Shown piece after piece: positions 1 through 53,075 of a DNA stretch of 53,075 nt. The stretch comes from an uncultured Granulosicoccaceae bacterium (GTDB taxonomy: Bacteria; Pseudomonadota; Gammaproteobacteria; Granulosicoccales; Granulosicoccaceae), in contig CAKZVB010000123.1 in assembly GCA_937922015.1 (NCBI GenBank), forward strand, positions 1 to 53,075, given 5' to 3'. The notes under the pieces were generated by a model that had not been told where the DNA came from, searched no databases, and was given only the letters and a program-made list of their open reading frames with translations. Position 1 is the stretch's first letter. Each line of letters begins with the position of its first letter. The position numbers were made by a program, and so were the translations under genes.

Positions 1-1
1 G

Positions 2-697
2 TCTCTCATGATTGGTATGGCCTTTACGCTGTATTCAAACGGGCTGATGGAAACCACGGTAGCAAGGGCTACTTTGCTCTACTACCTGACCCCCGTATGG
101 TCAACATTGATTGGTGTGGTATGGCTATCTGAACCACTGACCAAAGCGAGATTGGTGGCGATAGGCGTGGCGTTAACCGGTCTGGTGCTGTTGCTTTCAA
201 ACGGCCTTGTGTCTGCGGGCGGGGCGACGGACTATCCACTGAACATTGGTGATTTCTACAGTTTGTTGTCAGGAATTTTCTGGGCAATCGGTATTGCCAC
301 GTTAAATCGCTGGTCCGGCATACCCATTGTGCCTTTGGCAACGTTTATTTTTATTTCCACTACAGTTCTTTCTGCGTTGTTTGCCACAGTACTCTACACA
401 GATCCGCTTCCGGATTATGCTTTGGTGGCAGAGGCATTCCCCACCGCTGTATTCTGGTCTATATGCATAATGCTGCCGGGCTTTATTGTTATCTTCAGAG
501 TGTCGCAGTTACTCTACCCGGGCAGGGTAGGGATCTTAACGATGTCTGAAGTAGTGGTCGCAATAATCAGTGCAGCCATTCTATTGCCGGAGGAGACCCT
601 CACGATTATCCAGTGGCTGGGTGCGATTGCAATTGTTTTCGCCGCATTAATCGAAGTGATATTCGGTTATGACAAAGCTGAAAAACCGGCTGCTTGA
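2..697 (+). CDS. EamA/DMT-family transporter, 5' truncated by the window edge
   Basis: This is an integral inner-membrane protein of the drug/metabolite transporter (EamA) superfamily; the substrate cannot be told. The open frame runs off the left edge, so the first ATG at 8 is probably internal. About 229 residues are visible, with roughly seven hydrophobic helices, where a full EamA protein is near 300 residues with ten. The end of the first EamA repeat is visible (TPVWSTLIGVVWLSEPLT, the typical P-x-W-x(4)-G-x(4)-E pattern). The second repeat follows and ends with LPEETLTIIQWLGAIAIV, the usual E-x(4)-QWLG-A close. The gene is convergent with the GH88 operon, with only 24 bases between stop codons. 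Uptake or efflux of metabolites linked to the neighbouring uronate locus is possible but unproven. Confidence 0.85.
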   Translation, partial: SLMIGMAFTLYSNGLMETTVARATLLYYLTPVWSTLIGVVWLSEPLTKARLVAIGVALTGLVLLLSNGLVSAGGATDYPLNIGDFYSLLSGIFWAIGIATLNRWSGIPIVPLATFIFISTTVLSALFATVLYTDPLPDYALVAEAFPTAVFWSICIMLPGFIVIFRVSQLLYPGRVGILTMSEVVVAIISAAILLPEETLTIIQWLGAIAIVFAALIEVIFGYDKAEKPAA

Positions 698-721
698 TCC
701 ACCTGCCTGTCACCGGAAAAA

Positions 722-1933
722 TCACCAGAAAAATTCCGTGTGCCCGACAGATCGCATCAGCGCTTCCATGTAGTAATAGTCGCCGTAGGGCAGCATATTA
801 TTAGCACGTCCGGCTTCAACAAAGGCGGCACCCTGGTCGATCAGCCCCTGAGAGCCCGGGTTGGCAGTAATGTCGTAGTGCTTAACCAGGCCGAGTAGCA
901 TTTTGTCTGCGAGAGCCGTATATTTTTCTGATTCAGTGCCGGGCCCGAAGCCTTGTGCCAGTGCATATAAACCCGCCGCTGTTACGGCGGCGGCCGAGGT
1001 ATCTCGATAGGGTTTATAACCATCCGGCAGATTATAGTCCCAGTAGGGTACGCCGTCTTCGGGCAGCTTGTCCGCGATGTAGTCAGCCATTTTGGCTGAG
1101 GTTTCCCGGTAGATTTGATCGCGCGTTGTCAGGTAGCTTTGCGCAAAACCATGTATCATCCACGAGTGCCCGCGTGACCAGCAGCTCTCATCAGAGTAGC
1201 CCTGATGGGTATAGCCTTCCAGTGGCAATCCGGTTTTTGTGTCGAACTCGCGACAATGGTATGAACTGAAATCGTCTCTTAACAATTGTGTCCGGCAACT
1301 GTCCAGATGCATATGTGCTATGTCGGCAAAAGACGATTGTCCGGTTTCTTCGGCTGCCCACAACAACAAGGCCATGCCTTGAACACTATCGATATTCAGA
1401 GTGCCAACCTTGCGTTGTGCAAACTCCGGTTCGTCACGCTTCATCGGGTTCCAGCACATCACAAACGGCAGTGGCTGACGCCATCGGGCTGCCAGAAGTT
1501 CAGCGGCGCGTATTGAGGTCGCACGGGCAGTCGGGTCACCCGTTAGCTTGTATTGTGCAACCGAAGACAGCGAGAACAGAAAGCCCAGATCGTGATCGTG
1601 CCATTCAGGGTGTTCAAGAATATTTTTGAAGTAGGGATTGCGCATGGTGGCGCTGTTTTTAAATTGTTCCTGTCCGGTGATTGAGTGCGCCAGCCATAAT
1701 TGTCCGCACCAGAAGCTCGCTACCCATTCGTCTGCAGTGCAGAACTCATACAACAATGTGTCCGGTCTGGAAATTCTGGGGTTGCGCAATCCGAATTGCG
1801 GTATCAGCGTAGCCACTTTGTTAATGACGTTATCCAGTGCTGTGGTGAATTCAGCGCGGTGTGCGGTTGGTGGCTGATACAAGTCAAGCAGCACGTACTC
1901 GGTGGCATCATCAGTGTCCTGGATAATAGTCAT
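722..1933 (-). CDS. GH88 unsaturated glucuronyl hydrolase, intact copy
   Basis: This is a glycoside hydrolase family 88 enzyme. The family hydrates and removes the 4,5-unsaturated uronic acid left at the non-reducing end of oligosaccharides by polysaccharide lyases. At 403 residues it has the family length for an alpha6/alpha6 barrel. The two expected catalytic aspartates are present: D115 in HDLGF and D182 in NIDSVQGM. The substrate loop is also complete, with THQGYSDES followed by CWSRGHSW at 251-258. No signal peptide is visible, so it should act in the cytoplasm on imported oligosaccharides. It is the last gene of a minus-strand operon with a paralogue, an SDR and a KDG kinase. GH88 normally implies a polymer in which uronate alternates with another sugar (glycosaminoglycan or ulvan type) rather than pure alginate. 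The family call is secure; the substrate is inferred. Confidence 0.9.
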   Translation of the reverse strand: MTIIQDTDDATEYVLLDLYQPPTAHRAEFTTALDNVINKVATLIPQFGLRNPRISRPDTLLYEFCTADEWVASFWCGQLWLAHSITGQEQFKNSATMRNPYFKNILEHPEWHDHDLGFLFSLSSVAQYKLTGDPTARATSIRAAELLAARWRQPLPFVMCWNPMKRDEPEFAQRKVGTLNIDSVQGMALLLWAAEETGQSSFADIAHMHLDSCRTQLLRDDFSSYHCREFDTKTGLPLEGYTHQGYSDESCWSRGHSWMIHGFAQSYLTTRDQIYRETSAKMADYIADKLPEDGVPYWDYNLPDGYKPYRDTSAAAVTAAGLYALAQGFGPGTESEKYTALADKMLLGLVKHYDITANPGSQGLIDQGAAFVEAGRANNMLPYGDYYYMEALMRSVGHTEFFW

Positions 1934-2032
1934 CGCTGTTCCGGTTTGGTTCGATTGTTATTTTTCATTTGGCGTGTTGGTCACGGTTGGTTTTGCGGAA
2001 TAACTTAACGGCTGTTATTCTGACCACGACCG

Positions 2033-3238
2033 TTACCAGAAAAAATCTGTGTGTCCAACAGAGCGCATAAGTGCTTCCATGTAAAAGTAGTCACCATATG
2101 GCAGCATACAATTTGCACGCCCAGCGTCAAGAAAATCAGTGCCCTGGTCGAGTAGTCCCTGCGAATCCGGAATGTCAGTGATATCATGGCGCTCAACCAG
2201 AGCCGTTAAAATTCTGTCTGCCAAAGCAGTATATTTGTCTGATTCAAGGCCGGGACCGAAGCCAAGTGCAAGTGCGTACAATCCGGCTGCTGCCGCGGCC
2301 GCGGCCGACGTATCGCGCACGAGTTTACAACCTTCCGGTAAATTATAGCCCCAGTAGGGAATCCCGTCTTCGGGCAGGTTCTCTGCAATATAGTCAGCAA
2401 TTTTCGCGGCGGTGTCCCGGTAAAGCAGGTCGCGGGTGGTCAGGTAACTTTGTGCGAAGCCATGCAATGCCCGGGACTGCGCGAGCGACCAGCAACACTG
2501 GACTGCGGTATGCTGGTCGAAGTTCAGTGGTAATCCGGTTTGCTTATCGAACTCGCGACAATGATATGTGCTGAAATCGGCTCTTAACAATTGAGTACGG
2601 CAGGTATCCAGATGAATTTGTGCGATGTCGGAAAAAAAAGATCGACCTGTCTCTTTTGCCGCCCATAACAACAATGCCATGCTTTGAGCACTGTCGATGT
2701 TCAGTGTACAAGACTGGCGTGTTGCAGGCTCCGGTTCATGTCGTGTTATTGGATTCCAGCATCTCACGAATTTCAATGACTGACGCCATCGAGTTGTTAG
2801 AAGTTCAGCGGCTTGTATTGAGGTTTCATAGGCAGTCAGATCCCCCGTTTGCTTATAGTGCGCAACCGATGAAAGGGAGAATAGAAAGCCCAGATCATGA
2901 TAGTGGGATTCCGGGTTTTCAAGTATATTGCTAAAGTAGGTATTACGCATGATGGCGCTACTTTTAAATTGTTCCTCCTCAGTGATCGAGTGTGCCAGCC
3001 ATAATTGTCCACACCAGAAACTCGCTTTCCAGTCGCCCGGGGAGCAAAACTCATACTGCAATGAGTCTGGTTTTGAAATACCGGGGTTTCTTGATCCAAA
3101 CTGTGGTATCAGTGCAGCCACCTTATCAACAACGCTATTCAGTGCGTTAGTAAATTTTAAGTGGTGCGCTGTAGACGGCTTGTGTAAACCCGACTGGACA
3201 CACTGGGTGGATCTATCAGTGTCCTGGAGTATCATCAT
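2033..3238 (-). CDS. GH88-like paralogue with altered substrate site
   Basis: This 401-residue protein is the tandem paralogue of the GH88 enzyme just downstream and aligns without gaps over the first 240 residues. The catalytic aspartates are kept (HDLGF near 114-118; NIDSAQSM near 180-187). The conserved substrate loop is not: the GYSDES stretch is gone, two residues are deleted, and CWSRGHSW has become CWSLAQSR, which removes the conserved Arg, Gly and Trp. Another conserved stretch changes from PYWDYNLPDGYKPYRDTSA to PYWGYNLPEGCKLVRDTSA. The frame is fully open, so it is not an obvious pseudogene. It may act on a different unsaturated oligosaccharide, may be a regulatory or partner subunit, or may be decaying. 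About 100 bases separate the two copies. No signal peptide is visible. Confidence 0.8.
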   Translation of the reverse strand: MMILQDTDRSTQCVQSGLHKPSTAHHLKFTNALNSVVDKVAALIPQFGSRNPGISKPDSLQYEFCSPGDWKASFWCGQLWLAHSITEEEQFKSSAIMRNTYFSNILENPESHYHDLGFLFSLSSVAHYKQTGDLTAYETSIQAAELLTTRWRQSLKFVRCWNPITRHEPEPATRQSCTLNIDSAQSMALLLWAAKETGRSFFSDIAQIHLDTCRTQLLRADFSTYHCREFDKQTGLPLNFDQHTAVQCCWSLAQSRALHGFAQSYLTTRDLLYRDTAAKIADYIAENLPEDGIPYWGYNLPEGCKLVRDTSAAAAAAAGLYALALGFGPGLESDKYTALADRILTALVERHDITDIPDSQGLLDQGTDFLDAGRANCMLPYGDYFYMEALMRSVGHTDFFW

Positions 3239-3271
3239 GGCCGACGTTTCGTTTGCGTTTTCCGTGTGTGA

Positions 3272-4018
3272 TTAAGAGAAAAGCATTCCGCCGTTTATGT
3301 CAATATTTGCACCGGTGACAAATGCGGCTTCGTCGCTGGCAAGGTAGGTAATCAGATTTGCGACATCTTCTGATGTTCCCTCGCGTTTAAGTGGTGTGCC
3401 TGCAGCAACGTTTTTTCTTACCTCTGGTTTGGTGAAGATGTTGTGGAAGTCGGTATCAATCATTCCCGGGCACACAGAGTTAACCCTTATATTCGGTCCC
3501 AGTTCTTTGGCCATGCCGCGCGTCATTGTTACTACTGCACCTTTGGAAGCGGCATAAGCGATGGCACCTGGTCCGCCGCCATCACGGCCTGCCTGTGAAG
3601 CGGTAACGACAATTGATCCACCGTTTGTCATGTTGGGCAGCGCAGCACGAACCAGTAATAAAAAGGAGGTGGCGTTAAGGTTCATCACAGTTTGCCAGTG
3701 ATCAAGCGTTAACTCAGGGATAGGCTTGCGCGCCACGAGGCCGCCGGTGATGTGTGCCAGTACATCTATGCTTTTATAAGTTTCCAGTGTTTTTGCCACC
3801 AACGCTTCGACTTCGGACTCGCTGGTCATGTCGCCTTGCATCGCAAAAGCTGATCCGCCGCTGGCTTTGATTTCTGCAACGGCAGACTCTGCACCGTCAG
3901 CACTGCTGTGATAGTTAATTGCTACGTTGGCACCTGACTTTGCGAGTCGCAGCGCAGTGGCGCGACCTATGTCACGTCCGCCGCCAGTAACGATGGCTGT
4001 TTTACCTGTTAGCTTCAT
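3272..4018 (-). CDS. SDR-family NAD(P)-dependent oxidoreductase
   Basis: This is a classical short-chain dehydrogenase/reductase of 248 residues. The Rossmann motif VTGGGRDIGRATA lies near residues 9-21. The catalytic set is Asn in the MNLNATS helix, Ser in VVTASQAG and the YAASK pair. The usual NNAG strand-4 motif is replaced by AHITGG, an unusual variant that keeps the last glycine. The C-terminus carries the common FVTGANIDINGG signature. It is next to a KDG kinase (3 bases away) and GH88 genes. That makes reduction of a 4-deoxy-5-keto-uronate, or a KduD-like 2-keto-3-deoxygluconate 5-dehydrogenase step, the most likely role. Sequence alone does not fix the substrate, and a generic FabG-like oxidoreductase remains possible. 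Confidence 0.85.
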   Translation of the reverse strand: MKLTGKTAIVTGGGRDIGRATALRLAKSGANVAINYHSSADGAESAVAEIKASGGSAFAMQGDMTSESEVEALVAKTLETYKSIDVLAHITGGLVARKPIPELTLDHWQTVMNLNATSFLLLVRAALPNMTNGGSIVVTASQAGRDGGGPGAIAYAASKGAVVTMTRGMAKELGPNIRVNSVCPGMIDTDFHNIFTKPEVRKNVAAGTPLKREGTSEDVANLITYLASDEAAFVTGANIDINGGMLFS

Positions 4019-4021
4019 ACT

Positions 4022-5008
4022 TTACTCCTGTTCATTGTTGTTTGAGGTTGTGGTCGGGTTGTTTTCAAGGAACGTTTCTATATCTGCTCGATGGGGCATT
4101 GATCGTACGGCACCCGAACGCGTCGTTGACAGCGCGGCGGCGGCATTTGCGAATTCCGCGGCACGCCAGATGTCTGAAGTCTTTGTGTATTCACTGAGAA
4201 ATGCACCATCAAAAGTATCGCCTGCTCCGTTGGCATCAATGCTGTCTACCGCGTAGGCCGCATAGGTTCGACGTTCAGTGGTGGTTGCTACCAGCACGCC
4301 TTGCGCGCCCATGGTCAGCGCAACTACACGGCAACCAAGATTAAGGTAGAAATCAACAATGTCGTTTGGATCAGTGAGCTGTGTGAGTTGTGTGGCATCG
4401 TCGTAGCCGGGTAGCACGATATCGCAATGTTGGATAGCATTGTGAAACCGATCCCGTGAGGGGGCGAGTTCAAGCAGATTAAGCCTGAGATTGGTGTCGT
4501 AGGATATCCAGGTGCCGTTTTCTTTTGCAATGCGGATTGCGGCATTGACAGCCTCTGCGGCAGAATCAGAAATGGCCTGACTGATTCCCGACACGTGTAG
4601 TATCTGGGCGTTTTGTATTGGCTGTGGATCTATATCCGGGCTATCAAGATTACTTGCTGCGGAATTTTTGCGCCGGTAGGTGTAGTGATGTCCCTCATTG
4701 TCGTGATTTACAAAATAGACCCCGGTCTCCTGGCCGGGAATCATCCTGACCGCATCGGTGTTTACGCCCTCGTTAGTCCACATATCAATGAAACTTTTAG
4801 CAAAAGCGTCGTCACCCAGATGTGTCAGCATGGCCGACCTGGCGCCACTGCGCGCGGCGGCGATCGCACAATTTGAGGTGTCACCACCGAAACCTGTTTC
4901 AAATAGTCCGTCACTGCGCTGGTTGAACTCATATAATGGTTCGCCGAGACAGATCACGTTAATTGACCGCCCGGCAGCCAGGTCGCTGGATGTGATTTGT
5001 TGTTTCAT
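4022..5008 (-). CDS. kdgK: PfkB-family 2-keto-3-deoxygluconate kinase
   Basis: This is a ribokinase/PfkB-family sugar kinase of 328 residues. It most likely phosphorylates 2-keto-3-deoxygluconate (KDG) with ATP to KDPG, which then enters the Entner-Doudoroff aldolase step. The N-terminal substrate signature GFGGDTSNCAIAAARSGA is near residue 40. The C-terminal PfkB signature DANGAGDTFDGAF, with the catalytic Asp, is near residues 254-266. VYFVNHDNEGHHYTYRR resembles the KDG kinase substrate region. It is the first gene of the minus-strand operon kdgK-SDR-GH88-GH88 and has a palindromic operator candidate about 30 bases upstream of its start. The uronate context supports KDG over other keto sugars. 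The kinase family is certain, the substrate probable. Confidence 0.85.
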   Translation of the reverse strand: MKQQITSSDLAAGRSINVICLGEPLYEFNQRSDGLFETGFGGDTSNCAIAAARSGARSAMLTHLGDDAFAKSFIDMWTNEGVNTDAVRMIPGQETGVYFVNHDNEGHHYTYRRKNSAASNLDSPDIDPQPIQNAQILHVSGISQAISDSAAEAVNAAIRIAKENGTWISYDTNLRLNLLELAPSRDRFHNAIQHCDIVLPGYDDATQLTQLTDPNDIVDFYLNLGCRVVALTMGAQGVLVATTTERRTYAAYAVDSIDANGAGDTFDGAFLSEYTKTSDIWRAAEFANAAAALSTTRSGAVRSMPHRADIETFLENNPTTTSNNNEQE

Positions 5009-5693
5009 ATCACCATATTAACATAGATGTTACTAATTTCCATACTAGTATGGAAGTATGTGATTCCTGCCGGGGATGGAATCAGTTGCTTATCTTATTG
5101 TAAGAGCAAAACTAAAGTGTTTTGATTTGCCAGGCAGGTGTGTGGTGTAAATTCGCTCGGGTGAACTGCGGTGGTGGCTGGTTGTCCGTTCGGTAAAAAA
5201 GTGGCTCATCGCTGTGTAACGGAGTGTTTTGTATCCGTTCTAAAGGCTCCGGCTGCTGGCTCTTTATCGGGCAATTATCGGAAACCCGTGTCTGTCCATA
5301 TTAACTGGAACGTAAACTTAGTAAGTTTCGACATGCTCACGGACAGGCGGCTTTTTTTGAGTCTGCTGTTGGAATGTCCATGAGGATGGAATCCGGGTTT
5401 ATGATTCTGATCGCTGCGGGCTCGGGGTTGATACACACGGTCCTTTGCTTTTTCATTGACAGCCCGTTGCACCGTATACCCGGCATTGTTTAGTGTGCAC
5501 AAGTGATTTAAATTCCCGTGATTCCGTTGTCAGGTTACCTGTGCAGGAGACAGGCTTACACTCGGTTGGTGGGCCAGTCAAAATACCGGGATTGTTAATA
5601 TGTTAATATGCGGGTTGTGCTTCGCCACTGCTATATTTGCAGGGCTTTTTTTAATAAGCATGTTTACTGATATCAAAGTTTGAGGACGCAATA
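5009..5693. other. 685-base divergent intergenic region between kdgK and gntR
   Basis: No convincing gene lies here; short open frames on both strands lack ribosome sites and protein-like composition. Next to kdgK there is an 18-base perfect palindrome at 5038-5055. The 9-mer TGTTAATAT occurs on the minus strand at 5015-5023 and twice, overlapping by one base, on the plus strand at 5593-5609, so it flanks both divergent starts. A T7 run at 5352-5358 follows possible pairing of CTGTCC near 5294 with GGACAG near 5341, with a small hairpin (AAACTT-AGT-AAGTTT) between. This could be a terminator or structured RNA end, but the stem is weak. The rest shows nothing I recognise. Confidence 0.6.
5038..5055. 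promoter_or_regulatory. Perfect 18-base palindrome, candidate GntR/FCD operator of the kdgK operon
   Basis: TTCCATACTAGTATGGAA is a perfect inverted repeat whose core ATACTAGTAT resembles operators of FCD-type GntR regulators. Its near edge is 29 bases upstream of the kdgK start on the minus strand, where it would overlap the promoter and block transcription. Either GntR protein of the locus (5694-6377 or 14379-15209) could bind it. I found no second copy of the core elsewhere in the window by eye. Confidence 0.55.
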
Positions 5694-6377
5694 ATGGCCA
5701 AAGAGGCCTCTGCCAATAAACGTCGGACCACAACAGACGAACTATTCGATGCGTTATACACTGACATTATAAAAATGCGTCTGCCACCCGGCACCAAGCT
5801 ATCAGAGTCGGAAGTCGCCAGCCAATATGATGTATCACGCCAACCGGTGCGTGAGGCACTGATAAGACTGAACGATCTTGATCTTGTTGCTGTACGGCCT
5901 CAGCGTGTAACAATTGTGAGGCCTATGTCGCGTTCTACCATTGTTCAGGCCAGGTTTGTTCGTTTGGCAGTAGAGCTTGAAACAGGCAGAAGAGCTGGTG
6001 AGAATTTCAATCCCGAGCATGAGAAAGGGCTGAAAGAGTTGCTCGCTTTACAAAAAAATGCCCTGGAAGCCGGCGATGTCGGTAAATTCAATCTTCTTGA
6101 TCATCAGTTTCATATGCGAATCTGCGAAATAGCCGGATGTGATTTTGCCATCAAGATTATAGAAGATTGCAAAGCGACGGTTGATCGTCTTTGTATGTTG
6201 TCGCTAACCGATAAAAATGGTGCCAAACAGATCCTGGCTGATCATAAAAAAATAGTCACCGGTCTAAGCAAACGAGATCCCGAAGCCGTGAAACAGGCAA
6301 TCATGCTGCACATGGCGCGGCTTGACGACACTATTGCGGAAGTTCAGCAAAGCCATGCCGAGTACTTCTCGGACTAG
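5694..6377 (+). CDS. GntR-family (FCD-domain) transcriptional regulator
   Basis: This is a 227-residue DNA-binding regulator of the GntR family, FadR/FCD subfamily. The N-terminal winged helix-turn-helix (about residues 12-78) shows the typical LPPGTKLSESEVASQYDVSRQPVREALIRL signature segment, here quoted only for its key parts KLSESEVA and SRQPVREAL. The C-terminal all-helical FCD effector domain (about 85-215) carries histidines in LDHQFHMRI and in ILADHKKIV that usually bind metal or acid ligands. A GAGGA ribosome site precedes the ATG. It is divergent from the kdgK operon across a long intergenic region, so it probably represses that operon and is relieved by a uronate catabolite such as KDG. 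Ligand and regulon are inferred. Confidence 0.88.
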   Translation: MAKEASANKRRTTTDELFDALYTDIIKMRLPPGTKLSESEVASQYDVSRQPVREALIRLNDLDLVAVRPQRVTIVRPMSRSTIVQARFVRLAVELETGRRAGENFNPEHEKGLKELLALQKNALEAGDVGKFNLLDHQFHMRICEIAGCDFAIKIIEDCKATVDRLCMLSLTDKNGAKQILADHKKIVTGLSKRDPEAVKQAIMLHMARLDDTIAEVQQSHAEYFSD

Positions 6378-6404
6378 GCGGCAGAACCTCTGCTACAGCA
6401 AACG

Positions 6405-6428
6405 CGCCCTGACGGTGCGCCCAGGGCG
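6405..6428 (+). terminator. Hairpin downstream of gntR, possible weak terminator
   Basis: CGCCCTG at 6405-6411 pairs perfectly with CAGGGCG at 6422-6428 across a 10-base loop, 28 bases after the gntR stop. There is no T-tract after it, so it may only slow or protect the transcript end. It lies between convergent genes. Confidence 0.35.
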
Positions 6429-6559
6429 ATGGAAATTATCGATCACTTTCGGGACAAATTGAATGACTATGCGCCTAAAATGATCGAACCATCATGTTGT
6501 TATAAGACAAGGGCCCTCGCCATGGCACGTTCGCGCTAGGCAGACTCCTACCGCTCAGG

Positions 6560-7096
6560 CTAGGCCATTCCGCGTGCGGGCTTGCCGTGTTCTATCGTAA
6601 AGGCCATGCCGTCGAGTAGCTCTTCAAGATCAGGCCGTGCAGAAGGACCGTTAGATATGGCGGCGATTTGCACTGTGTTGTCCGGGCGGATACAAAAAAC
6701 ACCTGGTTCCGCGAAGCGTCTGTCGGTTTCATCGGGGGTGAGAGGATCGCTGATATACAGACCCAGTTTACGCATGTCCGGCTCACTGAGGTCACAGGCG
6801 ATATCGAACGTCCAGCCAAATTCTTCAACATCGCTTTTGGCCTTGTCTATCGGGTCGCCGGATACGACAAGAATTTCAAAGCCTGAGTCACGCCATTGGC
6901 TCTGCATGCTCTCAAGTTTATTCAGGTACTTCTTGCAGCGACCGCAGTGCTTTCCTCGATAAATGACCAGCAAAAGCCACTGACCATTTGCACCATTAAA
7001 CGTCATTGATGTGCCATCAAGTCGTGTTGCATTAAAGCCGGGGAGGGGTGCGCCGGCGGTCGGTTTGGGTGATGAATTTGTCATTTGTATTAACAT
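6560..7096 (-). CDS. AhpC/TSA-like thioredoxin-fold redoxin
   Basis: This 178-residue protein has the thioredoxin fold of the AhpC/TSA (peroxiredoxin-like) superfamily. LLVIYRGKHCGRCKKYL near residues 42-58 holds a CGRC pair where peroxiredoxins have their peroxidatic site, so a thiol-disulfide or alkyl-hydroperoxide reductase role is plausible. The later segment EFGWTFDIACDLSEPDMRKLGL matches the usual strand-helix region after the active site. No signal peptide is present, so it is probably cytoplasmic. The start is uncertain: ATG at 7096 and ATG at 7084 are both possible and neither has a clear ribosome site. It stands alone between the uronate operons, convergent with gntR, and its link to them is unclear. 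Confidence 0.75.
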   Translation of the reverse strand: MLIQMTNSSPKPTAGAPLPGFNATRLDGTSMTFNGANGQWLLLVIYRGKHCGRCKKYLNKLESMQSQWRDSGFEILVVSGDPIDKAKSDVEEFGWTFDIACDLSEPDMRKLGLYISDPLTPDETDRRFAEPGVFCIRPDNTVQIAAISNGPSARPDLEELLDGMAFTIEHGKPARGMA

Positions 7097-7363
7097 CGCA
7101 GTGGGAATTAAGAAGAGATGTTACCTCAGTCGTGACATCTATTAAAAGGGGCAATACTCAAGCGGACCGACCTGGTTGTCTCTATCGCTACATTAGAGCA
7201 GGTAACTCCAGGCAGCGTTAACAAGAAAAGCTGTGGCACCAGAAACGGCTTGCTAACCATCACACAGCGCTCAAAGTTCATACCGGATTGCGTGGTAGTT
7301 GATTACAAGCATAGTGCCCGTTATCGGCAACCTGATTGACTGTTAGTAGCCCGGTAAAGAGAC

Positions 7364-9712
7364 TTATGTGCGCGCTAATTTTTTAATATTCACGGCAAAT
7401 GAATTTTCATCAGAGTCTGAAAAATAGATATCAAGGTCATAGCCCTGATCGTCTATAAAATGGAAAATCCGTTTCGGCTCTGATAAAGAATAGGGCACCA
7501 GTAACGTGGCGATTCGCTGTCTTTTTGCAGCCGGAAAAGTCGCATTAAGATGGCTGCTTTCTGGCAGTCCTGCATAGTCGTCGGTGTCGACGTCCGGAAA
7601 GCCGGTGATTTGCTCGCAATCGGGCTGGCCTGATTCCGACCAGACAAACTGGCCATAGAAACCGGCGCGCCCGCCGTTATATCTAAACGAACTGGCCCCC
7701 AGGTTCATGGGCTCGTTGGTATGCAACAACCAGTTGATCGATACCGGTTCACAGGCATCAATGGAGTCAACAATTACAAAGTAACTGTTGTGCACGAAAT
7801 AGACTTCCCTGATCACTTGCTCCACCGCAGGTGTCAGTGTGGCGTAGGCGGCTGTTGCATCCCCTTTTATATAAATATGATCTGTGTGCTGTATTGCCTG
7901 GTCTATGTTGCCTGTGGCGCTCATGGCAATGGTCTTGTCTTTGTTTGCGTATTGTCCGGCTCCGTTTATCAGTATTGCGTTTTTAGAGCGTGTTTGCCTG
8001 CGCCAGTTTTTGTGCATCGAGCTGTTAAACGCCACATAGTAGCCGGATTGAATGGCAAGATCCTCACCGTAAGCCGACATTACAAACGCATTTTGATCTC
8101 CATGACTGTGGCTGATAGAGCCAAAGGAACTGGACTTCATAATGAAGCCGATGTGTTGGTCTGGATTGTTCAGGCTGTGTTGTATTGCCGCCCAGCCAAT
8201 ACCTTTGAACCATTTAAGTGTGTCGATCCCTGTTGGTGGTATAGATTCTATGACCGGAAAATCGTACTGATAGACCATGTCATCGAAATTTAGATCCCAC
8301 CAGCCGAAATTATAAAATTCCATGGCAGTGCCAGGGTCATTGCGCAGTATCTCTTCGAAATACCATTGGTAGTGTGCGTTGCCGGTGACGCCGGCGAACT
8401 GTCGCAGGTTGTAGGCAACCTTAAGACAGGGCAGATCTCCCATGGTTGAGTCATCGCCAAAGGTACCGCGGCGTGTACCGGGGGCTTTGGTATAAAACGG
8501 AAAATCACCGGTGTGCTGAAAAAAAGGTCGCTGATAAATATCAATGCCGGCGTAACTTTTAAGTAGATTTGCCGCATCGATAAGATAGGCCATTCCCGTC
8601 ATCCAGTAGTGAGGCCCCTCGGCCCAGCCACCTTCTTTATCGCCCCACGGGGAATAGATAGTAAACAGGAATTCAATCGAGTAGTTAAGCCAGGTTTCGG
8701 CTTCTGGTGAGTCGTCAAGAAGGGCGATGGACGCTGGAATCAGTACCGCTGACACCGCTCTGACCGCGTGGCTGTCGTACGGGAATAGCTGAATTTTTGC
8801 ATTGTTGATGATGTGGTTGGCGGTTTCACGTGTACGTTCCAGCAATGCGTTGCGTACGAGCTCGCGTTCATCTTCGGTTAACTCATCATGAAGCCAATCG
8901 TATCCCCAGGCCAGAGCAAGGTTGACACGAAAAGCCCATTCGTCGGTGTAACCACGTGATGTTGTTCCATTCGGGTCCCAGCTGGCGGCCTCTAATAACC
9001 ACTCTTTAGCGCGTGCGAGCATGACATCGTCTTGAGTGACCTTGCCGCCGACTGACAGGTGTCGTATTGCGTAGAGCAACTGCTGACAATTGATATAGGT
9101 TTGTCGCCAGATCGAGGCTACACGTTGATGATTCGGATAACCAGCGGGTTCGGCCATGATGTCTTTGTCCATCCATGGCTGCGCTGATTTTTCGAAAAAC
9201 ACAGACCAGTTGTATCTGGACTGATCACTGGTGATGTCGCGGCGGAAAGTGTCCAGTCTTTCAGGCGTCATCCATAGTCTGGGGTGAGCCCGGCACACAT
9301 GGTTGAAACGCTTGTCGCGTGACTGTAGTGGTGTTTGCGGAAGATCATCGGTAATACGAAACTGACGCGGTGTGCTCCAGGTCGTCAGCGGCTCGCCGGT
9401 GACAGAATCGCAAACGGCGTAAGTCCAGTTGTATTGTCCTGCAGGCAGGACGATATCCGGTGTAAAAAAGTTTAATGGCAGCCTGGTGAATGTCCAGCTT
9501 GCAGGGTCGTTATCCTTGGTTTCGGTCTGTATACGAAGGGTGTAAAAAGCTTCGTCTTCAATAACCGGAAGCCAGGTGAATCGTGGAGGGTTCTCTACAA
9601 TTTCGTCACTGAGGTCAATCGGGCTGTAGCCGATTGTCAGTCGGCCGGCACGCGGTTCTTCCAGTAACAGCAGAGTCGCTGCACCATCTTGATTTTGTAC
9701 AACGCGTTGCAA
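7364..9712 (-). CDS. Heparinase II/III-type exolytic polysaccharide lyase (PL15-like)
   Basis: This 782-residue protein has the layout of PL15-type oligo-uronide lyases. An N-terminal beta-sandwich (DUF4962-like, about 20-150) contains NPPRFTWLPV and LPAGQYNWTYAV. HPRLWMTPERLDTFRRDI opens an alpha/alpha barrel of about 150-480. The C-terminal heparinase II/III-like beta domain carries the signature SHSHGDQNAFVMSAYGED near residue 535. Such enzymes beta-eliminate uronic acid residues from chain ends of alginate, heparin-like or related oligosaccharides. No signal peptide is seen, consistent with cytoplasmic action after import by the adjacent AlgQ-type ABC system. It is the last gene of that minus-strand operon. 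The family is likely; whether the substrate is alginate, a glycosaminoglycan or an algal polysaccharide is open, and GH88 genes nearby favour a mixed polymer. Confidence 0.85.
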   Translation of the reverse strand: MQRVVQNQDGAATLLLLEEPRAGRLTIGYSPIDLSDEIVENPPRFTWLPVIEDEAFYTLRIQTETKDNDPASWTFTRLPLNFFTPDIVLPAGQYNWTYAVCDSVTGEPLTTWSTPRQFRITDDLPQTPLQSRDKRFNHVCRAHPRLWMTPERLDTFRRDITSDQSRYNWSVFFEKSAQPWMDKDIMAEPAGYPNHQRVASIWRQTYINCQQLLYAIRHLSVGGKVTQDDVMLARAKEWLLEAASWDPNGTTSRGYTDEWAFRVNLALAWGYDWLHDELTEDERELVRNALLERTRETANHIINNAKIQLFPYDSHAVRAVSAVLIPASIALLDDSPEAETWLNYSIEFLFTIYSPWGDKEGGWAEGPHYWMTGMAYLIDAANLLKSYAGIDIYQRPFFQHTGDFPFYTKAPGTRRGTFGDDSTMGDLPCLKVAYNLRQFAGVTGNAHYQWYFEEILRNDPGTAMEFYNFGWWDLNFDDMVYQYDFPVIESIPPTGIDTLKWFKGIGWAAIQHSLNNPDQHIGFIMKSSSFGSISHSHGDQNAFVMSAYGEDLAIQSGYYVAFNSSMHKNWRRQTRSKNAILINGAGQYANKDKTIAMSATGNIDQAIQHTDHIYIKGDATAAYATLTPAVEQVIREVYFVHNSYFVIVDSIDACEPVSINWLLHTNEPMNLGASSFRYNGGRAGFYGQFVWSESGQPDCEQITGFPDVDTDDYAGLPESSHLNATFPAAKRQRIATLLVPYSLSEPKRIFHFIDDQGYDLDIYFSDSDENSFAVNIKKLART

Positions 9713-9734
9713 AAGGGTATCTCCGGTTGTATGA

Positions 9735-9768
9735 ACAGTGTGGGCGACAGTTGCTGCCGCCCACCTGT
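9735..9768 (-). promoter_or_regulatory. Stem-loop between binding-protein and lyase genes
   Basis: GTGGGCG at 9740-9746 pairs with CGCCCAC at 9758-9764, extended by ACAG/CTGT outside a single bulged base. It begins 10 bases after the binding-protein stop on the minus strand and has no T-run. Such hairpins after solute-binding-protein genes often stabilise the upstream transcript end and reduce downstream reading, giving more binding protein than lyase. The pairing is seen directly; the role is inferred. Confidence 0.5.
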
Positions 9769-9777
9769 GTGGTTTTG

Positions 9778-11352
9778 CTACTTGTTGTACTGACGCTTGT
9801 ATGCAGAGTTCATTACTTCCAGAACTTTGCTCAGACCTAACTTATCAAGCTGGGCCATGTAGTCGTCCCAATCAGCTTCGACGTCGCCGTTGCCAAGGAT
9901 CCAGCTTTGCTGACGCTCCAGCATATGGTCTCTGATAGAGCCCCAGTGGCGATCGTATACTTTCTGCTCATCTGCGTTAAAAGCAACGCCCAGAAACTGA
10001 TCGATCAGGTAGTCACCCTGGTCATATAGCTCGATACCTTCAAGAGCAAACTCATTTGACCACTGGATCTCATAACCATAGTCCTGAAAATAACCTCGCC
10101 CTTGCAGTTGCGAACCCACCTGGTACAGGGAGCGGTTGACCGGCCCTGCATCGAGGAACTCTTGTTTGAAAATAGCCTTGCCATCTATCATGTCGTAGTG
10201 CATGCCTTCGACACCGAAGTTTGCCAGGCGTCGACCTTCCTCGGTAAAGAAGAAGTCAAAGTACTTAATGGTTTCGACCGGGTGTTTGTTAGTGCCGCCA
10301 ATCGCCCAGCCATCCGGCTTGATTGGAATACGGCGATGCTCTTCGATGCGTTTGCCACTGATTGACGCCGGTGGGGCCATGGCTTTAAATTCAAACCCAT
10401 CGATTTCAGAGGCCAAACGATTATAGCCGGAAGTTGATGCAAACCAGTCGTGCGTAGAGCCGCCCAGGTTTTCACTGAGAAGGAAGTCACGTGCAGAACT
10501 ACCACGGGTAAAAATTTCTGCATCCACTAAGCCTTCTGCCTGCCAGCGTGCGAGGTTTTTAATACCTTCACGATAACCTTCTCCGGCATATGGATGTTCG
10601 ATTTTTCCATCGACCACCATGAAGTCGTGGTAGGTGTCTGAACCTGAAGAACGCCCATCCCACAAAGTTACCAGGCGAATAAGCTCAGGCCACTGACGTG
10701 CAAAGTAAGGCACTTCATCGGCAACGCCGTTGCCGTTGGGATCCTGAGTTTTAAATGCGCGCAGAACTTTCTCGTAGTCCTCTACCGTCTCAGGCACCTC
10801 GAGGCCGAGCTTTTTCAGCCAGTCTGTACGGATCCAGTAGGCTCTGCCGTACTTGCCGTCCGGCAGATACGGTATGTAGTACATGTTGCCATCGGCCGCT
10901 GAAATAGCCGCTGCGATTTCAGGTCTTTCTGCGAAGAACTTCTTCAAATTGGGTGCATGCTCATCGATCAGATCGTTCAGCGGTAAAAACGCGCCTTCGG
11001 GGCCGAATTGATTAACGAAGTCCTTGATCCGGCTGGAGCCGACAATATCCGGGATGGTGCCTGACGCAAGCATCAGATTTAGTGCTTCAGTTTTCCCGGT
11101 ATTCTCGGAGTCGGTGCGCATGTTAGCGCCCACGGTGACGTCTTTCAGGTGCACATTAGTCAGCTCACGCGCTTTTTGTTCTACCGGCCAGTCTTCTTTA
11201 TAGACCGGATAGCGGGCGTGATTCATCTGGATCGTCAATTCCAGTGGATCGCCTTTAACGATTTGTAAATGGCCATCGGCGAGCGTTGGTGTGGTTGTCA
11301 CCGCAGCTGCCATAGCCGCCGAAACGGCTGTTGTGAATAAAAGTTTTTTCAT
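9778..11352 (-). CDS. AlgQ-like periplasmic oligo-uronide-binding protein of an ABC importer
   Basis: This 524-residue extracellular solute-binding protein closely recalls AlgQ1/AlgQ2, the alginate-oligosaccharide-binding proteins of Sphingomonas A1, in both length and recurring segments: EDWPV, LTNVHL, GAFLPLNDLIDEHAP, DGNMYYIPYLPDG, DPNGNGVADEVP (calcium-loop-like), GRSSGSDTYHDF, THDWFAST, KPDGWAI and the final YKRQYN. An N-terminal Sec signal peptide (about residues 1-25, ending TLADG) fits periplasmic location. GGAGAGGAG precedes the ATG. It is followed by permease and ATPase partners upstream in the same operon. Related proteins in other bacteria bind glycosaminoglycan disaccharides, so the bound sugar could be an alginate-like or glycosaminoglycan-like unsaturated oligosaccharide. 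Homology is confident; the ligand is not. Confidence 0.9.
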   Translation of the reverse strand: MKKLLFTTAVSAAMAAAVTTTPTLADGHLQIVKGDPLELTIQMNHARYPVYKEDWPVEQKARELTNVHLKDVTVGANMRTDSENTGKTEALNLMLASGTIPDIVGSSRIKDFVNQFGPEGAFLPLNDLIDEHAPNLKKFFAERPEIAAAISAADGNMYYIPYLPDGKYGRAYWIRTDWLKKLGLEVPETVEDYEKVLRAFKTQDPNGNGVADEVPYFARQWPELIRLVTLWDGRSSGSDTYHDFMVVDGKIEHPYAGEGYREGIKNLARWQAEGLVDAEIFTRGSSARDFLLSENLGGSTHDWFASTSGYNRLASEIDGFEFKAMAPPASISGKRIEEHRRIPIKPDGWAIGGTNKHPVETIKYFDFFFTEEGRRLANFGVEGMHYDMIDGKAIFKQEFLDAGPVNRSLYQVGSQLQGRGYFQDYGYEIQWSNEFALEGIELYDQGDYLIDQFLGVAFNADEQKVYDRHWGSIRDHMLERQQSWILGNGDVEADWDDYMAQLDKLGLSKVLEVMNSAYKRQYNK

Positions 11353-11378
11353 AGCTCCTCTCCAATTAGTTTATTTAC

Positions 11379-12260
11379 TTACTCTTTGACACCACCGAGA
11401 AGAATGCCCTTCTCGAAGTATTTTTGAATCCACGGATAAACAAGCAATACCGGGATAACTGAACAGACGATGATAGCTGCTGTCACGGTCTCGGCACTAT
11501 AGGCTGCTTCCAACTGTGTCATTGCAAATTCATCATCATCGCTAAGGGTTGCCAATGTATGGCGAAGGAAGACCTGCAGCGGAATTTTATCCTCGCTCTG
11601 CAAGAGGACCATCGCCCAGAAAAATCCGTTCCATCGTGCCACGATGCAAAACAATGTGATCGTAGCGATCGCTGGCTTGGATAGCGGAATAAAAACTTTC
11701 CACAAAATCTGGAAATCGTTTGCCCCGTCCATCCGTGCGGCTTCTTCAAAGCTTTGTGGTAATGACTCGAAGAAGTTGCGCAGCAATATAATGTTGAAAG
11801 CATTGACTGCGAACGCCAGGATAATACCAAACATGCTGTCCAAAAGGTTCAGGTCACGCATGTTCAGATAAAAAGGAATCAGCCCCGCGTTAAACCACAT
11901 GGTAAATGCGATAAACAGATTGAAATATCGTCTGCCTATTAACTGTGGCCGCGACAATGCATAAGCGGCCGGGATAATGAACAACAGACTCAGTATCGTG
12001 CCGCCAATAGTATAGATAAATGTGTTGCGGTACGAGATCCAGAACTCGGGCTGTACCAGAATGTATTTGTAGGCTTCAGTTGTTAGCTGAATAGGTGTCA
12101 ACACAACTTTGCCTGCTTGCGCTGCAAAGCCCGAACTGAACGACACCGCAGCGATGTAGATAAACGGGTACAAAGTGGCAATTGTAAACATGCCAATCAA
12201 CAGCGACACAACAATGGAAAATATTTTGTCGCCGCGAGAATAGAGGTTCCAGCTAATCAT
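11379..12260 (-). CDS. ABC sugar permease, LplC/AlgM2 type
   Basis: This is an inner-membrane permease of 293 residues with six predicted transmembrane helices. The MalG/LplC-type coupling signature EAARMDGANDFQILWKVFIPLSKP lies near residues 180-203 and docks the ATPase. It ends in the characteristic KYFEKGILLGGVKE tail of this subfamily. It is 10 bases from the upstream permease gene and 26 bases ahead of the binding-protein gene, so it belongs to the same operon. With the partner permease it forms the AlgM1-AlgM2-like channel that moves oligosaccharides into the cytoplasm. Function as a permease is certain; specificity follows the AlgQ-like protein. Confidence 0.9.
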   Translation of the reverse strand: MISWNLYSRGDKIFSIVVSLLIGMFTIATLYPFIYIAAVSFSSGFAAQAGKVVLTPIQLTTEAYKYILVQPEFWISYRNTFIYTIGGTILSLLFIIPAAYALSRPQLIGRRYFNLFIAFTMWFNAGLIPFYLNMRDLNLLDSMFGIILAFAVNAFNIILLRNFFESLPQSFEEAARMDGANDFQILWKVFIPLSKPAIATITLFCIVARWNGFFWAMVLLQSEDKIPLQVFLRHTLATLSDDDEFAMTQLEAAYSAETVTAAIIVCSVIPVLLVYPWIQKYFEKGILLGGVKE

Positions 12261-12270
12261 TCAATAATCC

Positions 12271-13248
12271 CTACCACAACGATGTGCGCGAGTAGCGTCG
12301 CGACAGGGTATTGGCAATCATCACAAGCACAAACGCGACGACCGCATTAAAAAGGCCCGCAGCGGCTGCGAAGTCGTAGCGACCACTTTGCAGACCCTGC
12401 CGGTAAACAAACGTGTTGACTACATCTGCCGTTTCATAAGTTGCAGGCTGATAAAGCAGAATGATCAACTCGAACGAAACTTCCATCACATTACCGATGC
12501 GAATAATCAGCATGATGAGAATCGTTGGCAGAATCGAGGGAAGGGTGATTTTCCACATCATCTGCCATCGACTGGCACCGTCTACTACAGCACTTTCATA
12601 GAGTGAGGGGCTGACACCTGCGATAGCAGCCAGAAAGACAATTGACCCAAACCCCGCTTCCTGCCAGATGCCGGTGCCGACAAAGATTGGCCTGAACCAT
12701 TCCGGCTTGGTTAAAAAGTATATGGAATCAATTCCAAGCCAGCCGAGCACGGTATTAACAATGCCTACCGATGGTGAGAACGCCGTAATTACGATACCTG
12801 CGATAATCACTGACGAAATAAAGTGCGGCAGGTAGACGATCGTTTGTGCGGTTTTCTTGTAGGTGGCATTCATTACCTCGTTAAACATCAACGCGAGAAT
12901 GATAGGTGCTGGAAAGCCGAATAGAAGATTCAAAAAACTGATTTTGATAGTGTTCCAGAATGCCCGGATGAACTGGTCATTGGTAAAAAGCGTTTCAAAG
13001 TGCTCCAGGCCCGCCCACGGACTATTTGCCACGCCGCGGAATATTGAGTAGTCCTTAAACGCAATCTGCAAGCCGTACATCGGTTTGTACAGAAACAGAA
13101 TCATCCAGATGATCGTTGGCAACAGCATTAGATAAATCTGCCATTCATTTCTGAAGTGATCGCCAAGCCAGATAAGCTTCTGTTTTAGAGTTCGTTTGCG
13201 AGTCGTGGTGACGGTAGTCACATGCCGCTTGTCTGAGCCTGTGTTCAC
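12271..13248 (-). CDS. ABC sugar permease, LplB/AlgM1 type
   Basis: This is an inner-membrane permease of 325 residues. A basic cytoplasmic head ([15 protein letters not shown]) is followed by six transmembrane segments, beginning [19 protein letters not shown] with the LplB-type [10 protein letters not shown] after it. The coupling helix [20 protein letters not shown] lies near residues 205-224. It starts at a GTG that overlaps the upstream ATPase stop (GTGA), which implies translational coupling. It pairs with the permease encoded just downstream to import oligosaccharides delivered by the AlgQ-like protein. Confidence 0.9.
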
Positions 13249-14339
13249 GAGCCGTGTTGTCCTGTAATGACAACTCCGGACTCTGCGTCAAAAATCTTTA
13301 CCAGATTCCTCGGTGCATACACCTGTGAAATGCCGGAAAGATGTTTTATGTCACCGTTGGTTTCTGCCTTGATAATTACTGGTTGACCGGCAATGGTTGC
13401 ATGCAGCAGTGCCTCTGATCCGAGTGGTTCAACCAGATTCAGTGATATAGGAATCGCAGGTGAGCCATCGTCCGGTGTCATAGAGAAATGCTCCGGACGC
13501 ACCCCGACAACCACCTGTTGTCCGTCACTGACGCTGATGTTGTCGGGTATTGCAAAGGCGGCATCGCCAATCATTACCTGCTTGCCGGAAGGCGTGCCTG
13601 ATACCACCCCCTGCATTTGGTTCATGGGCGGCGAGCCGATGAAGCCAGCGACAAATGTGCTTACCGGATTCATGAACAAGTCCATCGGTGATCCGATTTG
13701 TTCAATGTAGCCGTCGTTCATCACCACGATTCGGTCAGCGAGTGTCATTGCTTCAACCTGGTCGTGGGTCACATAGACGGACGTCACATCAAGCCGTTTG
13801 TGAAGCTGTTTGATTTCTGCTCTCATCTGCGTGCGTAATTTCGCGTCGAGATTTGATAGCGGTTCATCAAATAGAAATACTTTCGGGCGCCGTACAATTG
13901 CGCGCCCCATTGCCACCCGCTGACGCTGACCACCTGACAGATCGGACGGACGTCTGTCGAGATAGTCGGTCAAGCCCAGAATGGCTGCGACATCGGCAAC
14001 AGTCTTTGCGATTTCGTCCTTAGGGGTTCGACGTATGCGAAGTCCGAAGGCAATGTTGTTTGCCACGTTGAGGTGCGGATAAAGTGCGTAGTTTTGAAAA
14101 ACCATGGCCACATCGCGATCCTTCGGTGCCACTCTGTTTACCACGCGAGAGTCTATCGATACGGTGCCACCGGAGATTTCCTCCAGTCCCGCAATCATTC
14201 GCAAGGTGGTGGATTTTCCACAACCGGATGGACCCACGAGTACCACGAATTCCTGGCTTTCAATGGTCAGATCGATGTTGTGAACGACTTCGAGATTACC
14301 GTAGCTCTTCGCAACCTTGTCAAGGATGACGCTAGTCAT
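13245..14339 (-). CDS. ABC importer ATPase, AlgS/MsmK/UgpC type
   Basis: This 364-residue ATPase powers the sugar importer. Walker [10 protein letters not shown] lies near residue 37, the Q-loop in [13 protein letters not shown], the signature [14 protein letters not shown], Walker [17 protein letters not shown], and the switch histidine in [11 protein letters not shown]. The C-terminal third is the OB-fold regulatory domain (MOI/TOBE type, about 240-355) of the MalK/UgpC group, with VGVRPEHF as its hallmark. It lies between the GntR regulator and the permeases in one operon and overlaps the next gene by four bases. Members of this group sometimes serve several importers, so it may not be exclusive to this one. 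Confidence 0.93.
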
Positions 14340-14378
14340 GTGTATCTAACCATGTGAGTTGTTGCCTGGTGCATTGTT

Positions 14379-15209
14379 TTATCTGGCCCTGTCTGTTGCT
14401 GCTGAACTGGTGTTGTTGCGCCGGCCGCTGCGTTTACGCACCTTTGAGGTGTCCTGATTTTCAATGAAAGTCATCAGTTCCTGGTGACTGGTGAGTTGTT
14501 CCAGTTCAGTTTCAAGCGATCCGATGTGATCGATAAGTGCTGCCTTGCTCGCAACCGGATCGCCTTTTTTAATCGCTTTGACAATTGTACGGTGTTGTTT
14601 GAGTACTTCAGGGCCGCGTCGAATATGGCCGATGCGTTTGAGTTGTCGCACTCGTATTACGTCGGCCTGTGTACGCCGTAGCACCGGCCACACCCCGACT
14701 ACCCCCGCCATCTTAAAAAAAGTCTCGTGCAGCGCTTCATCCAGTGAAAAGAACCTGACGTAGTCCTCGTCTTTAAGTGCATTAGCCTGTTGTTCAAGGA
14801 TCAGATCAAGGTTTGGCAATTCTGAACTCAGATGGCCACGTTCCGCCGCACGTTGCACGGCGCCGGTTTCAAGTTGCAGGCGCACAAAGCAGCCCTCTAT
14901 GTAAGAGTTGATGCTAATCGGTGTAATGTAGGTGCCGCTTTTCGGCACGATATTGACCAGCCCGGCGTCTTCCAGCCGGATCAGTGCCTCACGTACGGGG
15001 GTTTTACTTGCGTTTAGTGCCTCGGCGATCTCTTTTTCTGACATCAGCTGCCCGGGCAGCACTTTCAGGGTGACTATCTGGTCCCACAGGATTCGGTAAA
15101 TCTGCGATACCAGTAGCTCATCGGCCTCCAGGGTGGTGCCCGCCAGCAATTGTCCGATGCTTAACTGCCCGGCTGGATCTAGCTGTGAATTCTCAGGTGC
15201 TGCTGGCAT
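14379..15209 (-). CDS. GntR-family (FCD-domain) transcriptional regulator
   Basis: This is a 276-residue GntR/FCD regulator, different from the one at 5694. The winged helix-turn-helix (about 35-105) shows LPGQLMSEKEIAEALNASKT and PVREALIRLEDAGLV. The FCD ligand domain (about 110-245) carries a histidine in LDEALHETFF and others in LKQHRTIV and LIDHIGSLE. A basic 25-residue tail (RKRSGRRNN) follows the domain and is unusual. It is the first gene of the import/lyase operon and is divergent from the glucarate-dehydratase-like gene. It probably controls both from the 121-base gap, which holds paired ATATCAGA repeats. The inducer is likely a uronate catabolite, by inference. Confidence 0.88.
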   Translation of the reverse strand: MPAAPENSQLDPAGQLSIGQLLAGTTLEADELLVSQIYRILWDQIVTLKVLPGQLMSEKEIAEALNASKTPVREALIRLEDAGLVNIVPKSGTYITPISINSYIEGCFVRLQLETGAVQRAAERGHLSSELPNLDLILEQQANALKDEDYVRFFSLDEALHETFFKMAGVVGVWPVLRRTQADVIRVRQLKRIGHIRRGPEVLKQHRTIVKAIKKGDPVASKAALIDHIGSLETELEQLTSHQELMTFIENQDTSKVRKRSGRRNNTSSAATDRAR

Positions 15210-15219
15210 AGGTTATAAT

Positions 15220-15248
15220 ATATCAGATGGCTAAACTAAGATATCAGA
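15220..15248. promoter_or_regulatory. Direct repeat of ATATCAGA, candidate regulator site
   Basis: ATATCAGA occurs at 15220-15227 and 15241-15248, exactly 21 bases apart (two helical turns), in the gap between the divergent gntR and glucarate-dehydratase-like genes. The first copy overlaps a TATAATAT stretch that could serve as a -10 element. A regulator binding on one face of the DNA would fit. The repeat is seen; binding is inferred. Confidence 0.4.
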
Positions 15249-15330
15249 GTTAGAATGCAGTGGTCAATCAACAATCTCCTGCTTGCAACATTGTGTCGCA
15301 AAGCCGACGGAGTCACTGGGCTGGTTACTT

Positions 15331-16581
15331 ATGCGGGTGCGTGAAGTCAAATTAACCCCGGTAGCGATACCGGATGTGCCATTGGTCAATGTGAAGGGTG
15401 TGCACCAGGGGGTCTTTCTACGCACTATCATAGAGATCACTACTGATGACGGGATCACCGGCATCGGTGAAACTTATGGTGCTGCACGAACCCTTAATGG
15501 TCTGAAGGCCGTAGCACCGGCGCTAAGCGGGCTCGACCCGTTTCATTTAAACGATCTTGCGGCACGTGTTGAGCGTGTCTTACCGGATGCCGGTGGCATC
15601 AACTCTCCCACCATGCTCACCGATCATCGACTGGTGGATGTGGTCTACGGTGCGTTTGAGCTGGCCTGCCTTGATATACAGGGCAAAAAAACCAATCGCC
15701 CCCTGTGCGATCTGCTGGGTGGTGCAGTGCGGGATAAAGTAAGGTTCGGCGGTTATCTATTCTTTAAATTCATAAAGCCTCAGGATCAGCCGGGCAACGA
15801 TATATTCGGCGAAGTGATGACGCCTGATGCGTTGGTTGAAGAGGCAGCAACACTGGCGCAGCAACACGGGTTCACCTCCTTTAAGTTGAAGGGCGGCGTG
15901 CTGGAGCCGGATCTTGAGCTGGAAACCATGCGAAAGCTTCGTGATCGCTTTCCCGATGCGCCGCTGCGAATAGATCCGATGGGGGCCTGGACAGTGCCCA
16001 CCGCACAGCGCATGTGTGAACAGATGGGGCCGTTGCTAGAGTACCTGGAAGATCCGGTGCGTGGCATGGATGCAATGGCTGAACTCTCAGCATCGACTGA
16101 TGTGCCGCTGTCGACAAACCTGGTGGTAGTGCAGTTTGATCAGGTGGTCGCGGCGATAAAAAAAGACGCCGTACAAATAGTTCTGGCCGATCATCACTAC
16201 TGGCGCGGTGCAAGCGGCGCTATAAAACTGGGAGAGTTTTGCAAGGCGGCTGATATGGGCGTATCAATGCACTCTAATACCCATTTGGGAATAAGCCTTG
16301 CGGCCATGGTGCATGTGGCGGCGGCAATCCCTAACCTCACATACGACTGTGATACACACTACCCGTGGACAGAACACGAGATCATACGCGGCGGAAAAAT
16401 CCCTTTCCATGACGGTGCGATAGCAGTTCCGGATGGCCCTGGCATCGGTGTCGAAATTAATCCCGATGCGCTGCAGGAGTATCACGAGCTGTATGTGTCG
16501 CAGGCGTTGTACGATCGGGCAGATACCGACGAAATGCTTAAATATATTCCTGACTATGTGCGAAAAGTGCCGCGCTGGTGA
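15331..16581 (+). CDS. Enolase-superfamily sugar-acid dehydratase, glucarate dehydratase type
   Basis: This 416-residue enzyme belongs to the enolase superfamily (mandelate racemase/muconate lactonising group) and looks most like glucarate dehydratase, which removes water from glucarate to give 5-keto-4-deoxyglucarate. Key motifs are TDHRLVDVVYGAFELACLDI, the KLK base motif in FTSFKLKGG, metal-ligand regions DPMGAW, LEDPVRG and STNLVVV, and the distal base in MHSNTHLGISLAAMVH. Known glucarate dehydratases usually read DPNGAW, so the Met here may signal a different diacid. I chose ATG at 15331; a TTG at 15283 in the same frame gives a poorly conserved extension. The ABC exporter follows 39 bases later. 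The exact substrate is uncertain. Confidence 0.8.
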   Translation: MRVREVKLTPVAIPDVPLVNVKGVHQGVFLRTIIEITTDDGITGIGETYGAARTLNGLKAVAPALSGLDPFHLNDLAARVERVLPDAGGINSPTMLTDHRLVDVVYGAFELACLDIQGKKTNRPLCDLLGGAVRDKVRFGGYLFFKFIKPQDQPGNDIFGEVMTPDALVEEAATLAQQHGFTSFKLKGGVLEPDLELETMRKLRDRFPDAPLRIDPMGAWTVPTAQRMCEQMGPLLEYLEDPVRGMDAMAELSASTDVPLSTNLVVVQFDQVVAAIKKDAVQIVLADHHYWRGASGAIKLGEFCKAADMGVSMHSNTHLGISLAAMVHVAAAIPNLTYDCDTHYPWTEHEIIRGGKIPFHDGAIAVPDGPGIGVEINPDALQEYHELYVSQALYDRADTDEMLKYIPDYVRKVPRW

Positions 16582-16620
16582 TGATTCCAGTGAATATTCG
16601 TTTAGCAGGCAGCGAAACTC

Positions 16621-18471
16621 GTGCGTAAGTGGTTCAATCTGATCACCGGCGCCACGCTGAATCTGGTCGATCCATATAACTCCACCAGCGTACCGCCATC
16701 CGGCAAGGTACTGGTCTACCTGAAATCACACTTGTATCCGCTGCGGCGAATACTGCTGCTAAGTGTTTGCATAACGATCTTTGCTGCAGGCATTGAAGTG
16801 TGGCTTATTTCCTATAGTGGCAGACTTATCGATACCTTATCGAACACAGAGCCAACGCAAATCTGGCAGTTGCACGGGCCTGAATTGTTTATCGTAGCGC
16901 TGGTGTTGCTGTTGCTGCGGCCGGCTTCGCAGTTTGCACGTGTAGCGGTCAACGAGATAGGATTCCAGTGCAACGTGGCAACACTGGTTCGGTGGCGTGC
17001 ACACCATCATCTGGCGCGACAATCTGTCGGGTGGTTTCAGGAAGACCTGACCGGTCGTACATCTACCCGCCTGGTGGATATCGGCAATTATGCTGGAGAC
17101 ATCATTTATCAATCGCTAAATGCCGTGGCGTTCGGACTGGTTTATATGCTGGGCATAGTGATGCTGATGGCCGATACCGACGTGCGACTGGCGATACCAT
17201 TATTCATCTGGCTTGCGCTGTATGTCGTGCTGTTAGTCATGGTAATTCCGCGTATGGTCGTGGCGCAGCAGGCTTTTCAAAGTGCCAAGTCCGCACTGGT
17301 CGGCAATGTTGTTGACAGCTTCTCTAACATCGACACCTGGAAACTCTTCTCACACCACGGCGCGCTTATTCAAGATCATAAAACAGAACTTGAAAATACC
17401 CGGCAGGCGTTATTTAAGACACGCAGGATCGGACTTTCGTTAAGAACCATTCTCAACCTGCTGGAAGGTGTGATCATGACCGGTTTCGTAGGCTACGGGA
17501 TCTGGCTGTGGTCACAGGGTGCGGCTACCATCGGGCTGGTGAGTGCAGCTGTGGCCCTGTGTTTACGGATTACCACAATGGCCGAATGGATTCTCGATTC
17601 AGTGTGGATGATCTTCCTGCGGGTCGGCAGTTTGCGCGAGGCGTTAAAAACAATTGCTCAGCCACACGCCATTCCGGTGACTGCCAATGCACCGGATCTG
17701 GCGTTAAGTGAAGGTAGAATTGAAATTGATAATGTGTCCCATCACTACGGTAAAAAACAGGGCGGCCTGGATGGTGTAACGCTTGTGGTCGAACCAGGCG
17801 AAAAGGTAGGACTGGTGGGTCGATCAGGGGCGGGTAAGTCGACTCTGGTTAATCTGGTTTTGCGTTTCTATGATATCGAAAAGGGCACTATAAAAATTGA
17901 TGGACAGAACATCAGGGATGTCGAGCCGGACAGCCTGCGCGCGGCGATCAGCATGGTCAGCCAGCAGGCTTCACTGCTTAATCGATCGGTGCGCGATAAC
18001 ATTTCCTTAGGACGCGAGGATATTGATCAACACCAGATTGAGCACGCTGCCCGTGAAGCAAGGGCTCACGAATTCATTGTAAAACTCAAAGATAACAGGG
18101 GTCGCTGTGGTTACGATGCTCACGTCGGTGAACGCGGGATAAAATTATCCGGTGGACAGCGTCAGCGAATAGCGCTTGCCCGCGTGGTTCTAAAGGATGC
18201 CCCCATTCTTATTCTCGACGAAGCGACCAGCGCACTGGACAGTGAAGTAGAAGCTGAAATTCAAAGCGCATTGACAGGAGTGATGCAAAACAAATCCGTT
18301 ATCGCTATTGCGCACCGCCTTTCAACCATTTCACAGATGGATCGCATTGTCGTTCTGGATGGCGGCAGGGTTGCTGAGCAGGGCAGCCATCAACAGTTGA
18401 TGGAGGCAGACGGGCTTTATGCAAAATTCTGGACTCTGCAATCCGGTGGGTTTATCGGGCAGAATTTGTGA
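16621..18471 (+). CDS. ABC-type exporter half-transporter (MsbA-like fused permease-ATPase)
   Basis: This 616-residue protein fuses a six-helix type IV ABC transmembrane domain (about 40-335) to a nucleotide-binding domain (about 365-605), so it acts as a homodimer or with a partner. ATPase motifs are complete: Walker A GRSGAGKST, Q-loop in ISMVSQQASL, signature KLSGGQRQR, Walker B ILILDEATSALDSE and H-loop AHRLST. The group exports lipids, peptides or other hydrophobic compounds, and the substrate cannot be predicted. It starts at GTG 16621, directly downstream of the dehydratase, but has no obvious functional tie to it. The stop overlaps the start of a 20-codon hydrophobic reading frame. 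Confidence 0.88.
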   Translation: MRKWFNLITGATLNLVDPYNSTSVPPSGKVLVYLKSHLYPLRRILLLSVCITIFAAGIEVWLISYSGRLIDTLSNTEPTQIWQLHGPELFIVALVLLLLRPASQFARVAVNEIGFQCNVATLVRWRAHHHLARQSVGWFQEDLTGRTSTRLVDIGNYAGDIIYQSLNAVAFGLVYMLGIVMLMADTDVRLAIPLFIWLALYVVLLVMVIPRMVVAQQAFQSAKSALVGNVVDSFSNIDTWKLFSHHGALIQDHKTELENTRQALFKTRRIGLSLRTILNLLEGVIMTGFVGYGIWLWSQGAATIGLVSAAVALCLRITTMAEWILDSVWMIFLRVGSLREALKTIAQPHAIPVTANAPDLALSEGRIEIDNVSHHYGKKQGGLDGVTLVVEPGEKVGLVGRSGAGKSTLVNLVLRFYDIEKGTIKIDGQNIRDVEPDSLRAAISMVSQQASLLNRSVRDNISLGREDIDQHQIEHAAREARAHEFIVKLKDNRGRCGYDAHVGERGIKLSGGQRQRIALARVVLKDAPILILDEATSALDSEVEAEIQSALTGVMQNKSVIAIAHRLSTISQMDRIVVLDGGRVAEQGSHQQLMEADGLYAKFWTLQSGGFIGQNL

Positions 18472-18533
18472 TGGATCGCGAGTGGGCATTGGCTGTTTTT
18501 GCATTCATAATATTGAATATATTAATCAGGTGA
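18471..18533 (+). CDS. Possible 20-residue hydrophobic peptide overlapping the exporter stop
   Basis: An ATG overlaps the exporter's TGA (TGATG) and opens a 20-codon frame. The peptide has a charged head (MDRE) and one hydrophobic stretch (WALAVFAFIILNILI), the form of a tiny membrane peptide. Stop-start overlap would allow coupled translation. Nothing else supports it and chance is quite possible at this length. Confidence 0.2.
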   Translation: MDREWALAVFAFIILNILIR

Positions 18534-18546
18534 TCTAGTATAACAG

Positions 18547-18572
18547 GCACGTTAAGCGGGCACGTTAAGCGA
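18547..18572. repeat. Tandem 13-base repeat upstream of soxS-like gene
   Basis: GCACGTTAAGCGG at 18547-18559 is directly followed by GCACGTTAAGCGA. A role as a regulator site for the soxS-like gene is possible but unsupported by any other feature. Confidence 0.5.
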
Positions 18573-18636
18573 CGCCCGGGATTCGGTTGAACTACTTGCC
18601 GTGACGTTGTTTCATATAACAATGGAGTTAAAAAAC

Positions 18637-19071
18637 GTGATCACCAGTGTGCCAACCATTGCTTCGCCTCAACGGTCACCAGCAAGTGTGATCCGGGTGA
18701 TTATGCTGGTCGCGATGACACTGGGTGCCATTGTCACCAGTGCCATTGTCACCAGTGCGATCGCACAGGCATCAACCGAACTGGTGATGGTCGAGGAAAG
18801 CGGCTGCGTGTACTGCGAGCGGTTTAATCATGAAATAGCAGATATTTATCCAAAAACGCAAGAGGGCATGCGAGCACCGCTGAGGCGCATCGATATTGAC
18901 GATGGATGGCCTGCCGATTTAGCAGAAGTAGCCCCCGAAACGTTGACGCCCACTTTCATCCTGGTCGAAAATGGACGCGAAGTTGGCCGATTGAGAGGCT
19001 ACCGGGGGGATGAGTATTTTTGGTTCCTGATCGGTGAGTTGCTGGCCAAACTGCCAGACGGTGACGGCTGA
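18637..19071 (+). CDS. soxS: SoxS-like periplasmic thioredoxin
   Basis: This small secreted thioredoxin-fold protein resembles SoxS of thiosulfate oxidisers, which keeps Sox carrier proteins in an active thiol state. After a signal segment rich in Ala/Val/Thr, the mature part begins near TELVMVEESGCVYCERFN, holding the CVYC redox pair, and continues through TPTFILVENGREVGRLRGY (cis-Pro TP motif). GTG at 18637 is preferred because GGAG lies nine bases before it; ATG 18622 and GTG 18601 are in frame as longer alternatives. The signal region contains two tandem copies of a 15-base unit (18726-18755), coding AIVTS twice. No other sox genes are in the window, so a general periplasmic thiol role is also possible. 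Confidence 0.75.
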   Translation: MITSVPTIASPQRSPASVIRVIMLVAMTLGAIVTSAIVTSAIAQASTELVMVEESGCVYCERFNHEIADIYPKTQEGMRAPLRRIDIDDGWPADLAEVAPETLTPTFILVENGREVGRLRGYRGDEYFWFLIGELLAKLPDGDG

Positions 19072-19135
19072 TCAGCGGGTCTTTTCGTAAGCAAGTGATC
19101 GTTTGTTGTAACAAAGAACGTAACGGAAGCAAGCA

Positions 19136-19582
19136 GTGAAAATACCACCACCGATTATCACCATTGTCTGCGCCGGACTCATGTGGCTATTGAACCGTGC
19201 AGTACCGCTTGTTCAATTTGATCAGGGCTGGATGAGCTTGCCTGGCGTAGTGTTTATCGTCACCGGGCTGTGTTTGGATTTATGGTGTGCGGCACAGTTT
19301 TACCGTGCCAAAACCACTGTTAATCCGTTGCGACCCGAAAACAGCAGCGCGCTTGTGGTAGATGGAATGTATCGTTTGACACGAAACCCTGTGTACCTTG
19401 GTATGCTGTTGGTGCTGACAGGCGTGGCGTTTCTGTTGGGTAGTATGTCGCCATTTCTGGTGCTTCCTGTTTTTATCGTTGCGATAAATTACCTGCAGAT
19501 ATTCCCTGAAGAGAAAGCGTTGACAGATCTGTTTGGAGCTCGTTATCGTGAATACCGGCAGAGTGTGCGTCGCTGGTTGTAA
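19136..19582 (+). CDS. Isoprenylcysteine methyltransferase-like membrane protein
   Basis: This 148-residue integral membrane protein belongs to the ICMT/PEMT-type methyltransferase superfamily, which methylates small molecules or lipids with S-adenosylmethionine. It has about four transmembrane helices. The C-terminal half carries the SAM-binding pattern YRLTRNPVYLG and FPEEKALTDLFGARYREY, typical of this group. It starts at GTG. It lies after the soxS-like gene on the same strand and is convergent with the TrpD-like gene. Its substrate is unknown; bacterial members are usually annotated only by family. Confidence 0.8.
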   Translation: MKIPPPIITIVCAGLMWLLNRAVPLVQFDQGWMSLPGVVFIVTGLCLDLWCAAQFYRAKTTVNPLRPENSSALVVDGMYRLTRNPVYLGMLLVLTGVAFLLGSMSPFLVLPVFIVAINYLQIFPEEKALTDLFGARYREYRQSVRRWL

Positions 19583-19611
19583 CGGGCGTTTCGCTACACC
19601 GGAAATTGAAC

Positions 19612-19636
19612 GTCAGCTGAGCAATTGCCAGCTGAC
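19612..19636. terminator. Stem-loop between convergent genes
   Basis: GTCAGCTG at 19612-19619 and CAGCTGAC at 19629-19636 form a perfect 8-base stem around a 9-base loop that contains the palindrome GCAATTGC. It lies in the 70-base gap between the ICMT-like and TrpD-like genes, which face each other, so it may end transcription in both directions. T-tracts are poor on both strands. Confidence 0.5.
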
Positions 19637-19652
19637 CATCTCCAGGTCAGGG

Positions 19653-20798
19653 TTATAGTGCCTGCAAACCAGCCTGAAACCTTTTAAGTGCTTCACCGGA
19701 ATGTATCGCTTCACGTGCGGCATCGGCGGCCTCGGGCAACGTTGCCACCTTGCCTGTGTGCCACATGGTAAGTGCGCTGCCTATCACCGCTGCGTCGTAT
19801 ACGGCACCAGGCTCGCCATTGAGTGCGGCCAACCCTTTGTCTGCACATAGTTTCGCCAGCGCGCCGATATCCCACTTCATGCCGAAACAGTCCGGGTGGG
19901 TGGTGGCGGCAGGCATGTTTTGCGGAATGTCTTCCGCGCGGTAGTCGCGGTCGAGCTGCATTGTTTCCAGTTCTACGTCGTGTTCTGTTTCAGTGTCTTT
20001 GCCGCTGTAGCGGACAAAGTGTGCTTTGGCGCGAAACGATGGAATGACGCCTCCTTCGGTACCGCGTATCAACAGCAGTGAGTCGTGCTGCAGGTGGCGT
20101 GCAAGCATAGCGTAGACTTCACGGTAGGGCTTATGTACATAGCCTGTGACCAGATGAGTTCTGGTTTTTCCGCGGATGGGTGTCAGCATCACTTCGGTGG
20201 TACTGAGTACCGGACGCTTGACTATTTGTCTGCGCAATTCACACAGGCTGTAAAGCGGCGCGCAGAAAACACTTTGATCGGCGTAGCCCCAGCCAATAGA
20301 AGAATCAGATAATCGACTGGCAAGGGTCTGCATGTCCTGCAGTGGATTGCCACCCAGAGCTTTAATGATGCTGTGGTGAGTCACGCCATACTTCGGACCT
20401 ACCATCTCAACGCCATGTGAGTAGGCAGCTACACCACAGGCCGCCATGACAGGCAGTGCAAACAGTGAGGCGTGCAAGGTGCGGTTAAAACCGTTGTAGG
20501 GATCAGAGAGCGCCACCACGTCGTCGACTGAAGCACTGACCTGCACGGTGTGCTCCTGCAGTGCATCCATTACCCCTTTGAGTTCTGTTGGTGTTTCGCG
20601 TTTCATACGCAAACCGATCAGAAATACCGCCGCCTGAACCGGATCAACATCCCCTGACAGCAAGGCGTTGGTCACAGAGCGTGCCTCATCGTAGGAGATA
20701 TTTTTGCTGAGCTCGGGGCCCGTGGCTACACGTTGAATCACTGAGTGCATGAGTTGCGCGTCAGCGACATCGGGTACCATCTGTGGAGTTTTTGACAT
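19653..20798 (-). CDS. TrpD-like (anthranilate phosphoribosyltransferase-fold) protein without PRPP motif
   Basis: This 381-residue protein has the fold of anthranilate phosphoribosyltransferase: an N-terminal helical domain with ISYDEARSVTNALLSGDVDPVQAAVFLIGLRMK, then the alpha/beta domain. The PRPP-binding GTGGD of real TrpD is replaced by SDPYNGFNR, and the KHGNRS-like loop reads SHGVEMVGPKYGVTHH. It is therefore unlikely to make phosphoribosyl anthranilate. The changed motifs look conserved in kind (a defined DPYNG and VGPKYG pair) rather than decayed, suggesting another substrate. It is three bases downstream of a Rieske ferredoxin gene in one operon. Genes nearby deal with siroheme and sulfite reductase, so a role around redox cofactors or amino-sugar chemistry is only a guess. 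Confidence 0.75.
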   Translation of the reverse strand: MSKTPQMVPDVADAQLMHSVIQRVATGPELSKNISYDEARSVTNALLSGDVDPVQAAVFLIGLRMKRETPTELKGVMDALQEHTVQVSASVDDVVALSDPYNGFNRTLHASLFALPVMAACGVAAYSHGVEMVGPKYGVTHHSIIKALGGNPLQDMQTLASRLSDSSIGWGYADQSVFCAPLYSLCELRRQIVKRPVLSTTEVMLTPIRGKTRTHLVTGYVHKPYREVYAMLARHLQHDSLLLIRGTEGGVIPSFRAKAHFVRYSGKDTETEHDVELETMQLDRDYRAEDIPQNMPAATTHPDCFGMKWDIGALAKLCADKGLAALNGEPGAVYDAAVIGSALTMWHTGKVATLPEAADAAREAIHSGEALKRFQAGLQAL

Positions 20799-20801
20799 GC
20801 G

Positions 20802-21131
20802 TTAACCTGGGTTGTTGGAGTCTTGCAGAGTGATATAAATAATGCCCTCTTCAACGGTGACCGGATAAACCGTCAGGTTTTCGTCTGCCGGGTCATCCAG
20901 TACCCGGCCGTCGACCAGATCAAAGCGACTGCCGTGCAGCGGGCATTTGACCAGCGTACCGTTGAGGTTGCCGTCGCAAAGTCTGGCGTCTTCGTGGGTG
21001 CACATTTCATCACTGACAAAGATCCCGGAATCCGTGTGTGCAACCAGTACGTTGCGGTCTGAAAGAGAAACGCAGCGCATTTCAAGTAGCGGTATGTCAG
21101 TAACCGGACAAACCTTGTGTTTGGTGTTCAT
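20802..21131 (-). CDS. Small Rieske [2Fe-2S] ferredoxin
   Basis: This 109-residue soluble protein is a Rieske-type ferredoxin that passes single electrons through a [2Fe-2S] cluster with two Cys and two His ligands. The ligand boxes are CTHEDARLC (C-x-H) and CPLHGSRFDL (C-x2-H), spaced as usual. It resembles the small subunit of NAD(P)H nitrite reductase and the ferredoxins of ring-hydroxylating oxygenases. It is the first gene of an operon with the TrpD-like protein, and its direct partner is unknown. The TauD-like protein nearby does not normally need a ferredoxin. Confidence 0.9.
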   Translation of the reverse strand: MNTKHKVCPVTDIPLLEMRCVSLSDRNVLVAHTDSGIFVSDEMCTHEDARLCDGNLNGTLVKCPLHGSRFDLVDGRVLDDPADENLTVYPVTVEEGIIYITLQDSNNPG

Positions 21132-21334
21132 TTAGTAGCACGCATTGTTCATTAACCTTAAATTGTAGACACACTGCGATTTAAAAAGGCAGCTGGATCA
21201 GTATCTGGAACTCCGGACATAGACATTTCGTTTATTTTCAACAGTCGGCTTGCGATTGCCGCAGTTGTCGGGCCTTGAATAATGCTGTTCAGTATGAACG
21301 TTGAGGGCCTTTTTCGCCACTGCTCAACGCCTGT

Positions 21335-21340
21335 TATAAT
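21335..21340 (+). promoter_or_regulatory. Extended -10 promoter element for the Sel1/cbiX genes
   Basis: TGTTATAAT at 21332-21340 is an extended -10 (TG-N-TATAAT) placed 31 bases before the ATG at 21372. The matching -35 position holds only TTTTCG, which extended -10 promoters tolerate. The 240-base divergent gap also serves the Rieske gene on the other strand. Confidence 0.5.
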
Positions 21341-21371
21341 GTCGCCTTGTATCTGAGCACCCGAGGGCGGT

Positions 21372-21818
21372 ATGGACAACGAAGAAATGCAACTGGTTAG
21401 TGGTATTGCGGCGTTTGAGGCTAAGGAGTTTCGTCGCGCCTGGCAAATGCTGGAGCCAATGTCTGACGCCGGTAGCGCCGATGCGCAGTACCGCTGCGCC
21501 ATCATGCTGCAAAATGGTCTGGGTGTTATTGCACAGCCCGCAAAAGCCGCCGCATTGATGCAAAAAGCGGCCGATCAGGAATTGGGGCTGGCGCAACATT
21601 CACTGGGGGTGAATTATCTGTTTGGTGAGGGTGTTGAACAAAACACCGATGAGGCTGTTAGACTGCTTGAACTGGCAGGTGCCAGTGGCCTTGCAGGTGC
21701 GTGGTCAACACTGGGCATGATATTCATGGAAGGTCAGGGCGTTGAGAAAGATATACCCCGCGCACGGGAATATTATCGAGCCGCCGGATTTGATCCCGAT
21801 GAATTTACCAGCGCTTAA
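21372..21818 (+). CDS. Sel1-repeat (tetratricopeptide-like) protein
   Basis: This 148-residue soluble protein consists of about three Sel1-like helical hairpin repeats. Examples are the segment around GSADAQYRCAIMLQNGLGV, then LAQHSLGVNYLFGEGVEQ and LAGAWSTLGMIFMEGQGVEK, each ending in the G-x-G-V turn. Such repeats hold protein partners together. No signal peptide is seen, so it is cytoplasmic. It precedes cbiX by about 100 bases on the same strand and may share its promoter. Its partner is unknown. Confidence 0.85.
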   Translation: MDNEEMQLVSGIAAFEAKEFRRAWQMLEPMSDAGSADAQYRCAIMLQNGLGVIAQPAKAAALMQKAADQELGLAQHSLGVNYLFGEGVEQNTDEAVRLLELAGASGLAGAWSTLGMIFMEGQGVEKDIPRAREYYRAAGFDPDEFTSA

Positions 21819-21921
21819 CGCGTTAAGCGGTTAATTCACGCGGAAATTTCATTCAGTCATTCACCCAGAATTCACCTGTCAGCTTGTACAATCCGGCTTT
21901 AAGGAAAGGTAGCGCACCGTT

Positions 21922-22296
21922 ATGAAAGCATTGTTGCTGGTTGCACATGGCAGCCGTCGTGAAGAATCCAATGAAGAAATAAAACAGTTGACCAGTCGTG
22001 TGGCAGCGCATAGCGCGAACAACGCGGACTTCACCACCTGTGCCTTTCTGGAATTGTCAGAGCCGTCTATCGGAGCCGGCATACAGCACTGTATTGATCA
22101 GGGAGCCACGCAGATAGAAGTGTTCCCTTATTTCCTGTCGAAGGGGCGGCACGTCGCGGAAGATGTACCCGAACTGGTGCAGGAAAAACAGCTCAGCTGC
22201 CCGCAAGTGGATATCCGAATCAGCAACTATTTCGGTGCGCATGATTCGGTGGTTGAATTACTGGCGCGGGAAGCTTTTACAGCGCTGGACAAATAG
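21922..22296 (+). CDS. cbiX: Short-form sirohydrochlorin chelatase (CbiX/SirB)
   Basis: This 124-residue protein is a small CbiX-type chelatase that inserts ferrous iron (or cobalt) into sirohydrochlorin. The first catalytic histidine is in LLVAHGSRREES near residue 9, and the second is in VFPYFLSKGRHVAEDVP near residue 74, the standard pair of the family. The short form works as a dimer. Its place next to dsrAB, whose product carries siroheme, argues for the iron chelatase that completes siroheme; dsrN further on would then amidate it. The gene ends only nine bases from the convergent Cas6-like gene. Confidence 0.88.
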   Translation: MKALLLVAHGSRREESNEEIKQLTSRVAAHSANNADFTTCAFLELSEPSIGAGIQHCIDQGATQIEVFPYFLSKGRHVAEDVPELVQEKQLSCPQVDIRISNYFGAHDSVVELLAREAFTALDK

Positions 22297-22305
22297 ACGT
22301 TCCAG

Positions 22306-22992
22306 TCAGGAAACAACACCGGTATCTTTATGCGGAATCATAAGCCCGCAACCCATCAGGCGAAAGTCGCCCAGACCTTTGTCCTGCAGGGCAATAGAAT
22401 ATTCTGCTGGCACATCGGCCAGTAACACACTGCGGGTTGTCACTTTGCCGGCGGCTGTAGAGACAATCTGCGAGCGACCACACAGTAGCTTTGCAGGGGT
22501 GTAGCCAAGCTTGCTGCACTCATCCATCACCTGTTGTAGAAAAGCGTTTTCGTCTTGCGTGTGGGTGGCGCTGTATACGGTATAGCGCGAAAACAGCGTT
22601 TCGCACGGCCGCAGCGGGTTTATGCGTGCGCTGTTGATATCCAGCTGATAGCCACTGATCTGGTGGCGGGTCTCACTGAGGCTATCGATCAGTTTTTGGG
22701 CGTGGTCATTTTGAACTCTGATCCTGAGTCGCGTGCGCTTTGATAAAATCAACGGCTCATCGCTGTCGGGCTCCGGCCGTTGCCAGCCGTTTTGAGAGCC
22801 TGCAACATGAATCGGATGCACCCCGCAGTGGTCAAGTTTGTGTAACCATGGCGCCTGTTGGCAAAGCGCTTCAGTCAGTACTGCTGCATGATCGGCCGGC
22901 AACTGCCTGCAATCAATTTTAAAAATCACATCGCTCATGGATGCGACGGGCAGGCGGGTATTGTCGTCATCGGCGTCTTGCCACACGCTCAT
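22306..22992 (-). CDS. Orphan Cas6/Cmx6-like protein (type I-MYXAN Cas6 family) without CRISPR array
   Basis: This 228-residue protein resembles the Cas6/Cmx6 family of type I-MYXAN systems, RNA endonucleases with two ferredoxin-like folds that cut CRISPR repeat RNA. Visible hallmarks are the first strand VIFKIDCRQLPADHA, CGVHPIHV, KRTRLRIRV, INPLRPCETLFSRYTVY and the C-terminal glycine-rich loop GLGDFRLMGCGLMIPHK. I see no CRISPR repeats and no other cas gene in the window. It is the last gene of an operon with a TauD-like dioxygenase and two unknown proteins and overlaps the previous gene by four bases (ATGA). It may process a cellular RNA or have lost nuclease activity. Family resemblance is fairly strong; function is open. 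Confidence 0.7.
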   Translation of the reverse strand: MSVWQDADDDNTRLPVASMSDVIFKIDCRQLPADHAAVLTEALCQQAPWLHKLDHCGVHPIHVAGSQNGWQRPEPDSDEPLILSKRTRLRIRVQNDHAQKLIDSLSETRHQISGYQLDINSARINPLRPCETLFSRYTVYSATHTQDENAFLQQVMDECSKLGYTPAKLLCGRSQIVSTAAGKVTTRSVLLADVPAEYSIALQDKGLGDFRLMGCGLMIPHKDTGVVS

Positions 22993-23762
22993 GCAGGGGT
23001 GCCCTCGTCATGCCCGTCACTTGGTCTTTCGTCGTCATCATCATACGTGGGTAGTGTGTTGCTCAATGCCTCGCGATCAAACCACCAGGTGTCCTGAACC
23101 ATCACATCAATGACGTTGCGCAGCCGTATTAGAAATTTCTCAGGGTCGTCCAGTTCGAGTGTTTGCACCCACACATCAAATTGTTGCTGGTCTTCTATAC
23201 CGCTGTGGCGACGTGCCACGCGGGCCAGCATGGAGCCACTGGCAAGCTCGAGTTGCTCGCGATTATTGTCCTCGGCGCGCAGATCGACCACATAGTGTGC
23301 AGTGGCCGCGGCCACCGCTGCGCCGTCGGATTTGTCGGGTGTTTCATCGACAATATGGTCGAGTATATTAACCGTCAAATGCGGATCTACAGGGAAGGTT
23401 ACGGCCAGCCATGCGGCCTGGCCGATAGCGCTGACGGCATCGTCTTTATCACACAGATAGATGTACTGAGCTGCCAGTGCGGCATCTTCAATCCGGTGCT
23501 GTTCAATAAAGACCTCTATGGTGCTGTGTGCGTGCTGCCAGGCGTTGTCGCGATCATCCAGATCAAGCTGCAGGCCGGCAATTTTCAAGCGACATGCAGC
23601 GCGATCCAGTTGTTGTCCAGAGTCCCGGGTCTCCGGGCTCTGTTCAAGCGCCTGCAGGAGTTGGTCCAGTTGCAAGTGCCGATCGGTATAGCCGGGGTCG
23701 TCCAGGTACTGGCGTTCGACATCACTCAATGGCAGAGAGCCGGGTATTTTATTGCCTGGCAT
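22989..23762 (-). CDS. Uncharacterised helical protein, 257 residues
   Basis: I do not recognise this family. From the ATG at 23762 it is 257 residues, largely helical and acidic, with Leu/Ala-rich helices between residues 40 and 210 suggestive of a TPR-like scaffold. A tryptophan-rich part (MVQDTWWFDREAL) and a disordered acidic tail (DDDDERPSDGHDEG) end it. No signal peptide or membrane segment is visible. An upstream ATG at 23816 would add 18 residues including PGNKMPGNK, but it would overlap the preceding small gene; the start at 23762 falls one base after that gene's stop. It overlaps the Cas6-like gene by four bases, which suggests coupled translation and a joint role. Confidence 0.7.
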   Translation of the reverse strand: MPGNKIPGSLPLSDVERQYLDDPGYTDRHLQLDQLLQALEQSPETRDSGQQLDRAACRLKIAGLQLDLDDRDNAWQHAHSTIEVFIEQHRIEDAALAAQYIYLCDKDDAVSAIGQAAWLAVTFPVDPHLTVNILDHIVDETPDKSDGAAVAAATAHYVVDLRAEDNNREQLELASGSMLARVARRHSGIEDQQQFDVWVQTLELDDPEKFLIRLRNVIDVMVQDTWWFDREALSNTLPTYDDDDERPSDGHDEGTPA

Positions 23763-23763
23763 C

Positions 23764-23988
23764 TTATTGCCCGGCGTCCGGTGTGTCGGTAATAACGGGG
23801 TTGTTGTTGACGCCACTGAAGGCGGCCTCGAGTATCATCTCCCAGTTATCCGGCGTGTCGTGATAGGGGGGCTTTAAGTCCATTCTGAAAAAGATCTCGT
23901 CTTTCGCACGCAGCTTGACGACCTCTACCAGCTCTTTAAAGGTACTGACCTCACGGTGCTGCAATAACAGGTCGCTGACATGTAGCAA
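23764..23988 (-). CDS. Uncharacterised small protein, 74 residues, TTG start
   Basis: This small soluble protein is of unknown function. The frame is open far upstream, but the part before residue 1 lies inside the TauD-like gene, so I place the start at TTG 23988, just past that gene's stop and eight bases after an AGAG ribosome site. The product has a convincing protein-like composition (for example FKELVEVVKLRAKDEIFF and MDLKPPYHDTPDNWE), with two amphipathic helices and a Pro-rich turn. It is the second gene of the TauD/74/257/Cas6-like operon and ends one base before the ATG of the next gene. Confidence 0.6.
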   Translation of the reverse strand: MLHVSDLLLQHREVSTFKELVEVVKLRAKDEIFFRMDLKPPYHDTPDNWEMILEAAFSGVNNNPVITDTPDAGQ

Positions 23989-23989
23989 A

Positions 23990-24973
23990 TTAGTTTCTCT
24001 CGTTTGTGTGCGTTGCAGTGCACTGGTTTGTAGTGTCGGGTGCCTGCGTGACGCAGGATGGCTGCCCGACGGCCTGCAGAAAACGCCCGCGCAGCATTTG
24101 TCGCGGGGGCGCTCCGGAGGAGTCGGTAAATGCTTCACGACGGTGCAGAATATTTCGCGTCACAATTCCCTGTCCCGGCTGCAGCCGCACGGTATAGTGC
24201 CAGTCTTTATGCTGATCGATCAGTTCGGTCATGCGTCGGGCCGCGGCCATAGTATCAGTGCTTTGCCAGCGGATGTTAGTTGTACGCGTAGTAAAGTGGG
24301 TGCCCGGAGACCCGTCTGCGTGATTAAACAGAACTGCGGTGGCTCGATCCGGTCGGTCATGGCCAACGTCGTCTTTATTGGCGGGGATCGTCATGGCGTT
24401 TTTACTGGACAGTAACGCTACCATCCCGGGGTTTTCATCCGCCAGCGCAATCAGCAACAGGTGGTCATCCAGCAACGATAACTCACCTCCTTGTGCTGCA
24501 GGCTGGACGCAGTGCAGGGTGAAGCAGCGCAGTGCTTTTTCGGGGGCGTTGTAGTAACCATCGCTGTGCCAGCCCATGGCCCGGGAGGTGTACGGGATAA
24601 ACCGACCGCGAGGTGTGCCTGACATATCGCTAAGCAGAGACAATCCGTTTTTGTCACTCACAACACCGCTGTCGGTAGTGGTCAGTGACAATCCGGCGTA
24701 CAGGCGCGCCACGTCGTTGTTGATGTCTGCAGATGTCCGGGTCCACTGGTACACAGCAAACCCATAGTCTCGCACCTGTTCACAAAGAATCGACAGTGAC
24801 TGTGCGTCGGCGGTGGTGTTTAAGGCCGGCGACAGGGCCAGTGGTTCGGTGTTACGCCAGTCGCTTTGCAATTGCAGGCGGTGTTCCCGCCACTGCAGGT
24901 AGGCGGTTGACTGGCCATTAAACTGTTTTGTCAGGCCCGCCGGACAGTTGCCGGACCATGAGCGATTTGTCAT
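23990..24973 (-). CDS. TauD/TfdA-family 2-oxoglutarate/Fe(II) dioxygenase-like protein
   Basis: This 327-residue protein belongs to the TauD/TfdA clan of non-haem iron dioxygenases, closest in style to the gamma-butyrobetaine-hydroxylase side. The iron-binding H-x-D is in AMGWHSDGYYN, the distal His in VTRNILHRREAF, and the 2-oxoglutarate Arg in RQMLRGRFL. These are the required ligands, so it should be active. Such enzymes hydroxylate or split small substrates including sulfonates. It opens the minus-strand operon that ends with the Cas6-like gene and is divergent from dsrA. A sulfonate substrate feeding sulfite to sulfur metabolism is attractive but not shown. Confidence 0.85.
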   Translation of the reverse strand: MTNRSWSGNCPAGLTKQFNGQSTAYLQWREHRLQLQSDWRNTEPLALSPALNTTADAQSLSILCEQVRDYGFAVYQWTRTSADINNDVARLYAGLSLTTTDSGVVSDKNGLSLLSDMSGTPRGRFIPYTSRAMGWHSDGYYNAPEKALRCFTLHCVQPAAQGGELSLLDDHLLLIALADENPGMVALLSSKNAMTIPANKDDVGHDRPDRATAVLFNHADGSPGTHFTTRTTNIRWQSTDTMAAARRMTELIDQHKDWHYTVRLQPGQGIVTRNILHRREAFTDSSGAPPRQMLRGRFLQAVGQPSCVTQAPDTTNQCTATHTNERN

Positions 24974-25225
24974 GCGGTGGACTCGTGACGTTTACCGCAC
25001 AATATCATAGCTCGGGAATGGCTCATAATGTTCGCAGACAGGCATGTATACTGACGCGTGGGTCTGCTTTCGTGGTGACTATTCCTTTTGGTATAGATTC
25101 GGTGTTGCGGGTGTTCATAAAGAGTTATATGCACCCTATAACCCAACCTATAAACTATAGTGGTTTGTATTAACGTCAGCGCTACGATGGCGCAGGCGTC
25201 CTGGCACCTGAGGACACACAACAAT
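24974..25225. promoter_or_regulatory. Divergent promoter region of the dsr operon and the TauD operon
   Basis: This 252-base gap must hold the main dsr promoter. A weak candidate is TTGCGG at 25105-25110 with TATGCA 17 bases further on. Nearby lie an inverted repeat GTTATA/TATAAC around TGCACCC (25124-25142) and the palindrome ACTATAGT (25154-25161), which could bind a regulator such as the NarL-type protein at the operon's end. No clear NarL heptamer pair is visible. A GAGGA ribosome site precedes the dsrA ATG at 25226. Confidence 0.4.
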
Positions 25226-26527
25226 ATGTCGGATTCAGATTCTAAAAACAATCACGATACGCCGATGCTGGATCATCTGGAATCCGGTCCGTGGCCCAGT
25301 TTTGTGTCCGGCATAAAGCGTCTGCGGGACGATCACCCCAGCGACCGGGTCAATGGCATGGCCAACGATCTGTTAGGTCAGCTTGAACATTCCTATAAAA
25401 CCCGCAAGGGCTACTGGAAGGGCGGCACCGTCAGTGTCTACGGCTACGGTGGTGGCATTATCCCGCGTTTTTCCGAAGTCGGAGATATGTTCCCGGAATC
25501 ACGCGAGTTCCATACGCTGCGGGTACAGCCACCGGCGGGCAACCACTACTCAACCGATATGCTTCGCACGCTCGCAGACAGCTGGGAGAAGCACGGTTCC
25601 GGGCTGGTGACCTTTCACGGTCAGACCGGCAATATTATGTTTATCGGGTCAACCACTGAAAACACTCAGCACTTTTTTGACGAAATCAACGAGTACGGCT
25701 TTGATCTTGGTGGTGCCGGTCCATGTGTGCGCACCGCGATGTCGTGCGTTGGCAGCGCGCGCTGTGAAATGTCATGTGCCAATGAACATCGAATACACCG
25801 GACACTGGTAAACAACTTCACCGACGATATCCATCGACCCGCATTGCCTTATAAATTCAAATTCAAGGTGTCCGGTTGCCCCAATGACTGCATGAATTCA
25901 ATAGAGCGTGCTGACTTTGCCGTGATAGGCACATGGCGAGATGACATGAAAGTCGATCAGGGGGCGTTTAAAGACTACGTCGGGCGCAAAGGCCGTCAAC
26001 ACGTGATAGACAATATCATCACGCGTTGTCCCACAAATGCGCTTACCCTGAAAGACGACGACAGCGTAGAAGTCGATAATCGCAACTGCGTGCGTTGCAT
26101 GCATTGTCTTAATGTTGTGCCGTCAGCGTTCAGCCCGGGTGATGACAAAGGCGTCAGTATTCTTATCGGCGGCAAACGCACGCTGAAAATCGGTGATCTG
26201 TTCGGTACGGTAATTGTGCCGTTTATGCGGCTTGAAAGCGATGAAGACTTCGAGCGCATCACCGAGATTGCCGAAGAAACCATAGACTTCTTTGCAGAGA
26301 ATGCACTCGAACACGAGCGCACCGGTGAAATGATCGAGCGTATCGGGTTGGTAAATTTTCTTGAAGGTATCGGCGTTGATGTTGACCCTGCCATGATCAG
26401 CCACCCGCGCGAAAGCTCCTACGTCAGACTGGACGAATGGGACGCAGAGGCAGCCAAGTGGTTCGAGCGTCGTGACGAGGCAAAGCATTCAGATAATAAA
26501 AGTACCGTCGCCGGAGGATCAGTCTGA
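25226..26527 (+). CDS. dsrA: Dissimilatory sulfite reductase alpha subunit, oxidative type
   Basis: DsrA forms the alpha2beta2 siroheme enzyme with DsrB; in sulfur oxidisers it works in reverse, producing sulfite from sulfur delivered as a DsrC trisulfide. Cluster-binding cysteines are visible in CVGSARCEMSC (C-x5-C) and SGCPNDCMNS (C-x3-C), which ligate the siroheme-coupled [4Fe-4S] centre. A ferredoxin insertion follows with NCVRCMHCLNVVP and CPTNAL. From ATG 25226 it is 433 residues, close to family length. Upstream in-frame starts (25160) have no conservation and are rejected. The stop overlaps dsrB by one base. The protein is cytoplasmic. Confidence 0.97.
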   Translation: MSDSDSKNNHDTPMLDHLESGPWPSFVSGIKRLRDDHPSDRVNGMANDLLGQLEHSYKTRKGYWKGGTVSVYGYGGGIIPRFSEVGDMFPESREFHTLRVQPPAGNHYSTDMLRTLADSWEKHGSGLVTFHGQTGNIMFIGSTTENTQHFFDEINEYGFDLGGAGPCVRTAMSCVGSARCEMSCANEHRIHRTLVNNFTDDIHRPALPYKFKFKVSGCPNDCMNSIERADFAVIGTWRDDMKVDQGAFKDYVGRKGRQHVIDNIITRCPTNALTLKDDDSVEVDNRNCVRCMHCLNVVPSAFSPGDDKGVSILIGGKRTLKIGDLFGTVIVPFMRLESDEDFERITEIAEETIDFFAENALEHERTGEMIERIGLVNFLEGIGVDVDPAMISHPRESSYVRLDEWDAEAAKWFERRDEAKHSDNKSTVAGGSV

Positions 26528-27633
26528 TGGCCACTCAAGCCCCTACCACTGCAAAAAAGCCAAAGAAGCAAATGCGACCGGCAATCGAAAGCGGTTGCCC
26601 CGACGGTATGCAGTACCTTCACCCGGTGATGCTGCGCAACTTCGGACAATGGGTTAACCATACACACCCGCGACCGGGGGTGTTGTGCCATATCGCTGAA
26701 AGCGGTGAGGCTATCTGGACGGTTCGAGCAGGTACGCAGCGTATTCTCGATGTTTTTACCCTGCGCAAGCTTTGTGACATTGGCGATGAATTCGGTGATG
26801 GTCACGTGCGATTTACCATTCGCTCCAACATCGAGTATATGGTCGATTCCGAAGCCAAGGTAGAGCCGCTGATTGACGCGCTGACGCAGGCCGGGTTTAT
26901 TGTCGGTGGCACACAAAACTCAGTGGCGATGATCTCGCACACCCAGGGCTGGCTGCACTGTGATATACCGGGCACCGATGCCTCCGGCATTGTGAAGTCA
27001 ATGATGGATGAACTGATTCACGAGTTTACGCATGCTGAAATGCCGAACCGCGTGCATATCACTACCTCGTGCTGTCAGATAAACTGCGGTGGCCAGGGCG
27101 ATATCGCCATTAACATTCAGCACACCAAGCCGCCTAAAATCAATCACGATCTGGTGGCAAATGTGTGTGAGCGGCCGTCAGTGGTTGCCCGTTGTCCCGT
27201 CGCCGCGATCAGACCGGCGATGGTAAACGGTAAACCGTCACTGGAGGTCGATGAAAAAAAATGCATTTGCTGTGGCGCCTGCTATCCGCCATGCCCGCCA
27301 ATGCAAATCAACGATCCCGAGCATTCTAAACTTGCGGTGTGGGTCGGCGGTAATCACTCTAACGCGCGCAGTAAACCTTCCTTTCAGAAACTGGTTGCCG
27401 CAGGTATTCCAAACAATCCGCCGCGCTGGCCCGAGGCCACAGCGGTGGTCAAAAAAATCCTCTTCGCCTATAAAGAAGATGCCAAAGACTGGGAGCGTAT
27501 TAACGACTGGATAGATCGAATTGGATGGCCGCGTTTTTTCGAAATAACCGAACTGCCATTTACCAAATTCCATATCGACAACTGGCGTGGTTCACGCAAA
27601 AGTCTCAACGCATCAAGCCACATTCGTTTCTGA
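26527..27633 (+). CDS. dsrB: Dissimilatory sulfite reductase beta subunit
   Basis: DsrB is the 368-residue partner of DsrA and carries the catalytically active siroheme site. The conserved cysteines are TSCCQINCGGQGDIAI, the second group near CERPSVVARCP, and the ferredoxin domain CICCGACYPPCPP. Substrate-channel features such as GGTQNSVAMISHTQGWLHC are present. ATG directly overlaps the dsrA stop (TGATG), so translation is coupled and subunits are made in equal amounts. Typical oxidative-type dsrAB order and lengths support the sulfur-oxidation direction, reinforced by dsrEFH and dsrL downstream. Confidence 0.97.
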   Translation: MATQAPTTAKKPKKQMRPAIESGCPDGMQYLHPVMLRNFGQWVNHTHPRPGVLCHIAESGEAIWTVRAGTQRILDVFTLRKLCDIGDEFGDGHVRFTIRSNIEYMVDSEAKVEPLIDALTQAGFIVGGTQNSVAMISHTQGWLHCDIPGTDASGIVKSMMDELIHEFTHAEMPNRVHITTSCCQINCGGQGDIAINIQHTKPPKINHDLVANVCERPSVVARCPVAAIRPAMVNGKPSLEVDEKKCICCGACYPPCPPMQINDPEHSKLAVWVGGNHSNARSKPSFQKLVAAGIPNNPPRWPEATAVVKKILFAYKEDAKDWERINDWIDRIGWPRFFEITELPFTKFHIDNWRGSRKSLNASSHIRF

Positions 27634-27645
27634 CGGAATAGTTCA

Positions 27646-28038
27646 TTGAAATTCGCCATCCTTGTGAATGAAGGGCCGTATCAACATCAGGCTTCCGACA
27701 GTGCCTATCAGTTTGCCGTAGCCGCGATTGAATCCGGCCATGAAGTAGCGCGTGTGTTCTTCTACCATGACGGGGTGAACAACGGCTCAAACCTGACTAC
27801 ACCGCCTCAGGACGACCGCCACATTCAAAAACGCTGGAGCGCCCTGGCCGCTGAAAGCGGTGTGGATCTGGTGTTGTGTGTAGCGGCCTGCCAGCGCCGC
27901 GGTATGGTCGATGAAGGCGAGCGTGATCGAAATAAAAAAGACGCCATAAACGTGGCCGACGGGTTTCGAATCTCCGGCCTCGGGCAGCTGATCGAAGCCG
28001 GTATTGAGGCAGATCGGCTGCTTACCTTCGGAGACTAG
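27646..28038 (+). CDS. dsrE: Sulfur-carrier protein DsrE
   Basis: DsrE is the TusD-type subunit of the DsrE2F2H2 complex, found with oxidative dsr genes, which passes persulfide sulfur to DsrC. The active cysteine is Cys78 in VDLVLCVAACQRRG, at the same position as in the Allochromatium protein as I recall it. The 130-residue length fits. It begins at TTG 27646, 12 bases after dsrB, and the first residues MKFAILVNEGPYQ match the family start. The 104-base gap after it is long for this compact operon. Confidence 0.93.
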   Translation: MKFAILVNEGPYQHQASDSAYQFAVAAIESGHEVARVFFYHDGVNNGSNLTTPPQDDRHIQKRWSALAAESGVDLVLCVAACQRRGMVDEGERDRNKKDAINVADGFRISGLGQLIEAGIEADRLLTFGD

Positions 28039-28072
28039 CAAAGTGATTGGCGGGAGGACAAAATTCATCGTG

Positions 28073-28153
28073 ATGACTACACCTTTAATTGTATCTGTTG
28101 CAGGTGTCTGTCTGCTCAGCATGACCAAAGGATTCCAAAACCATGGAAGATGA
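28073..28153 (+). CDS. Possible 26-residue leader peptide ahead of dsrF
   Basis: GTG-ATG at 28070-28075 follows a strong GGGAGGA ribosome site with a somewhat long spacing (11 bases to the GTG, 14 to the ATG) and opens a frame of about 26 codons ending in a TGA that overlaps the dsrF start. The peptide is mildly hydrophobic (PLIVSVAGVCLLSM). It could couple dsrF translation to the upstream message. It may equally be chance; dsrF has its own AAGGA site. Confidence 0.25.
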   Translation: MTTPLIVSVAGVCLLSMTKGFQNHGR

Positions 28154-28529
28154 AGAATACGCCGGTGGTGTCCAGAAGAAGTTCATCTATATCAATCGCC
28201 GTGCTCCGCATGGCACGGTCTACGCGCATGAAGCGCTTGAAACTGTGTTGATCGGTGCGGCTTTTGATCAGGATGTCAGCATGCTGTTTATCGACGACGG
28301 TGTGTATCAGCTGAAAAAAGAACAGAGACCCGATTCCCTGGAGATGAAAAATTTTTCCAAAGCCTTCAAGGCACTTGAAATGTACGATGTGGAAAAATTA
28401 TTTGTCGAGACCGAATCACTGCAGGAAAGGGGGTTAAATGAATCCGACCTGCTGGTTGACGTAGAGCTGGTAGCGCGTGCAAAAGTAGCTGAACTAATCG
28501 ACCAGCAAGACGTGGTGTTGAGTTTCTGA
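28143..28529 (+). CDS. dsrF: Sulfur-relay subunit DsrF
   Basis: DsrF is the TusC-type subunit of DsrEFH, structurally needed but without the essential cysteine. The N-terminal part KKFIYINRRAPHGTVYAHEALE and GAAFDQDVSMLFIDDGVYQL are strongly family-like, and length (128 residues) fits. An AAGGA site lies ten bases before ATG 28143. The stop overlaps the dsrH start by one base. Confidence 0.93.
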   Translation: MEDEEYAGGVQKKFIYINRRAPHGTVYAHEALETVLIGAAFDQDVSMLFIDDGVYQLKKEQRPDSLEMKNFSKAFKALEMYDVEKLFVETESLQERGLNESDLLVDVELVARAKVAELIDQQDVVLSF

Positions 28530-28837
28530 TGAGTACCTTGAATATTGTCAATAAATCACCGTTCGAAAAACGCAGCCTCGATCAATGCATTACACGTACG
28601 TCCAGTGGTGACGCCCTGTTGCTGATAGAAGATGCGGTTGTGGCAGCGGTCAGCGGCACCGCCTACGATGCGCCACTGACTGAAGCGGGGCAAAACATGA
28701 AACTGTATGTGCTGGAAGGTGATCTTGCTGCCCGGGGTTTTGCTGACAGTGAAATGGTCAATGGCTTTACCCCGGTTGACTATAAGGGTTTTGTTGCTCT
28801 TGTTGCGGAACATGATAGAGTCCACTCGTGGCTCTGA
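28529..28837 (+). CDS. dsrH: Sulfur-relay subunit DsrH
   Basis: DsrH is the TusB-type subunit, 102 residues, completing the DsrE2F2H2 hexamer. The conserved Cys20 is present in SLDQCITRTSSGD. The typical LLLIEDAVVA and LEGDLAARGF segments follow. It overlaps dsrF by one base (TGATG), showing coupled translation of the complex. A 78-base gap separates it from dsrC. Confidence 0.93.
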   Translation: MSTLNIVNKSPFEKRSLDQCITRTSSGDALLLIEDAVVAAVSGTAYDAPLTEAGQNMKLYVLEGDLAARGFADSEMVNGFTPVDYKGFVALVAEHDRVHSWL

Positions 28838-28872
28838 CAGCCCTTGCGAGCCCGCTGATTATTAATCAAAAC

Positions 28873-28888
28873 TGCGTTGTCAAACGCA
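28873..28888 (+). promoter_or_regulatory. Small stem-loop in the dsrC leader
   Basis: TGCGTT at 28873-28878 pairs perfectly with AACGCA at 28883-28888 across a four-base loop, 27 bases before dsrC. Highly expressed dsrC may have separate control, and this hairpin could protect a processed transcript end. A 6-base stem can occur by chance. Confidence 0.3.
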
Positions 28889-28915
28889 CAGACCACCAGA
28901 CATCGGAGACATAAT

Positions 28916-29251
28916 ATGAGCAGCATTGAGGTAGACGGCAAAACACTGGCCACTGATGAAGAGGGTTACCTTGAGAACCTGTCTGACTGGGAGCCTGGTG
29001 TCGCCACCGTCATGGCAGAGATCGACGATTGCGAACTCACTGACAATCACTGGGAGGTGATTAATTTTTTACGTGAGTACTACGAAGAATATCAAATTGC
29101 GCCGGCGGTTCGGGTATTGACCAAAGCCATCGGCAAAAAGCTGGGTAAGGAATATGGCAACGGCAAGTACCTGTATGAGCTGTATCCCTACGGGCCGGCG
29201 AAGCAGGCATGTAAGTACGCAGGTTTACCGAAACCGACCGGCTGCGTATAA
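28916..29251 (+). CDS. dsrC: Sulfur carrier and DsrAB partner DsrC
   Basis: DsrC carries sulfane sulfur as a persulfide and then a trisulfide between its two C-terminal cysteines, presenting it to DsrAB and afterwards to the DsrK disulfide reductase. Both are present: Cys99 and the penultimate Cys110 in QACKYAGLPKPTGCV. At 111 residues from ATG 28916 it has normal length; GGAGAC lies just before the start. An upstream in-frame start adds unconserved residues and is rejected. Confidence 0.96.
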   Translation: MSSIEVDGKTLATDEEGYLENLSDWEPGVATVMAEIDDCELTDNHWEVINFLREYYEEYQIAPAVRVLTKAIGKKLGKEYGNGKYLYELYPYGPAKQACKYAGLPKPTGCV

Positions 29252-29288
29252 CGGAAGCAGGTAACAGTGTTCACGGTGTTCAACCAGT

Positions 29289-29338
29289 CAGCTATGTTAC
29301 CGGCTTTGTTAAACAGCTACGTTAAGCAGCTATGCTAA
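29289..29338 (+). repeat. Three near-identical 11-12-mers ahead of dsrM
   Basis: CAGCTATGTTA (29289), CAGCTACGTTAA (29314) and CAGCTATGCTAA (29327) lie in the 80-base gap before dsrM, and the third includes the dsrM ATG. The gene lacks a strong ribosome site. These could be relics of short duplications or a binding site. Confidence 0.4.
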
Positions 29339-30075
29339 TTAGCGCCATTCTATATTTAGCAGCGATCATTTGTGTGCTGGGTGTCGGTCGCAAGGTTTAT
29401 CAGTATGCAGCGACACCGGCGCCGTTGAAAATACCCACAACACCGGCTCCCACCACTCGTGCAGGTGTGGTGTGGCGAATGTTCAGGGAAGTCGTGTTCT
29501 TCGACAGCTTGTTCAAGGCATCCAAATTCACCTGGCTGTTTGGCTGGCTTTTTCACGCAGGGCTTTTTGTCGCTCTGCTATGTCATCTTCGTTATTTTAC
29601 AGAGCCTGTATGGGGCTGGGTGGCTTTGATTGCACCGTTAAGCAAGTACGCGGGTCTTGCCATGCTGGTCGGGCTGACCGGTTTACTGGGCAGGCGCTTT
29701 CTGGTTGATCGGGTCCGAACAATTTCCGCCCCTTCGGATTATCTTATGCTGTTGTTGATCATGGCGATAGCCGGATCGGGGTTGTTGATGCGCTTTGTGT
29801 GGCATACGGATATTGTGGCGGTAAAGCAATTTGCCCGCGGTTTATTATCCTTTGATTTAAACGCGCTGTCGGGCAGCAGTCTTTTATTTCTGCATTTGCT
29901 GTTTGTCGCTGTTCTGTTACTTATTTTTCCGTTTTCTAAATTGCTGCACGCACCGGGGCTGTTTTTCAGTCCGTCTCGCTATCAGGTAGATAACCCCCGT
30001 GAGAGACGACACACCGGTGGGCAGGCAAGCAAAAGTGCAAACAGCGCCGTGTCACAAGAGCAGAAAAATGGCTAA
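29332..30075 (+). CDS. dsrM: Membrane haem b protein DsrM
   Basis: DsrM is the NarI-like membrane subunit of the DsrMKJOP complex and passes electrons between the quinone pool and DsrK through two haems b. It has five to six hydrophobic helices and histidines placed for haem binding, such as LFHAGLFVALLCHLRYF and FLHLLFV. The C-terminus is charged and cytoplasmic. Length (247 residues) fits. It overlaps dsrK by eight bases. Confidence 0.92.
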   Translation: MLISAILYLAAIICVLGVGRKVYQYAATPAPLKIPTTPAPTTRAGVVWRMFREVVFFDSLFKASKFTWLFGWLFHAGLFVALLCHLRYFTEPVWGWVALIAPLSKYAGLAMLVGLTGLLGRRFLVDRVRTISAPSDYLMLLLIMAIAGSGLLMRFVWHTDIVAVKQFARGLLSFDLNALSGSSLLFLHLLFVAVLLLIFPFSKLLHAPGLFFSPSRYQVDNPRERRHTGGQASKSANSAVSQEQKNG

Positions 30076-31573
30076 AAAGCCTGTTCCATTTGATGTGCCA
30101 GTGCTGGGTGATTTCACAGACACGCCGGCTGTCAAGCCGGGTGCAATGTCGCACAGCCAGCCGTTTGTCGCCAAAGCGCCGATAAACGAGGCGTTGGGTT
30201 ACCCCGGTGAGCTAGTCGACAACTGGCAACAGGTTGGCGTGGAAAAACTGGGGGAACTCGTCAAGGGCTCCAGAGCGCTGCGTGTGTACCTTGATTCCTG
30301 CGTCAAGTGCGGCGCGTGTACTGATAAGTGTCACTATTTTCTTGGCACCGGCGATCCCAACAACATGCCGGTAGCGCGGCAGGATTTACTGCGATCTGTT
30401 TATCGTCGCCACTATACGCTGGCTGGCAAGTACCTCCCCGGGCTGGTGGGTGCAAAAGAATTTGACGAGCAAATGCTGGACGACTGGTACAAGTATTTTC
30501 ATCAGTGTTCACAGTGTCGCCGCTGTTCTGTGTATTGCCCCTATGGTATCGACACCGCCGAAGTGTCGATGGCGGCCCGCGAAATCATGGACACCATTGG
30601 CAAGGGACAAAAGTATTGCAATGAAATTATCGGCAAGGTGCATAAGCTGGGTAACAACCTGGGCCTGCCTGAGCCCGCACTGGCAGACACACTCGAAGGT
30701 CTGGAAGAAGACGTCGAGGAAGAAATCAATGTAGCGGTAAAATTTCCGCTTGATGTCAAAGGCGCTGAAGTGCTGTTGGTCACGCCGTCGGCAGACTTTT
30801 TCGCAGAGCCTCACATCGATGGATTAATCGGTTATGCCAAAGTGTTTCATCAGGCAGGGATCAGCTGGACCATATCCTCACATGCGTCAGAAGCCGCAAA
30901 CTTCGGTCTTTTTATCGGTAGCCGGGACAACATGCAGAAAGTGGCCATGCGTATTCGTGAAGCTGCCCTGGAGCTGGGCGTCAAGCGTATTGTATTTGGC
31001 GAATGTGGCCATGCGTGGCGTGTCGGGTACAGCTTTCTCAATACCCTGGCCGGGCCGTTTGATTTTCTGGACTCGCGTTATCCGGTGCCGCAACACATTG
31101 TCGAGGTGACGCACGATCTCATTCAACAGGGTCGCCTGCGGCTCGATAAATCAGCCAACGACGACAAACGTGTGACTTTTCACGACTCATGCAATGTGGC
31201 ACGCGCCTCACGTATGGGTGACAAAGCGGGCGGTCAATTTACACTGCCGCGTGATGTTATACGCGCCAGCTGCAACCACTTTTTTGATATGCCCGCTGAC
31301 ACCATCGGTGAAGCGACGTTCTGCTGTGGCGGAGGTGGTGGTCTGCTGACAGATGATTTAGTCGAACTGCGGGTCAAGGGCGCTAAGCCTCGCATGCAGG
31401 CTTTAAAAGACGTTAACGACCAGCACCGGATAACGCATATGGCAGCTATTTGCGCCATCTGCAAAAGCCAGTTCTCAAAAGTATTCCCGTACTACGGGTT
31501 CGAGATGGATCAAATAATCAGTGTCCACCAACTGGTGGGAGATGCGCTTGTATTCCCTGTTGATCCGGGTTGA
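30068..31573 (+). CDS. dsrK: Iron-sulfur heterodisulfide-reductase-like subunit DsrK
   Basis: DsrK is the cytoplasmic catalytic subunit of DsrMKJOP, related to HdrD, and handles the DsrC disulfide. Two [4Fe-4S] motifs are visible: SCVKCGACTDKCHYFLGTG near residue 75, and QCSQCRRCSVYCPYGID near 140. The CCG-type site follows as TFHDSCNVARASR and FCCGGGGGLL, with ICAICKSQ further on. ATG 30068 starts inside the dsrM end; the longer frame from 29999 reads through dsrM and is rejected. Length is 501 residues. The protein sits on the inner face of the membrane with DsrM. Confidence 0.95.
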   Translation: MAKKPVPFDVPVLGDFTDTPAVKPGAMSHSQPFVAKAPINEALGYPGELVDNWQQVGVEKLGELVKGSRALRVYLDSCVKCGACTDKCHYFLGTGDPNNMPVARQDLLRSVYRRHYTLAGKYLPGLVGAKEFDEQMLDDWYKYFHQCSQCRRCSVYCPYGIDTAEVSMAAREIMDTIGKGQKYCNEIIGKVHKLGNNLGLPEPALADTLEGLEEDVEEEINVAVKFPLDVKGAEVLLVTPSADFFAEPHIDGLIGYAKVFHQAGISWTISSHASEAANFGLFIGSRDNMQKVAMRIREAALELGVKRIVFGECGHAWRVGYSFLNTLAGPFDFLDSRYPVPQHIVEVTHDLIQQGRLRLDKSANDDKRVTFHDSCNVARASRMGDKAGGQFTLPRDVIRASCNHFFDMPADTIGEATFCCGGGGGLLTDDLVELRVKGAKPRMQALKDVNDQHRITHMAAICAICKSQFSKVFPYYGFEMDQIISVHQLVGDALVFPVDPG

Positions 31574-31639
31574 CAGCAATGCACCTGGAAAAGATAACGC
31601 CGGGCATTGCCTACACTACAGCAGATAAGGGCTAACACG

Positions 31640-33598
31640 ATGACAACGCCGTGGAGCAAGACCGAAAAATCGGATAACCATACCATCAGAAAATACAAGG
31701 ATGGTGATCAGAAGTGGAAGAACTGGACTGAACAGATCTTCGTCGCCGACGAGTCTCACAAGTGTCCCACCTATGTAAATCGCACACCGCCGTGTCAGGG
31801 TAGTTGTCCGTCAGGTGAAGACATTCGGGGCTGGCTGCAAATTGCCAATGGCATCGAAAAACCCACCGGGGATCTGAGCTGGCAGGAATACGCGTTCCGG
31901 CGTTCAACTGCCGCAAACCCGTTTCCATCGCAAATGGGACGGGTTTGTCCGGCACCATGTGAGGCCGGCTGCAATCGCAACGAGGTAGACGACTTTGTCG
32001 GCATCAACGCGGTAGAGCAATACATTGGTGACACCGCCACGGCCGAGGGCTTTGCGTTTGAAAGCCCGCCGCTGTCGTCAGACAAAAAAGTAGCTATCAT
32101 CGGCGGTGGTCCTGCCGGTATGGCGGCCGCCTATCAGTTGCGGCGTAAAGGCATAGCAAGCACTGTATTTGATGACCACGAAGCGCTTGGCGGCATGATG
32201 CGCTATGGCATCCCGGGTTATCGAACGCCCAGAAGCCATCTTGATTCAGAGCTGCAGCGAATTCTGGACATGGGAGACATCGACCTTAAACTGGGTGTGC
32301 GTGTCGGGCGGGATATTACCATTGAGTCGCTGGAAAAAGACTATGACGCCGTGTTGTGGGCGATCGGCTGTCAGTCGGGGCGGGCAATACCGGTTGCAGG
32401 TGGTGACGCCCCCAATTGTGTATCCGGCGTCAAGTTTTTAGAGGCCTTTAACACCGGTCGACTGCAGGTCTCGGCAGACCGGGTAGTGTGCGTCGGCGGC
32501 GGCGATACCTCTATCGATGTCGTATCGGTCGCAAGACGTCTTGGCAAGATTAACAAACAAAACGCGCAGGAACGCCCTGAACTGGTAGTCCACGGATATG
32601 TAGCACACGATGCCGCCATGGCCGCCAGGCGCAGTGGCGCAAAAGTCACCCTGACATCACTGTTGCCACGAACCGCGATGACCGCAGCAGAGCATGAAGT
32701 CCATGATGCACTGACAGAAGGCGTAGAGATCATCAATGGTGTGATGCCGGTGCGAATCAACACCGATGAAAACGGTCTGGCGCTAAGCATAGTGATGTGT
32801 GAATGCTCTGTAGACAAAGACGGACGACCACAAGCGGTTGAAGGTACCGAATTTGAAATAGAGACTGATCTTGTTGTTGCAGCGATAGGTCAGGGCGGTA
32901 ACCTGGACGGTCTGGAAGCGCTGGATAACGGCCGTGGACTGATAGACGCTGATCCCTATTATCAGGTGGCTGATAAGCCCGGCCATTTTGTCGCCGGTGA
33001 TATTATACGGCCGCATCTGTTAACCACGGCAATTGGTCAGGCAACGGTTGCTGCGACCACTATCGAAAACTATCTTAGCGGTACCACCATCAGTAAGCGG
33101 CCCAAAGTTGATGTTCATCACTTTAACCTGATGGAAAAATTAAATGAATCGAACCTGCAAATCGCTGAGTACGACAAGGCGGCAGCCTGGGGTACAGATA
33201 AAGCAGAGTATGCGGTGCATAACTACGAAGATCGATCGGCAAGTGAGATTGCCAGTGCCAATGAGTTATTTCTGGGTCACTGGAAAGAACAGGCGCGCCA
33301 CAAACGCGACGAAAATGTACCCGAAGGTGATCAGGTGCTTGGCCATTTTGAAGAACGAATGGTGTTACTGACTGAAGAACAAGCCAAAGCGGAAGCCGGG
33401 CGCTGCATGAGCTGTGGCATGTGTTTCGAGTGCGACAACTGCGTGATCTACTGCCCGCAGGATGCGGTTTTCAGAGTCAGGAAAGACAAGACCACCACCG
33501 GGCGTTATGTCGATACTGATTACAGCAAATGTATCGGTTGCCACATTTGTGCCGATGTTTGTCCGTCGGGTTACATCGATATGGGCATGGGCCACTGA
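31640..33598 (+). CDS. dsrL: NAD(P)H:acceptor oxidoreductase DsrL
   Basis: DsrL is a flavin and iron-sulfur oxidoreductase resembling the small subunit of glutamate synthase. In sulfur oxidisers it takes electrons from DsrAB and reduces NAD(P). From ATG 31640 it is 652 residues. Visible parts are N-terminal cluster cysteines (PPCQGSCPSGEDIRGW, VCPAPCEAGCNR), an FAD motif GGGPAGMAAAYQLRRKG, a nucleotide motif GGGDTSIDVVSVARR, and a C-terminal ferredoxin domain (CMSCGMCFECDNCVIYCP and CIGCHICADVCP). Its presence is a hallmark of the oxidative-type pathway. A longer frame from 31607 has no better start. Confidence 0.95.
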   Translation: MTTPWSKTEKSDNHTIRKYKDGDQKWKNWTEQIFVADESHKCPTYVNRTPPCQGSCPSGEDIRGWLQIANGIEKPTGDLSWQEYAFRRSTAANPFPSQMGRVCPAPCEAGCNRNEVDDFVGINAVEQYIGDTATAEGFAFESPPLSSDKKVAIIGGGPAGMAAAYQLRRKGIASTVFDDHEALGGMMRYGIPGYRTPRSHLDSELQRILDMGDIDLKLGVRVGRDITIESLEKDYDAVLWAIGCQSGRAIPVAGGDAPNCVSGVKFLEAFNTGRLQVSADRVVCVGGGDTSIDVVSVARRLGKINKQNAQERPELVVHGYVAHDAAMAARRSGAKVTLTSLLPRTAMTAAEHEVHDALTEGVEIINGVMPVRINTDENGLALSIVMCECSVDKDGRPQAVEGTEFEIETDLVVAAIGQGGNLDGLEALDNGRGLIDADPYYQVADKPGHFVAGDIIRPHLLTTAIGQATVAATTIENYLSGTTISKRPKVDVHHFNLMEKLNESNLQIAEYDKAAAWGTDKAEYAVHNYEDRSASEIASANELFLGHWKEQARHKRDENVPEGDQVLGHFEERMVLLTEEQAKAEAGRCMSCGMCFECDNCVIYCPQDAVFRVRKDKTTTGRYVDTDYSKCIGCHICADVCPSGYIDMGMGH

Positions 33599-33601
33599 TT
33601 T

Positions 33602-34117
33602 ATGTTACGTAGCCTTGCCACGGTCACTCATAGGACTATCGTCAGTGTTCTTTGTGCAGTGATGTTGATAACAACAGCTGGCTTCTGGTTTGCCGGTGCG
33701 GTGGCCCAACCTGTGATAGTGCCCGCGTTCAAGGGTGAGCAGTGCGTGGCAGATACAAACCTCATGCGTTCGGATCACATGAAACTACTAGACCATCAAC
33801 GAGACGATACTGTTATCGATGGTGTACGCGGAGCACCTTACAGTCTTATCGGATGTGTTGATTGCCATGCGCAGCGCAGTGACAGCGGAGCCGCTATAAG
33901 AGTCGATGCCGAAGGCCAATTCTGCCAGAGCTGCCATGCTTATGCCGCTGTAAAGATAGACTGTTTCAGCTGCCATGCAGCAGTGCCGGAACAAGCCCGG
34001 CAGATCGGCCTGCTGCCTGACAATCCAATGCCACACGCTGAAATAAATCGTGTTATGTCGCTACTGAAGTCAACAGATTACCATGCAAAAGAACAACAGT
34101 TCTTCACCACAAACTGA
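33602..34117 (+). CDS. dsrJ: Periplasmic trihaem cytochrome DsrJ
   Basis: DsrJ is the periplasmic multihaem subunit of DsrMKJOP. Three CxxCH haem sites are seen: CVDCH, CQSCH and CFSCH. An N-terminal hydrophobic segment (about residues 12-35) serves as signal or anchor. A lone cysteine in FKGEQCVADTN near residue 46 corresponds to the unusual Cys that ligates one haem (His/Cys) in studied DsrJ. Its 171 residues fit. It overlaps dsrO by 35 bases. Confidence 0.94.
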   Translation: MLRSLATVTHRTIVSVLCAVMLITTAGFWFAGAVAQPVIVPAFKGEQCVADTNLMRSDHMKLLDHQRDDTVIDGVRGAPYSLIGCVDCHAQRSDSGAAIRVDAEGQFCQSCHAYAAVKIDCFSCHAAVPEQARQIGLLPDNPMPHAEINRVMSLLKSTDYHAKEQQFFTTN

Positions 34118-34859
34118 TAAATCGCTGCTCGCACGCCGGCGTTTTTTGCGCAACCTTGGTTTGCTTGGTGCAACTGCTGTGTCGTCGTTTACCTTGCTCG
34201 AAGTAAAGGCCAGAGAACAGAAAGCAAACACTACAGGGGCTGTCACTGCTGAAAAACGATGGGGACTGTTAATCGATACCTCCAAATGCAGCTCAGGCTG
34301 TGATGCCTGTGTGCGTGGCTGCAATGAAGAACACGGCATCGAAAATGAAGGCAATGACGCTACCCGTGCACAATGGATAAGAAAGATAGACCTGAAGGAT
34401 AAACTCACCGGCAGCGAATCCTCTGTACCGGTGATGTGCCAGCACTGTGACTCGGCACCGTGTGTCGATGTCTGTCCAACCGGTGCCTCTTTCAAGCGGG
34501 CAGATGGCATTGTGCTGGTCAACAAGCATACTTGTATCGGTTGCCGCTACTGTATGATGGCGTGTCCCTACAAAGCGCGGTCCTTTATTCATGAGACCCT
34601 GACCAATCAAAAACCTGCCGCGCCCAGAGGAAAGGGCACTGTTGAAAGCTGCACATTGTGTGTGCACCGTGTCGACCGCTCCGAAGATCTTCAGCCAGCC
34701 TGTGCGGTAGCCTGTACCGATGAGGCGCACAGCGCGATACTTTTCGGTGATCTTAATGATCCGCAAAGCAAGCTGGCGACGAAAATGAAAGAGATTGGCG
34801 CCAGTCAGGTGCGTGCCGATCTGCAGCTAAATACCGGCGTGCGGTACCACGGATTATGA
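34083..34859 (+). CDS. dsrO: Tat-exported iron-sulfur protein DsrO
   Basis: DsrO is the periplasmic ferredoxin-like subunit of DsrMKJOP. It carries a twin-arginine signal (ARRRFLRNLGLLG near residue 17). Four cluster motifs follow: CSSGCDACVRGCNEEH, CQHCDSAPCVDVCPTG, CIGCRYCMMACPYKA and CTLCVHRVD with later CAVAC. It thereby links DsrJ to the quinone-binding DsrP. Length 258 residues. Its start lies inside the dsrJ end, so the two are coupled. Confidence 0.95.
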   Translation: MQKNNSSSPQTDKSLLARRRFLRNLGLLGATAVSSFTLLEVKAREQKANTTGAVTAEKRWGLLIDTSKCSSGCDACVRGCNEEHGIENEGNDATRAQWIRKIDLKDKLTGSESSVPVMCQHCDSAPCVDVCPTGASFKRADGIVLVNKHTCIGCRYCMMACPYKARSFIHETLTNQKPAAPRGKGTVESCTLCVHRVDRSEDLQPACAVACTDEAHSAILFGDLNDPQSKLATKMKEIGASQVRADLQLNTGVRYHGL

Positions 34860-34872
34860 ATGGTGCGCCGGT

Positions 34873-36084
34873 ATGAGTATTGATAACACAAGCTACCAGC
34901 CCCTCGGCCAAACCACGAGTGGTTATCTGTGGTTATTACTGGTGCTGTTGTTGATGAGCATAGCAGGTGGCTATTGTGCCTATAACATGGAGCATCAGGG
35001 CCACCATATCACCGGCATGACGAATCAAGTGGTGTGGGGCTTGCCGCATGTGTTTGCGGTGTCGTTGATACTGACCGCGTCGGGGGCGCTCAATGGTGCA
35101 ACGCTTGCTTCGGTGTTCGGCCTGCAGATCTACAAGCCCTATGCACGTCTGTCAGTGGCGCTTGCGATAACTTTGTTGGTTGGTGGGCTGCTGGTGCTGG
35201 TACTTGATCTTGGTCGTCCCGATCGCCTGGCAATTGCGATGACGACGTATAATTTCAGATCAATCTTTTCGTGGAATATATTTCTGTATACCGGTTTTAT
35301 ATTCCTGGGTGTGGTTTATCTGTCGACCATGCTGGATCGAAAAATTAATCGATACACCAGTCGTGTCGGTGCGCTGGTGTTTCTGTGGCGCATTGTGCTG
35401 ACCACAGGTACCGGCTGTATTTTCGGATTTCTGGTCGGACGAAGCGCTCTGGACGCGGCCATTATGGCGCCATTGTTTATCGCTCTGTCTGTTGTGATGG
35501 GCACGGCGATACTTGCGTTGGTTATGATGCTGGTGGCACGCTGGCAACGCGGGATTCTACCCGCAGCGGTCGTCAATGCCCTTGCCACATTGTTGTTCTG
35601 GTGTTTATTGACGCTGCTGTATTTTTCAGTGGTACACCATCTAAGCAACCTGTACGTGGCAGAACATCAGGCGGATGAACGCTTTGTGCTTGGTGGCCCT
35701 TTCGCAGTGTTGTTCTGGTTTGGCCATATCGTGCTGGGGGTTGTGGTGCCGTTGCTGCTGCTACAGCGCCTGCGCGGACTATCGCAACCTGCAGCTAACA
35801 AAAACACCGGGTTACTTCTGGCTGCCAGTGGCGCGGCACTGCTGGGTGGTATGGTGATGGTATACGTAATTGTTATCGGTTCCCAAACTGTCCCGCAAAC
35901 GCTTTTTCCGGGTAAGATCGTTACCGCCAGTTCGTTTGGTGATGCAGGGTTCGCGGCCTATACGCCGTCGTTGTGGGAGTGGGGGGTTGGCATGGGTGGA
36001 GTGTGTTTTTCATTGTTGCTGTTTGCGATGGTGCTAAAGCTGTTACCGCTCTGCTCTGAAGCCGCCAGCGCTGCTGTCGAATGA
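34873..36084 (+). CDS. dsrP: NrfD-like membrane protein DsrP
   Basis: DsrP is the large quinone-interacting membrane subunit of DsrMKJOP, an NrfD/PsrC-type protein without haem. It has 403 residues and about ten transmembrane helices, beginning WLLLVLLLMSIAGGYCAYNM, with family-like parts VWGLPHVFAVSLI and LDLGRPDRLAIAM. Its stop overlaps the dsrN ATG by four bases (ATGA). Together with DsrO it connects periplasmic redox carriers to the quinone pool. Confidence 0.94.
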   Translation: MSIDNTSYQPLGQTTSGYLWLLLVLLLMSIAGGYCAYNMEHQGHHITGMTNQVVWGLPHVFAVSLILTASGALNGATLASVFGLQIYKPYARLSVALAITLLVGGLLVLVLDLGRPDRLAIAMTTYNFRSIFSWNIFLYTGFIFLGVVYLSTMLDRKINRYTSRVGALVFLWRIVLTTGTGCIFGFLVGRSALDAAIMAPLFIALSVVMGTAILALVMMLVARWQRGILPAAVVNALATLLFWCLLTLLYFSVVHHLSNLYVAEHQADERFVLGGPFAVLFWFGHIVLGVVVPLLLLQRLRGLSQPAANKNTGLLLAASGAALLGGMVMVYVIVIGSQTVPQTLFPGKIVTASSFGDAGFAAYTPSLWEWGVGMGGVCFSLLLFAMVLKLLPLCSEAASAAVE

Positions 36085-37457
36085 CTGATGCCGGCGACGC
36101 GGACGTGGCCACCTCCGGGTATTTGATTTCGGCACCGTGGCGATCAAGTGGCAAAACCGCAGTCACCATGGGCCTGGCACGCGCGGCGCAGCGTCGAAAA
36201 CTGACTGTGCAGACTTTTAAAAAGGGCCCGGACTACATTGATCCGCTATGGTTGGGGGCAGCCAGCGGTCGCGGTTGTTACAACCTTGACCCGTGGCTGC
36301 AAGCTGACGATGAACTTCTAACCACGTTTAACAAAGCCTCCCCCGGCGCGTTATCACTGGTCGAAGGTACGATGGGTTTGCACGATGGCCTGCAGAGCGA
36401 TGGCTCGGACAGCAATGCCGCGATAGCCCGCCTGCTCAAGTTGCCGGTCATACTGGTGGTAGACTGTCGCGGAATGCACCGAACCGTGGCAGCGTTGATA
36501 AACGGTATCCAGCAGTTTGACTCACAGGTACGGTATGCAGGCGTGATTCTTAACCGCCTCCGCTCCGATCGGCATGCGCACAAGATCCGCACGGCGTTGC
36601 GCGATCATTGCGACATCAAACTGCTGGGTGAAATACCGGAAGCTGACAGCATACATATCGAGGAAAAACAGCTCGGGCTGATGCCGGCTCCCGAACTAAA
36701 TCGCTACAGCCGGCAAATCGACAACGCTGCAGATTTGATTTCAGCCAACTGTGATTTGGCGGATATTTTTAGCAATACAGAAACCGCAACCGCTGCAGAT
36801 GAAGCATCCCTGTCCGCAACGGTGGTTCGTGGTAAAAAGATCAGGGTCGGCGTAGCACAAGACGAGGCGTTCCATTTTTACTATCAGGATGATCTGGACA
36901 CGCTGCGCGAACGAGGTGTGGAGCTGATTGTACTTTCACCGTTGCGTGATAAATTTCCAGACAATCTTGACGGATTGCTGATTGGTGGTGGTTTCCCCGA
37001 ACGCTACGCTGAAGCCTTAATGCAAAATCGCTTTTTTCGCGAGTCGTTGAGTACGGCCATCCACAGTGGTCTGGTAGTACATGCAGAGTGTGGTGGATTA
37101 ATGTATCTGTGCAGAAGCCTGATACTGGACGATGGTGTTTTTGATATGGTAGGTGTGTTCGACGCCGATGTCACTATGTGCGAAAAACCACAGGGCCGCG
37201 GTTATATGAAGCTGCGACACCTGCACGATGACAGCGCTATTGCAGCGCATGAGTTTCATCATTCAAGCATCTCCTTTGATCAGCCGTTGCCCTATACCTA
37301 TGCGGTGGAACGGGGCTACGGTATCGACGGTGAGCATGACGGGGTCATTTTCGCCAATACCTATGCCAGCTATGCGCACTTCAGACATACCCGTGCATCG
37401 CCGTGGATAGACGGCCTGATGGACAGAATTAAACAACAGAACAACCGGCACGGTTAG
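36081..37457 (+). CDS. dsrN: Siroheme amidase DsrN (CobB/CbiA family)
   Basis: DsrN resembles cobyrinate a,c-diamide synthase. In dsr clusters it converts siroheme to its amide, the true prosthetic group of DsrAB, using glutamine and ATP. The N-terminal P-loop region SAPWRSSGKTAVTMGLARA and KKGPDYIDPLW bind ATP and substrate. The C-terminal class I glutamine amidotransferase-like domain holds the Cys nucleophile in HAECGGLMYLC and a His in YASYAHFRH. Length 458 residues fits. It complements the CbiX chelatase encoded upstream of dsrA. Confidence 0.94.
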   Translation: MTDAGDADVATSGYLISAPWRSSGKTAVTMGLARAAQRRKLTVQTFKKGPDYIDPLWLGAASGRGCYNLDPWLQADDELLTTFNKASPGALSLVEGTMGLHDGLQSDGSDSNAAIARLLKLPVILVVDCRGMHRTVAALINGIQQFDSQVRYAGVILNRLRSDRHAHKIRTALRDHCDIKLLGEIPEADSIHIEEKQLGLMPAPELNRYSRQIDNAADLISANCDLADIFSNTETATAADEASLSATVVRGKKIRVGVAQDEAFHFYYQDDLDTLRERGVELIVLSPLRDKFPDNLDGLLIGGGFPERYAEALMQNRFFRESLSTAIHSGLVVHAECGGLMYLCRSLILDDGVFDMVGVFDADVTMCEKPQGRGYMKLRHLHDDSAIAAHEFHHSSISFDQPLPYTYAVERGYGIDGEHDGVIFANTYASYAHFRHTRASPWIDGLMDRIKQQNNRHG

Positions 37458-37504
37458 CGTATCATCTACTGTCATGGTGCAAATTATCAAGAGGCAAAAT
37501 CACT

Positions 37505-37855
37505 GTGTTCACGGTAACTAAAGCTGCAGCAGCGCAATTGAAAAGCAACATGGCGCATCACGAGTTTGACGATATGCCGCTGCGCATAGCCGCCCGGAGA
37601 AGCGAAGATGGTGCTATAGAGTATCAAATGGGTTTTGATGAAGCGGGGCCGGGCGATACTATGGTTGGATGTAGCGGGGTTGATGTAGTCATTGCCAATG
37701 ATCACAAGCCGTTGCTGAGTGGCACCACTCTCGATTACGTTGAAATGGAAGACGCCAAAAAGCACTTCATTTTTCTGAACCCCAATGATCCGACATTTGT
37801 ACCGCCCAGAGAGAAAAGCAAGGACGATGGCAGTGAATCCGGTAGTGGAGACTAG
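37505..37855 (+). CDS. dsrR: IscA-like protein DsrR without cysteines of the A-type site
   Basis: DsrR is related to A-type iron-sulfur scaffold proteins but lacks the three cluster cysteines; here only one Cys (MVGCSGVDV) is seen. In Allochromatium it is required for normal DsrEFH and related protein levels after transcription. The segments VTKAAAAQL, YQMGFDEAGPGD and LDYVEMEDAKKHFIFLNPN match the family. It starts at GTG and is 116 residues. Its last 29 bases overlap the start of the sensor kinase gene. Confidence 0.88.
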   Translation: MFTVTKAAAAQLKSNMAHHEFDDMPLRIAARRSEDGAIEYQMGFDEAGPGDTMVGCSGVDVVIANDHKPLLSGTTLDYVEMEDAKKHFIFLNPNDPTFVPPREKSKDDGSESGSGD

Positions 37856-39395
37856 TCTGTCTGACAAGGATCTGCCTGAGCAGGATCTTGCAGATAAAGA
37901 CTACACCAGTCGTCGGGGTGAACTGTCGACTTACGGTCGGGCGATTAATGCATTCAATGTACTAAAATGGCTATGCCTGTCAGGTCTGGTCCTGATGATT
38001 GCTTTGCTGATGGTCGTGTTGTTTGTTCCGCAGCTTGGCCGTGTTGCTATCGTAATATTAATTGCAGCACTTATAATCGGCCTGGCGTATGTGTGGAGCT
38101 ACACCACTGAGCATTTTATTATACCGGACCTTGCGCTTCGCAAGTGGTTGCAACAGCTGTGTGACGGTGAACTGCGTACTTCTATCGGTTTGCCTGAGAC
38201 TCACCCGCACTTTAAGGAGCTGGATTTCCACACCGGCAACGTTGCCGCAACGCTCAAACAGTTGTCTGATGACATGGAGAATCTGGTTGGTACACAGACC
38301 AAGCGACTTGAAAACCAGAACCAGGTACTAGAGCTTCTTTTTCAGTTAACTTCCGATGTTGCCGGAGAGATCGACCAGCAATCCGTATTGGACACAGTCT
38401 GTACTGATTTAGCCAGTTGGCTGGGCGATGTGCCGGTTGCCGCTTATATGCTCGAGGGTGACAGGCTGAAACTTCAGGCGACCAATAACCCCGATCACTT
38501 CAGCAATTGCGGCGCGCCCTCCGAGCTGGTCAGCGAAGTCAGCTCGGTAGCGATTGGTCACTCCGGTTACCAACTGAAAATCCCTTTCTTCAAAGGCCGG
38601 GAGGTGGTCGGCATAGTTGAGGTGCAGGGACAGGAAAACCTGCTGGAACCCGGGCGGGACACTCAACGAGTCTTTAAAACGGTTTCCGATCAGCTGAGCA
38701 TGTTTGTGGCAAAACATCTGGTGTTGGAATCTGTACATCATGCGAGAGTAATTAAAGAGCGCACCAGGCTCGGCGCTGAGATTCACGACTCCCTGGCGCA
38801 AACCTTATTAGCCTGTCGTTATCAGATAACAATGCTGCGAGAGGCATTTGAGAAAGATCCCTCTGAATCCATTCTAAAAGATCTGGTGAGAGTTGAAGGC
38901 ATCATAGACGAGGCCAACGTGGAAGTACGTGAGTTGATTGGCCAGTATCGACAGTCTCCGGACCAGCAAAGATATACCGATTCGATACAAACCATTATCG
39001 ATGACTTCAATAGCAGCAGCGATACGCCGGTGTTTTTTCAAAACGATAATCCGCACATCAAAGTGACAGCACGAGAAGGTTCCGTAATACAGCGAATTAT
39101 CCGCGAAGCGCTGATCAATGCAAGCAAGTATTCAAACGCGACGATGATTCGAGTCTATTTAAGGGTTGAGCCGTCCGGTGTGCGAAATGTATTGATAGAA
39201 GACGACGGCATTGGCTTTTGCGCTGAGGCTATTACATTGCAGGCGGGTGACGGTATTGGAGAACACATCGGTCTGTCTATCATGCGAGATAGAGCGACTA
39301 GCATCGGCGCGATAATAACAATAGATTCTGAACCGGGTGAGGGAACCCGTATCAATCTAAAGCTGCCGCCGTATGTGCTGTTGGAAGAGGGCTGA
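37827..39395 (+). CDS. NarX-type sensor histidine kinase coupled to the dsr operon
   Basis: This 522-residue membrane kinase belongs to the NarX/DesK (HisKA_3) group. Two hydrophobic helices (about residues 45-95) anchor it, with no large periplasmic domain between them. A HAMP-like or coiled-coil link precedes a GAF-type sensory domain (about 170-300). The phospho-accepting His is in RTRLGAEIHDSLAQT near residue 320. The ATP-binding domain holds IIREALINASKYS (N box) and EDDGIGF (G1). The start lies inside dsrR, with AAGGA just before it; GTG 37833 is an alternative with better spacing. The 3-base gap to the response regulator makes them a pair. The signal is unknown; sulfur species or redox state is a reasonable guess. 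Confidence 0.88.
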   Translation: MAVNPVVETSLSDKDLPEQDLADKDYTSRRGELSTYGRAINAFNVLKWLCLSGLVLMIALLMVVLFVPQLGRVAIVILIAALIIGLAYVWSYTTEHFIIPDLALRKWLQQLCDGELRTSIGLPETHPHFKELDFHTGNVAATLKQLSDDMENLVGTQTKRLENQNQVLELLFQLTSDVAGEIDQQSVLDTVCTDLASWLGDVPVAAYMLEGDRLKLQATNNPDHFSNCGAPSELVSEVSSVAIGHSGYQLKIPFFKGREVVGIVEVQGQENLLEPGRDTQRVFKTVSDQLSMFVAKHLVLESVHHARVIKERTRLGAEIHDSLAQTLLACRYQITMLREAFEKDPSESILKDLVRVEGIIDEANVEVRELIGQYRQSPDQQRYTDSIQTIIDDFNSSSDTPVFFQNDNPHIKVTAREGSVIQRIIREALINASKYSNATMIRVYLRVEPSGVRNVLIEDDGIGFCAEAITLQAGDGIGEHIGLSIMRDRATSIGAIITIDSEPGEGTRINLKLPPYVLLEEG

Positions 39396-39397
39396 TC

Positions 39398-40078
39398 ATG
39401 TCAAGGGTAAGTCTTGTCGTTGTAGATGATCACACCTTGTTTCGCACCGGGCTGTACGAGTTGCTGACACGCAGACAGCTTGATGTGCTGGGAATGACAG
39501 GACAGGCGCAGGAAGCGCTTGAGCTGGTTACTCAACATCGTCCCGATATCGTGCTTTTGGATCTGCGCATGGGAGAGATCGGTGGTCTCGCTATCCTGCG
39601 GGACATTCGCAAACATTTTCCTGAACAGCGTGTTGTTATCCTGACCACAAGTATCGAAGAAAACGACGTGCTCAGAGCGTTAAAGCTTGGTGCTGTCGGC
39701 TACCTGTTAAAAGACATGGACCCTGACAATCTGGTTGATCTTTTAAAACGCGCCAGAGACGGAGAGACAGTCGTCGCGCAGGAATTCACCGGCTTACTGG
39801 CGCGGGCGGCAGTGTACAAAGGCGAGCTCGATACAACACCCAACAAAAACGTCTATAAACTCACCCCCAGAGAGATGGATATACTTCGCCATATTGCCAA
39901 AGGTGAAAGCAATAAACATATAGCGAGTGAGCTTGGCATCGTTGACGGCACCGTAAAACTTCATGTGCGTGCCGTTCTGAAGAAGCTTGGTGTGCAAACG
40001 CGGGTGCAGGCAGCGTTGCTGGCAGTGGCCGAGCGCTTGTGTGATGAAGCTGACTCTGGCTCAGGTGAGCAAAACTAG
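39398..40078 (+). CDS. NarL/FixJ-type response regulator
   Basis: This 226-residue regulator has an N-terminal receiver domain with the acidic pair DD at 10-11, phosphorylation Asp55 in IVLLDLRMG, and the conserved Lys in GYLLKDMD. The C-terminal LuxR-type helix-turn-helix (about 150-212) shows LTPREMDILRHIAKGESNKHIASELG and VKLHVRAVLKKLG in pieces. It is the partner of the kinase 3 bases upstream. Binding near dsrA or its own operon is expected but no site was identified. The gene ends the plus-strand dsr transcription unit. Confidence 0.92.
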   Translation: MSRVSLVVVDDHTLFRTGLYELLTRRQLDVLGMTGQAQEALELVTQHRPDIVLLDLRMGEIGGLAILRDIRKHFPEQRVVILTTSIEENDVLRALKLGAVGYLLKDMDPDNLVDLLKRARDGETVVAQEFTGLLARAAVYKGELDTTPNKNVYKLTPREMDILRHIAKGESNKHIASELGIVDGTVKLHVRAVLKKLGVQTRVQAALLAVAERLCDEADSGSGEQN

Positions 40079-40116
40079 ATAACCTGATACACACAGCAGG
40101 TCAACTGTGATAAATC

Positions 40117-40153
40117 AATTTGCAAGCCTTCAATAAATCATCTGAAGCAAATT
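40117..40153. terminator. Hairpin between the convergent dsr and polymer-export operons
   Basis: AATTTG at 40117-40122 pairs with CAAATT at 40148-40153, and CTTCA at 40128-40132 with TGAAG at 40143-40147 inside it. The 80-base gap between two facing operons suggests a shared terminator, with AT-rich flanks on both sides. The stem is moderate and bulged. Confidence 0.45.
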
Positions 40154-40158
40154 CCAGA

Positions 40159-42177
40159 CTAGAAATCATAACTCAAATCGACCGCACCATAATAGGCGGA
40201 AGCATCTGGTTGCTCCGCCCCTTTTCCTGCTTCAAAGAAACCCGCTGACAATGTAATCGACCAGTCCTCGCTTTCTTCATAGCTGACAACCACGTCCAGC
40301 GCCTGACCGATCTCCTTATTCGTGGCGGTCAGAGTTAAGTCCAGTGAAGAATCTCTAAGTTCAGTAGTAGCATTGCGCTGTTGATATTCATGGTACATAA
40401 AGGCAAGGTAGCTGGATGACTTCAACGGAAAAGTAATTCCAGCTGTTTTTATTTGCAGGTTTGATAATTCAGGGTCCAGTACCAACCCGTAAAACGATAA
40501 ATCCGTGGCACTGCCAATGTCGGCGGAATTGCCCTGTAAACCGGTTTGCCTGTAACTTTCATCAGTACCATCACCGGGGTCAGAATCCTTTGAGGTGCCG
40601 GCGACTGAAATAGTAAATTCAGGTTTACCGGGCAGATTGGTCCACCAGGTAGCGCCCAGATCGTAGCCCCAGCCGCGTACACGACCATCGCTCTCCAGTT
40701 GTTGTGTAGACACACCGGCATCATCTTCATCGGTAATAAAGATCTGTTCATTGCCTGAAACAGATCCGATATCGATCCAGTAGTCGAGCTGGTTGTCGTT
40801 ATTTCTCCAAAGACTGCCGTTTGATCGTGCGCCAATCCAGTTAAGATCGGAGGTGACGTCGTCAGTAGCCGCAGATTCGTCTTTTAGGCCCGTCAGAAAT
40901 ATTGACAAGCGATGAAATTCACTTAGCTGATGTGAATACTCGCCTATCCATCGATAAATCGGATCATCTTCAGGTTCAAAAAACTCGCTCCAGAAACCAT
41001 TTTGTGTTTCTACTCCAAGACCAAAAGACAGGTTCCAGTGCCCGGTTGATAAGCTGGTGCCAATCAGATCAAGGGTACTATCGAACATCCAGCCTCTTTC
41101 TTCCGAGATCGACTGAGTACCAAGTGTTACATCGCCGGAGTAAATGTCACTAGTGAATAAAAATTGCAGATAGCTTTCATCAGCTTCAATGGTTGATTCA
41201 ACCTCATTTATCGGAATTGAAAGCTCCAGGATGCCGGACAACATCTGAGTAAAATTGTACTGTAGGCTAATAGCCAGATCTGCTGTTGAGTCGGAAGATC
41301 GACTGCTGGCGGTATTGCTGAAGGAATTGTTAGTAGCTTCTCTGGAGACGCTAAGCTCAACCGCAAAATCCGGATCCGCTACACTATCATCGTCTTCCGT
41401 ATTTTCGTTTTTTTCTGCCGAAACCGGAAGTTCAGTGACCACTTTCTCAACATCACTGTGTGTGATCGGAACTGATGTTACAGGTGCATCTTCACTCACC
41501 GCATTTGCAGATTCCCGTTCCGATTCAGGATCTGCAGTTTGTGTTGGAATACCTTCGTTCTGTGCTGTAACCGGTGTTGGGATATTTGTGACCTTTTGAT
41601 CAGCCTCCGGTGACAGTGCAGGCTTGTCGACAATCTGCCTCTTGGTTTCAGCATCGTCAATCGATGCTGCTACTTTAGAATCCGTTATATTCTGCTCGTC
41701 GGCGGAATCTGTACTTTGAGTGGTCATTGAGTTTGATTGGGGCTCAGGAGATCCGGCAGCTATGCCGGTGTTAGTCGAACTCACCTCTTCTAACATAACT
41801 GTTGGCACCGTTGACGTTACTGATGTAGCGGTGCCCGGTGAAGGCTTCACCCCGGCGGGTGGTTGCATGTCACGTCTGAGGTCTTTTTGTTTCTTTATCG
41901 CTTGTAGAAGAGCCTGATCCACGGTTTCAAGCATCTCTTCAGTCAAGCCTTGCGCGTTGACCAGAAAGTACAGCGTAGCCATTGCCGTTCTTAAGTCATT
42001 TTGACTTAGTCGCTCTTGTGCGTACGCCCAATAGGTGTTGATTTGATCTTCTGTCAGCAATCTGGCGGATTTGCGGATTTGTGGATTAACATCGGGATTA
42101 TTCTGTTGTGCATGCCCTGAAACTGCCACCAGACTGCATATTCCTGCTATACCAAGCGAGGATAAAGTGTTGCGCAT
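40159..42177 (-). CDS. AlgE-like outer-membrane polymer exporter with N-terminal helical and disordered parts
   Basis: This 672-residue protein has a Sec signal peptide (cut near GHAQ, residue 24), a helical region of about 80 residues (EDQINTYWAYAQERLSQND and onward), a disordered Thr/Ser/Glu-rich linker (about 110-270), and a C-terminal beta-barrel ending in the aromatic DLSYDF. The barrel's last third recalls AlgE, the alginate exporter of Pseudomonas: GYDLGATWW, YRQTGLQGNSADIG, FYGLVLDPELSNLQI, YHEYQQRNA and LRDSSLDL. It begins eight bases after the polymer-synthetase stop, so it is probably the exit channel for that product. AlgE passes a polyanion; here the cargo is predicted to be polycationic, and the linker and barrel are rich in acidic residues. 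Homology is by eye. Confidence 0.75.
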   Translation of the reverse strand: MRNTLSSLGIAGICSLVAVSGHAQQNNPDVNPQIRKSARLLTEDQINTYWAYAQERLSQNDLRTAMATLYFLVNAQGLTEEMLETVDQALLQAIKKQKDLRRDMQPPAGVKPSPGTATSVTSTVPTVMLEEVSSTNTGIAAGSPEPQSNSMTTQSTDSADEQNITDSKVAASIDDAETKRQIVDKPALSPEADQKVTNIPTPVTAQNEGIPTQTADPESERESANAVSEDAPVTSVPITHSDVEKVVTELPVSAEKNENTEDDDSVADPDFAVELSVSREATNNSFSNTASSRSSDSTADLAISLQYNFTQMLSGILELSIPINEVESTIEADESYLQFLFTSDIYSGDVTLGTQSISEERGWMFDSTLDLIGTSLSTGHWNLSFGLGVETQNGFWSEFFEPEDDPIYRWIGEYSHQLSEFHRLSIFLTGLKDESAATDDVTSDLNWIGARSNGSLWRNNDNQLDYWIDIGSVSGNEQIFITDEDDAGVSTQQLESDGRVRGWGYDLGATWWTNLPGKPEFTISVAGTSKDSDPGDGTDESYRQTGLQGNSADIGSATDLSFYGLVLDPELSNLQIKTAGITFPLKSSSYLAFMYHEYQQRNATTELRDSSLDLTLTATNKEIGQALDVVVSYEESEDWSITLSAGFFEAGKGAEQPDASAYYGAVDLSYDF

Positions 42178-42185
42178 GTTCTAAT

Positions 42186-45100
42186 TTATCCCGCTGCTGC
42201 CGATCGTGGGACTTCCTCAGTGAATCGACGGTTGAGGCGTCCTCTTAAAGCGGGCGGAGCTGATTTGATAGCAACCTGATCGGCTAGTTGTTTGGCAGGG
42301 TTTCCACCCCACACAGTGTTTTCCGGCACTGAACTTCCCTTCATCAAAAAGGAATCCGCCGCAATTGTCGAACCGTCCTGGATTATCGTCCCGTAGTGAA
42401 TAAACGCTCCAACACCCAAATTACAACGATTGCCGATTATTACTCGATCCGATTTGAATACAGCGTCTTCCATTGAGTGTGCCTGAACAATTGAGTGTAC
42501 ATCTAAACAACAATCATCACCGATACTGACCAGACCGGGTTCGGGAAACGAACACCCTGCATCGTATACTCTTTGTCCGACGTTTAATCCACGCAGGCGC
42601 TGAAACCACGGTTTCAACGCGGTGCCGTTAAATAGTTCAATGAGCGGATTTTCATTCATTTTCCAATAGCGTTCATGTTTCCAGAACGGTTTTTCGTAAA
42701 TCGAACAATAGCGAGGTCGTAAGCTGTTAAATCCCGTGGCTATACGTTCGAATAGAATAGTGTAGAAAATAGCGAATAACATTCCTGCAATACCACTTAC
42801 CAGCAGCACAGTGGACTGAACCGATACGACGGGATAACTATGGAGCAAACTAATTACCTGTACAGCAATCAACGATAGGAAAAATAGTAGTGTGCACGAT
42901 TTAAAAAAGAACAGGCCTAGCGTTCGCAGATTGGAAAACAATTTCAGACGAATACATTTTCGAAGTAAATCCGGGTTCTTGTACTGCTCAAACTGCTGAT
43001 CGCGATCAACACTCCGGGGTATTTCAAAAGGGGGTGAGCCCAGAATGCCGGTATCACTTCGAACCGGCCCGTCTATGGGTATCATCGCCTTAGTACCGAT
43101 CAGGCAATTATTACCAATTTTCGCACCTGTTGGGTAATAGATGTCATTGCCAAGAAATGTGTTTTCCGGAACATTTATCGCCCCCAGTTTAAAGGTGGTA
43201 TGAGAAATATCAATGTTCTTCATTGTGAGGCCATCTGCAACCATTGCGTTTTTGCTGAAACTGCACATAAACGGTGTATTGTGTTGCTGCTGCACACCGG
43301 CATTTGATCCGGTTTGAACAACGCCTTTCATTCCGTACCCAATCGCCTTGAAGTAATACATGATCAGTGAACTGTCACCAAATATTCTATTGAGGTAGGT
43401 GGAATTACTAAAACGGGCCATCCACACACTTAAGGCGTACTGAATACCGAATAACGGTGAAGATTTATTGGTTTGAAGGAAATATCTAATAATTCGAGGT
43501 ATTGCTGTCACAGATATACAGGCCAGAACTATACCGAGGAAATAGAAAAACACAGTAGTGGAAAACAACCATGTAATATTTGAGGGCGATATGTGTGGCA
43601 ACAGTATTGCGCTACGAGGTGCCAGATAATCAATAAGCAAAAACACGAATGGCGCTAAAAATATCCCGGGAACCACTAAAAATGCAGTATAGATCCACCG
43701 ACGCCAGGCACCAAAATCAATTTCATCTGATTTAATAAAATCAGTAGCTACCGGCTCTGCAGGTGAGCCTTGATAATTTTGTCCTGAGCGCAGTGTCTGA
43801 TTTCTATACACCACAGAGTTATTACCCAATTGAATATTATCCTCTAGTGTCGAACCCGCGTCTAACACACAAACCGGTGACACAAACACATTATCACCTA
43901 TAGTGATTGGACCGGGTATAATGTATCCGTTGCGTACCGTGCGTGCGGCCATATAAACCTTTTCCCGAATCATGGTGTTGCTGCCCACTGAGACCAGGTC
44001 CGGAAACGTTGGAGCCCCTGTCATTATTGTGGTGTTTTTGCCAATCCGCACGCCGATCATCCGCAGATAGATTACATGAAGTGGCAGGCCCACGAAGGCG
44101 TTTAACGGATTGCCACTGATCGCAATCCCCGCCACCCATAACTTTAGATGCTTCGCTGTCCAAAGGGGAATTGGCTTGTCGTCACACTTGCCCATCACCA
44201 ACCACTTCAATCCCCAGAAAAACAGTATACTCGATAGAAACATGAAGTTTGTGTAGGCAAACGCGTATTGATATTTGGCAGTGAAGGTCTCGACGCTGGC
44301 CAGCCAATGCAGCCCGAAGACGAGCACAATTATGCCTGCAAAACTCAGTAACACTCCTATAGAGATTTGGATGACACTAAACAACGCATACCTGAGATTA
44401 CTGACTTTGTGTTGAGGTAAGCCATCAACTATGTCTGCGTACTGCCCGGGAAAGCCCGCTGGTTTTTCCGCACAATAGCGATTTGGAGAAGCCGCCAGCT
44501 TCTCGACAGTCGGATTCTGATACACATTCTTTAACGACAGACAAACATCTGGAATAGACTTGTTTACAGCGGCTACAAACTGAGCCATCGACAGTGAATT
44601 AGCGCCCAGATCTGTAAAGAAATGAGCCGTGGCGGATACGCGGTCGAGTTGCAGCAGGTCTGCCATTTGCTGCGCTAATTCTGCCTGCAGCCCCGTAGTT
44701 GGTGCCTGGTATACCTGCCCGGAGGATTGGCGTCTCTGAAGTGAAGGCTCGGGCAGTGATTTACGATCGACTTTGCCGCTGGGTAGAACCGGGAAATCAG
44801 CCAGTACCTCAATAAACGCTGGTACCATATAAACCGGCATATGTTCACGCAGGGTGCTTTCCAGTACATCGAGCGTATCCTCGGTATGGTCTTCGCTGTA
44901 GCTGACAAACAACACCAGTTCTTTATCACCTGCCGGCATATCCACCGGTGTAGTTACGGCCAACGATATACCGCAAACACTCATCGCCATCGATTCAATC
45001 TCTTCGAGCTCAATGCGGTAGCCACGAATCTTCACCTGGGTATCTATCCTGCCAAGATAATCTATGGTGTAGTCTTCGTTTATCCGACCAAGGTCACCTG

Positions 45101-46385
45101 TTCTGTACAATTTTTGACCGGGGTTATCGGGCAGTCCGATAAAATCATCGACGAATACTGAATCTGTTTTTTCAGGAAGGTTCAGGTAGCCGTTTGCTAC
45201 ACCGATGCCTGCTATCGCTATTTCACCGATTTGACCCTGCGCAAGCGCGTGTTGTTCGCCCGGCGAGAGTATTACCACAGAATAGGATGGCAGGGGTCCG
45301 CCAATCGTTACAGTGCCTTGAGTAGACATTACCTGCCAGGTAGCGGTGACAGTGGCCTCCGTAGGTCCGTAGGTATTCAGCATTCGTCTGCCGTTACCAG
45401 CCCAGCGTTGTGCCAGTGGCTGTGGACAGGCTTCGCCGGACACCATGATAAATCGAAGTCGCGGTAGATCCGTTGTTACTGTCGCTAACAGCGTCGGTGT
45501 GCAACACAATGCGGATATACGTTTCTCTATTAGAAATTCAGCAAGATCATCGCCCACTAAACTCACGTCGGACGGGGCGGGTACCAGCGTCGCACCAACC
45601 AGTAAGGGTAACCATATCTCTTCGAAAGAAAAATCGAATGCGATAGTGAGGCCCTGATATACCCGATCGCTTTCCATATAGCCGTAGGTTGCGCGGGCTA
45701 CTCTGAGAAAATTACTGATATTACTGTGTGTAATTGGCACGCCTTTGGGGCGGCCGGTAGAGCCGGAGGTATAGATAATATAAGCTAACGAAGATTCACA
45801 AATCTCAATAGAGACTCGATCCGTTGGCATTGCCGCGATCTTTGATTTTGCATGGTCAATTATGATGGTTCTTGTTTTAGTATTGAACAATGAGTCCGCG
45901 AGCACACTGACAGTTAATAGACGGGTTGCTTCGCTGTCTTCCATAATAAATTCGATGCGCTCTATCGGGAAACTTTTATCAAGCGGTACAAAAGTCGCTC
46001 CGGCTTTCATGACACCTAATATTGATGCATAGGAATAGATAGATCGATCAAACAAAAGCCCGATACGGTCTCCGGTTTTAACTCCGTCATCGATTAGAAA
46101 TCGTGCAATTTGGTTACCCAGGTAATCAAGTGCAGAAAAACTGTATTGCTCGGTATCGTACTCTATGGCTGTTTTAGCAGCGGCACGCTGTTGCCCGAGC
46201 GAATCACAATATTTTTCAAATAACTTATGAGCAGTGTTTGTAGAAGATGGATGAAGGTCAAGCACATTGCTATTGCTGACAAGCACCGGGGCATCATACA
46301 GTTCGGGGCGAAGGGCGTGATGCAGGGTCGGATGTCTTTCCAGCTTCCAGGCTGGGTGAAAATATTCTTGTACTTCAGTATTCAT
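42186..46385 (-). CDS. Membrane NRPS-like homopoly(amino acid) synthetase, epsilon-poly-lysine-synthetase type
   Basis: This 1399-residue protein matches the architecture of Pls, the epsilon-poly-L-lysine synthetase. An adenylation domain (about 50-560) holds YIIYTSGSTGRPKG, NTYGPTEATV and the lysine motif SGKVDRK. A carrier domain has LGANSLS with the pantetheinyl Ser near residue 596. Then three left-handed beta-helix domains (about 750-870, 1010-1130, 1255-1375), each rich in I-G hexapeptide turns, are each preceded by a pair of transmembrane helices, six in all. There is no condensation domain of standard type and no thioesterase. Aligned by hand to PheA, the binding pocket reads D-F-E-C-M-S-T-V-T; the acidic third position suits a basic amino acid. 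With an EctB-type gene upstream, 2,4-diaminobutyrate is the likely monomer. Confidence 0.85.
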   Translation of the reverse strand: MNTEVQEYFHPAWKLERHPTLHHALRPELYDAPVLVSNSNVLDLHPSSTNTAHKLFEKYCDSLGQQRAAAKTAIEYDTEQYSFSALDYLGNQIARFLIDDGVKTGDRIGLLFDRSIYSYASILGVMKAGATFVPLDKSFPIERIEFIMEDSEATRLLTVSVLADSLFNTKTRTIIIDHAKSKIAAMPTDRVSIEICESSLAYIIYTSGSTGRPKGVPITHSNISNFLRVARATYGYMESDRVYQGLTIAFDFSFEEIWLPLLVGATLVPAPSDVSLVGDDLAEFLIEKRISALCCTPTLLATVTTDLPRLRFIMVSGEACPQPLAQRWAGNGRRMLNTYGPTEATVTATWQVMSTQGTVTIGGPLPSYSVVILSPGEQHALAQGQIGEIAIAGIGVANGYLNLPEKTDSVFVDDFIGLPDNPGQKLYRTGDLGRINEDYTIDYLGRIDTQVKIRGYRIELEEIESMAMSVCGISLAVTTPVDMPAGDKELVLFVSYSEDHTEDTLDVLESTLREHMPVYMVPAFIEVLADFPVLPSGKVDRKSLPEPSLQRRQSSGQVYQAPTTGLQAELAQQMADLLQLDRVSATAHFFTDLGANSLSMAQFVAAVNKSIPDVCLSLKNVYQNPTVEKLAASPNRYCAEKPAGFPGQYADIVDGLPQHKVSNLRYALFSVIQISIGVLLSFAGIIVLVFGLHWLASVETFTAKYQYAFAYTNFMFLSSILFFWGLKWLVMGKCDDKPIPLWTAKHLKLWVAGIAISGNPLNAFVGLPLHVIYLRMIGVRIGKNTTIMTGAPTFPDLVSVGSNTMIREKVYMAARTVRNGYIIPGPITIGDNVFVSPVCVLDAGSTLEDNIQLGNNSVVYRNQTLRSGQNYQGSPAEPVATDFIKSDEIDFGAWRRWIYTAFLVVPGIFLAPFVFLLIDYLAPRSAILLPHISPSNITWLFSTTVFFYFLGIVLACISVTAIPRIIRYFLQTNKSSPLFGIQYALSVWMARFSNSTYLNRIFGDSSLIMYYFKAIGYGMKGVVQTGSNAGVQQQHNTPFMCSFSKNAMVADGLTMKNIDISHTTFKLGAINVPENTFLGNDIYYPTGAKIGNNCLIGTKAMIPIDGPVRSDTGILGSPPFEIPRSVDRDQQFEQYKNPDLLRKCIRLKLFSNLRTLGLFFFKSCTLLFFLSLIAVQVISLLHSYPVVSVQSTVLLVSGIAGMLFAIFYTILFERIATGFNSLRPRYCSIYEKPFWKHERYWKMNENPLIELFNGTALKPWFQRLRGLNVGQRVYDAGCSFPEPGLVSIGDDCCLDVHSIVQAHSMEDAVFKSDRVIIGNRCNLGVGAFIHYGTIIQDGSTIAADSFLMKGSSVPENTVWGGNPAKQLADQVAIKSAPPALRGRLNRRFTEEVPRSAAAG

Positions 46386-46485
46386 CGCTACAATCCTTGT
46401 CGATAAGTAAGTACTACTAGCTCGCGTTATTCATGAGGATTCGCCATTCAGCGGCCAAGTTGATCAAAATAGGGGTGCAAAACAG

Positions 46486-46541
46486 GTCGCTTGATCGAGC
46501 GAGAAACGTGGCTAGCCACGTGCCGAGCTTGATCAGGCGAG
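46486..46541. repeat. 56-base imperfect inverted repeat with perfect 16-base core
   Basis: The core ACGTGGCTAGCCACGT (46506-46521) is a perfect palindrome. The arms extend to 28 bases each with 21 of 28 positions complementary. It lies in the 289-base gap between the aminotransferase and the synthetase, about 100 bases upstream of the synthetase start. A strong RNA hairpin here could act as an attenuator or as a transcript-processing site, or the DNA could be a regulator site. No T-tract follows. Confidence 0.7.
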
Positions 46542-46674
46542 ATGTGCAGCAATATTTTCGTCTGATGGTGAATAGACACACTGTCATTTTAAAAACTGCA
46601 CCTAAATCTGTGTTTGGAGCTATGTCTATAGATATTTCGTTAAATTTATCCCGTCGTCTTGTGAATAATGCGGG

Positions 46675-47991
46675 CTAGATGGCTTGTTGCAACACGACCT
46701 CCTGTCTAACCGGCGGCGTCGGGCTGGCGATGTCTTTGTGAAAAACCAGATTCAAGCAATGTTCAAGAATTTCAAGCCCCTCATCTATCAACTCATCAGA
46801 CGTGGTGATGGGCATAAACAGTTTTATGACTTCATCTTGCGGACCGGAGCGTTCTATTATCAAGCCTTGTTCAAATGCAAGCTTCGTAACTCGAGCGGCC
46901 TTGTCAGGATCAGCGCACAGCAGGCCTCGCATCATGCCCCGTCCTTTGCTTTTTACGATATCGCCCTGATGTTTGATAATCTGTCTTGTTAACCAATCGT
47001 CAATGCGTGTACTTTGTATCGCAATGTTGTTGCTGAGCTCAGAGTTTTTCCAATAGGTTTCAATCGCCGCTGCCGCAGTCACAAAAGCGTGGTTGTTACC
47101 ACGAAAAGTACCGTTGTGCTCGGCGGGTCTCCATTGGTCCAGAGAGCGTTTTATCAACACCGCTGACAGTGGTAATCCAAAACCGGAGAACGACTTCGAC
47201 AAGGTAACGATATCCGGTTGTATTTTTGCCGGTTCGAAACTAAAGAAAGTGCCGGTGCGACCACAGCCGGCCTGGATGTCATCCACGATCAAAAGTATCT
47301 CGTGCGCTTTGCAAATATATTCCAGTTTCCTGAGCCAGGCGTTGCTTGCCGCGTTCAATCCGCCTTCGCCCTGAACTGTTTCCAGTAACACCGCTGCCGG
47401 CATTTCCAGTCCACTGGACTTATCGTTCAGGACATGTGAAAAATACTCAAGTGAATTGATTGCACCGTTCATGTAACCGTCATATGGCATGAATGTGGTG
47501 CCTGTGAGCGGTAGTCCGGCAGCACTACGATTGTATTGATTGCCTGTCGCCGCCAGCGCTCCCAGAGAAACACCATGGTATCCGTTGGTGAAGCACACTA
47601 TATTTGTTCTGCCCGTCACTTTGCGGGCAAGTTTCATAGCCGACTCAACAGCGTTGGCACCTGTAGGCCCGGTGAACTGAACAACATAATCGAGCCCGCG
47701 CGGCCGTAGTAGTAGATCTGACATTACTTGCAGCAAACGCTCTTTGGACGCAGTTTGCATGTCGAGCCCCTGCGCGATTGAGTCGTTTGTTATGTATTCA
47801 ATGAGCGGCGCTTTCAGAGCCGGCGGGTTGTGGCCATAGTTGAGTGATCCACAGCCAGCCAGAAAATCGATGTATCTCTTTCCGTCAGTACTCCAGATCT
47901 CGGATCCGATCGCCTTTGAAAAAGTGGCTGGATAGGCCCGACTGTAACTTCGTGATTCGGACTCGAGTGATTCAAATATAGAATAAACCAT
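46675..47991 (-). CDS. EctB-type L-2,4-diaminobutyrate:2-oxoglutarate aminotransferase
   Basis: This 438-residue PLP enzyme is a class III aminotransferase closely resembling EctB, which turns aspartate-semialdehyde into L-2,4-diaminobutyrate with glutamate as amino donor. Recognisable parts are FESLESESRSYSRAYPATF, LNYGHNPPALK, QFTGPTGANAVESAMKLARK, the catalytic-lysine region TLSKSFSGFGLPL, IVDDIQAGCGRTGTFFSFE and EHNGTFRGNNHAFVT. AAGGAG lies ten bases before ATG. In ectoine operons ectA and ectC flank ectB; neither is present here, so the diaminobutyrate is probably meant for the synthetase encoded next on the same strand. A poorly conserved 25-residue tail follows the domain. Confidence 0.9.
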   Translation of the reverse strand: MVYSIFESLESESRSYSRAYPATFSKAIGSEIWSTDGKRYIDFLAGCGSLNYGHNPPALKAPLIEYITNDSIAQGLDMQTASKERLLQVMSDLLLRPRGLDYVVQFTGPTGANAVESAMKLARKVTGRTNIVCFTNGYHGVSLGALAATGNQYNRSAAGLPLTGTTFMPYDGYMNGAINSLEYFSHVLNDKSSGLEMPAAVLLETVQGEGGLNAASNAWLRKLEYICKAHEILLIVDDIQAGCGRTGTFFSFEPAKIQPDIVTLSKSFSGFGLPLSAVLIKRSLDQWRPAEHNGTFRGNNHAFVTAAAAIETYWKNSELSNNIAIQSTRIDDWLTRQIIKHQGDIVKSKGRGMMRGLLCADPDKAARVTKLAFEQGLIIERSGPQDEVIKLFMPITTSDELIDEGLEILEHCLNLVFHKDIASPTPPVRQEVVLQQAI

Positions 47992-48417
47992 GTTCGTTAC
48001 TTCTCCTTGTATGATTAAAAAATATAATCAGGAACGGTGGTCCCGGATACCGTCTTTTCCTCCCAACGTACAAATAGTAAAGCCAGGGACATCTGAACTT
48101 GGCAGCTAAACTAGCACTGGGAAATTCAATGAGCTATTACCCATTAGAGTTAATACTTTTATCGAACTAAAAATAGTCATATTGGAAGTGACAGGGTAGA
48201 TCGATTCTAAAAGTGCTATTTATAAGCGATATTTAAAGGAATACGCTGGTTGAGAAGATCAGCTAAGTGGAGGATGTCGGGTTATCAACTACTGGAATGT
48301 CACTGTTGATATACATTGTGGTATGACGGTAATGTGTTGTAAAAATTGCGATGGCGTATAGACTGATAGTCGCTGAAGGGGAATTCTAAAACGGCTAATA
48401 GTTGAGAAGCGGTTTGT
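47992..48417. other. 426-base upstream region of the diaminobutyrate/polymer operon
   Basis: The stretch is AT-rich compared with its surroundings and has no convincing gene. It must hold the promoter of the aminotransferase gene. The inverted repeat TGATTA/TAATCA (48012-48030) lies 20 bases before the ATG, inside the leader. ACGGT/ACCGT (48035-48054) forms another small stem. No clear sigma-70 or sigma-54 element could be fixed. Confidence 0.45.
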
Positions 48418-49095
48418 TCAGGCCTGCATCAACGCCGAATAAATTCCAAAGACACCTACAACAATCAGGCTTAACGCCCAGACAATATCAAGGTTAAACC
48501 AGCTTTTGGAAATGAACTTCAGGCCCAGCCAGAAATAGACTATTGACGCGACAACTCCACCAGCAAGGGTCATTGCCAGTGTATGTGCGGTAGCGACTGC
48601 AAGAGCGTTCATTATATTGCCGCGCATCAACAGACCGGCCGCCTGATGACCTGCGTCACCGTTCATGCCGCTGTCAATGCCACAAATACCCAGGTAGACA
48701 GGCACAAGCATTAGTCCTGCGCCGTGCGCCATCGCCGCCAGAAAAGACCAAAGAGCCAGCCGGGCAGGGTGTACGCGTGACAGAAATCTGGGGTGACGCC
48801 GGTTTATCAGTAAATAGACGCCCATAGCGATCACAATGATACCTGCACCAATGCGTAGTTCTTTTTCCCAGGTAAGGAGCGCTGTCATTAATGAGAATGG
48901 CAACAGTATGGCCAGCATAGCTACAAAGTGCCCAAGCGCAAGCAGACCAAGCGCTTTAGGAAGCGCCCGATGTCTTCCTTCCATAAGGCCCGCAGATACC
49001 GCCAGTGGCCAGCCCATGCCCGGGTTAACGCCGTGATAAACCCCTGATAAAATAACGGCCCACCACAGGACCGTTATCGATGCGTCTTCTAACAT
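48418..49095 (-). CDS. Uncharacterised multi-pass membrane protein, 225 residues
   Basis: I do not recognise this family with confidence. It has about six transmembrane helices. Histidine-bearing motifs sit in or near helices: SGVYHGVNPGMGWPLAVSAGL near residue 20, LGHFVAM near 55, AAMAHGAGLMLVP near 120 and ATAHTLAMTLAGG near 170. This pattern recalls metal or small-solute transporters of the NicO/UreH type. It starts seven bases after the methanethiol-oxidase-like gene, so they are co-transcribed. Supplying or exporting a metal or sulfur compound for that enzyme is a guess. Confidence 0.7.
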   Translation of the reverse strand: MLEDASITVLWWAVILSGVYHGVNPGMGWPLAVSAGLMEGRHRALPKALGLLALGHFVAMLAILLPFSLMTALLTWEKELRIGAGIIVIAMGVYLLINRRHPRFLSRVHPARLALWSFLAAMAHGAGLMLVPVYLGICGIDSGMNGDAGHQAAGLLMRGNIMNALAVATAHTLAMTLAGGVVASIVYFWLGLKFISKSWFNLDIVWALSLIVVGVFGIYSALMQA

Positions 49096-49101
49096 CCGCT
49101 G

Positions 49102-50502
49102 TTAGATATTCGGATAACAAAAGCTGTCAGTGGAACAATCGCCGCCTTCGAGCCGTATCTGGTGACTTCGATACCCTTCAGGAAAGTCGATATAAAAATC
49201 CTTATCCAGCGTTAAGCCGCCATTCTCGCCCACGTTCGCCATCACCATCTGACCGCCTGAATCATTCGGGTAGAATTGATCATCCCATGTCGAGTAGAGC
49301 GAGTTGGTCCAGTAGACGCGCTTGCCGTCACGACTTATTTCAAGCATCTGCGGCCCGTAGGCAAAGTCTTTGCCGTTGGCGTGTTTATGTTTTGCGACTA
49401 TGCCGCCCAGTTCAACTTTACCGGTCAACACCGGGTTCATCGGGTCTGTGACATCGTACTGGTGTAGCTCGCCCAGTCCCCAGCAGGCAACGTATAGATA
49501 TTTATCGTCCAGACTGAGGTCGATGTCAGTCACCAGTGGGGGCACAGCTGCAAATCCTTTTAACAAATCCGGCAGGTCGTCAGCATCTGCAGGAACAGGG
49601 TCGATGGTGATGGTTTTCTTTGACTGCCAAACGCCGTCATCATCACGCCACCAGGTGAATACAGATCCCTGTAAGTTAGTAGTGTCGACAACAACGCCAC
49701 AGAAGCCATATGATTTTGACGGATCGTGTGCCGGGCGCACCTCCAATGCCATTTGATGGTTTTCACCAAAGTCTATGGTCTGAATGTTTTTGCGCTTGCG
49801 TAAATCCCAAAAATGAATCGAGTGACCATATTTATTGCTAAGCAGGTCTTCAGGGACGATGCCATTCTCAAATTGCGGAGGCAGACCCCATTCAGAGCTG
49901 ACCATATAATCCTGAGGTAGGTTCCACCAGAAGTCGTAGTGTTTGTCCTGTGCTCCACGATCCATTTCATAGCGACCAATGATCTCAAAGGTTTCACAAT
50001 CCATAATAAATATACCCGGTGGTCCATCAGTGCCGTCCGGTCCGCCGCCGCCAAGTGTGGATACATAGATGCCCTCGGGTCCGCAATGGATCGTATGCGG
50101 GCGCGAGTAGCCTGTTTTTTCGAACAGTTCCTCTGGTTCAATAGTCTTGTGTATCTTTGCATTTAGCGGATCTTTAACATCGATCACGTATATCCGTGAA
50201 GAGCGAATGCCCGGAACAATCAAATAACGACGTTCGAGGAAAGCGTGCCCCGACATCGGTGATAATGCTGACGAACAGGCGTTCCATCCGAAGTGGTGGA
50301 ACTCGTCGCCCTTGTTAGGGACGATCACCTGATGCACGATCTGTCCGTAGGTTTTTGATTTTTTATCCAGATCAATGACGGCAATACCGTCAGATTTAGA
50401 ACCGTCGGGGCTAAGCATTACTGTAAAGCCGTAGTTCTCTACAGGCGCTTGCATAGCAAGCATGGCTGTGGCATGGAATGTAGGGTCCGGTCTCATGGTC
50501 AT
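49102..50502 (-). CDS. mtoX: SBP56-family methanethiol oxidase
   Basis: This 466-residue protein belongs to the selenium-binding-protein (SBP56) family, whose bacterial members oxidise methanethiol to formaldehyde, hydrogen peroxide and sulfide using copper. The beta-propeller hallmarks are present: DEFHHFGWNACSSA, SRPHTIHCGPEG, YDFWWNLPQDYMVSSEWG, VTDIDLSLDDKYLYVACWG and RSHQIRLEGGDCSTDSFCYPN, the conserved C-terminus with cysteines. From ATG 50502, preceded by GAGAG, no signal peptide is seen, whereas characterised MtoX is periplasmic. The longer frame from 50592 gives no signal peptide either. The usual SCO1 and MauG-type neighbours are absent. Released sulfide could feed the sulfur-oxidation genes. 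Confidence 0.85.
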   Translation of the reverse strand: MTMRPDPTFHATAMLAMQAPVENYGFTVMLSPDGSKSDGIAVIDLDKKSKTYGQIVHQVIVPNKGDEFHHFGWNACSSALSPMSGHAFLERRYLIVPGIRSSRIYVIDVKDPLNAKIHKTIEPEELFEKTGYSRPHTIHCGPEGIYVSTLGGGGPDGTDGPPGIFIMDCETFEIIGRYEMDRGAQDKHYDFWWNLPQDYMVSSEWGLPPQFENGIVPEDLLSNKYGHSIHFWDLRKRKNIQTIDFGENHQMALEVRPAHDPSKSYGFCGVVVDTTNLQGSVFTWWRDDDGVWQSKKTITIDPVPADADDLPDLLKGFAAVPPLVTDIDLSLDDKYLYVACWGLGELHQYDVTDPMNPVLTGKVELGGIVAKHKHANGKDFAYGPQMLEISRDGKRVYWTNSLYSTWDDQFYPNDSGGQMVMANVGENGGLTLDKDFYIDFPEGYRSHQIRLEGGDCSTDSFCYPNI

Positions 50503-50652
50503 TGTATTTTCTCTCGCGTTTGGTTTGTCGGTTGTTAAAAATACAGCTGTTAAAAGCCCTGTTTCAGTAGAATGTGATACCCATGTGATCATATTTTTTA
50601 AAATGCATAAACAATAGGTAGCCAGGCCTGCGCCTGGCTACCGCCTGATCAT

Positions 50653-52380
50653 CTAGCTTTGATTAGCGCGTATACCATCGCGTATCAGCGCTTTCAAAAG
50701 GGAGAAACCCATCAGGATCATTATCAATGAAAAAGGAATAGCGCCAATAATCATTGCTGCTTGTATAGCGTTTAGTCCTCCTGCCAGAAGTAATGCGGCT
50801 ATGACTGCGGTGAGAATAAGTCCCCATATAAGGATATGGCTTTTTCCGGCAGTTCCGGCTTCTCCACCGGCATTGATTGTGTTAACCACCAGTACCGCCG
50901 AATCTGCAGAGGTGACCAGATAGGTAAGCAGGAGAATTACGATCAGCACTGACATCGCTGTGGCAAGGTTTGAGGACAGCATTATGTTGATTACTTCGTA
51001 CAACTGTGCAGTCAGGCTTTTTGCGTAAATCTGGCCATCGGCTGTGCCGCTTAATTCCAGATCGATGGCGGTGCCGCCCAACAGTGAAAACCATAGAAAA
51101 CACATCAGCGATGGTGCGATGATAGCGCCCACGGCAAACTCACGTATGGTCCGGTTTTTTGAAATCCGTGCCAGAAAGATTCCGACAAACGGGGCAAATG
51201 CTATCCACCAGGCCCAGTAAAAAATAGACCACCAACCCTGCCATTCACCCGGGCTGCCCGCGCCTTCGGCAGGAAACACGTTTAACGTTAATGCGGGGAG
51301 ATGAATGATATAGCTGAATATACCTTTGCCAAGCAGGGTCAGCGCAAACATGGTTGAGCCGAAGATCAAAAAGAACGCCAACAGGCTGAACGATAACACC
51401 ATGTTGATGTTACTGAGCCACTTTATCCCTTTGCCAACCCCTGACAATGCAGACAAGGTAGAACACACCATAACGACGGCCAGCGCCACAAGTAATGATC
51501 CGGTGGTTGGCTCACCATCTTTCATCAGCCATTGTGCACCGGTGATGTTGAATAAGCCTGAAGAGAAGGACGCCAGTCCCAGACCAATCGTTTGAGCAAT
51601 GCCGAGAATGGTCGCTACAACTGCGGTGATATCGACAACATGGCCCAGTGGCCCCTCGAGTTTTTTACCAAAAAGTGGTGCCAGCGTTGATCGAATCGTG
51701 AGTGGCAGTCCGCGTGAGTAGCTAAAGAATGCCAGTGAAATACCCACCAGTGCATAACATGACCAGGCACCGAAACCCCAGTGCAGAAAAGAATAGCGAT
51801 ACACCGAATCAACCGTAGATAGCGTTTTGGGTTCAACCAGATTCGCAATAGCGGGAATTGATCCTGCCTCTGTTTGTGATTTGTAGAAAGTCCAGATATC
51901 GGCCCCTTCCGGTATGCTGATACTGGCAGCTGCCAGTGCGTCCTTGATGGCAATTGCACTCAGGCGTACATCGGGGTTGTCAGCCATGTGCCACATCGGT
52001 TCGCCTGTCGCATAACCAAGCATCCCGATACCGATACCGGCGCCAAACATCATGGAGAACCAGGAAAAGTTAGAGAATTCCGGCACGCCGTCCGGAGTGC
52101 CCAGTTTGGTTTTCCCCCATTTGGGAACCACCGCGACGAGGACACAAACAGCAATGAAAAAAGCGACAGCGTATGTGTAGTAGTAGTTCAGGTGATTAAA
52201 AGACCAGGTTTTTAGATCACCCAGAACTTTTCCTGCCGCTTCCGGGTCTATAACAGCCCAGATCACAATAAGTGCAATGATGACTTTTGATGTCAACGCG
52301 ACAGCGTTATTAAAACCTTTATAGAAGCCACTAGTAGAAAGCCCGATATCGAGCTCTCTTAGAGGTTGTTTAATAGCCAT
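50653..52380 (-). CDS. BCCT-family betaine/choline/DMSP-type transporter
   Basis: This 575-residue sodium- or proton-coupled carrier belongs to the betaine-choline-carnitine transporter family with twelve membrane helices. The signature GWWSIFYWAWWIAFAPFVG and the following ARISKNRTIREF lie near residues 385-415, with the substrate-box glycines in MMFGAGIGIGMLGYATGEP near residue 115. Substrates are quaternary ammonium or sulfonium osmolytes such as glycine betaine or DMSP. The gene next to a methanethiol oxidase makes DMSP, whose demethylation releases methanethiol, a tempting cargo, but the aromatic box alone does not prove it. Confidence 0.9.
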   Translation of the reverse strand: MAIKQPLRELDIGLSTSGFYKGFNNAVALTSKVIIALIVIWAVIDPEAAGKVLGDLKTWSFNHLNYYYTYAVAFFIAVCVLVAVVPKWGKTKLGTPDGVPEFSNFSWFSMMFGAGIGIGMLGYATGEPMWHMADNPDVRLSAIAIKDALAAASISIPEGADIWTFYKSQTEAGSIPAIANLVEPKTLSTVDSVYRYSFLHWGFGAWSCYALVGISLAFFSYSRGLPLTIRSTLAPLFGKKLEGPLGHVVDITAVVATILGIAQTIGLGLASFSSGLFNITGAQWLMKDGEPTTGSLLVALAVVMVCSTLSALSGVGKGIKWLSNINMVLSFSLLAFFLIFGSTMFALTLLGKGIFSYIIHLPALTLNVFPAEGAGSPGEWQGWWSIFYWAWWIAFAPFVGIFLARISKNRTIREFAVGAIIAPSLMCFLWFSLLGGTAIDLELSGTADGQIYAKSLTAQLYEVINIMLSSNLATAMSVLIVILLLTYLVTSADSAVLVVNTINAGGEAGTAGKSHILIWGLILTAVIAALLLAGGLNAIQAAMIIGAIPFSLIMILMGFSLLKALIRDGIRANQS

Positions 52381-52401
52381 GTATTTCTCTCCGTGTAAGT
52401 T

Positions 52402-52584
52402 CTAGAACAATGGTAAAACACCTCGATCAGCTAGCTTGAGGCAGGGCCAGTAATTGCCCTTGAGTTTTAGAGTGAAATCAGCGTGAATGAAAAGTGCTGT
52501 TGTTGCCACGTATATACAAGCTATCAAAACGAGCACAGCAACACCGGTCACACTGACATCTGTGATGTATAGTTTTCTCTCGAT
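52402..52584 (-). CDS. Possible 60-residue single-helix membrane protein with ATC start
   Basis: In the gap before the BCCT gene a minus-strand frame of 60 codons follows a near-perfect GGAGGAG ribosome site (52594-52600) with nine-base spacing. It lacks ATG, GTG or TTG at that place: the codon there is ATC, a very rare initiator. The product would begin IERKLYITDVS, cross the membrane once (VTGVAVLVLIACIYVATTAL) and end in a cytoplasmic or periplasmic tail of about 30 residues. It ends 22 bases before the BCCT ATG, so it could be a small transporter partner. A sequencing error or a degraded gene are alternatives. Confidence 0.3.
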   Translation of the reverse strand: MERKLYITDVSVTGVAVLVLIACIYVATTALFIHADFTLKLKGNYWPCLKLADRGVLPLF

Positions 52585-52647
52585 TGCCTGATTCTCCTCC
52601 TGTGCCTTTGACCTGGCGTGTTGTATTAAGTGAAATTCATGGTTTGC

Positions 52648-53075
52648 TTATCCGCTTTTATCAAGCAGCGTCTTTATTGCCTTTGAATAAGCAATCTTAC
52701 CGTGCAGCGCAAATGCTTCATGGTATTGGGGTACCCTGGCCAGATCGTAGTAGTAATTTACCATCATGCCGGCGGACTGGTTCTGGCCGTTTTCTGAGTT
52801 ATCCCCCAGGAAATTCAACCGTTCTATACGAGCGCCATTACCCAGGTGAAAACGCGCTACAGAATTAACCGGCTTGCCTTTTGAGTCTTGTGTCTGAACC
52901 AGATACTGCGCGGTAAGTTTCTTGAGTTGCAGTTCCAGCTTGTCAAGATCATCTGCTTGTTGTGACCATTGAGGGTTCTCGAGAATCTCAGCCAATGCAG
53001 CGACTTCTGTATTATTTTCAGCCTGTGAACGTAACCAGTCTTTGAACCCCGGTATCGGTGACAAGGTGACAAAGT
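52648..53075 (-). CDS. Malonyl-CoA decarboxylase, C-terminal end (runs off window)
   Basis: The frame continues beyond the right edge, so only about 140 residues of the C-terminal part are seen; the visible TTG at 53064 is internal. It matches the catalytic acetyltransferase-like domain of malonyl-CoA decarboxylase, which turns malonyl-CoA into acetyl-CoA and CO2: TLSPIPGFKDWL, PVNSVARFHLGNGARIERL (with the catalytic His) and SAGMMVNYYYDL near the end, whose Tyr is also conserved. It lies upstream of the BCCT gene on the same strand, across a 267-base gap. Confidence 0.88.
   Translation of the reverse strand, partial: FVTLSPIPGFKDWLRSQAENNTEVAALAEILENPQWSQQADDLDKLELQLKKLTAQYLVQTQDSKGKPVNSVARFHLGNGARIERLNFLGDNSENGQNQSAGMMVNYYYDLARVPQYHEAFALHGKIAYSKAIKTLLDKSG

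Follow-up and report, generated by a model that had tools for sequence, protein, structure and literature searches.

A putative operon for synthesis and secretion of a cationic poly(amino acid) in a Granulosicoccaceae bacterium

The window analyzed here (53,075 nucleotides of contig CAKZVB010000123.1, from an uncultured Granulosicoccaceae bacterium) carries three genes that, judging from their sequences, probably form a dedicated operon by which a cationic isopeptide homopolymer is synthesized and secreted; the likeliest product is gamma-poly-L-2,4-diaminobutyrate. In the proposed mechanism, an EctB-type enzyme would transaminate aspartate semialdehyde to L-2,4-diaminobutyrate (Dab), and a Pls-type synthetase would adenylate Dab, load it onto its own carrier domain and join the units with a triple beta-helix domain set in the membrane, so that the chain would be delivered at the inner membrane. 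A barrel of the AlgE family would then pass the polycation across the outer membrane, a cargo that would be suited by a barrel with few basic residues and without the arginines that suit AlgE to the polyanionic alginate. From this arrangement we infer the substrate, the polymer, the direction of transport and the biological role, which may be that of a surface or biofilm polycation or of an antimicrobial, as well as the L configuration, since no racemase was seen beside the locus. A Dab monomer, a Pls polymer and an exit through the outer membrane, as originally predicted, are the best fit to the adenylation code, the neighborhood and the comparison with other loci, which support them in part.

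Layout and products of the three genes

The three genes were confirmed to lie on one strand in the order in which their products would be used, from monomer to polymer to exit (Table 1). The barrel gene begins 8 bp after pls. The gap between ectB and pls, in which an operator or a separate promoter may lie, contains an imperfect inverted repeat (46482-46545, two 32-nt arms, 75%); in the region 40000-48500, promoter-like sites stayed below shuffled sequence, and thus showed no excess, and terminator-like sites exceeded it.

Table 1. Features of the locus (positions in the window).
Feature	Position	Strand	Evidence
ectB-type diaminobutyrate--2-oxoglutarate transaminase, 438 aa, monomer supply	46675..47991	-	TIGR02407 equivalog
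ectB-pls gap, 289 bp	46386..46674	-	imperfect inverted repeat inside
Pls/PosA-family membrane NRPS-like homopolymer synthetase, 1399 aa	42186..46385	-	TIGR02353, TIGR01733
Adenylation domain, ~aa 67-544	44754..46187	-	PF00501; code DFECMSTVTK by alignment
Carrier (T) domain, aa 569-632, LGANSL serine motif	44490..44681	-	PF00550, 31 bits; motif read from sequence
Putative C-terminal polymerization domain, aa 672-1364, six membrane helices and three beta-helix domains	42294..44372	-	TIGR02353, AlphaFold2, Foldseek
AlgE-family outer-membrane beta-barrel protein, 672 aa	40159..42177	-	PF13372, AlgE structure match
Acidic linker, aa 100-279, net -11.7 per 100	41341..41880	-	charge count
Barrel proper, aa 280-672	40162..41340	-	alignments to AlgE

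The assignment of the first gene as an EctB-type aminotransferase was borne out by a profile search, in which it exceeded the TIGR02407 equivalog cut-off (622.8 bits against 552.2). Among solved structures it comes closest to Dab transaminases (E 3.8e-150), and of the five other class-III aminotransferases found in the genome, one shares 30% identity with it and four gave no match at E 1e-20. Pls likewise lies above the curated cut-offs of TIGR02353 (495.9 bits against 423.1) and TIGR01733 (368.8 against 317.4). The AlphaFold2 model of its C-terminal 760 residues (mean pLDDT 77.7, pTM 0.80) contains six long helices arranged as three pairs and three beta-helix-like stretches, and its top Foldseek matches are maltose O-acetyltransferases; profiles and model thus agree with the predicted A-T architecture followed by six helices and three beta-helix domains. 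The genome also contains two candidate phosphopantetheinyl transferases. The third product consists of a signal peptide and a helical N terminus (both read by eye), an acidic linker and the barrel.

The same trio, in the same order, was found in a relative, as the original prediction would have it: CALLBO010000025.1 is a Granulosicoccaceae MAG from a second species of the window's genus, in which EctB, Pls and the barrel are 74%, 64% and 44% identical to those of the window, and its trio argues that the arrangement is not due to chance. The description of the organism as a sulfur oxidizer is plausible, with models for dsrA, dsrB, dsrK and dsrO above cut-off upstream of the locus, together with a PRK12771 protein which we take to be DsrL and which would point to sulfur oxidation.

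Adenylation code and monomer supply

The adenylation code of Pls, its positions placed by the GrsA motifs, reads DFECMSTVTK, with Asp in position 1, Phe in position 2 and Glu in position 3. As a control, the same extraction gave DLEDIGTVVK and DSECYGGVTK at other loci, both printed in PMC10522769, and recovered the eight PosA residues named there. According to the text available of that paper, the Pls/PosA enzymes share Asp in position 1 and Glu in position 3, with a residue related to chain length in position 2, where Phe marks diaminopropionate (Dap) or Dab enzymes, Met ornithine enzymes and Ala lysine enzymes. By sequence, the window's code is one of the published Dap/Dab class, and the adjacent EctB favors Dab. 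Ser in position 6 occurs also in the published beta-lysine code DGESISVVNK, and in a quick Pls tree the Ser-6 enzymes of Gammaproteobacteria, Alphaproteobacteria and Actinomycetota fall together.

It is improbable that the product is instead a polymer of another diamino acid such as Dap, or a short or mixed peptide that EctB serves only in part. Dap and Dab enzymes are described as difficult to distinguish by sequence (PMC10522769, available text), but EctB is a Dab enzyme, and it accompanies the Phe-2/Ser-6 type of Pls both in Gram-negative bacteria and in the actinobacterial locus L068.

Far less credible is a role of EctB in compatible-solute metabolism, next to Pls by chance. Plasmid genes that carry an ectB annotation match the window's EctB at up to 58% identity, and a sister species (G381) carries a gene resembling that of the ectoine synthase EctC. 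Against this reading, EctC gave no match in the window's genome (80.6% complete), for which reason the ectoine pathway was rejected; across the order, it matched in 18 of 48 genomes. Moreover, no EctB lies within the 12 kb surrounding EctC in the sister species, and the pairing of EctB with Pls recurs in other Gram-negative bacteria and in one actinobacterium. A tree of EctB comprised 9 rows, too few to show whether the Pls-linked EctBs form a single clade.

Pls loci of Gram-negative bacteria and their outer-membrane barrels

The co-occurrence of EctB with Pls in proteobacteria, which the original prediction called for, was found at six of the seven Gram-negative loci whose Pls combines Phe-2 and Ser-6 (the window, L052, L058, L060, L096 and L097), the contig of the seventh (L059) starting 97 bases before pls, and at 0 of 44 Gram-negative loci without Ser in position 6. 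The latter cover the loci that were retrieved rather than all that exist, and close relatives are among them; the comparison omits L129 (contig end) and L131 (no Pls frame), and L049 and L057 were excluded for missing downstream sequence. The absence of EctB at these 44 loci, together with the trio kept in a second species, led us to reject the idea that the genes are chance neighbors.

For the barrel the expected co-occurrence held only in part, in that a barrel lies within three genes of Pls at five of the seven Phe-2/Ser-6 loci but belongs to three different families: apart from the AlgE-like type, the barrel of L052 is of the LbtU siderophore-porin family, and those of Skermanella are Porin_4 proteins with net charges of -184 and -134. 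No barrel was present in the ORF list of L060, so that a neighboring barrel is not obligatory. Among 124 ORFs downstream of Pls at the 44 loci without Ser-6, no recognizable barrel was found, an absence that leans also on a crude C-terminal and hydrophobic-stretch filter, because only 25 of 68 families were among the matches listed. These ORFs came from 41 of the loci, as L051, L099 and L115 gave none of suitable length, and ORFs of at least 1000 residues were excluded. At the level of lineages, grouped roughly by hand, the comparison gave 3/5 against 0/15.

Pls matched 52 plasmid records, from which 14 were retrieved (13 Gram-negative and one actinobacterial, L104), and the Skermanella loci L096 and L097 are the Ser-6 loci of the 13; with named strains and complete plasmid sequences, they offer a test system. 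Five of 385 sampled genomes from another class of the phylum had a Pls match, three of these being new genomes and none of the Ser-6 type.

The original prediction of an AlgE-type exporter stands as far as homology is concerned. The protein scored 75.8 bits against PF13372 (cut-off 25.2), and with phmmer AlgE was its only match among solved structures (E 1.5e-15, or E 7.1e-16 against AlgE structures for the barrel part alone); one PF13372 member, L150, gave no AlgE match, so that some members of the family are not close to AlgE. What the barrel does not share is the basic ring. Taking the ring residues of AlgE from the available text of PMC4118822, we aligned Arg129, Arg150, Arg152, Arg353 and Arg362 with Asp333, Thr354, Ser356, Ser551 and Asp559 of the window, whereas no alignment was obtained for the other four basic ring positions, K47, R74, R459 and R485. 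The four alignable ring arginines (Arg129, Arg152, Arg353 and Arg362) are all missing in both Pls-linked AlgE-like barrels, and both have Thr in place of Arg150, which AlgE and all 14 relatives (taken from 13 genomes) possess. These two barrels contain 16 Lys plus Arg each, against 21-40 in the 14 relatives and 33 in AlgE.

Two features proved less distinctive than they seemed. Loss of the ring arginines as a peculiarity of Pls-linked barrels was weakened by L194-L196, three of the 14 relatives and among those with the best E-values, which have no basic residue at the four alignable positions. An acidic linker as the mark of every Pls-linked barrel was weakened too, since the most acidic 40-residue stretch lies inside the control range for the window and L058, and values above those of all 14 controls were confined to L052 and the Skermanella porins. 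Furthermore, the second PF13372 barrel of the genome is also poor in basic residues (5.5%), with fewer acidic ones, and two of the 14 relatives are more acidic overall, so that the charge shift may partly reflect lineage or habitat. A structure model of the barrel from two sequences failed (pLDDT 26.8), and for this reason the pore lining was assessed from sequence.

The alternative that keeps most weight, unlikely as we consider it, is that poly-Dab is made by EctB and Pls but the barrel acts as a receptor, an uptake porin or a surface anchor, the polymer leaving elsewhere or remaining in the envelope. The LbtU and Porin_4 families are not named as exporters, L060 is without a barrel in its ORF list, PosA is a stand-alone gene, and the three relatives that lack the ring arginines are not linked to Pls. 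On the other hand, the window's barrel resembles AlgE, whose family is one of exporters, and its gene directly follows pls; its low content of basic residues and its loss of a family-wide arginine match a cationic cargo, and the recurrence of three barrel families at one position suggests a common need for a pore. Export of an alginate-like polysaccharide by a barrel that adjoins Pls incidentally is hardly believable: homology to AlgE speaks for it, but the alignable ring arginines are missing, no alginate synthesis gene was recognized among the window neighbors scanned, and the pairing with Pls is maintained in two species whose barrels share 44% identity; an alginate operon was therefore rejected. 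Dedicated secretion of a Dab polymer thus remains the reading that we prefer.

Comparison with known systems

The locus bears on the question of how a membrane-active polycation passes through a Gram-negative cell's own outer membrane, and makes this exit testable with three genes. In the available text of the literature on cationic poly(amino acid)s we found no description of an outer-membrane exit, and the PosA paper (PMC10522769) nowhere in its main text uses the terms outer membrane, export and periplasm or a word starting with secret-. The pairing of Pls with an AlgE-type barrel was predicted to be undescribed, which on this literature is apparently so, and the recurrent outer-membrane exit beside EctB and Pls appears new. 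Tentatively, and at slightly less than even confidence, we propose a distinct Gram-negative route for such polymers, in which a Dab transaminase and a membrane homopolymer synthetase work with a barrel of their own. Barrels from three or more families (AlgE-like, LbtU-like and Porin_4) would have been recruited independently and re-tuned electrostatically, one lineage having a basic-poor AlgE-type pore and another a porin loaded with Glu/Asp-rich segments. If true, poly(amino acid)s would join the polymers that have their own outer-membrane pores, and a single barrel family would offer a natural comparison between a polyanion (AlgE) and a polycation.

The view that Pls-type synthetases are actinobacterial is outdated: according to the available text of PMC10522769 (2023), PosA of Acinetobacter baumannii makes delta-poly-L-ornithine and has widespread homologues. 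PosA resembles the window's Pls in its Gram-negative host and its A-T-membrane architecture with six helices and three left-handed beta-helices, but it is an ornithine enzyme with Met in code position 2, and its locus is a single gene without co-transcribed neighbors (PMC10522769, same text); the A. baumannii homologues are ~27% identical to the window's Pls.

The association of a Dab transaminase with a Pls-type enzyme is already known from the gamma-poly-D-Dab system of Streptoalloteichus hindustanus, where, in the available text of PMC8225329, the transaminase PddC is paired with the membrane-bound synthetase PddA, as EctB is with Pls in the window. Different from the window, that host is an actinobacterium and its system includes the racemase PddB and the aspartate kinase PddD; no Pfam family of either kind was found among the neighboring window proteins scanned.

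AlgE of Pseudomonas aeruginosa is homologous to the window's barrel, which keeps the ring residue Asp162 but differs in the arginines, with Asp, Ser, Ser and Asp at the four ring positions and Thr for Arg150. Finally, PelB/PelC of P. aeruginosa, as described in the available text of PMC12141448, resembles our proposal in principle, in that a cationic polymer takes an anionic path across the outer membrane; it differs in its 16-stranded barrel of another kind, its PelC ring and its polysaccharide cargo.

Architecture and conservation of the gene trio

The coordinates and the one-strand order (ectB, pls, barrel) of the original prediction were confirmed, the strand being the minus strand. EctB matches TIGR02407 with 622.8 bits (cut-off 552.2), the barrel PF13372 with 75.8 bits (cut-off 25.2), and Pls TIGR02353 with 495.9 bits (cut-off 423.1), the last including a carrier domain and an amino-acid adenylation domain (TIGR01733, 368.8 bits; cut-off 317.4). 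Among solved structures, the top matches of the transaminase are diaminobutyrate (Dab) transaminases, and the barrel matches AlgE only. Furthermore, the six helices and three beta-helix domains proposed for Pls are supported by an AlphaFold2 model of its C-terminal 760 residues, built with nine relatives (pLDDT 77.7, pTM 0.80), in which three pairs of long helices and three stretches of beta-helix pattern are predicted; maltose O-acetyltransferases top its Foldseek matches.

Coordinates of the features considered
Feature	Location	Strand	Remarks
ectB	window 46675-47991	-	
pls	window 42186-46385	-	
AlgE-family barrel	window 40159-42177	-	
dsr sulfur-metabolism cluster	window 25160-37457	+	upstream of the trio
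SBP56-family protein	window 49102-50592		
BCCT-family transporter	window 50653-52380; L058 7832-9607		
Skermanella porin	L096 11833-14091		very long Glu/Asp-rich segments, N-terminal and between two Porin_4 matches
Skermanella porin	L097 11871-13562		very long Glu/Asp-rich segments, N-terminal and between two Porin_4 matches
S41-family peptidases near Dab-type Pls	L096 10472-11851; L097 10409-11815; L052 8836-10062		two lineages
Pls homologue, code DFEHSGTCSK	L143 8230-12183		

The assembly holding the window (as contig C123) comprises 5.03 Mb in 332 contigs and is 80.6% complete. Full-length Pls occurs in 2 of the 48 genomes of the order, both from the window's genus. The original prediction had staked itself on the presence of the trio in relatives, and the second species carries it whole (locus L058), in the same order and strand arrangement, with identities of 74% for EctB, 64% for Pls and 44% over 391 residues for the barrel, whose N-terminal modules differ (a weak LysM-like start in L058, 17.5 bits, versus helices recognized by eye in the window). 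Pls is rare: with the window's own genome included, the class has it in 9 of 369 genomes at E 1e-30 (8 above the family cut-off), and the phylum in 27 of 398 at E 1e-60 (26 above it). PF13372 is common in the class (59/229 genomes), and a family match by itself therefore does not indicate Pls; the window barrel has relatives in 14 of 369 genomes, Pls co-occurring in the window's own only.

As to other neighbours, the dsr cluster includes dsrA, dsrB, dsrK and dsrO above cut-off, a dsrM-like gene below it, and a PRK12771 protein and a cobB-type gene, which we take to be DsrL and DsrN. The SBP56-family protein (PF05694, 572.7 bits) weakly resembles the methanethiol oxidase MtoX model (115.8; cut-off 650). 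The BCCT-family transporters of the window and L058 are 73% identical and lie close to the trio, on opposite sides of it.

Adenylation code and the pairing with EctB

The ten specificity positions, placed by the GrsA motifs, were read off an alignment of the window Pls with relatives and give the code DFECMSTVTK. The extraction can be trusted, since other loci yield DLEDIGTVVK and DSECYGGVTK, both printed in PMC10522769, and the DMEHNGTVSK loci carry the eight residues named there for PosA, the delta-poly-L-ornithine synthetase of Acinetobacter baumannii. According to the same paper, chain length depends on position 2 (Phe for diaminopropionate and Dab, Met for ornithine, Ala for lysine), sequence separates diaminopropionate from Dab enzymes poorly, and Ser at position 6 is also found in a beta-lysine code (PMC10522769). 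The adjoining EctB argues for Dab as the probable substrate of the window Pls.

A quick 29-row tree places the Phe-2/Ser-6 enzymes in one group (SH-aLRT 90) covering Gammaproteobacteria, Alphaproteobacteria and Actinomycetota, with a DFEALG group adjacent. By tblastn, a clear EctB adjoins Pls in L052, L058, L060, L068, L096 and L097, and one in broken frames in L066, versus none of the 44 other Gram-negative Pls loci; the window's EctB was counted from the ORF list. Two 25% matches, in L123 (among the 44) and L131 (outside them), were set aside as other aminotransferases. EctB is not in view at three Ser-6 loci, namely Paracoccus L059, whose contig begins 97 bases before pls, and the actinobacterial L104 and L061.

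Ectoine synthase is unmatched in the window's genome, yet matched in 18 of the 48 genomes of the order, and thus the window EctB has no visible ectoine role. The genome of L058 (G381) carries an EctC-like gene elsewhere, and the 12 kb examined around that gene contain no EctB. Within the genus, 11 of 14 genomes carry EctC-like genes (G374-G386, e.g. L180), with no EctB around the 8 whose surroundings were examined.

Another Phe-2 group among the Gram-negative Pls enzymes has the code DFEALGTVTK or DFEALGTITK (L098-L103, L105-L108, L111, L113), with no EctB found near these loci; at the four annotated, an acetyltransferase and/or a phosphopantetheinyl transferase adjoins Pls. The Pls homologue with the unusual code DFEHSGTCSK comes from a 1.8-Mb genome of the window's phylum.

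Outer-membrane barrels beside Dab-type Pls

Of the co-occurrence that the original prediction proposed to check, the pairing of EctB with Phe-2/Ser-6 Pls recurs; an AlgE-like barrel adjoins Pls in the window and L058, LbtU-family or Porin_4 proteins lying near it in L052, L096 and L097. Unexpectedly, other Gram-negative Dab-type loci likewise end in outer-membrane barrels, of different families. On two Skermanella plasmids (L096, L097), ectB and pls are joined by a small gene, an S41 peptidase gene and the gene of a Porin_4-family porin, whose Glu/Asp-rich segments lead to net charges of -184 and -134; no such porin was found elsewhere in the plasmid collection (E 1e-8, BLAST low-complexity filter on). 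In L052, from the window's class, ectB and pls are followed by a LbtU siderophore-porin family protein (116.1 bits; cut-off 90) dissimilar to the window barrel by BLASTP (best E 1.4), an S41 peptidase being convergent to it. The S41 peptidases possibly serve in processing or protection. At L059 a small barrel-like protein (27.5 bits; cut-off 24) is encoded 1.6 kb downstream and was left out of the barrel count, and the ORF list of Dinoroseobacter L060, where one downstream protein was scanned, contains no barrel.

It follows that a barrel lies within three genes of Pls in 5 of the 7 Gram-negative Phe-2/Ser-6 loci, in three lineages. For comparison, we scanned 124 same-strand ORFs (180-999 residues, no more than 3 kb downstream of Pls) in 41 of the 44 other Gram-negative loci, the remaining three having none. 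Among the 25 of 68 families listed, phosphopantetheinyl transferases come first (13 members) and none is an outer-membrane barrel family; furthermore, none of the 124 both ends in an aromatic residue and has a strongly hydrophobic stretch at its N-terminus. Fisher's test gave 9e-6 by locus, a value inflated by related loci, and 0.009 by our own rough lineage count.

AlgE selects polyanionic alginate through a ring of Lys47, Arg74, Arg129, Arg152, Asp162, Asn164, Arg353, Arg362, Arg459 and Arg485 (PMC4118822). Different from AlgE, the four ring arginines within the alignable part are Asp, Ser, Ser and Asp in the window and Gly, Ser, Ser and Gly in L058, Asp162 being kept. Their loss as a peculiarity of Pls-linked barrels was ruled out with 14 relatives from 13 genomes in which no Pls was found: three (L194, L195, L196) likewise lack basic residues at all four positions, and the other 11 keep at least one. 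At the sequence level, what is peculiar to the Pls-linked barrels is Thr in place of Arg150, which AlgE and all 14 relatives share, and the lowest count of basic residues in the matched region (16 each; the relatives have 21-40, AlgE 33). They are also more acidic in net charge than AlgE and 12 of the 14 relatives. The other PF13372 barrel of the window's genome has 5.5% basic and 10.3% acidic residues, versus 4.6% and 16.3% in the Pls-linked barrel domain, and its low basic content counts against a charge shift peculiar to the latter.

Proposed route and comparison with known systems

EctB would convert aspartate semialdehyde into L-Dab, which Pls would adenylate, load by thiolation and join iteratively through isopeptide bonds; its carrier would require a phosphopantetheinyl transferase, for which the window's genome has two candidate genes. 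The L form is an assumption drawn from the absence of a PddB-like racemase among the window neighbours scanned. The chain would then cross the outer membrane via the barrel. Once outside, the polycation could attach to DNA or acidic polysaccharide in a biofilm, as is said of Pel in a reference title within PMC12141448, or serve against competitors; the PosA product, as a synthetic 12-mer, was antifungal (PMC10522769).

The original prediction regarded Pls-type synthetases as actinobacterial, which must be corrected: they are already known in Gram-negatives, as are AlgE as an exporter and, in an actinobacterium, a Dab transaminase with a Pls-type synthetase. Its view that the pairing with an AlgE-type exporter is undescribed holds for open-licence PubMed Central, where we found no account of a barrel linked to such a synthetase. 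Thus, the proposed outer-membrane export step would be the new part. PosA shares the design of the window Pls, its beta-helices being left-handed (PMC10522769), and PelB offers a precedent for a barrel with an anionic interior and a cationic cargo (PMC12141448).
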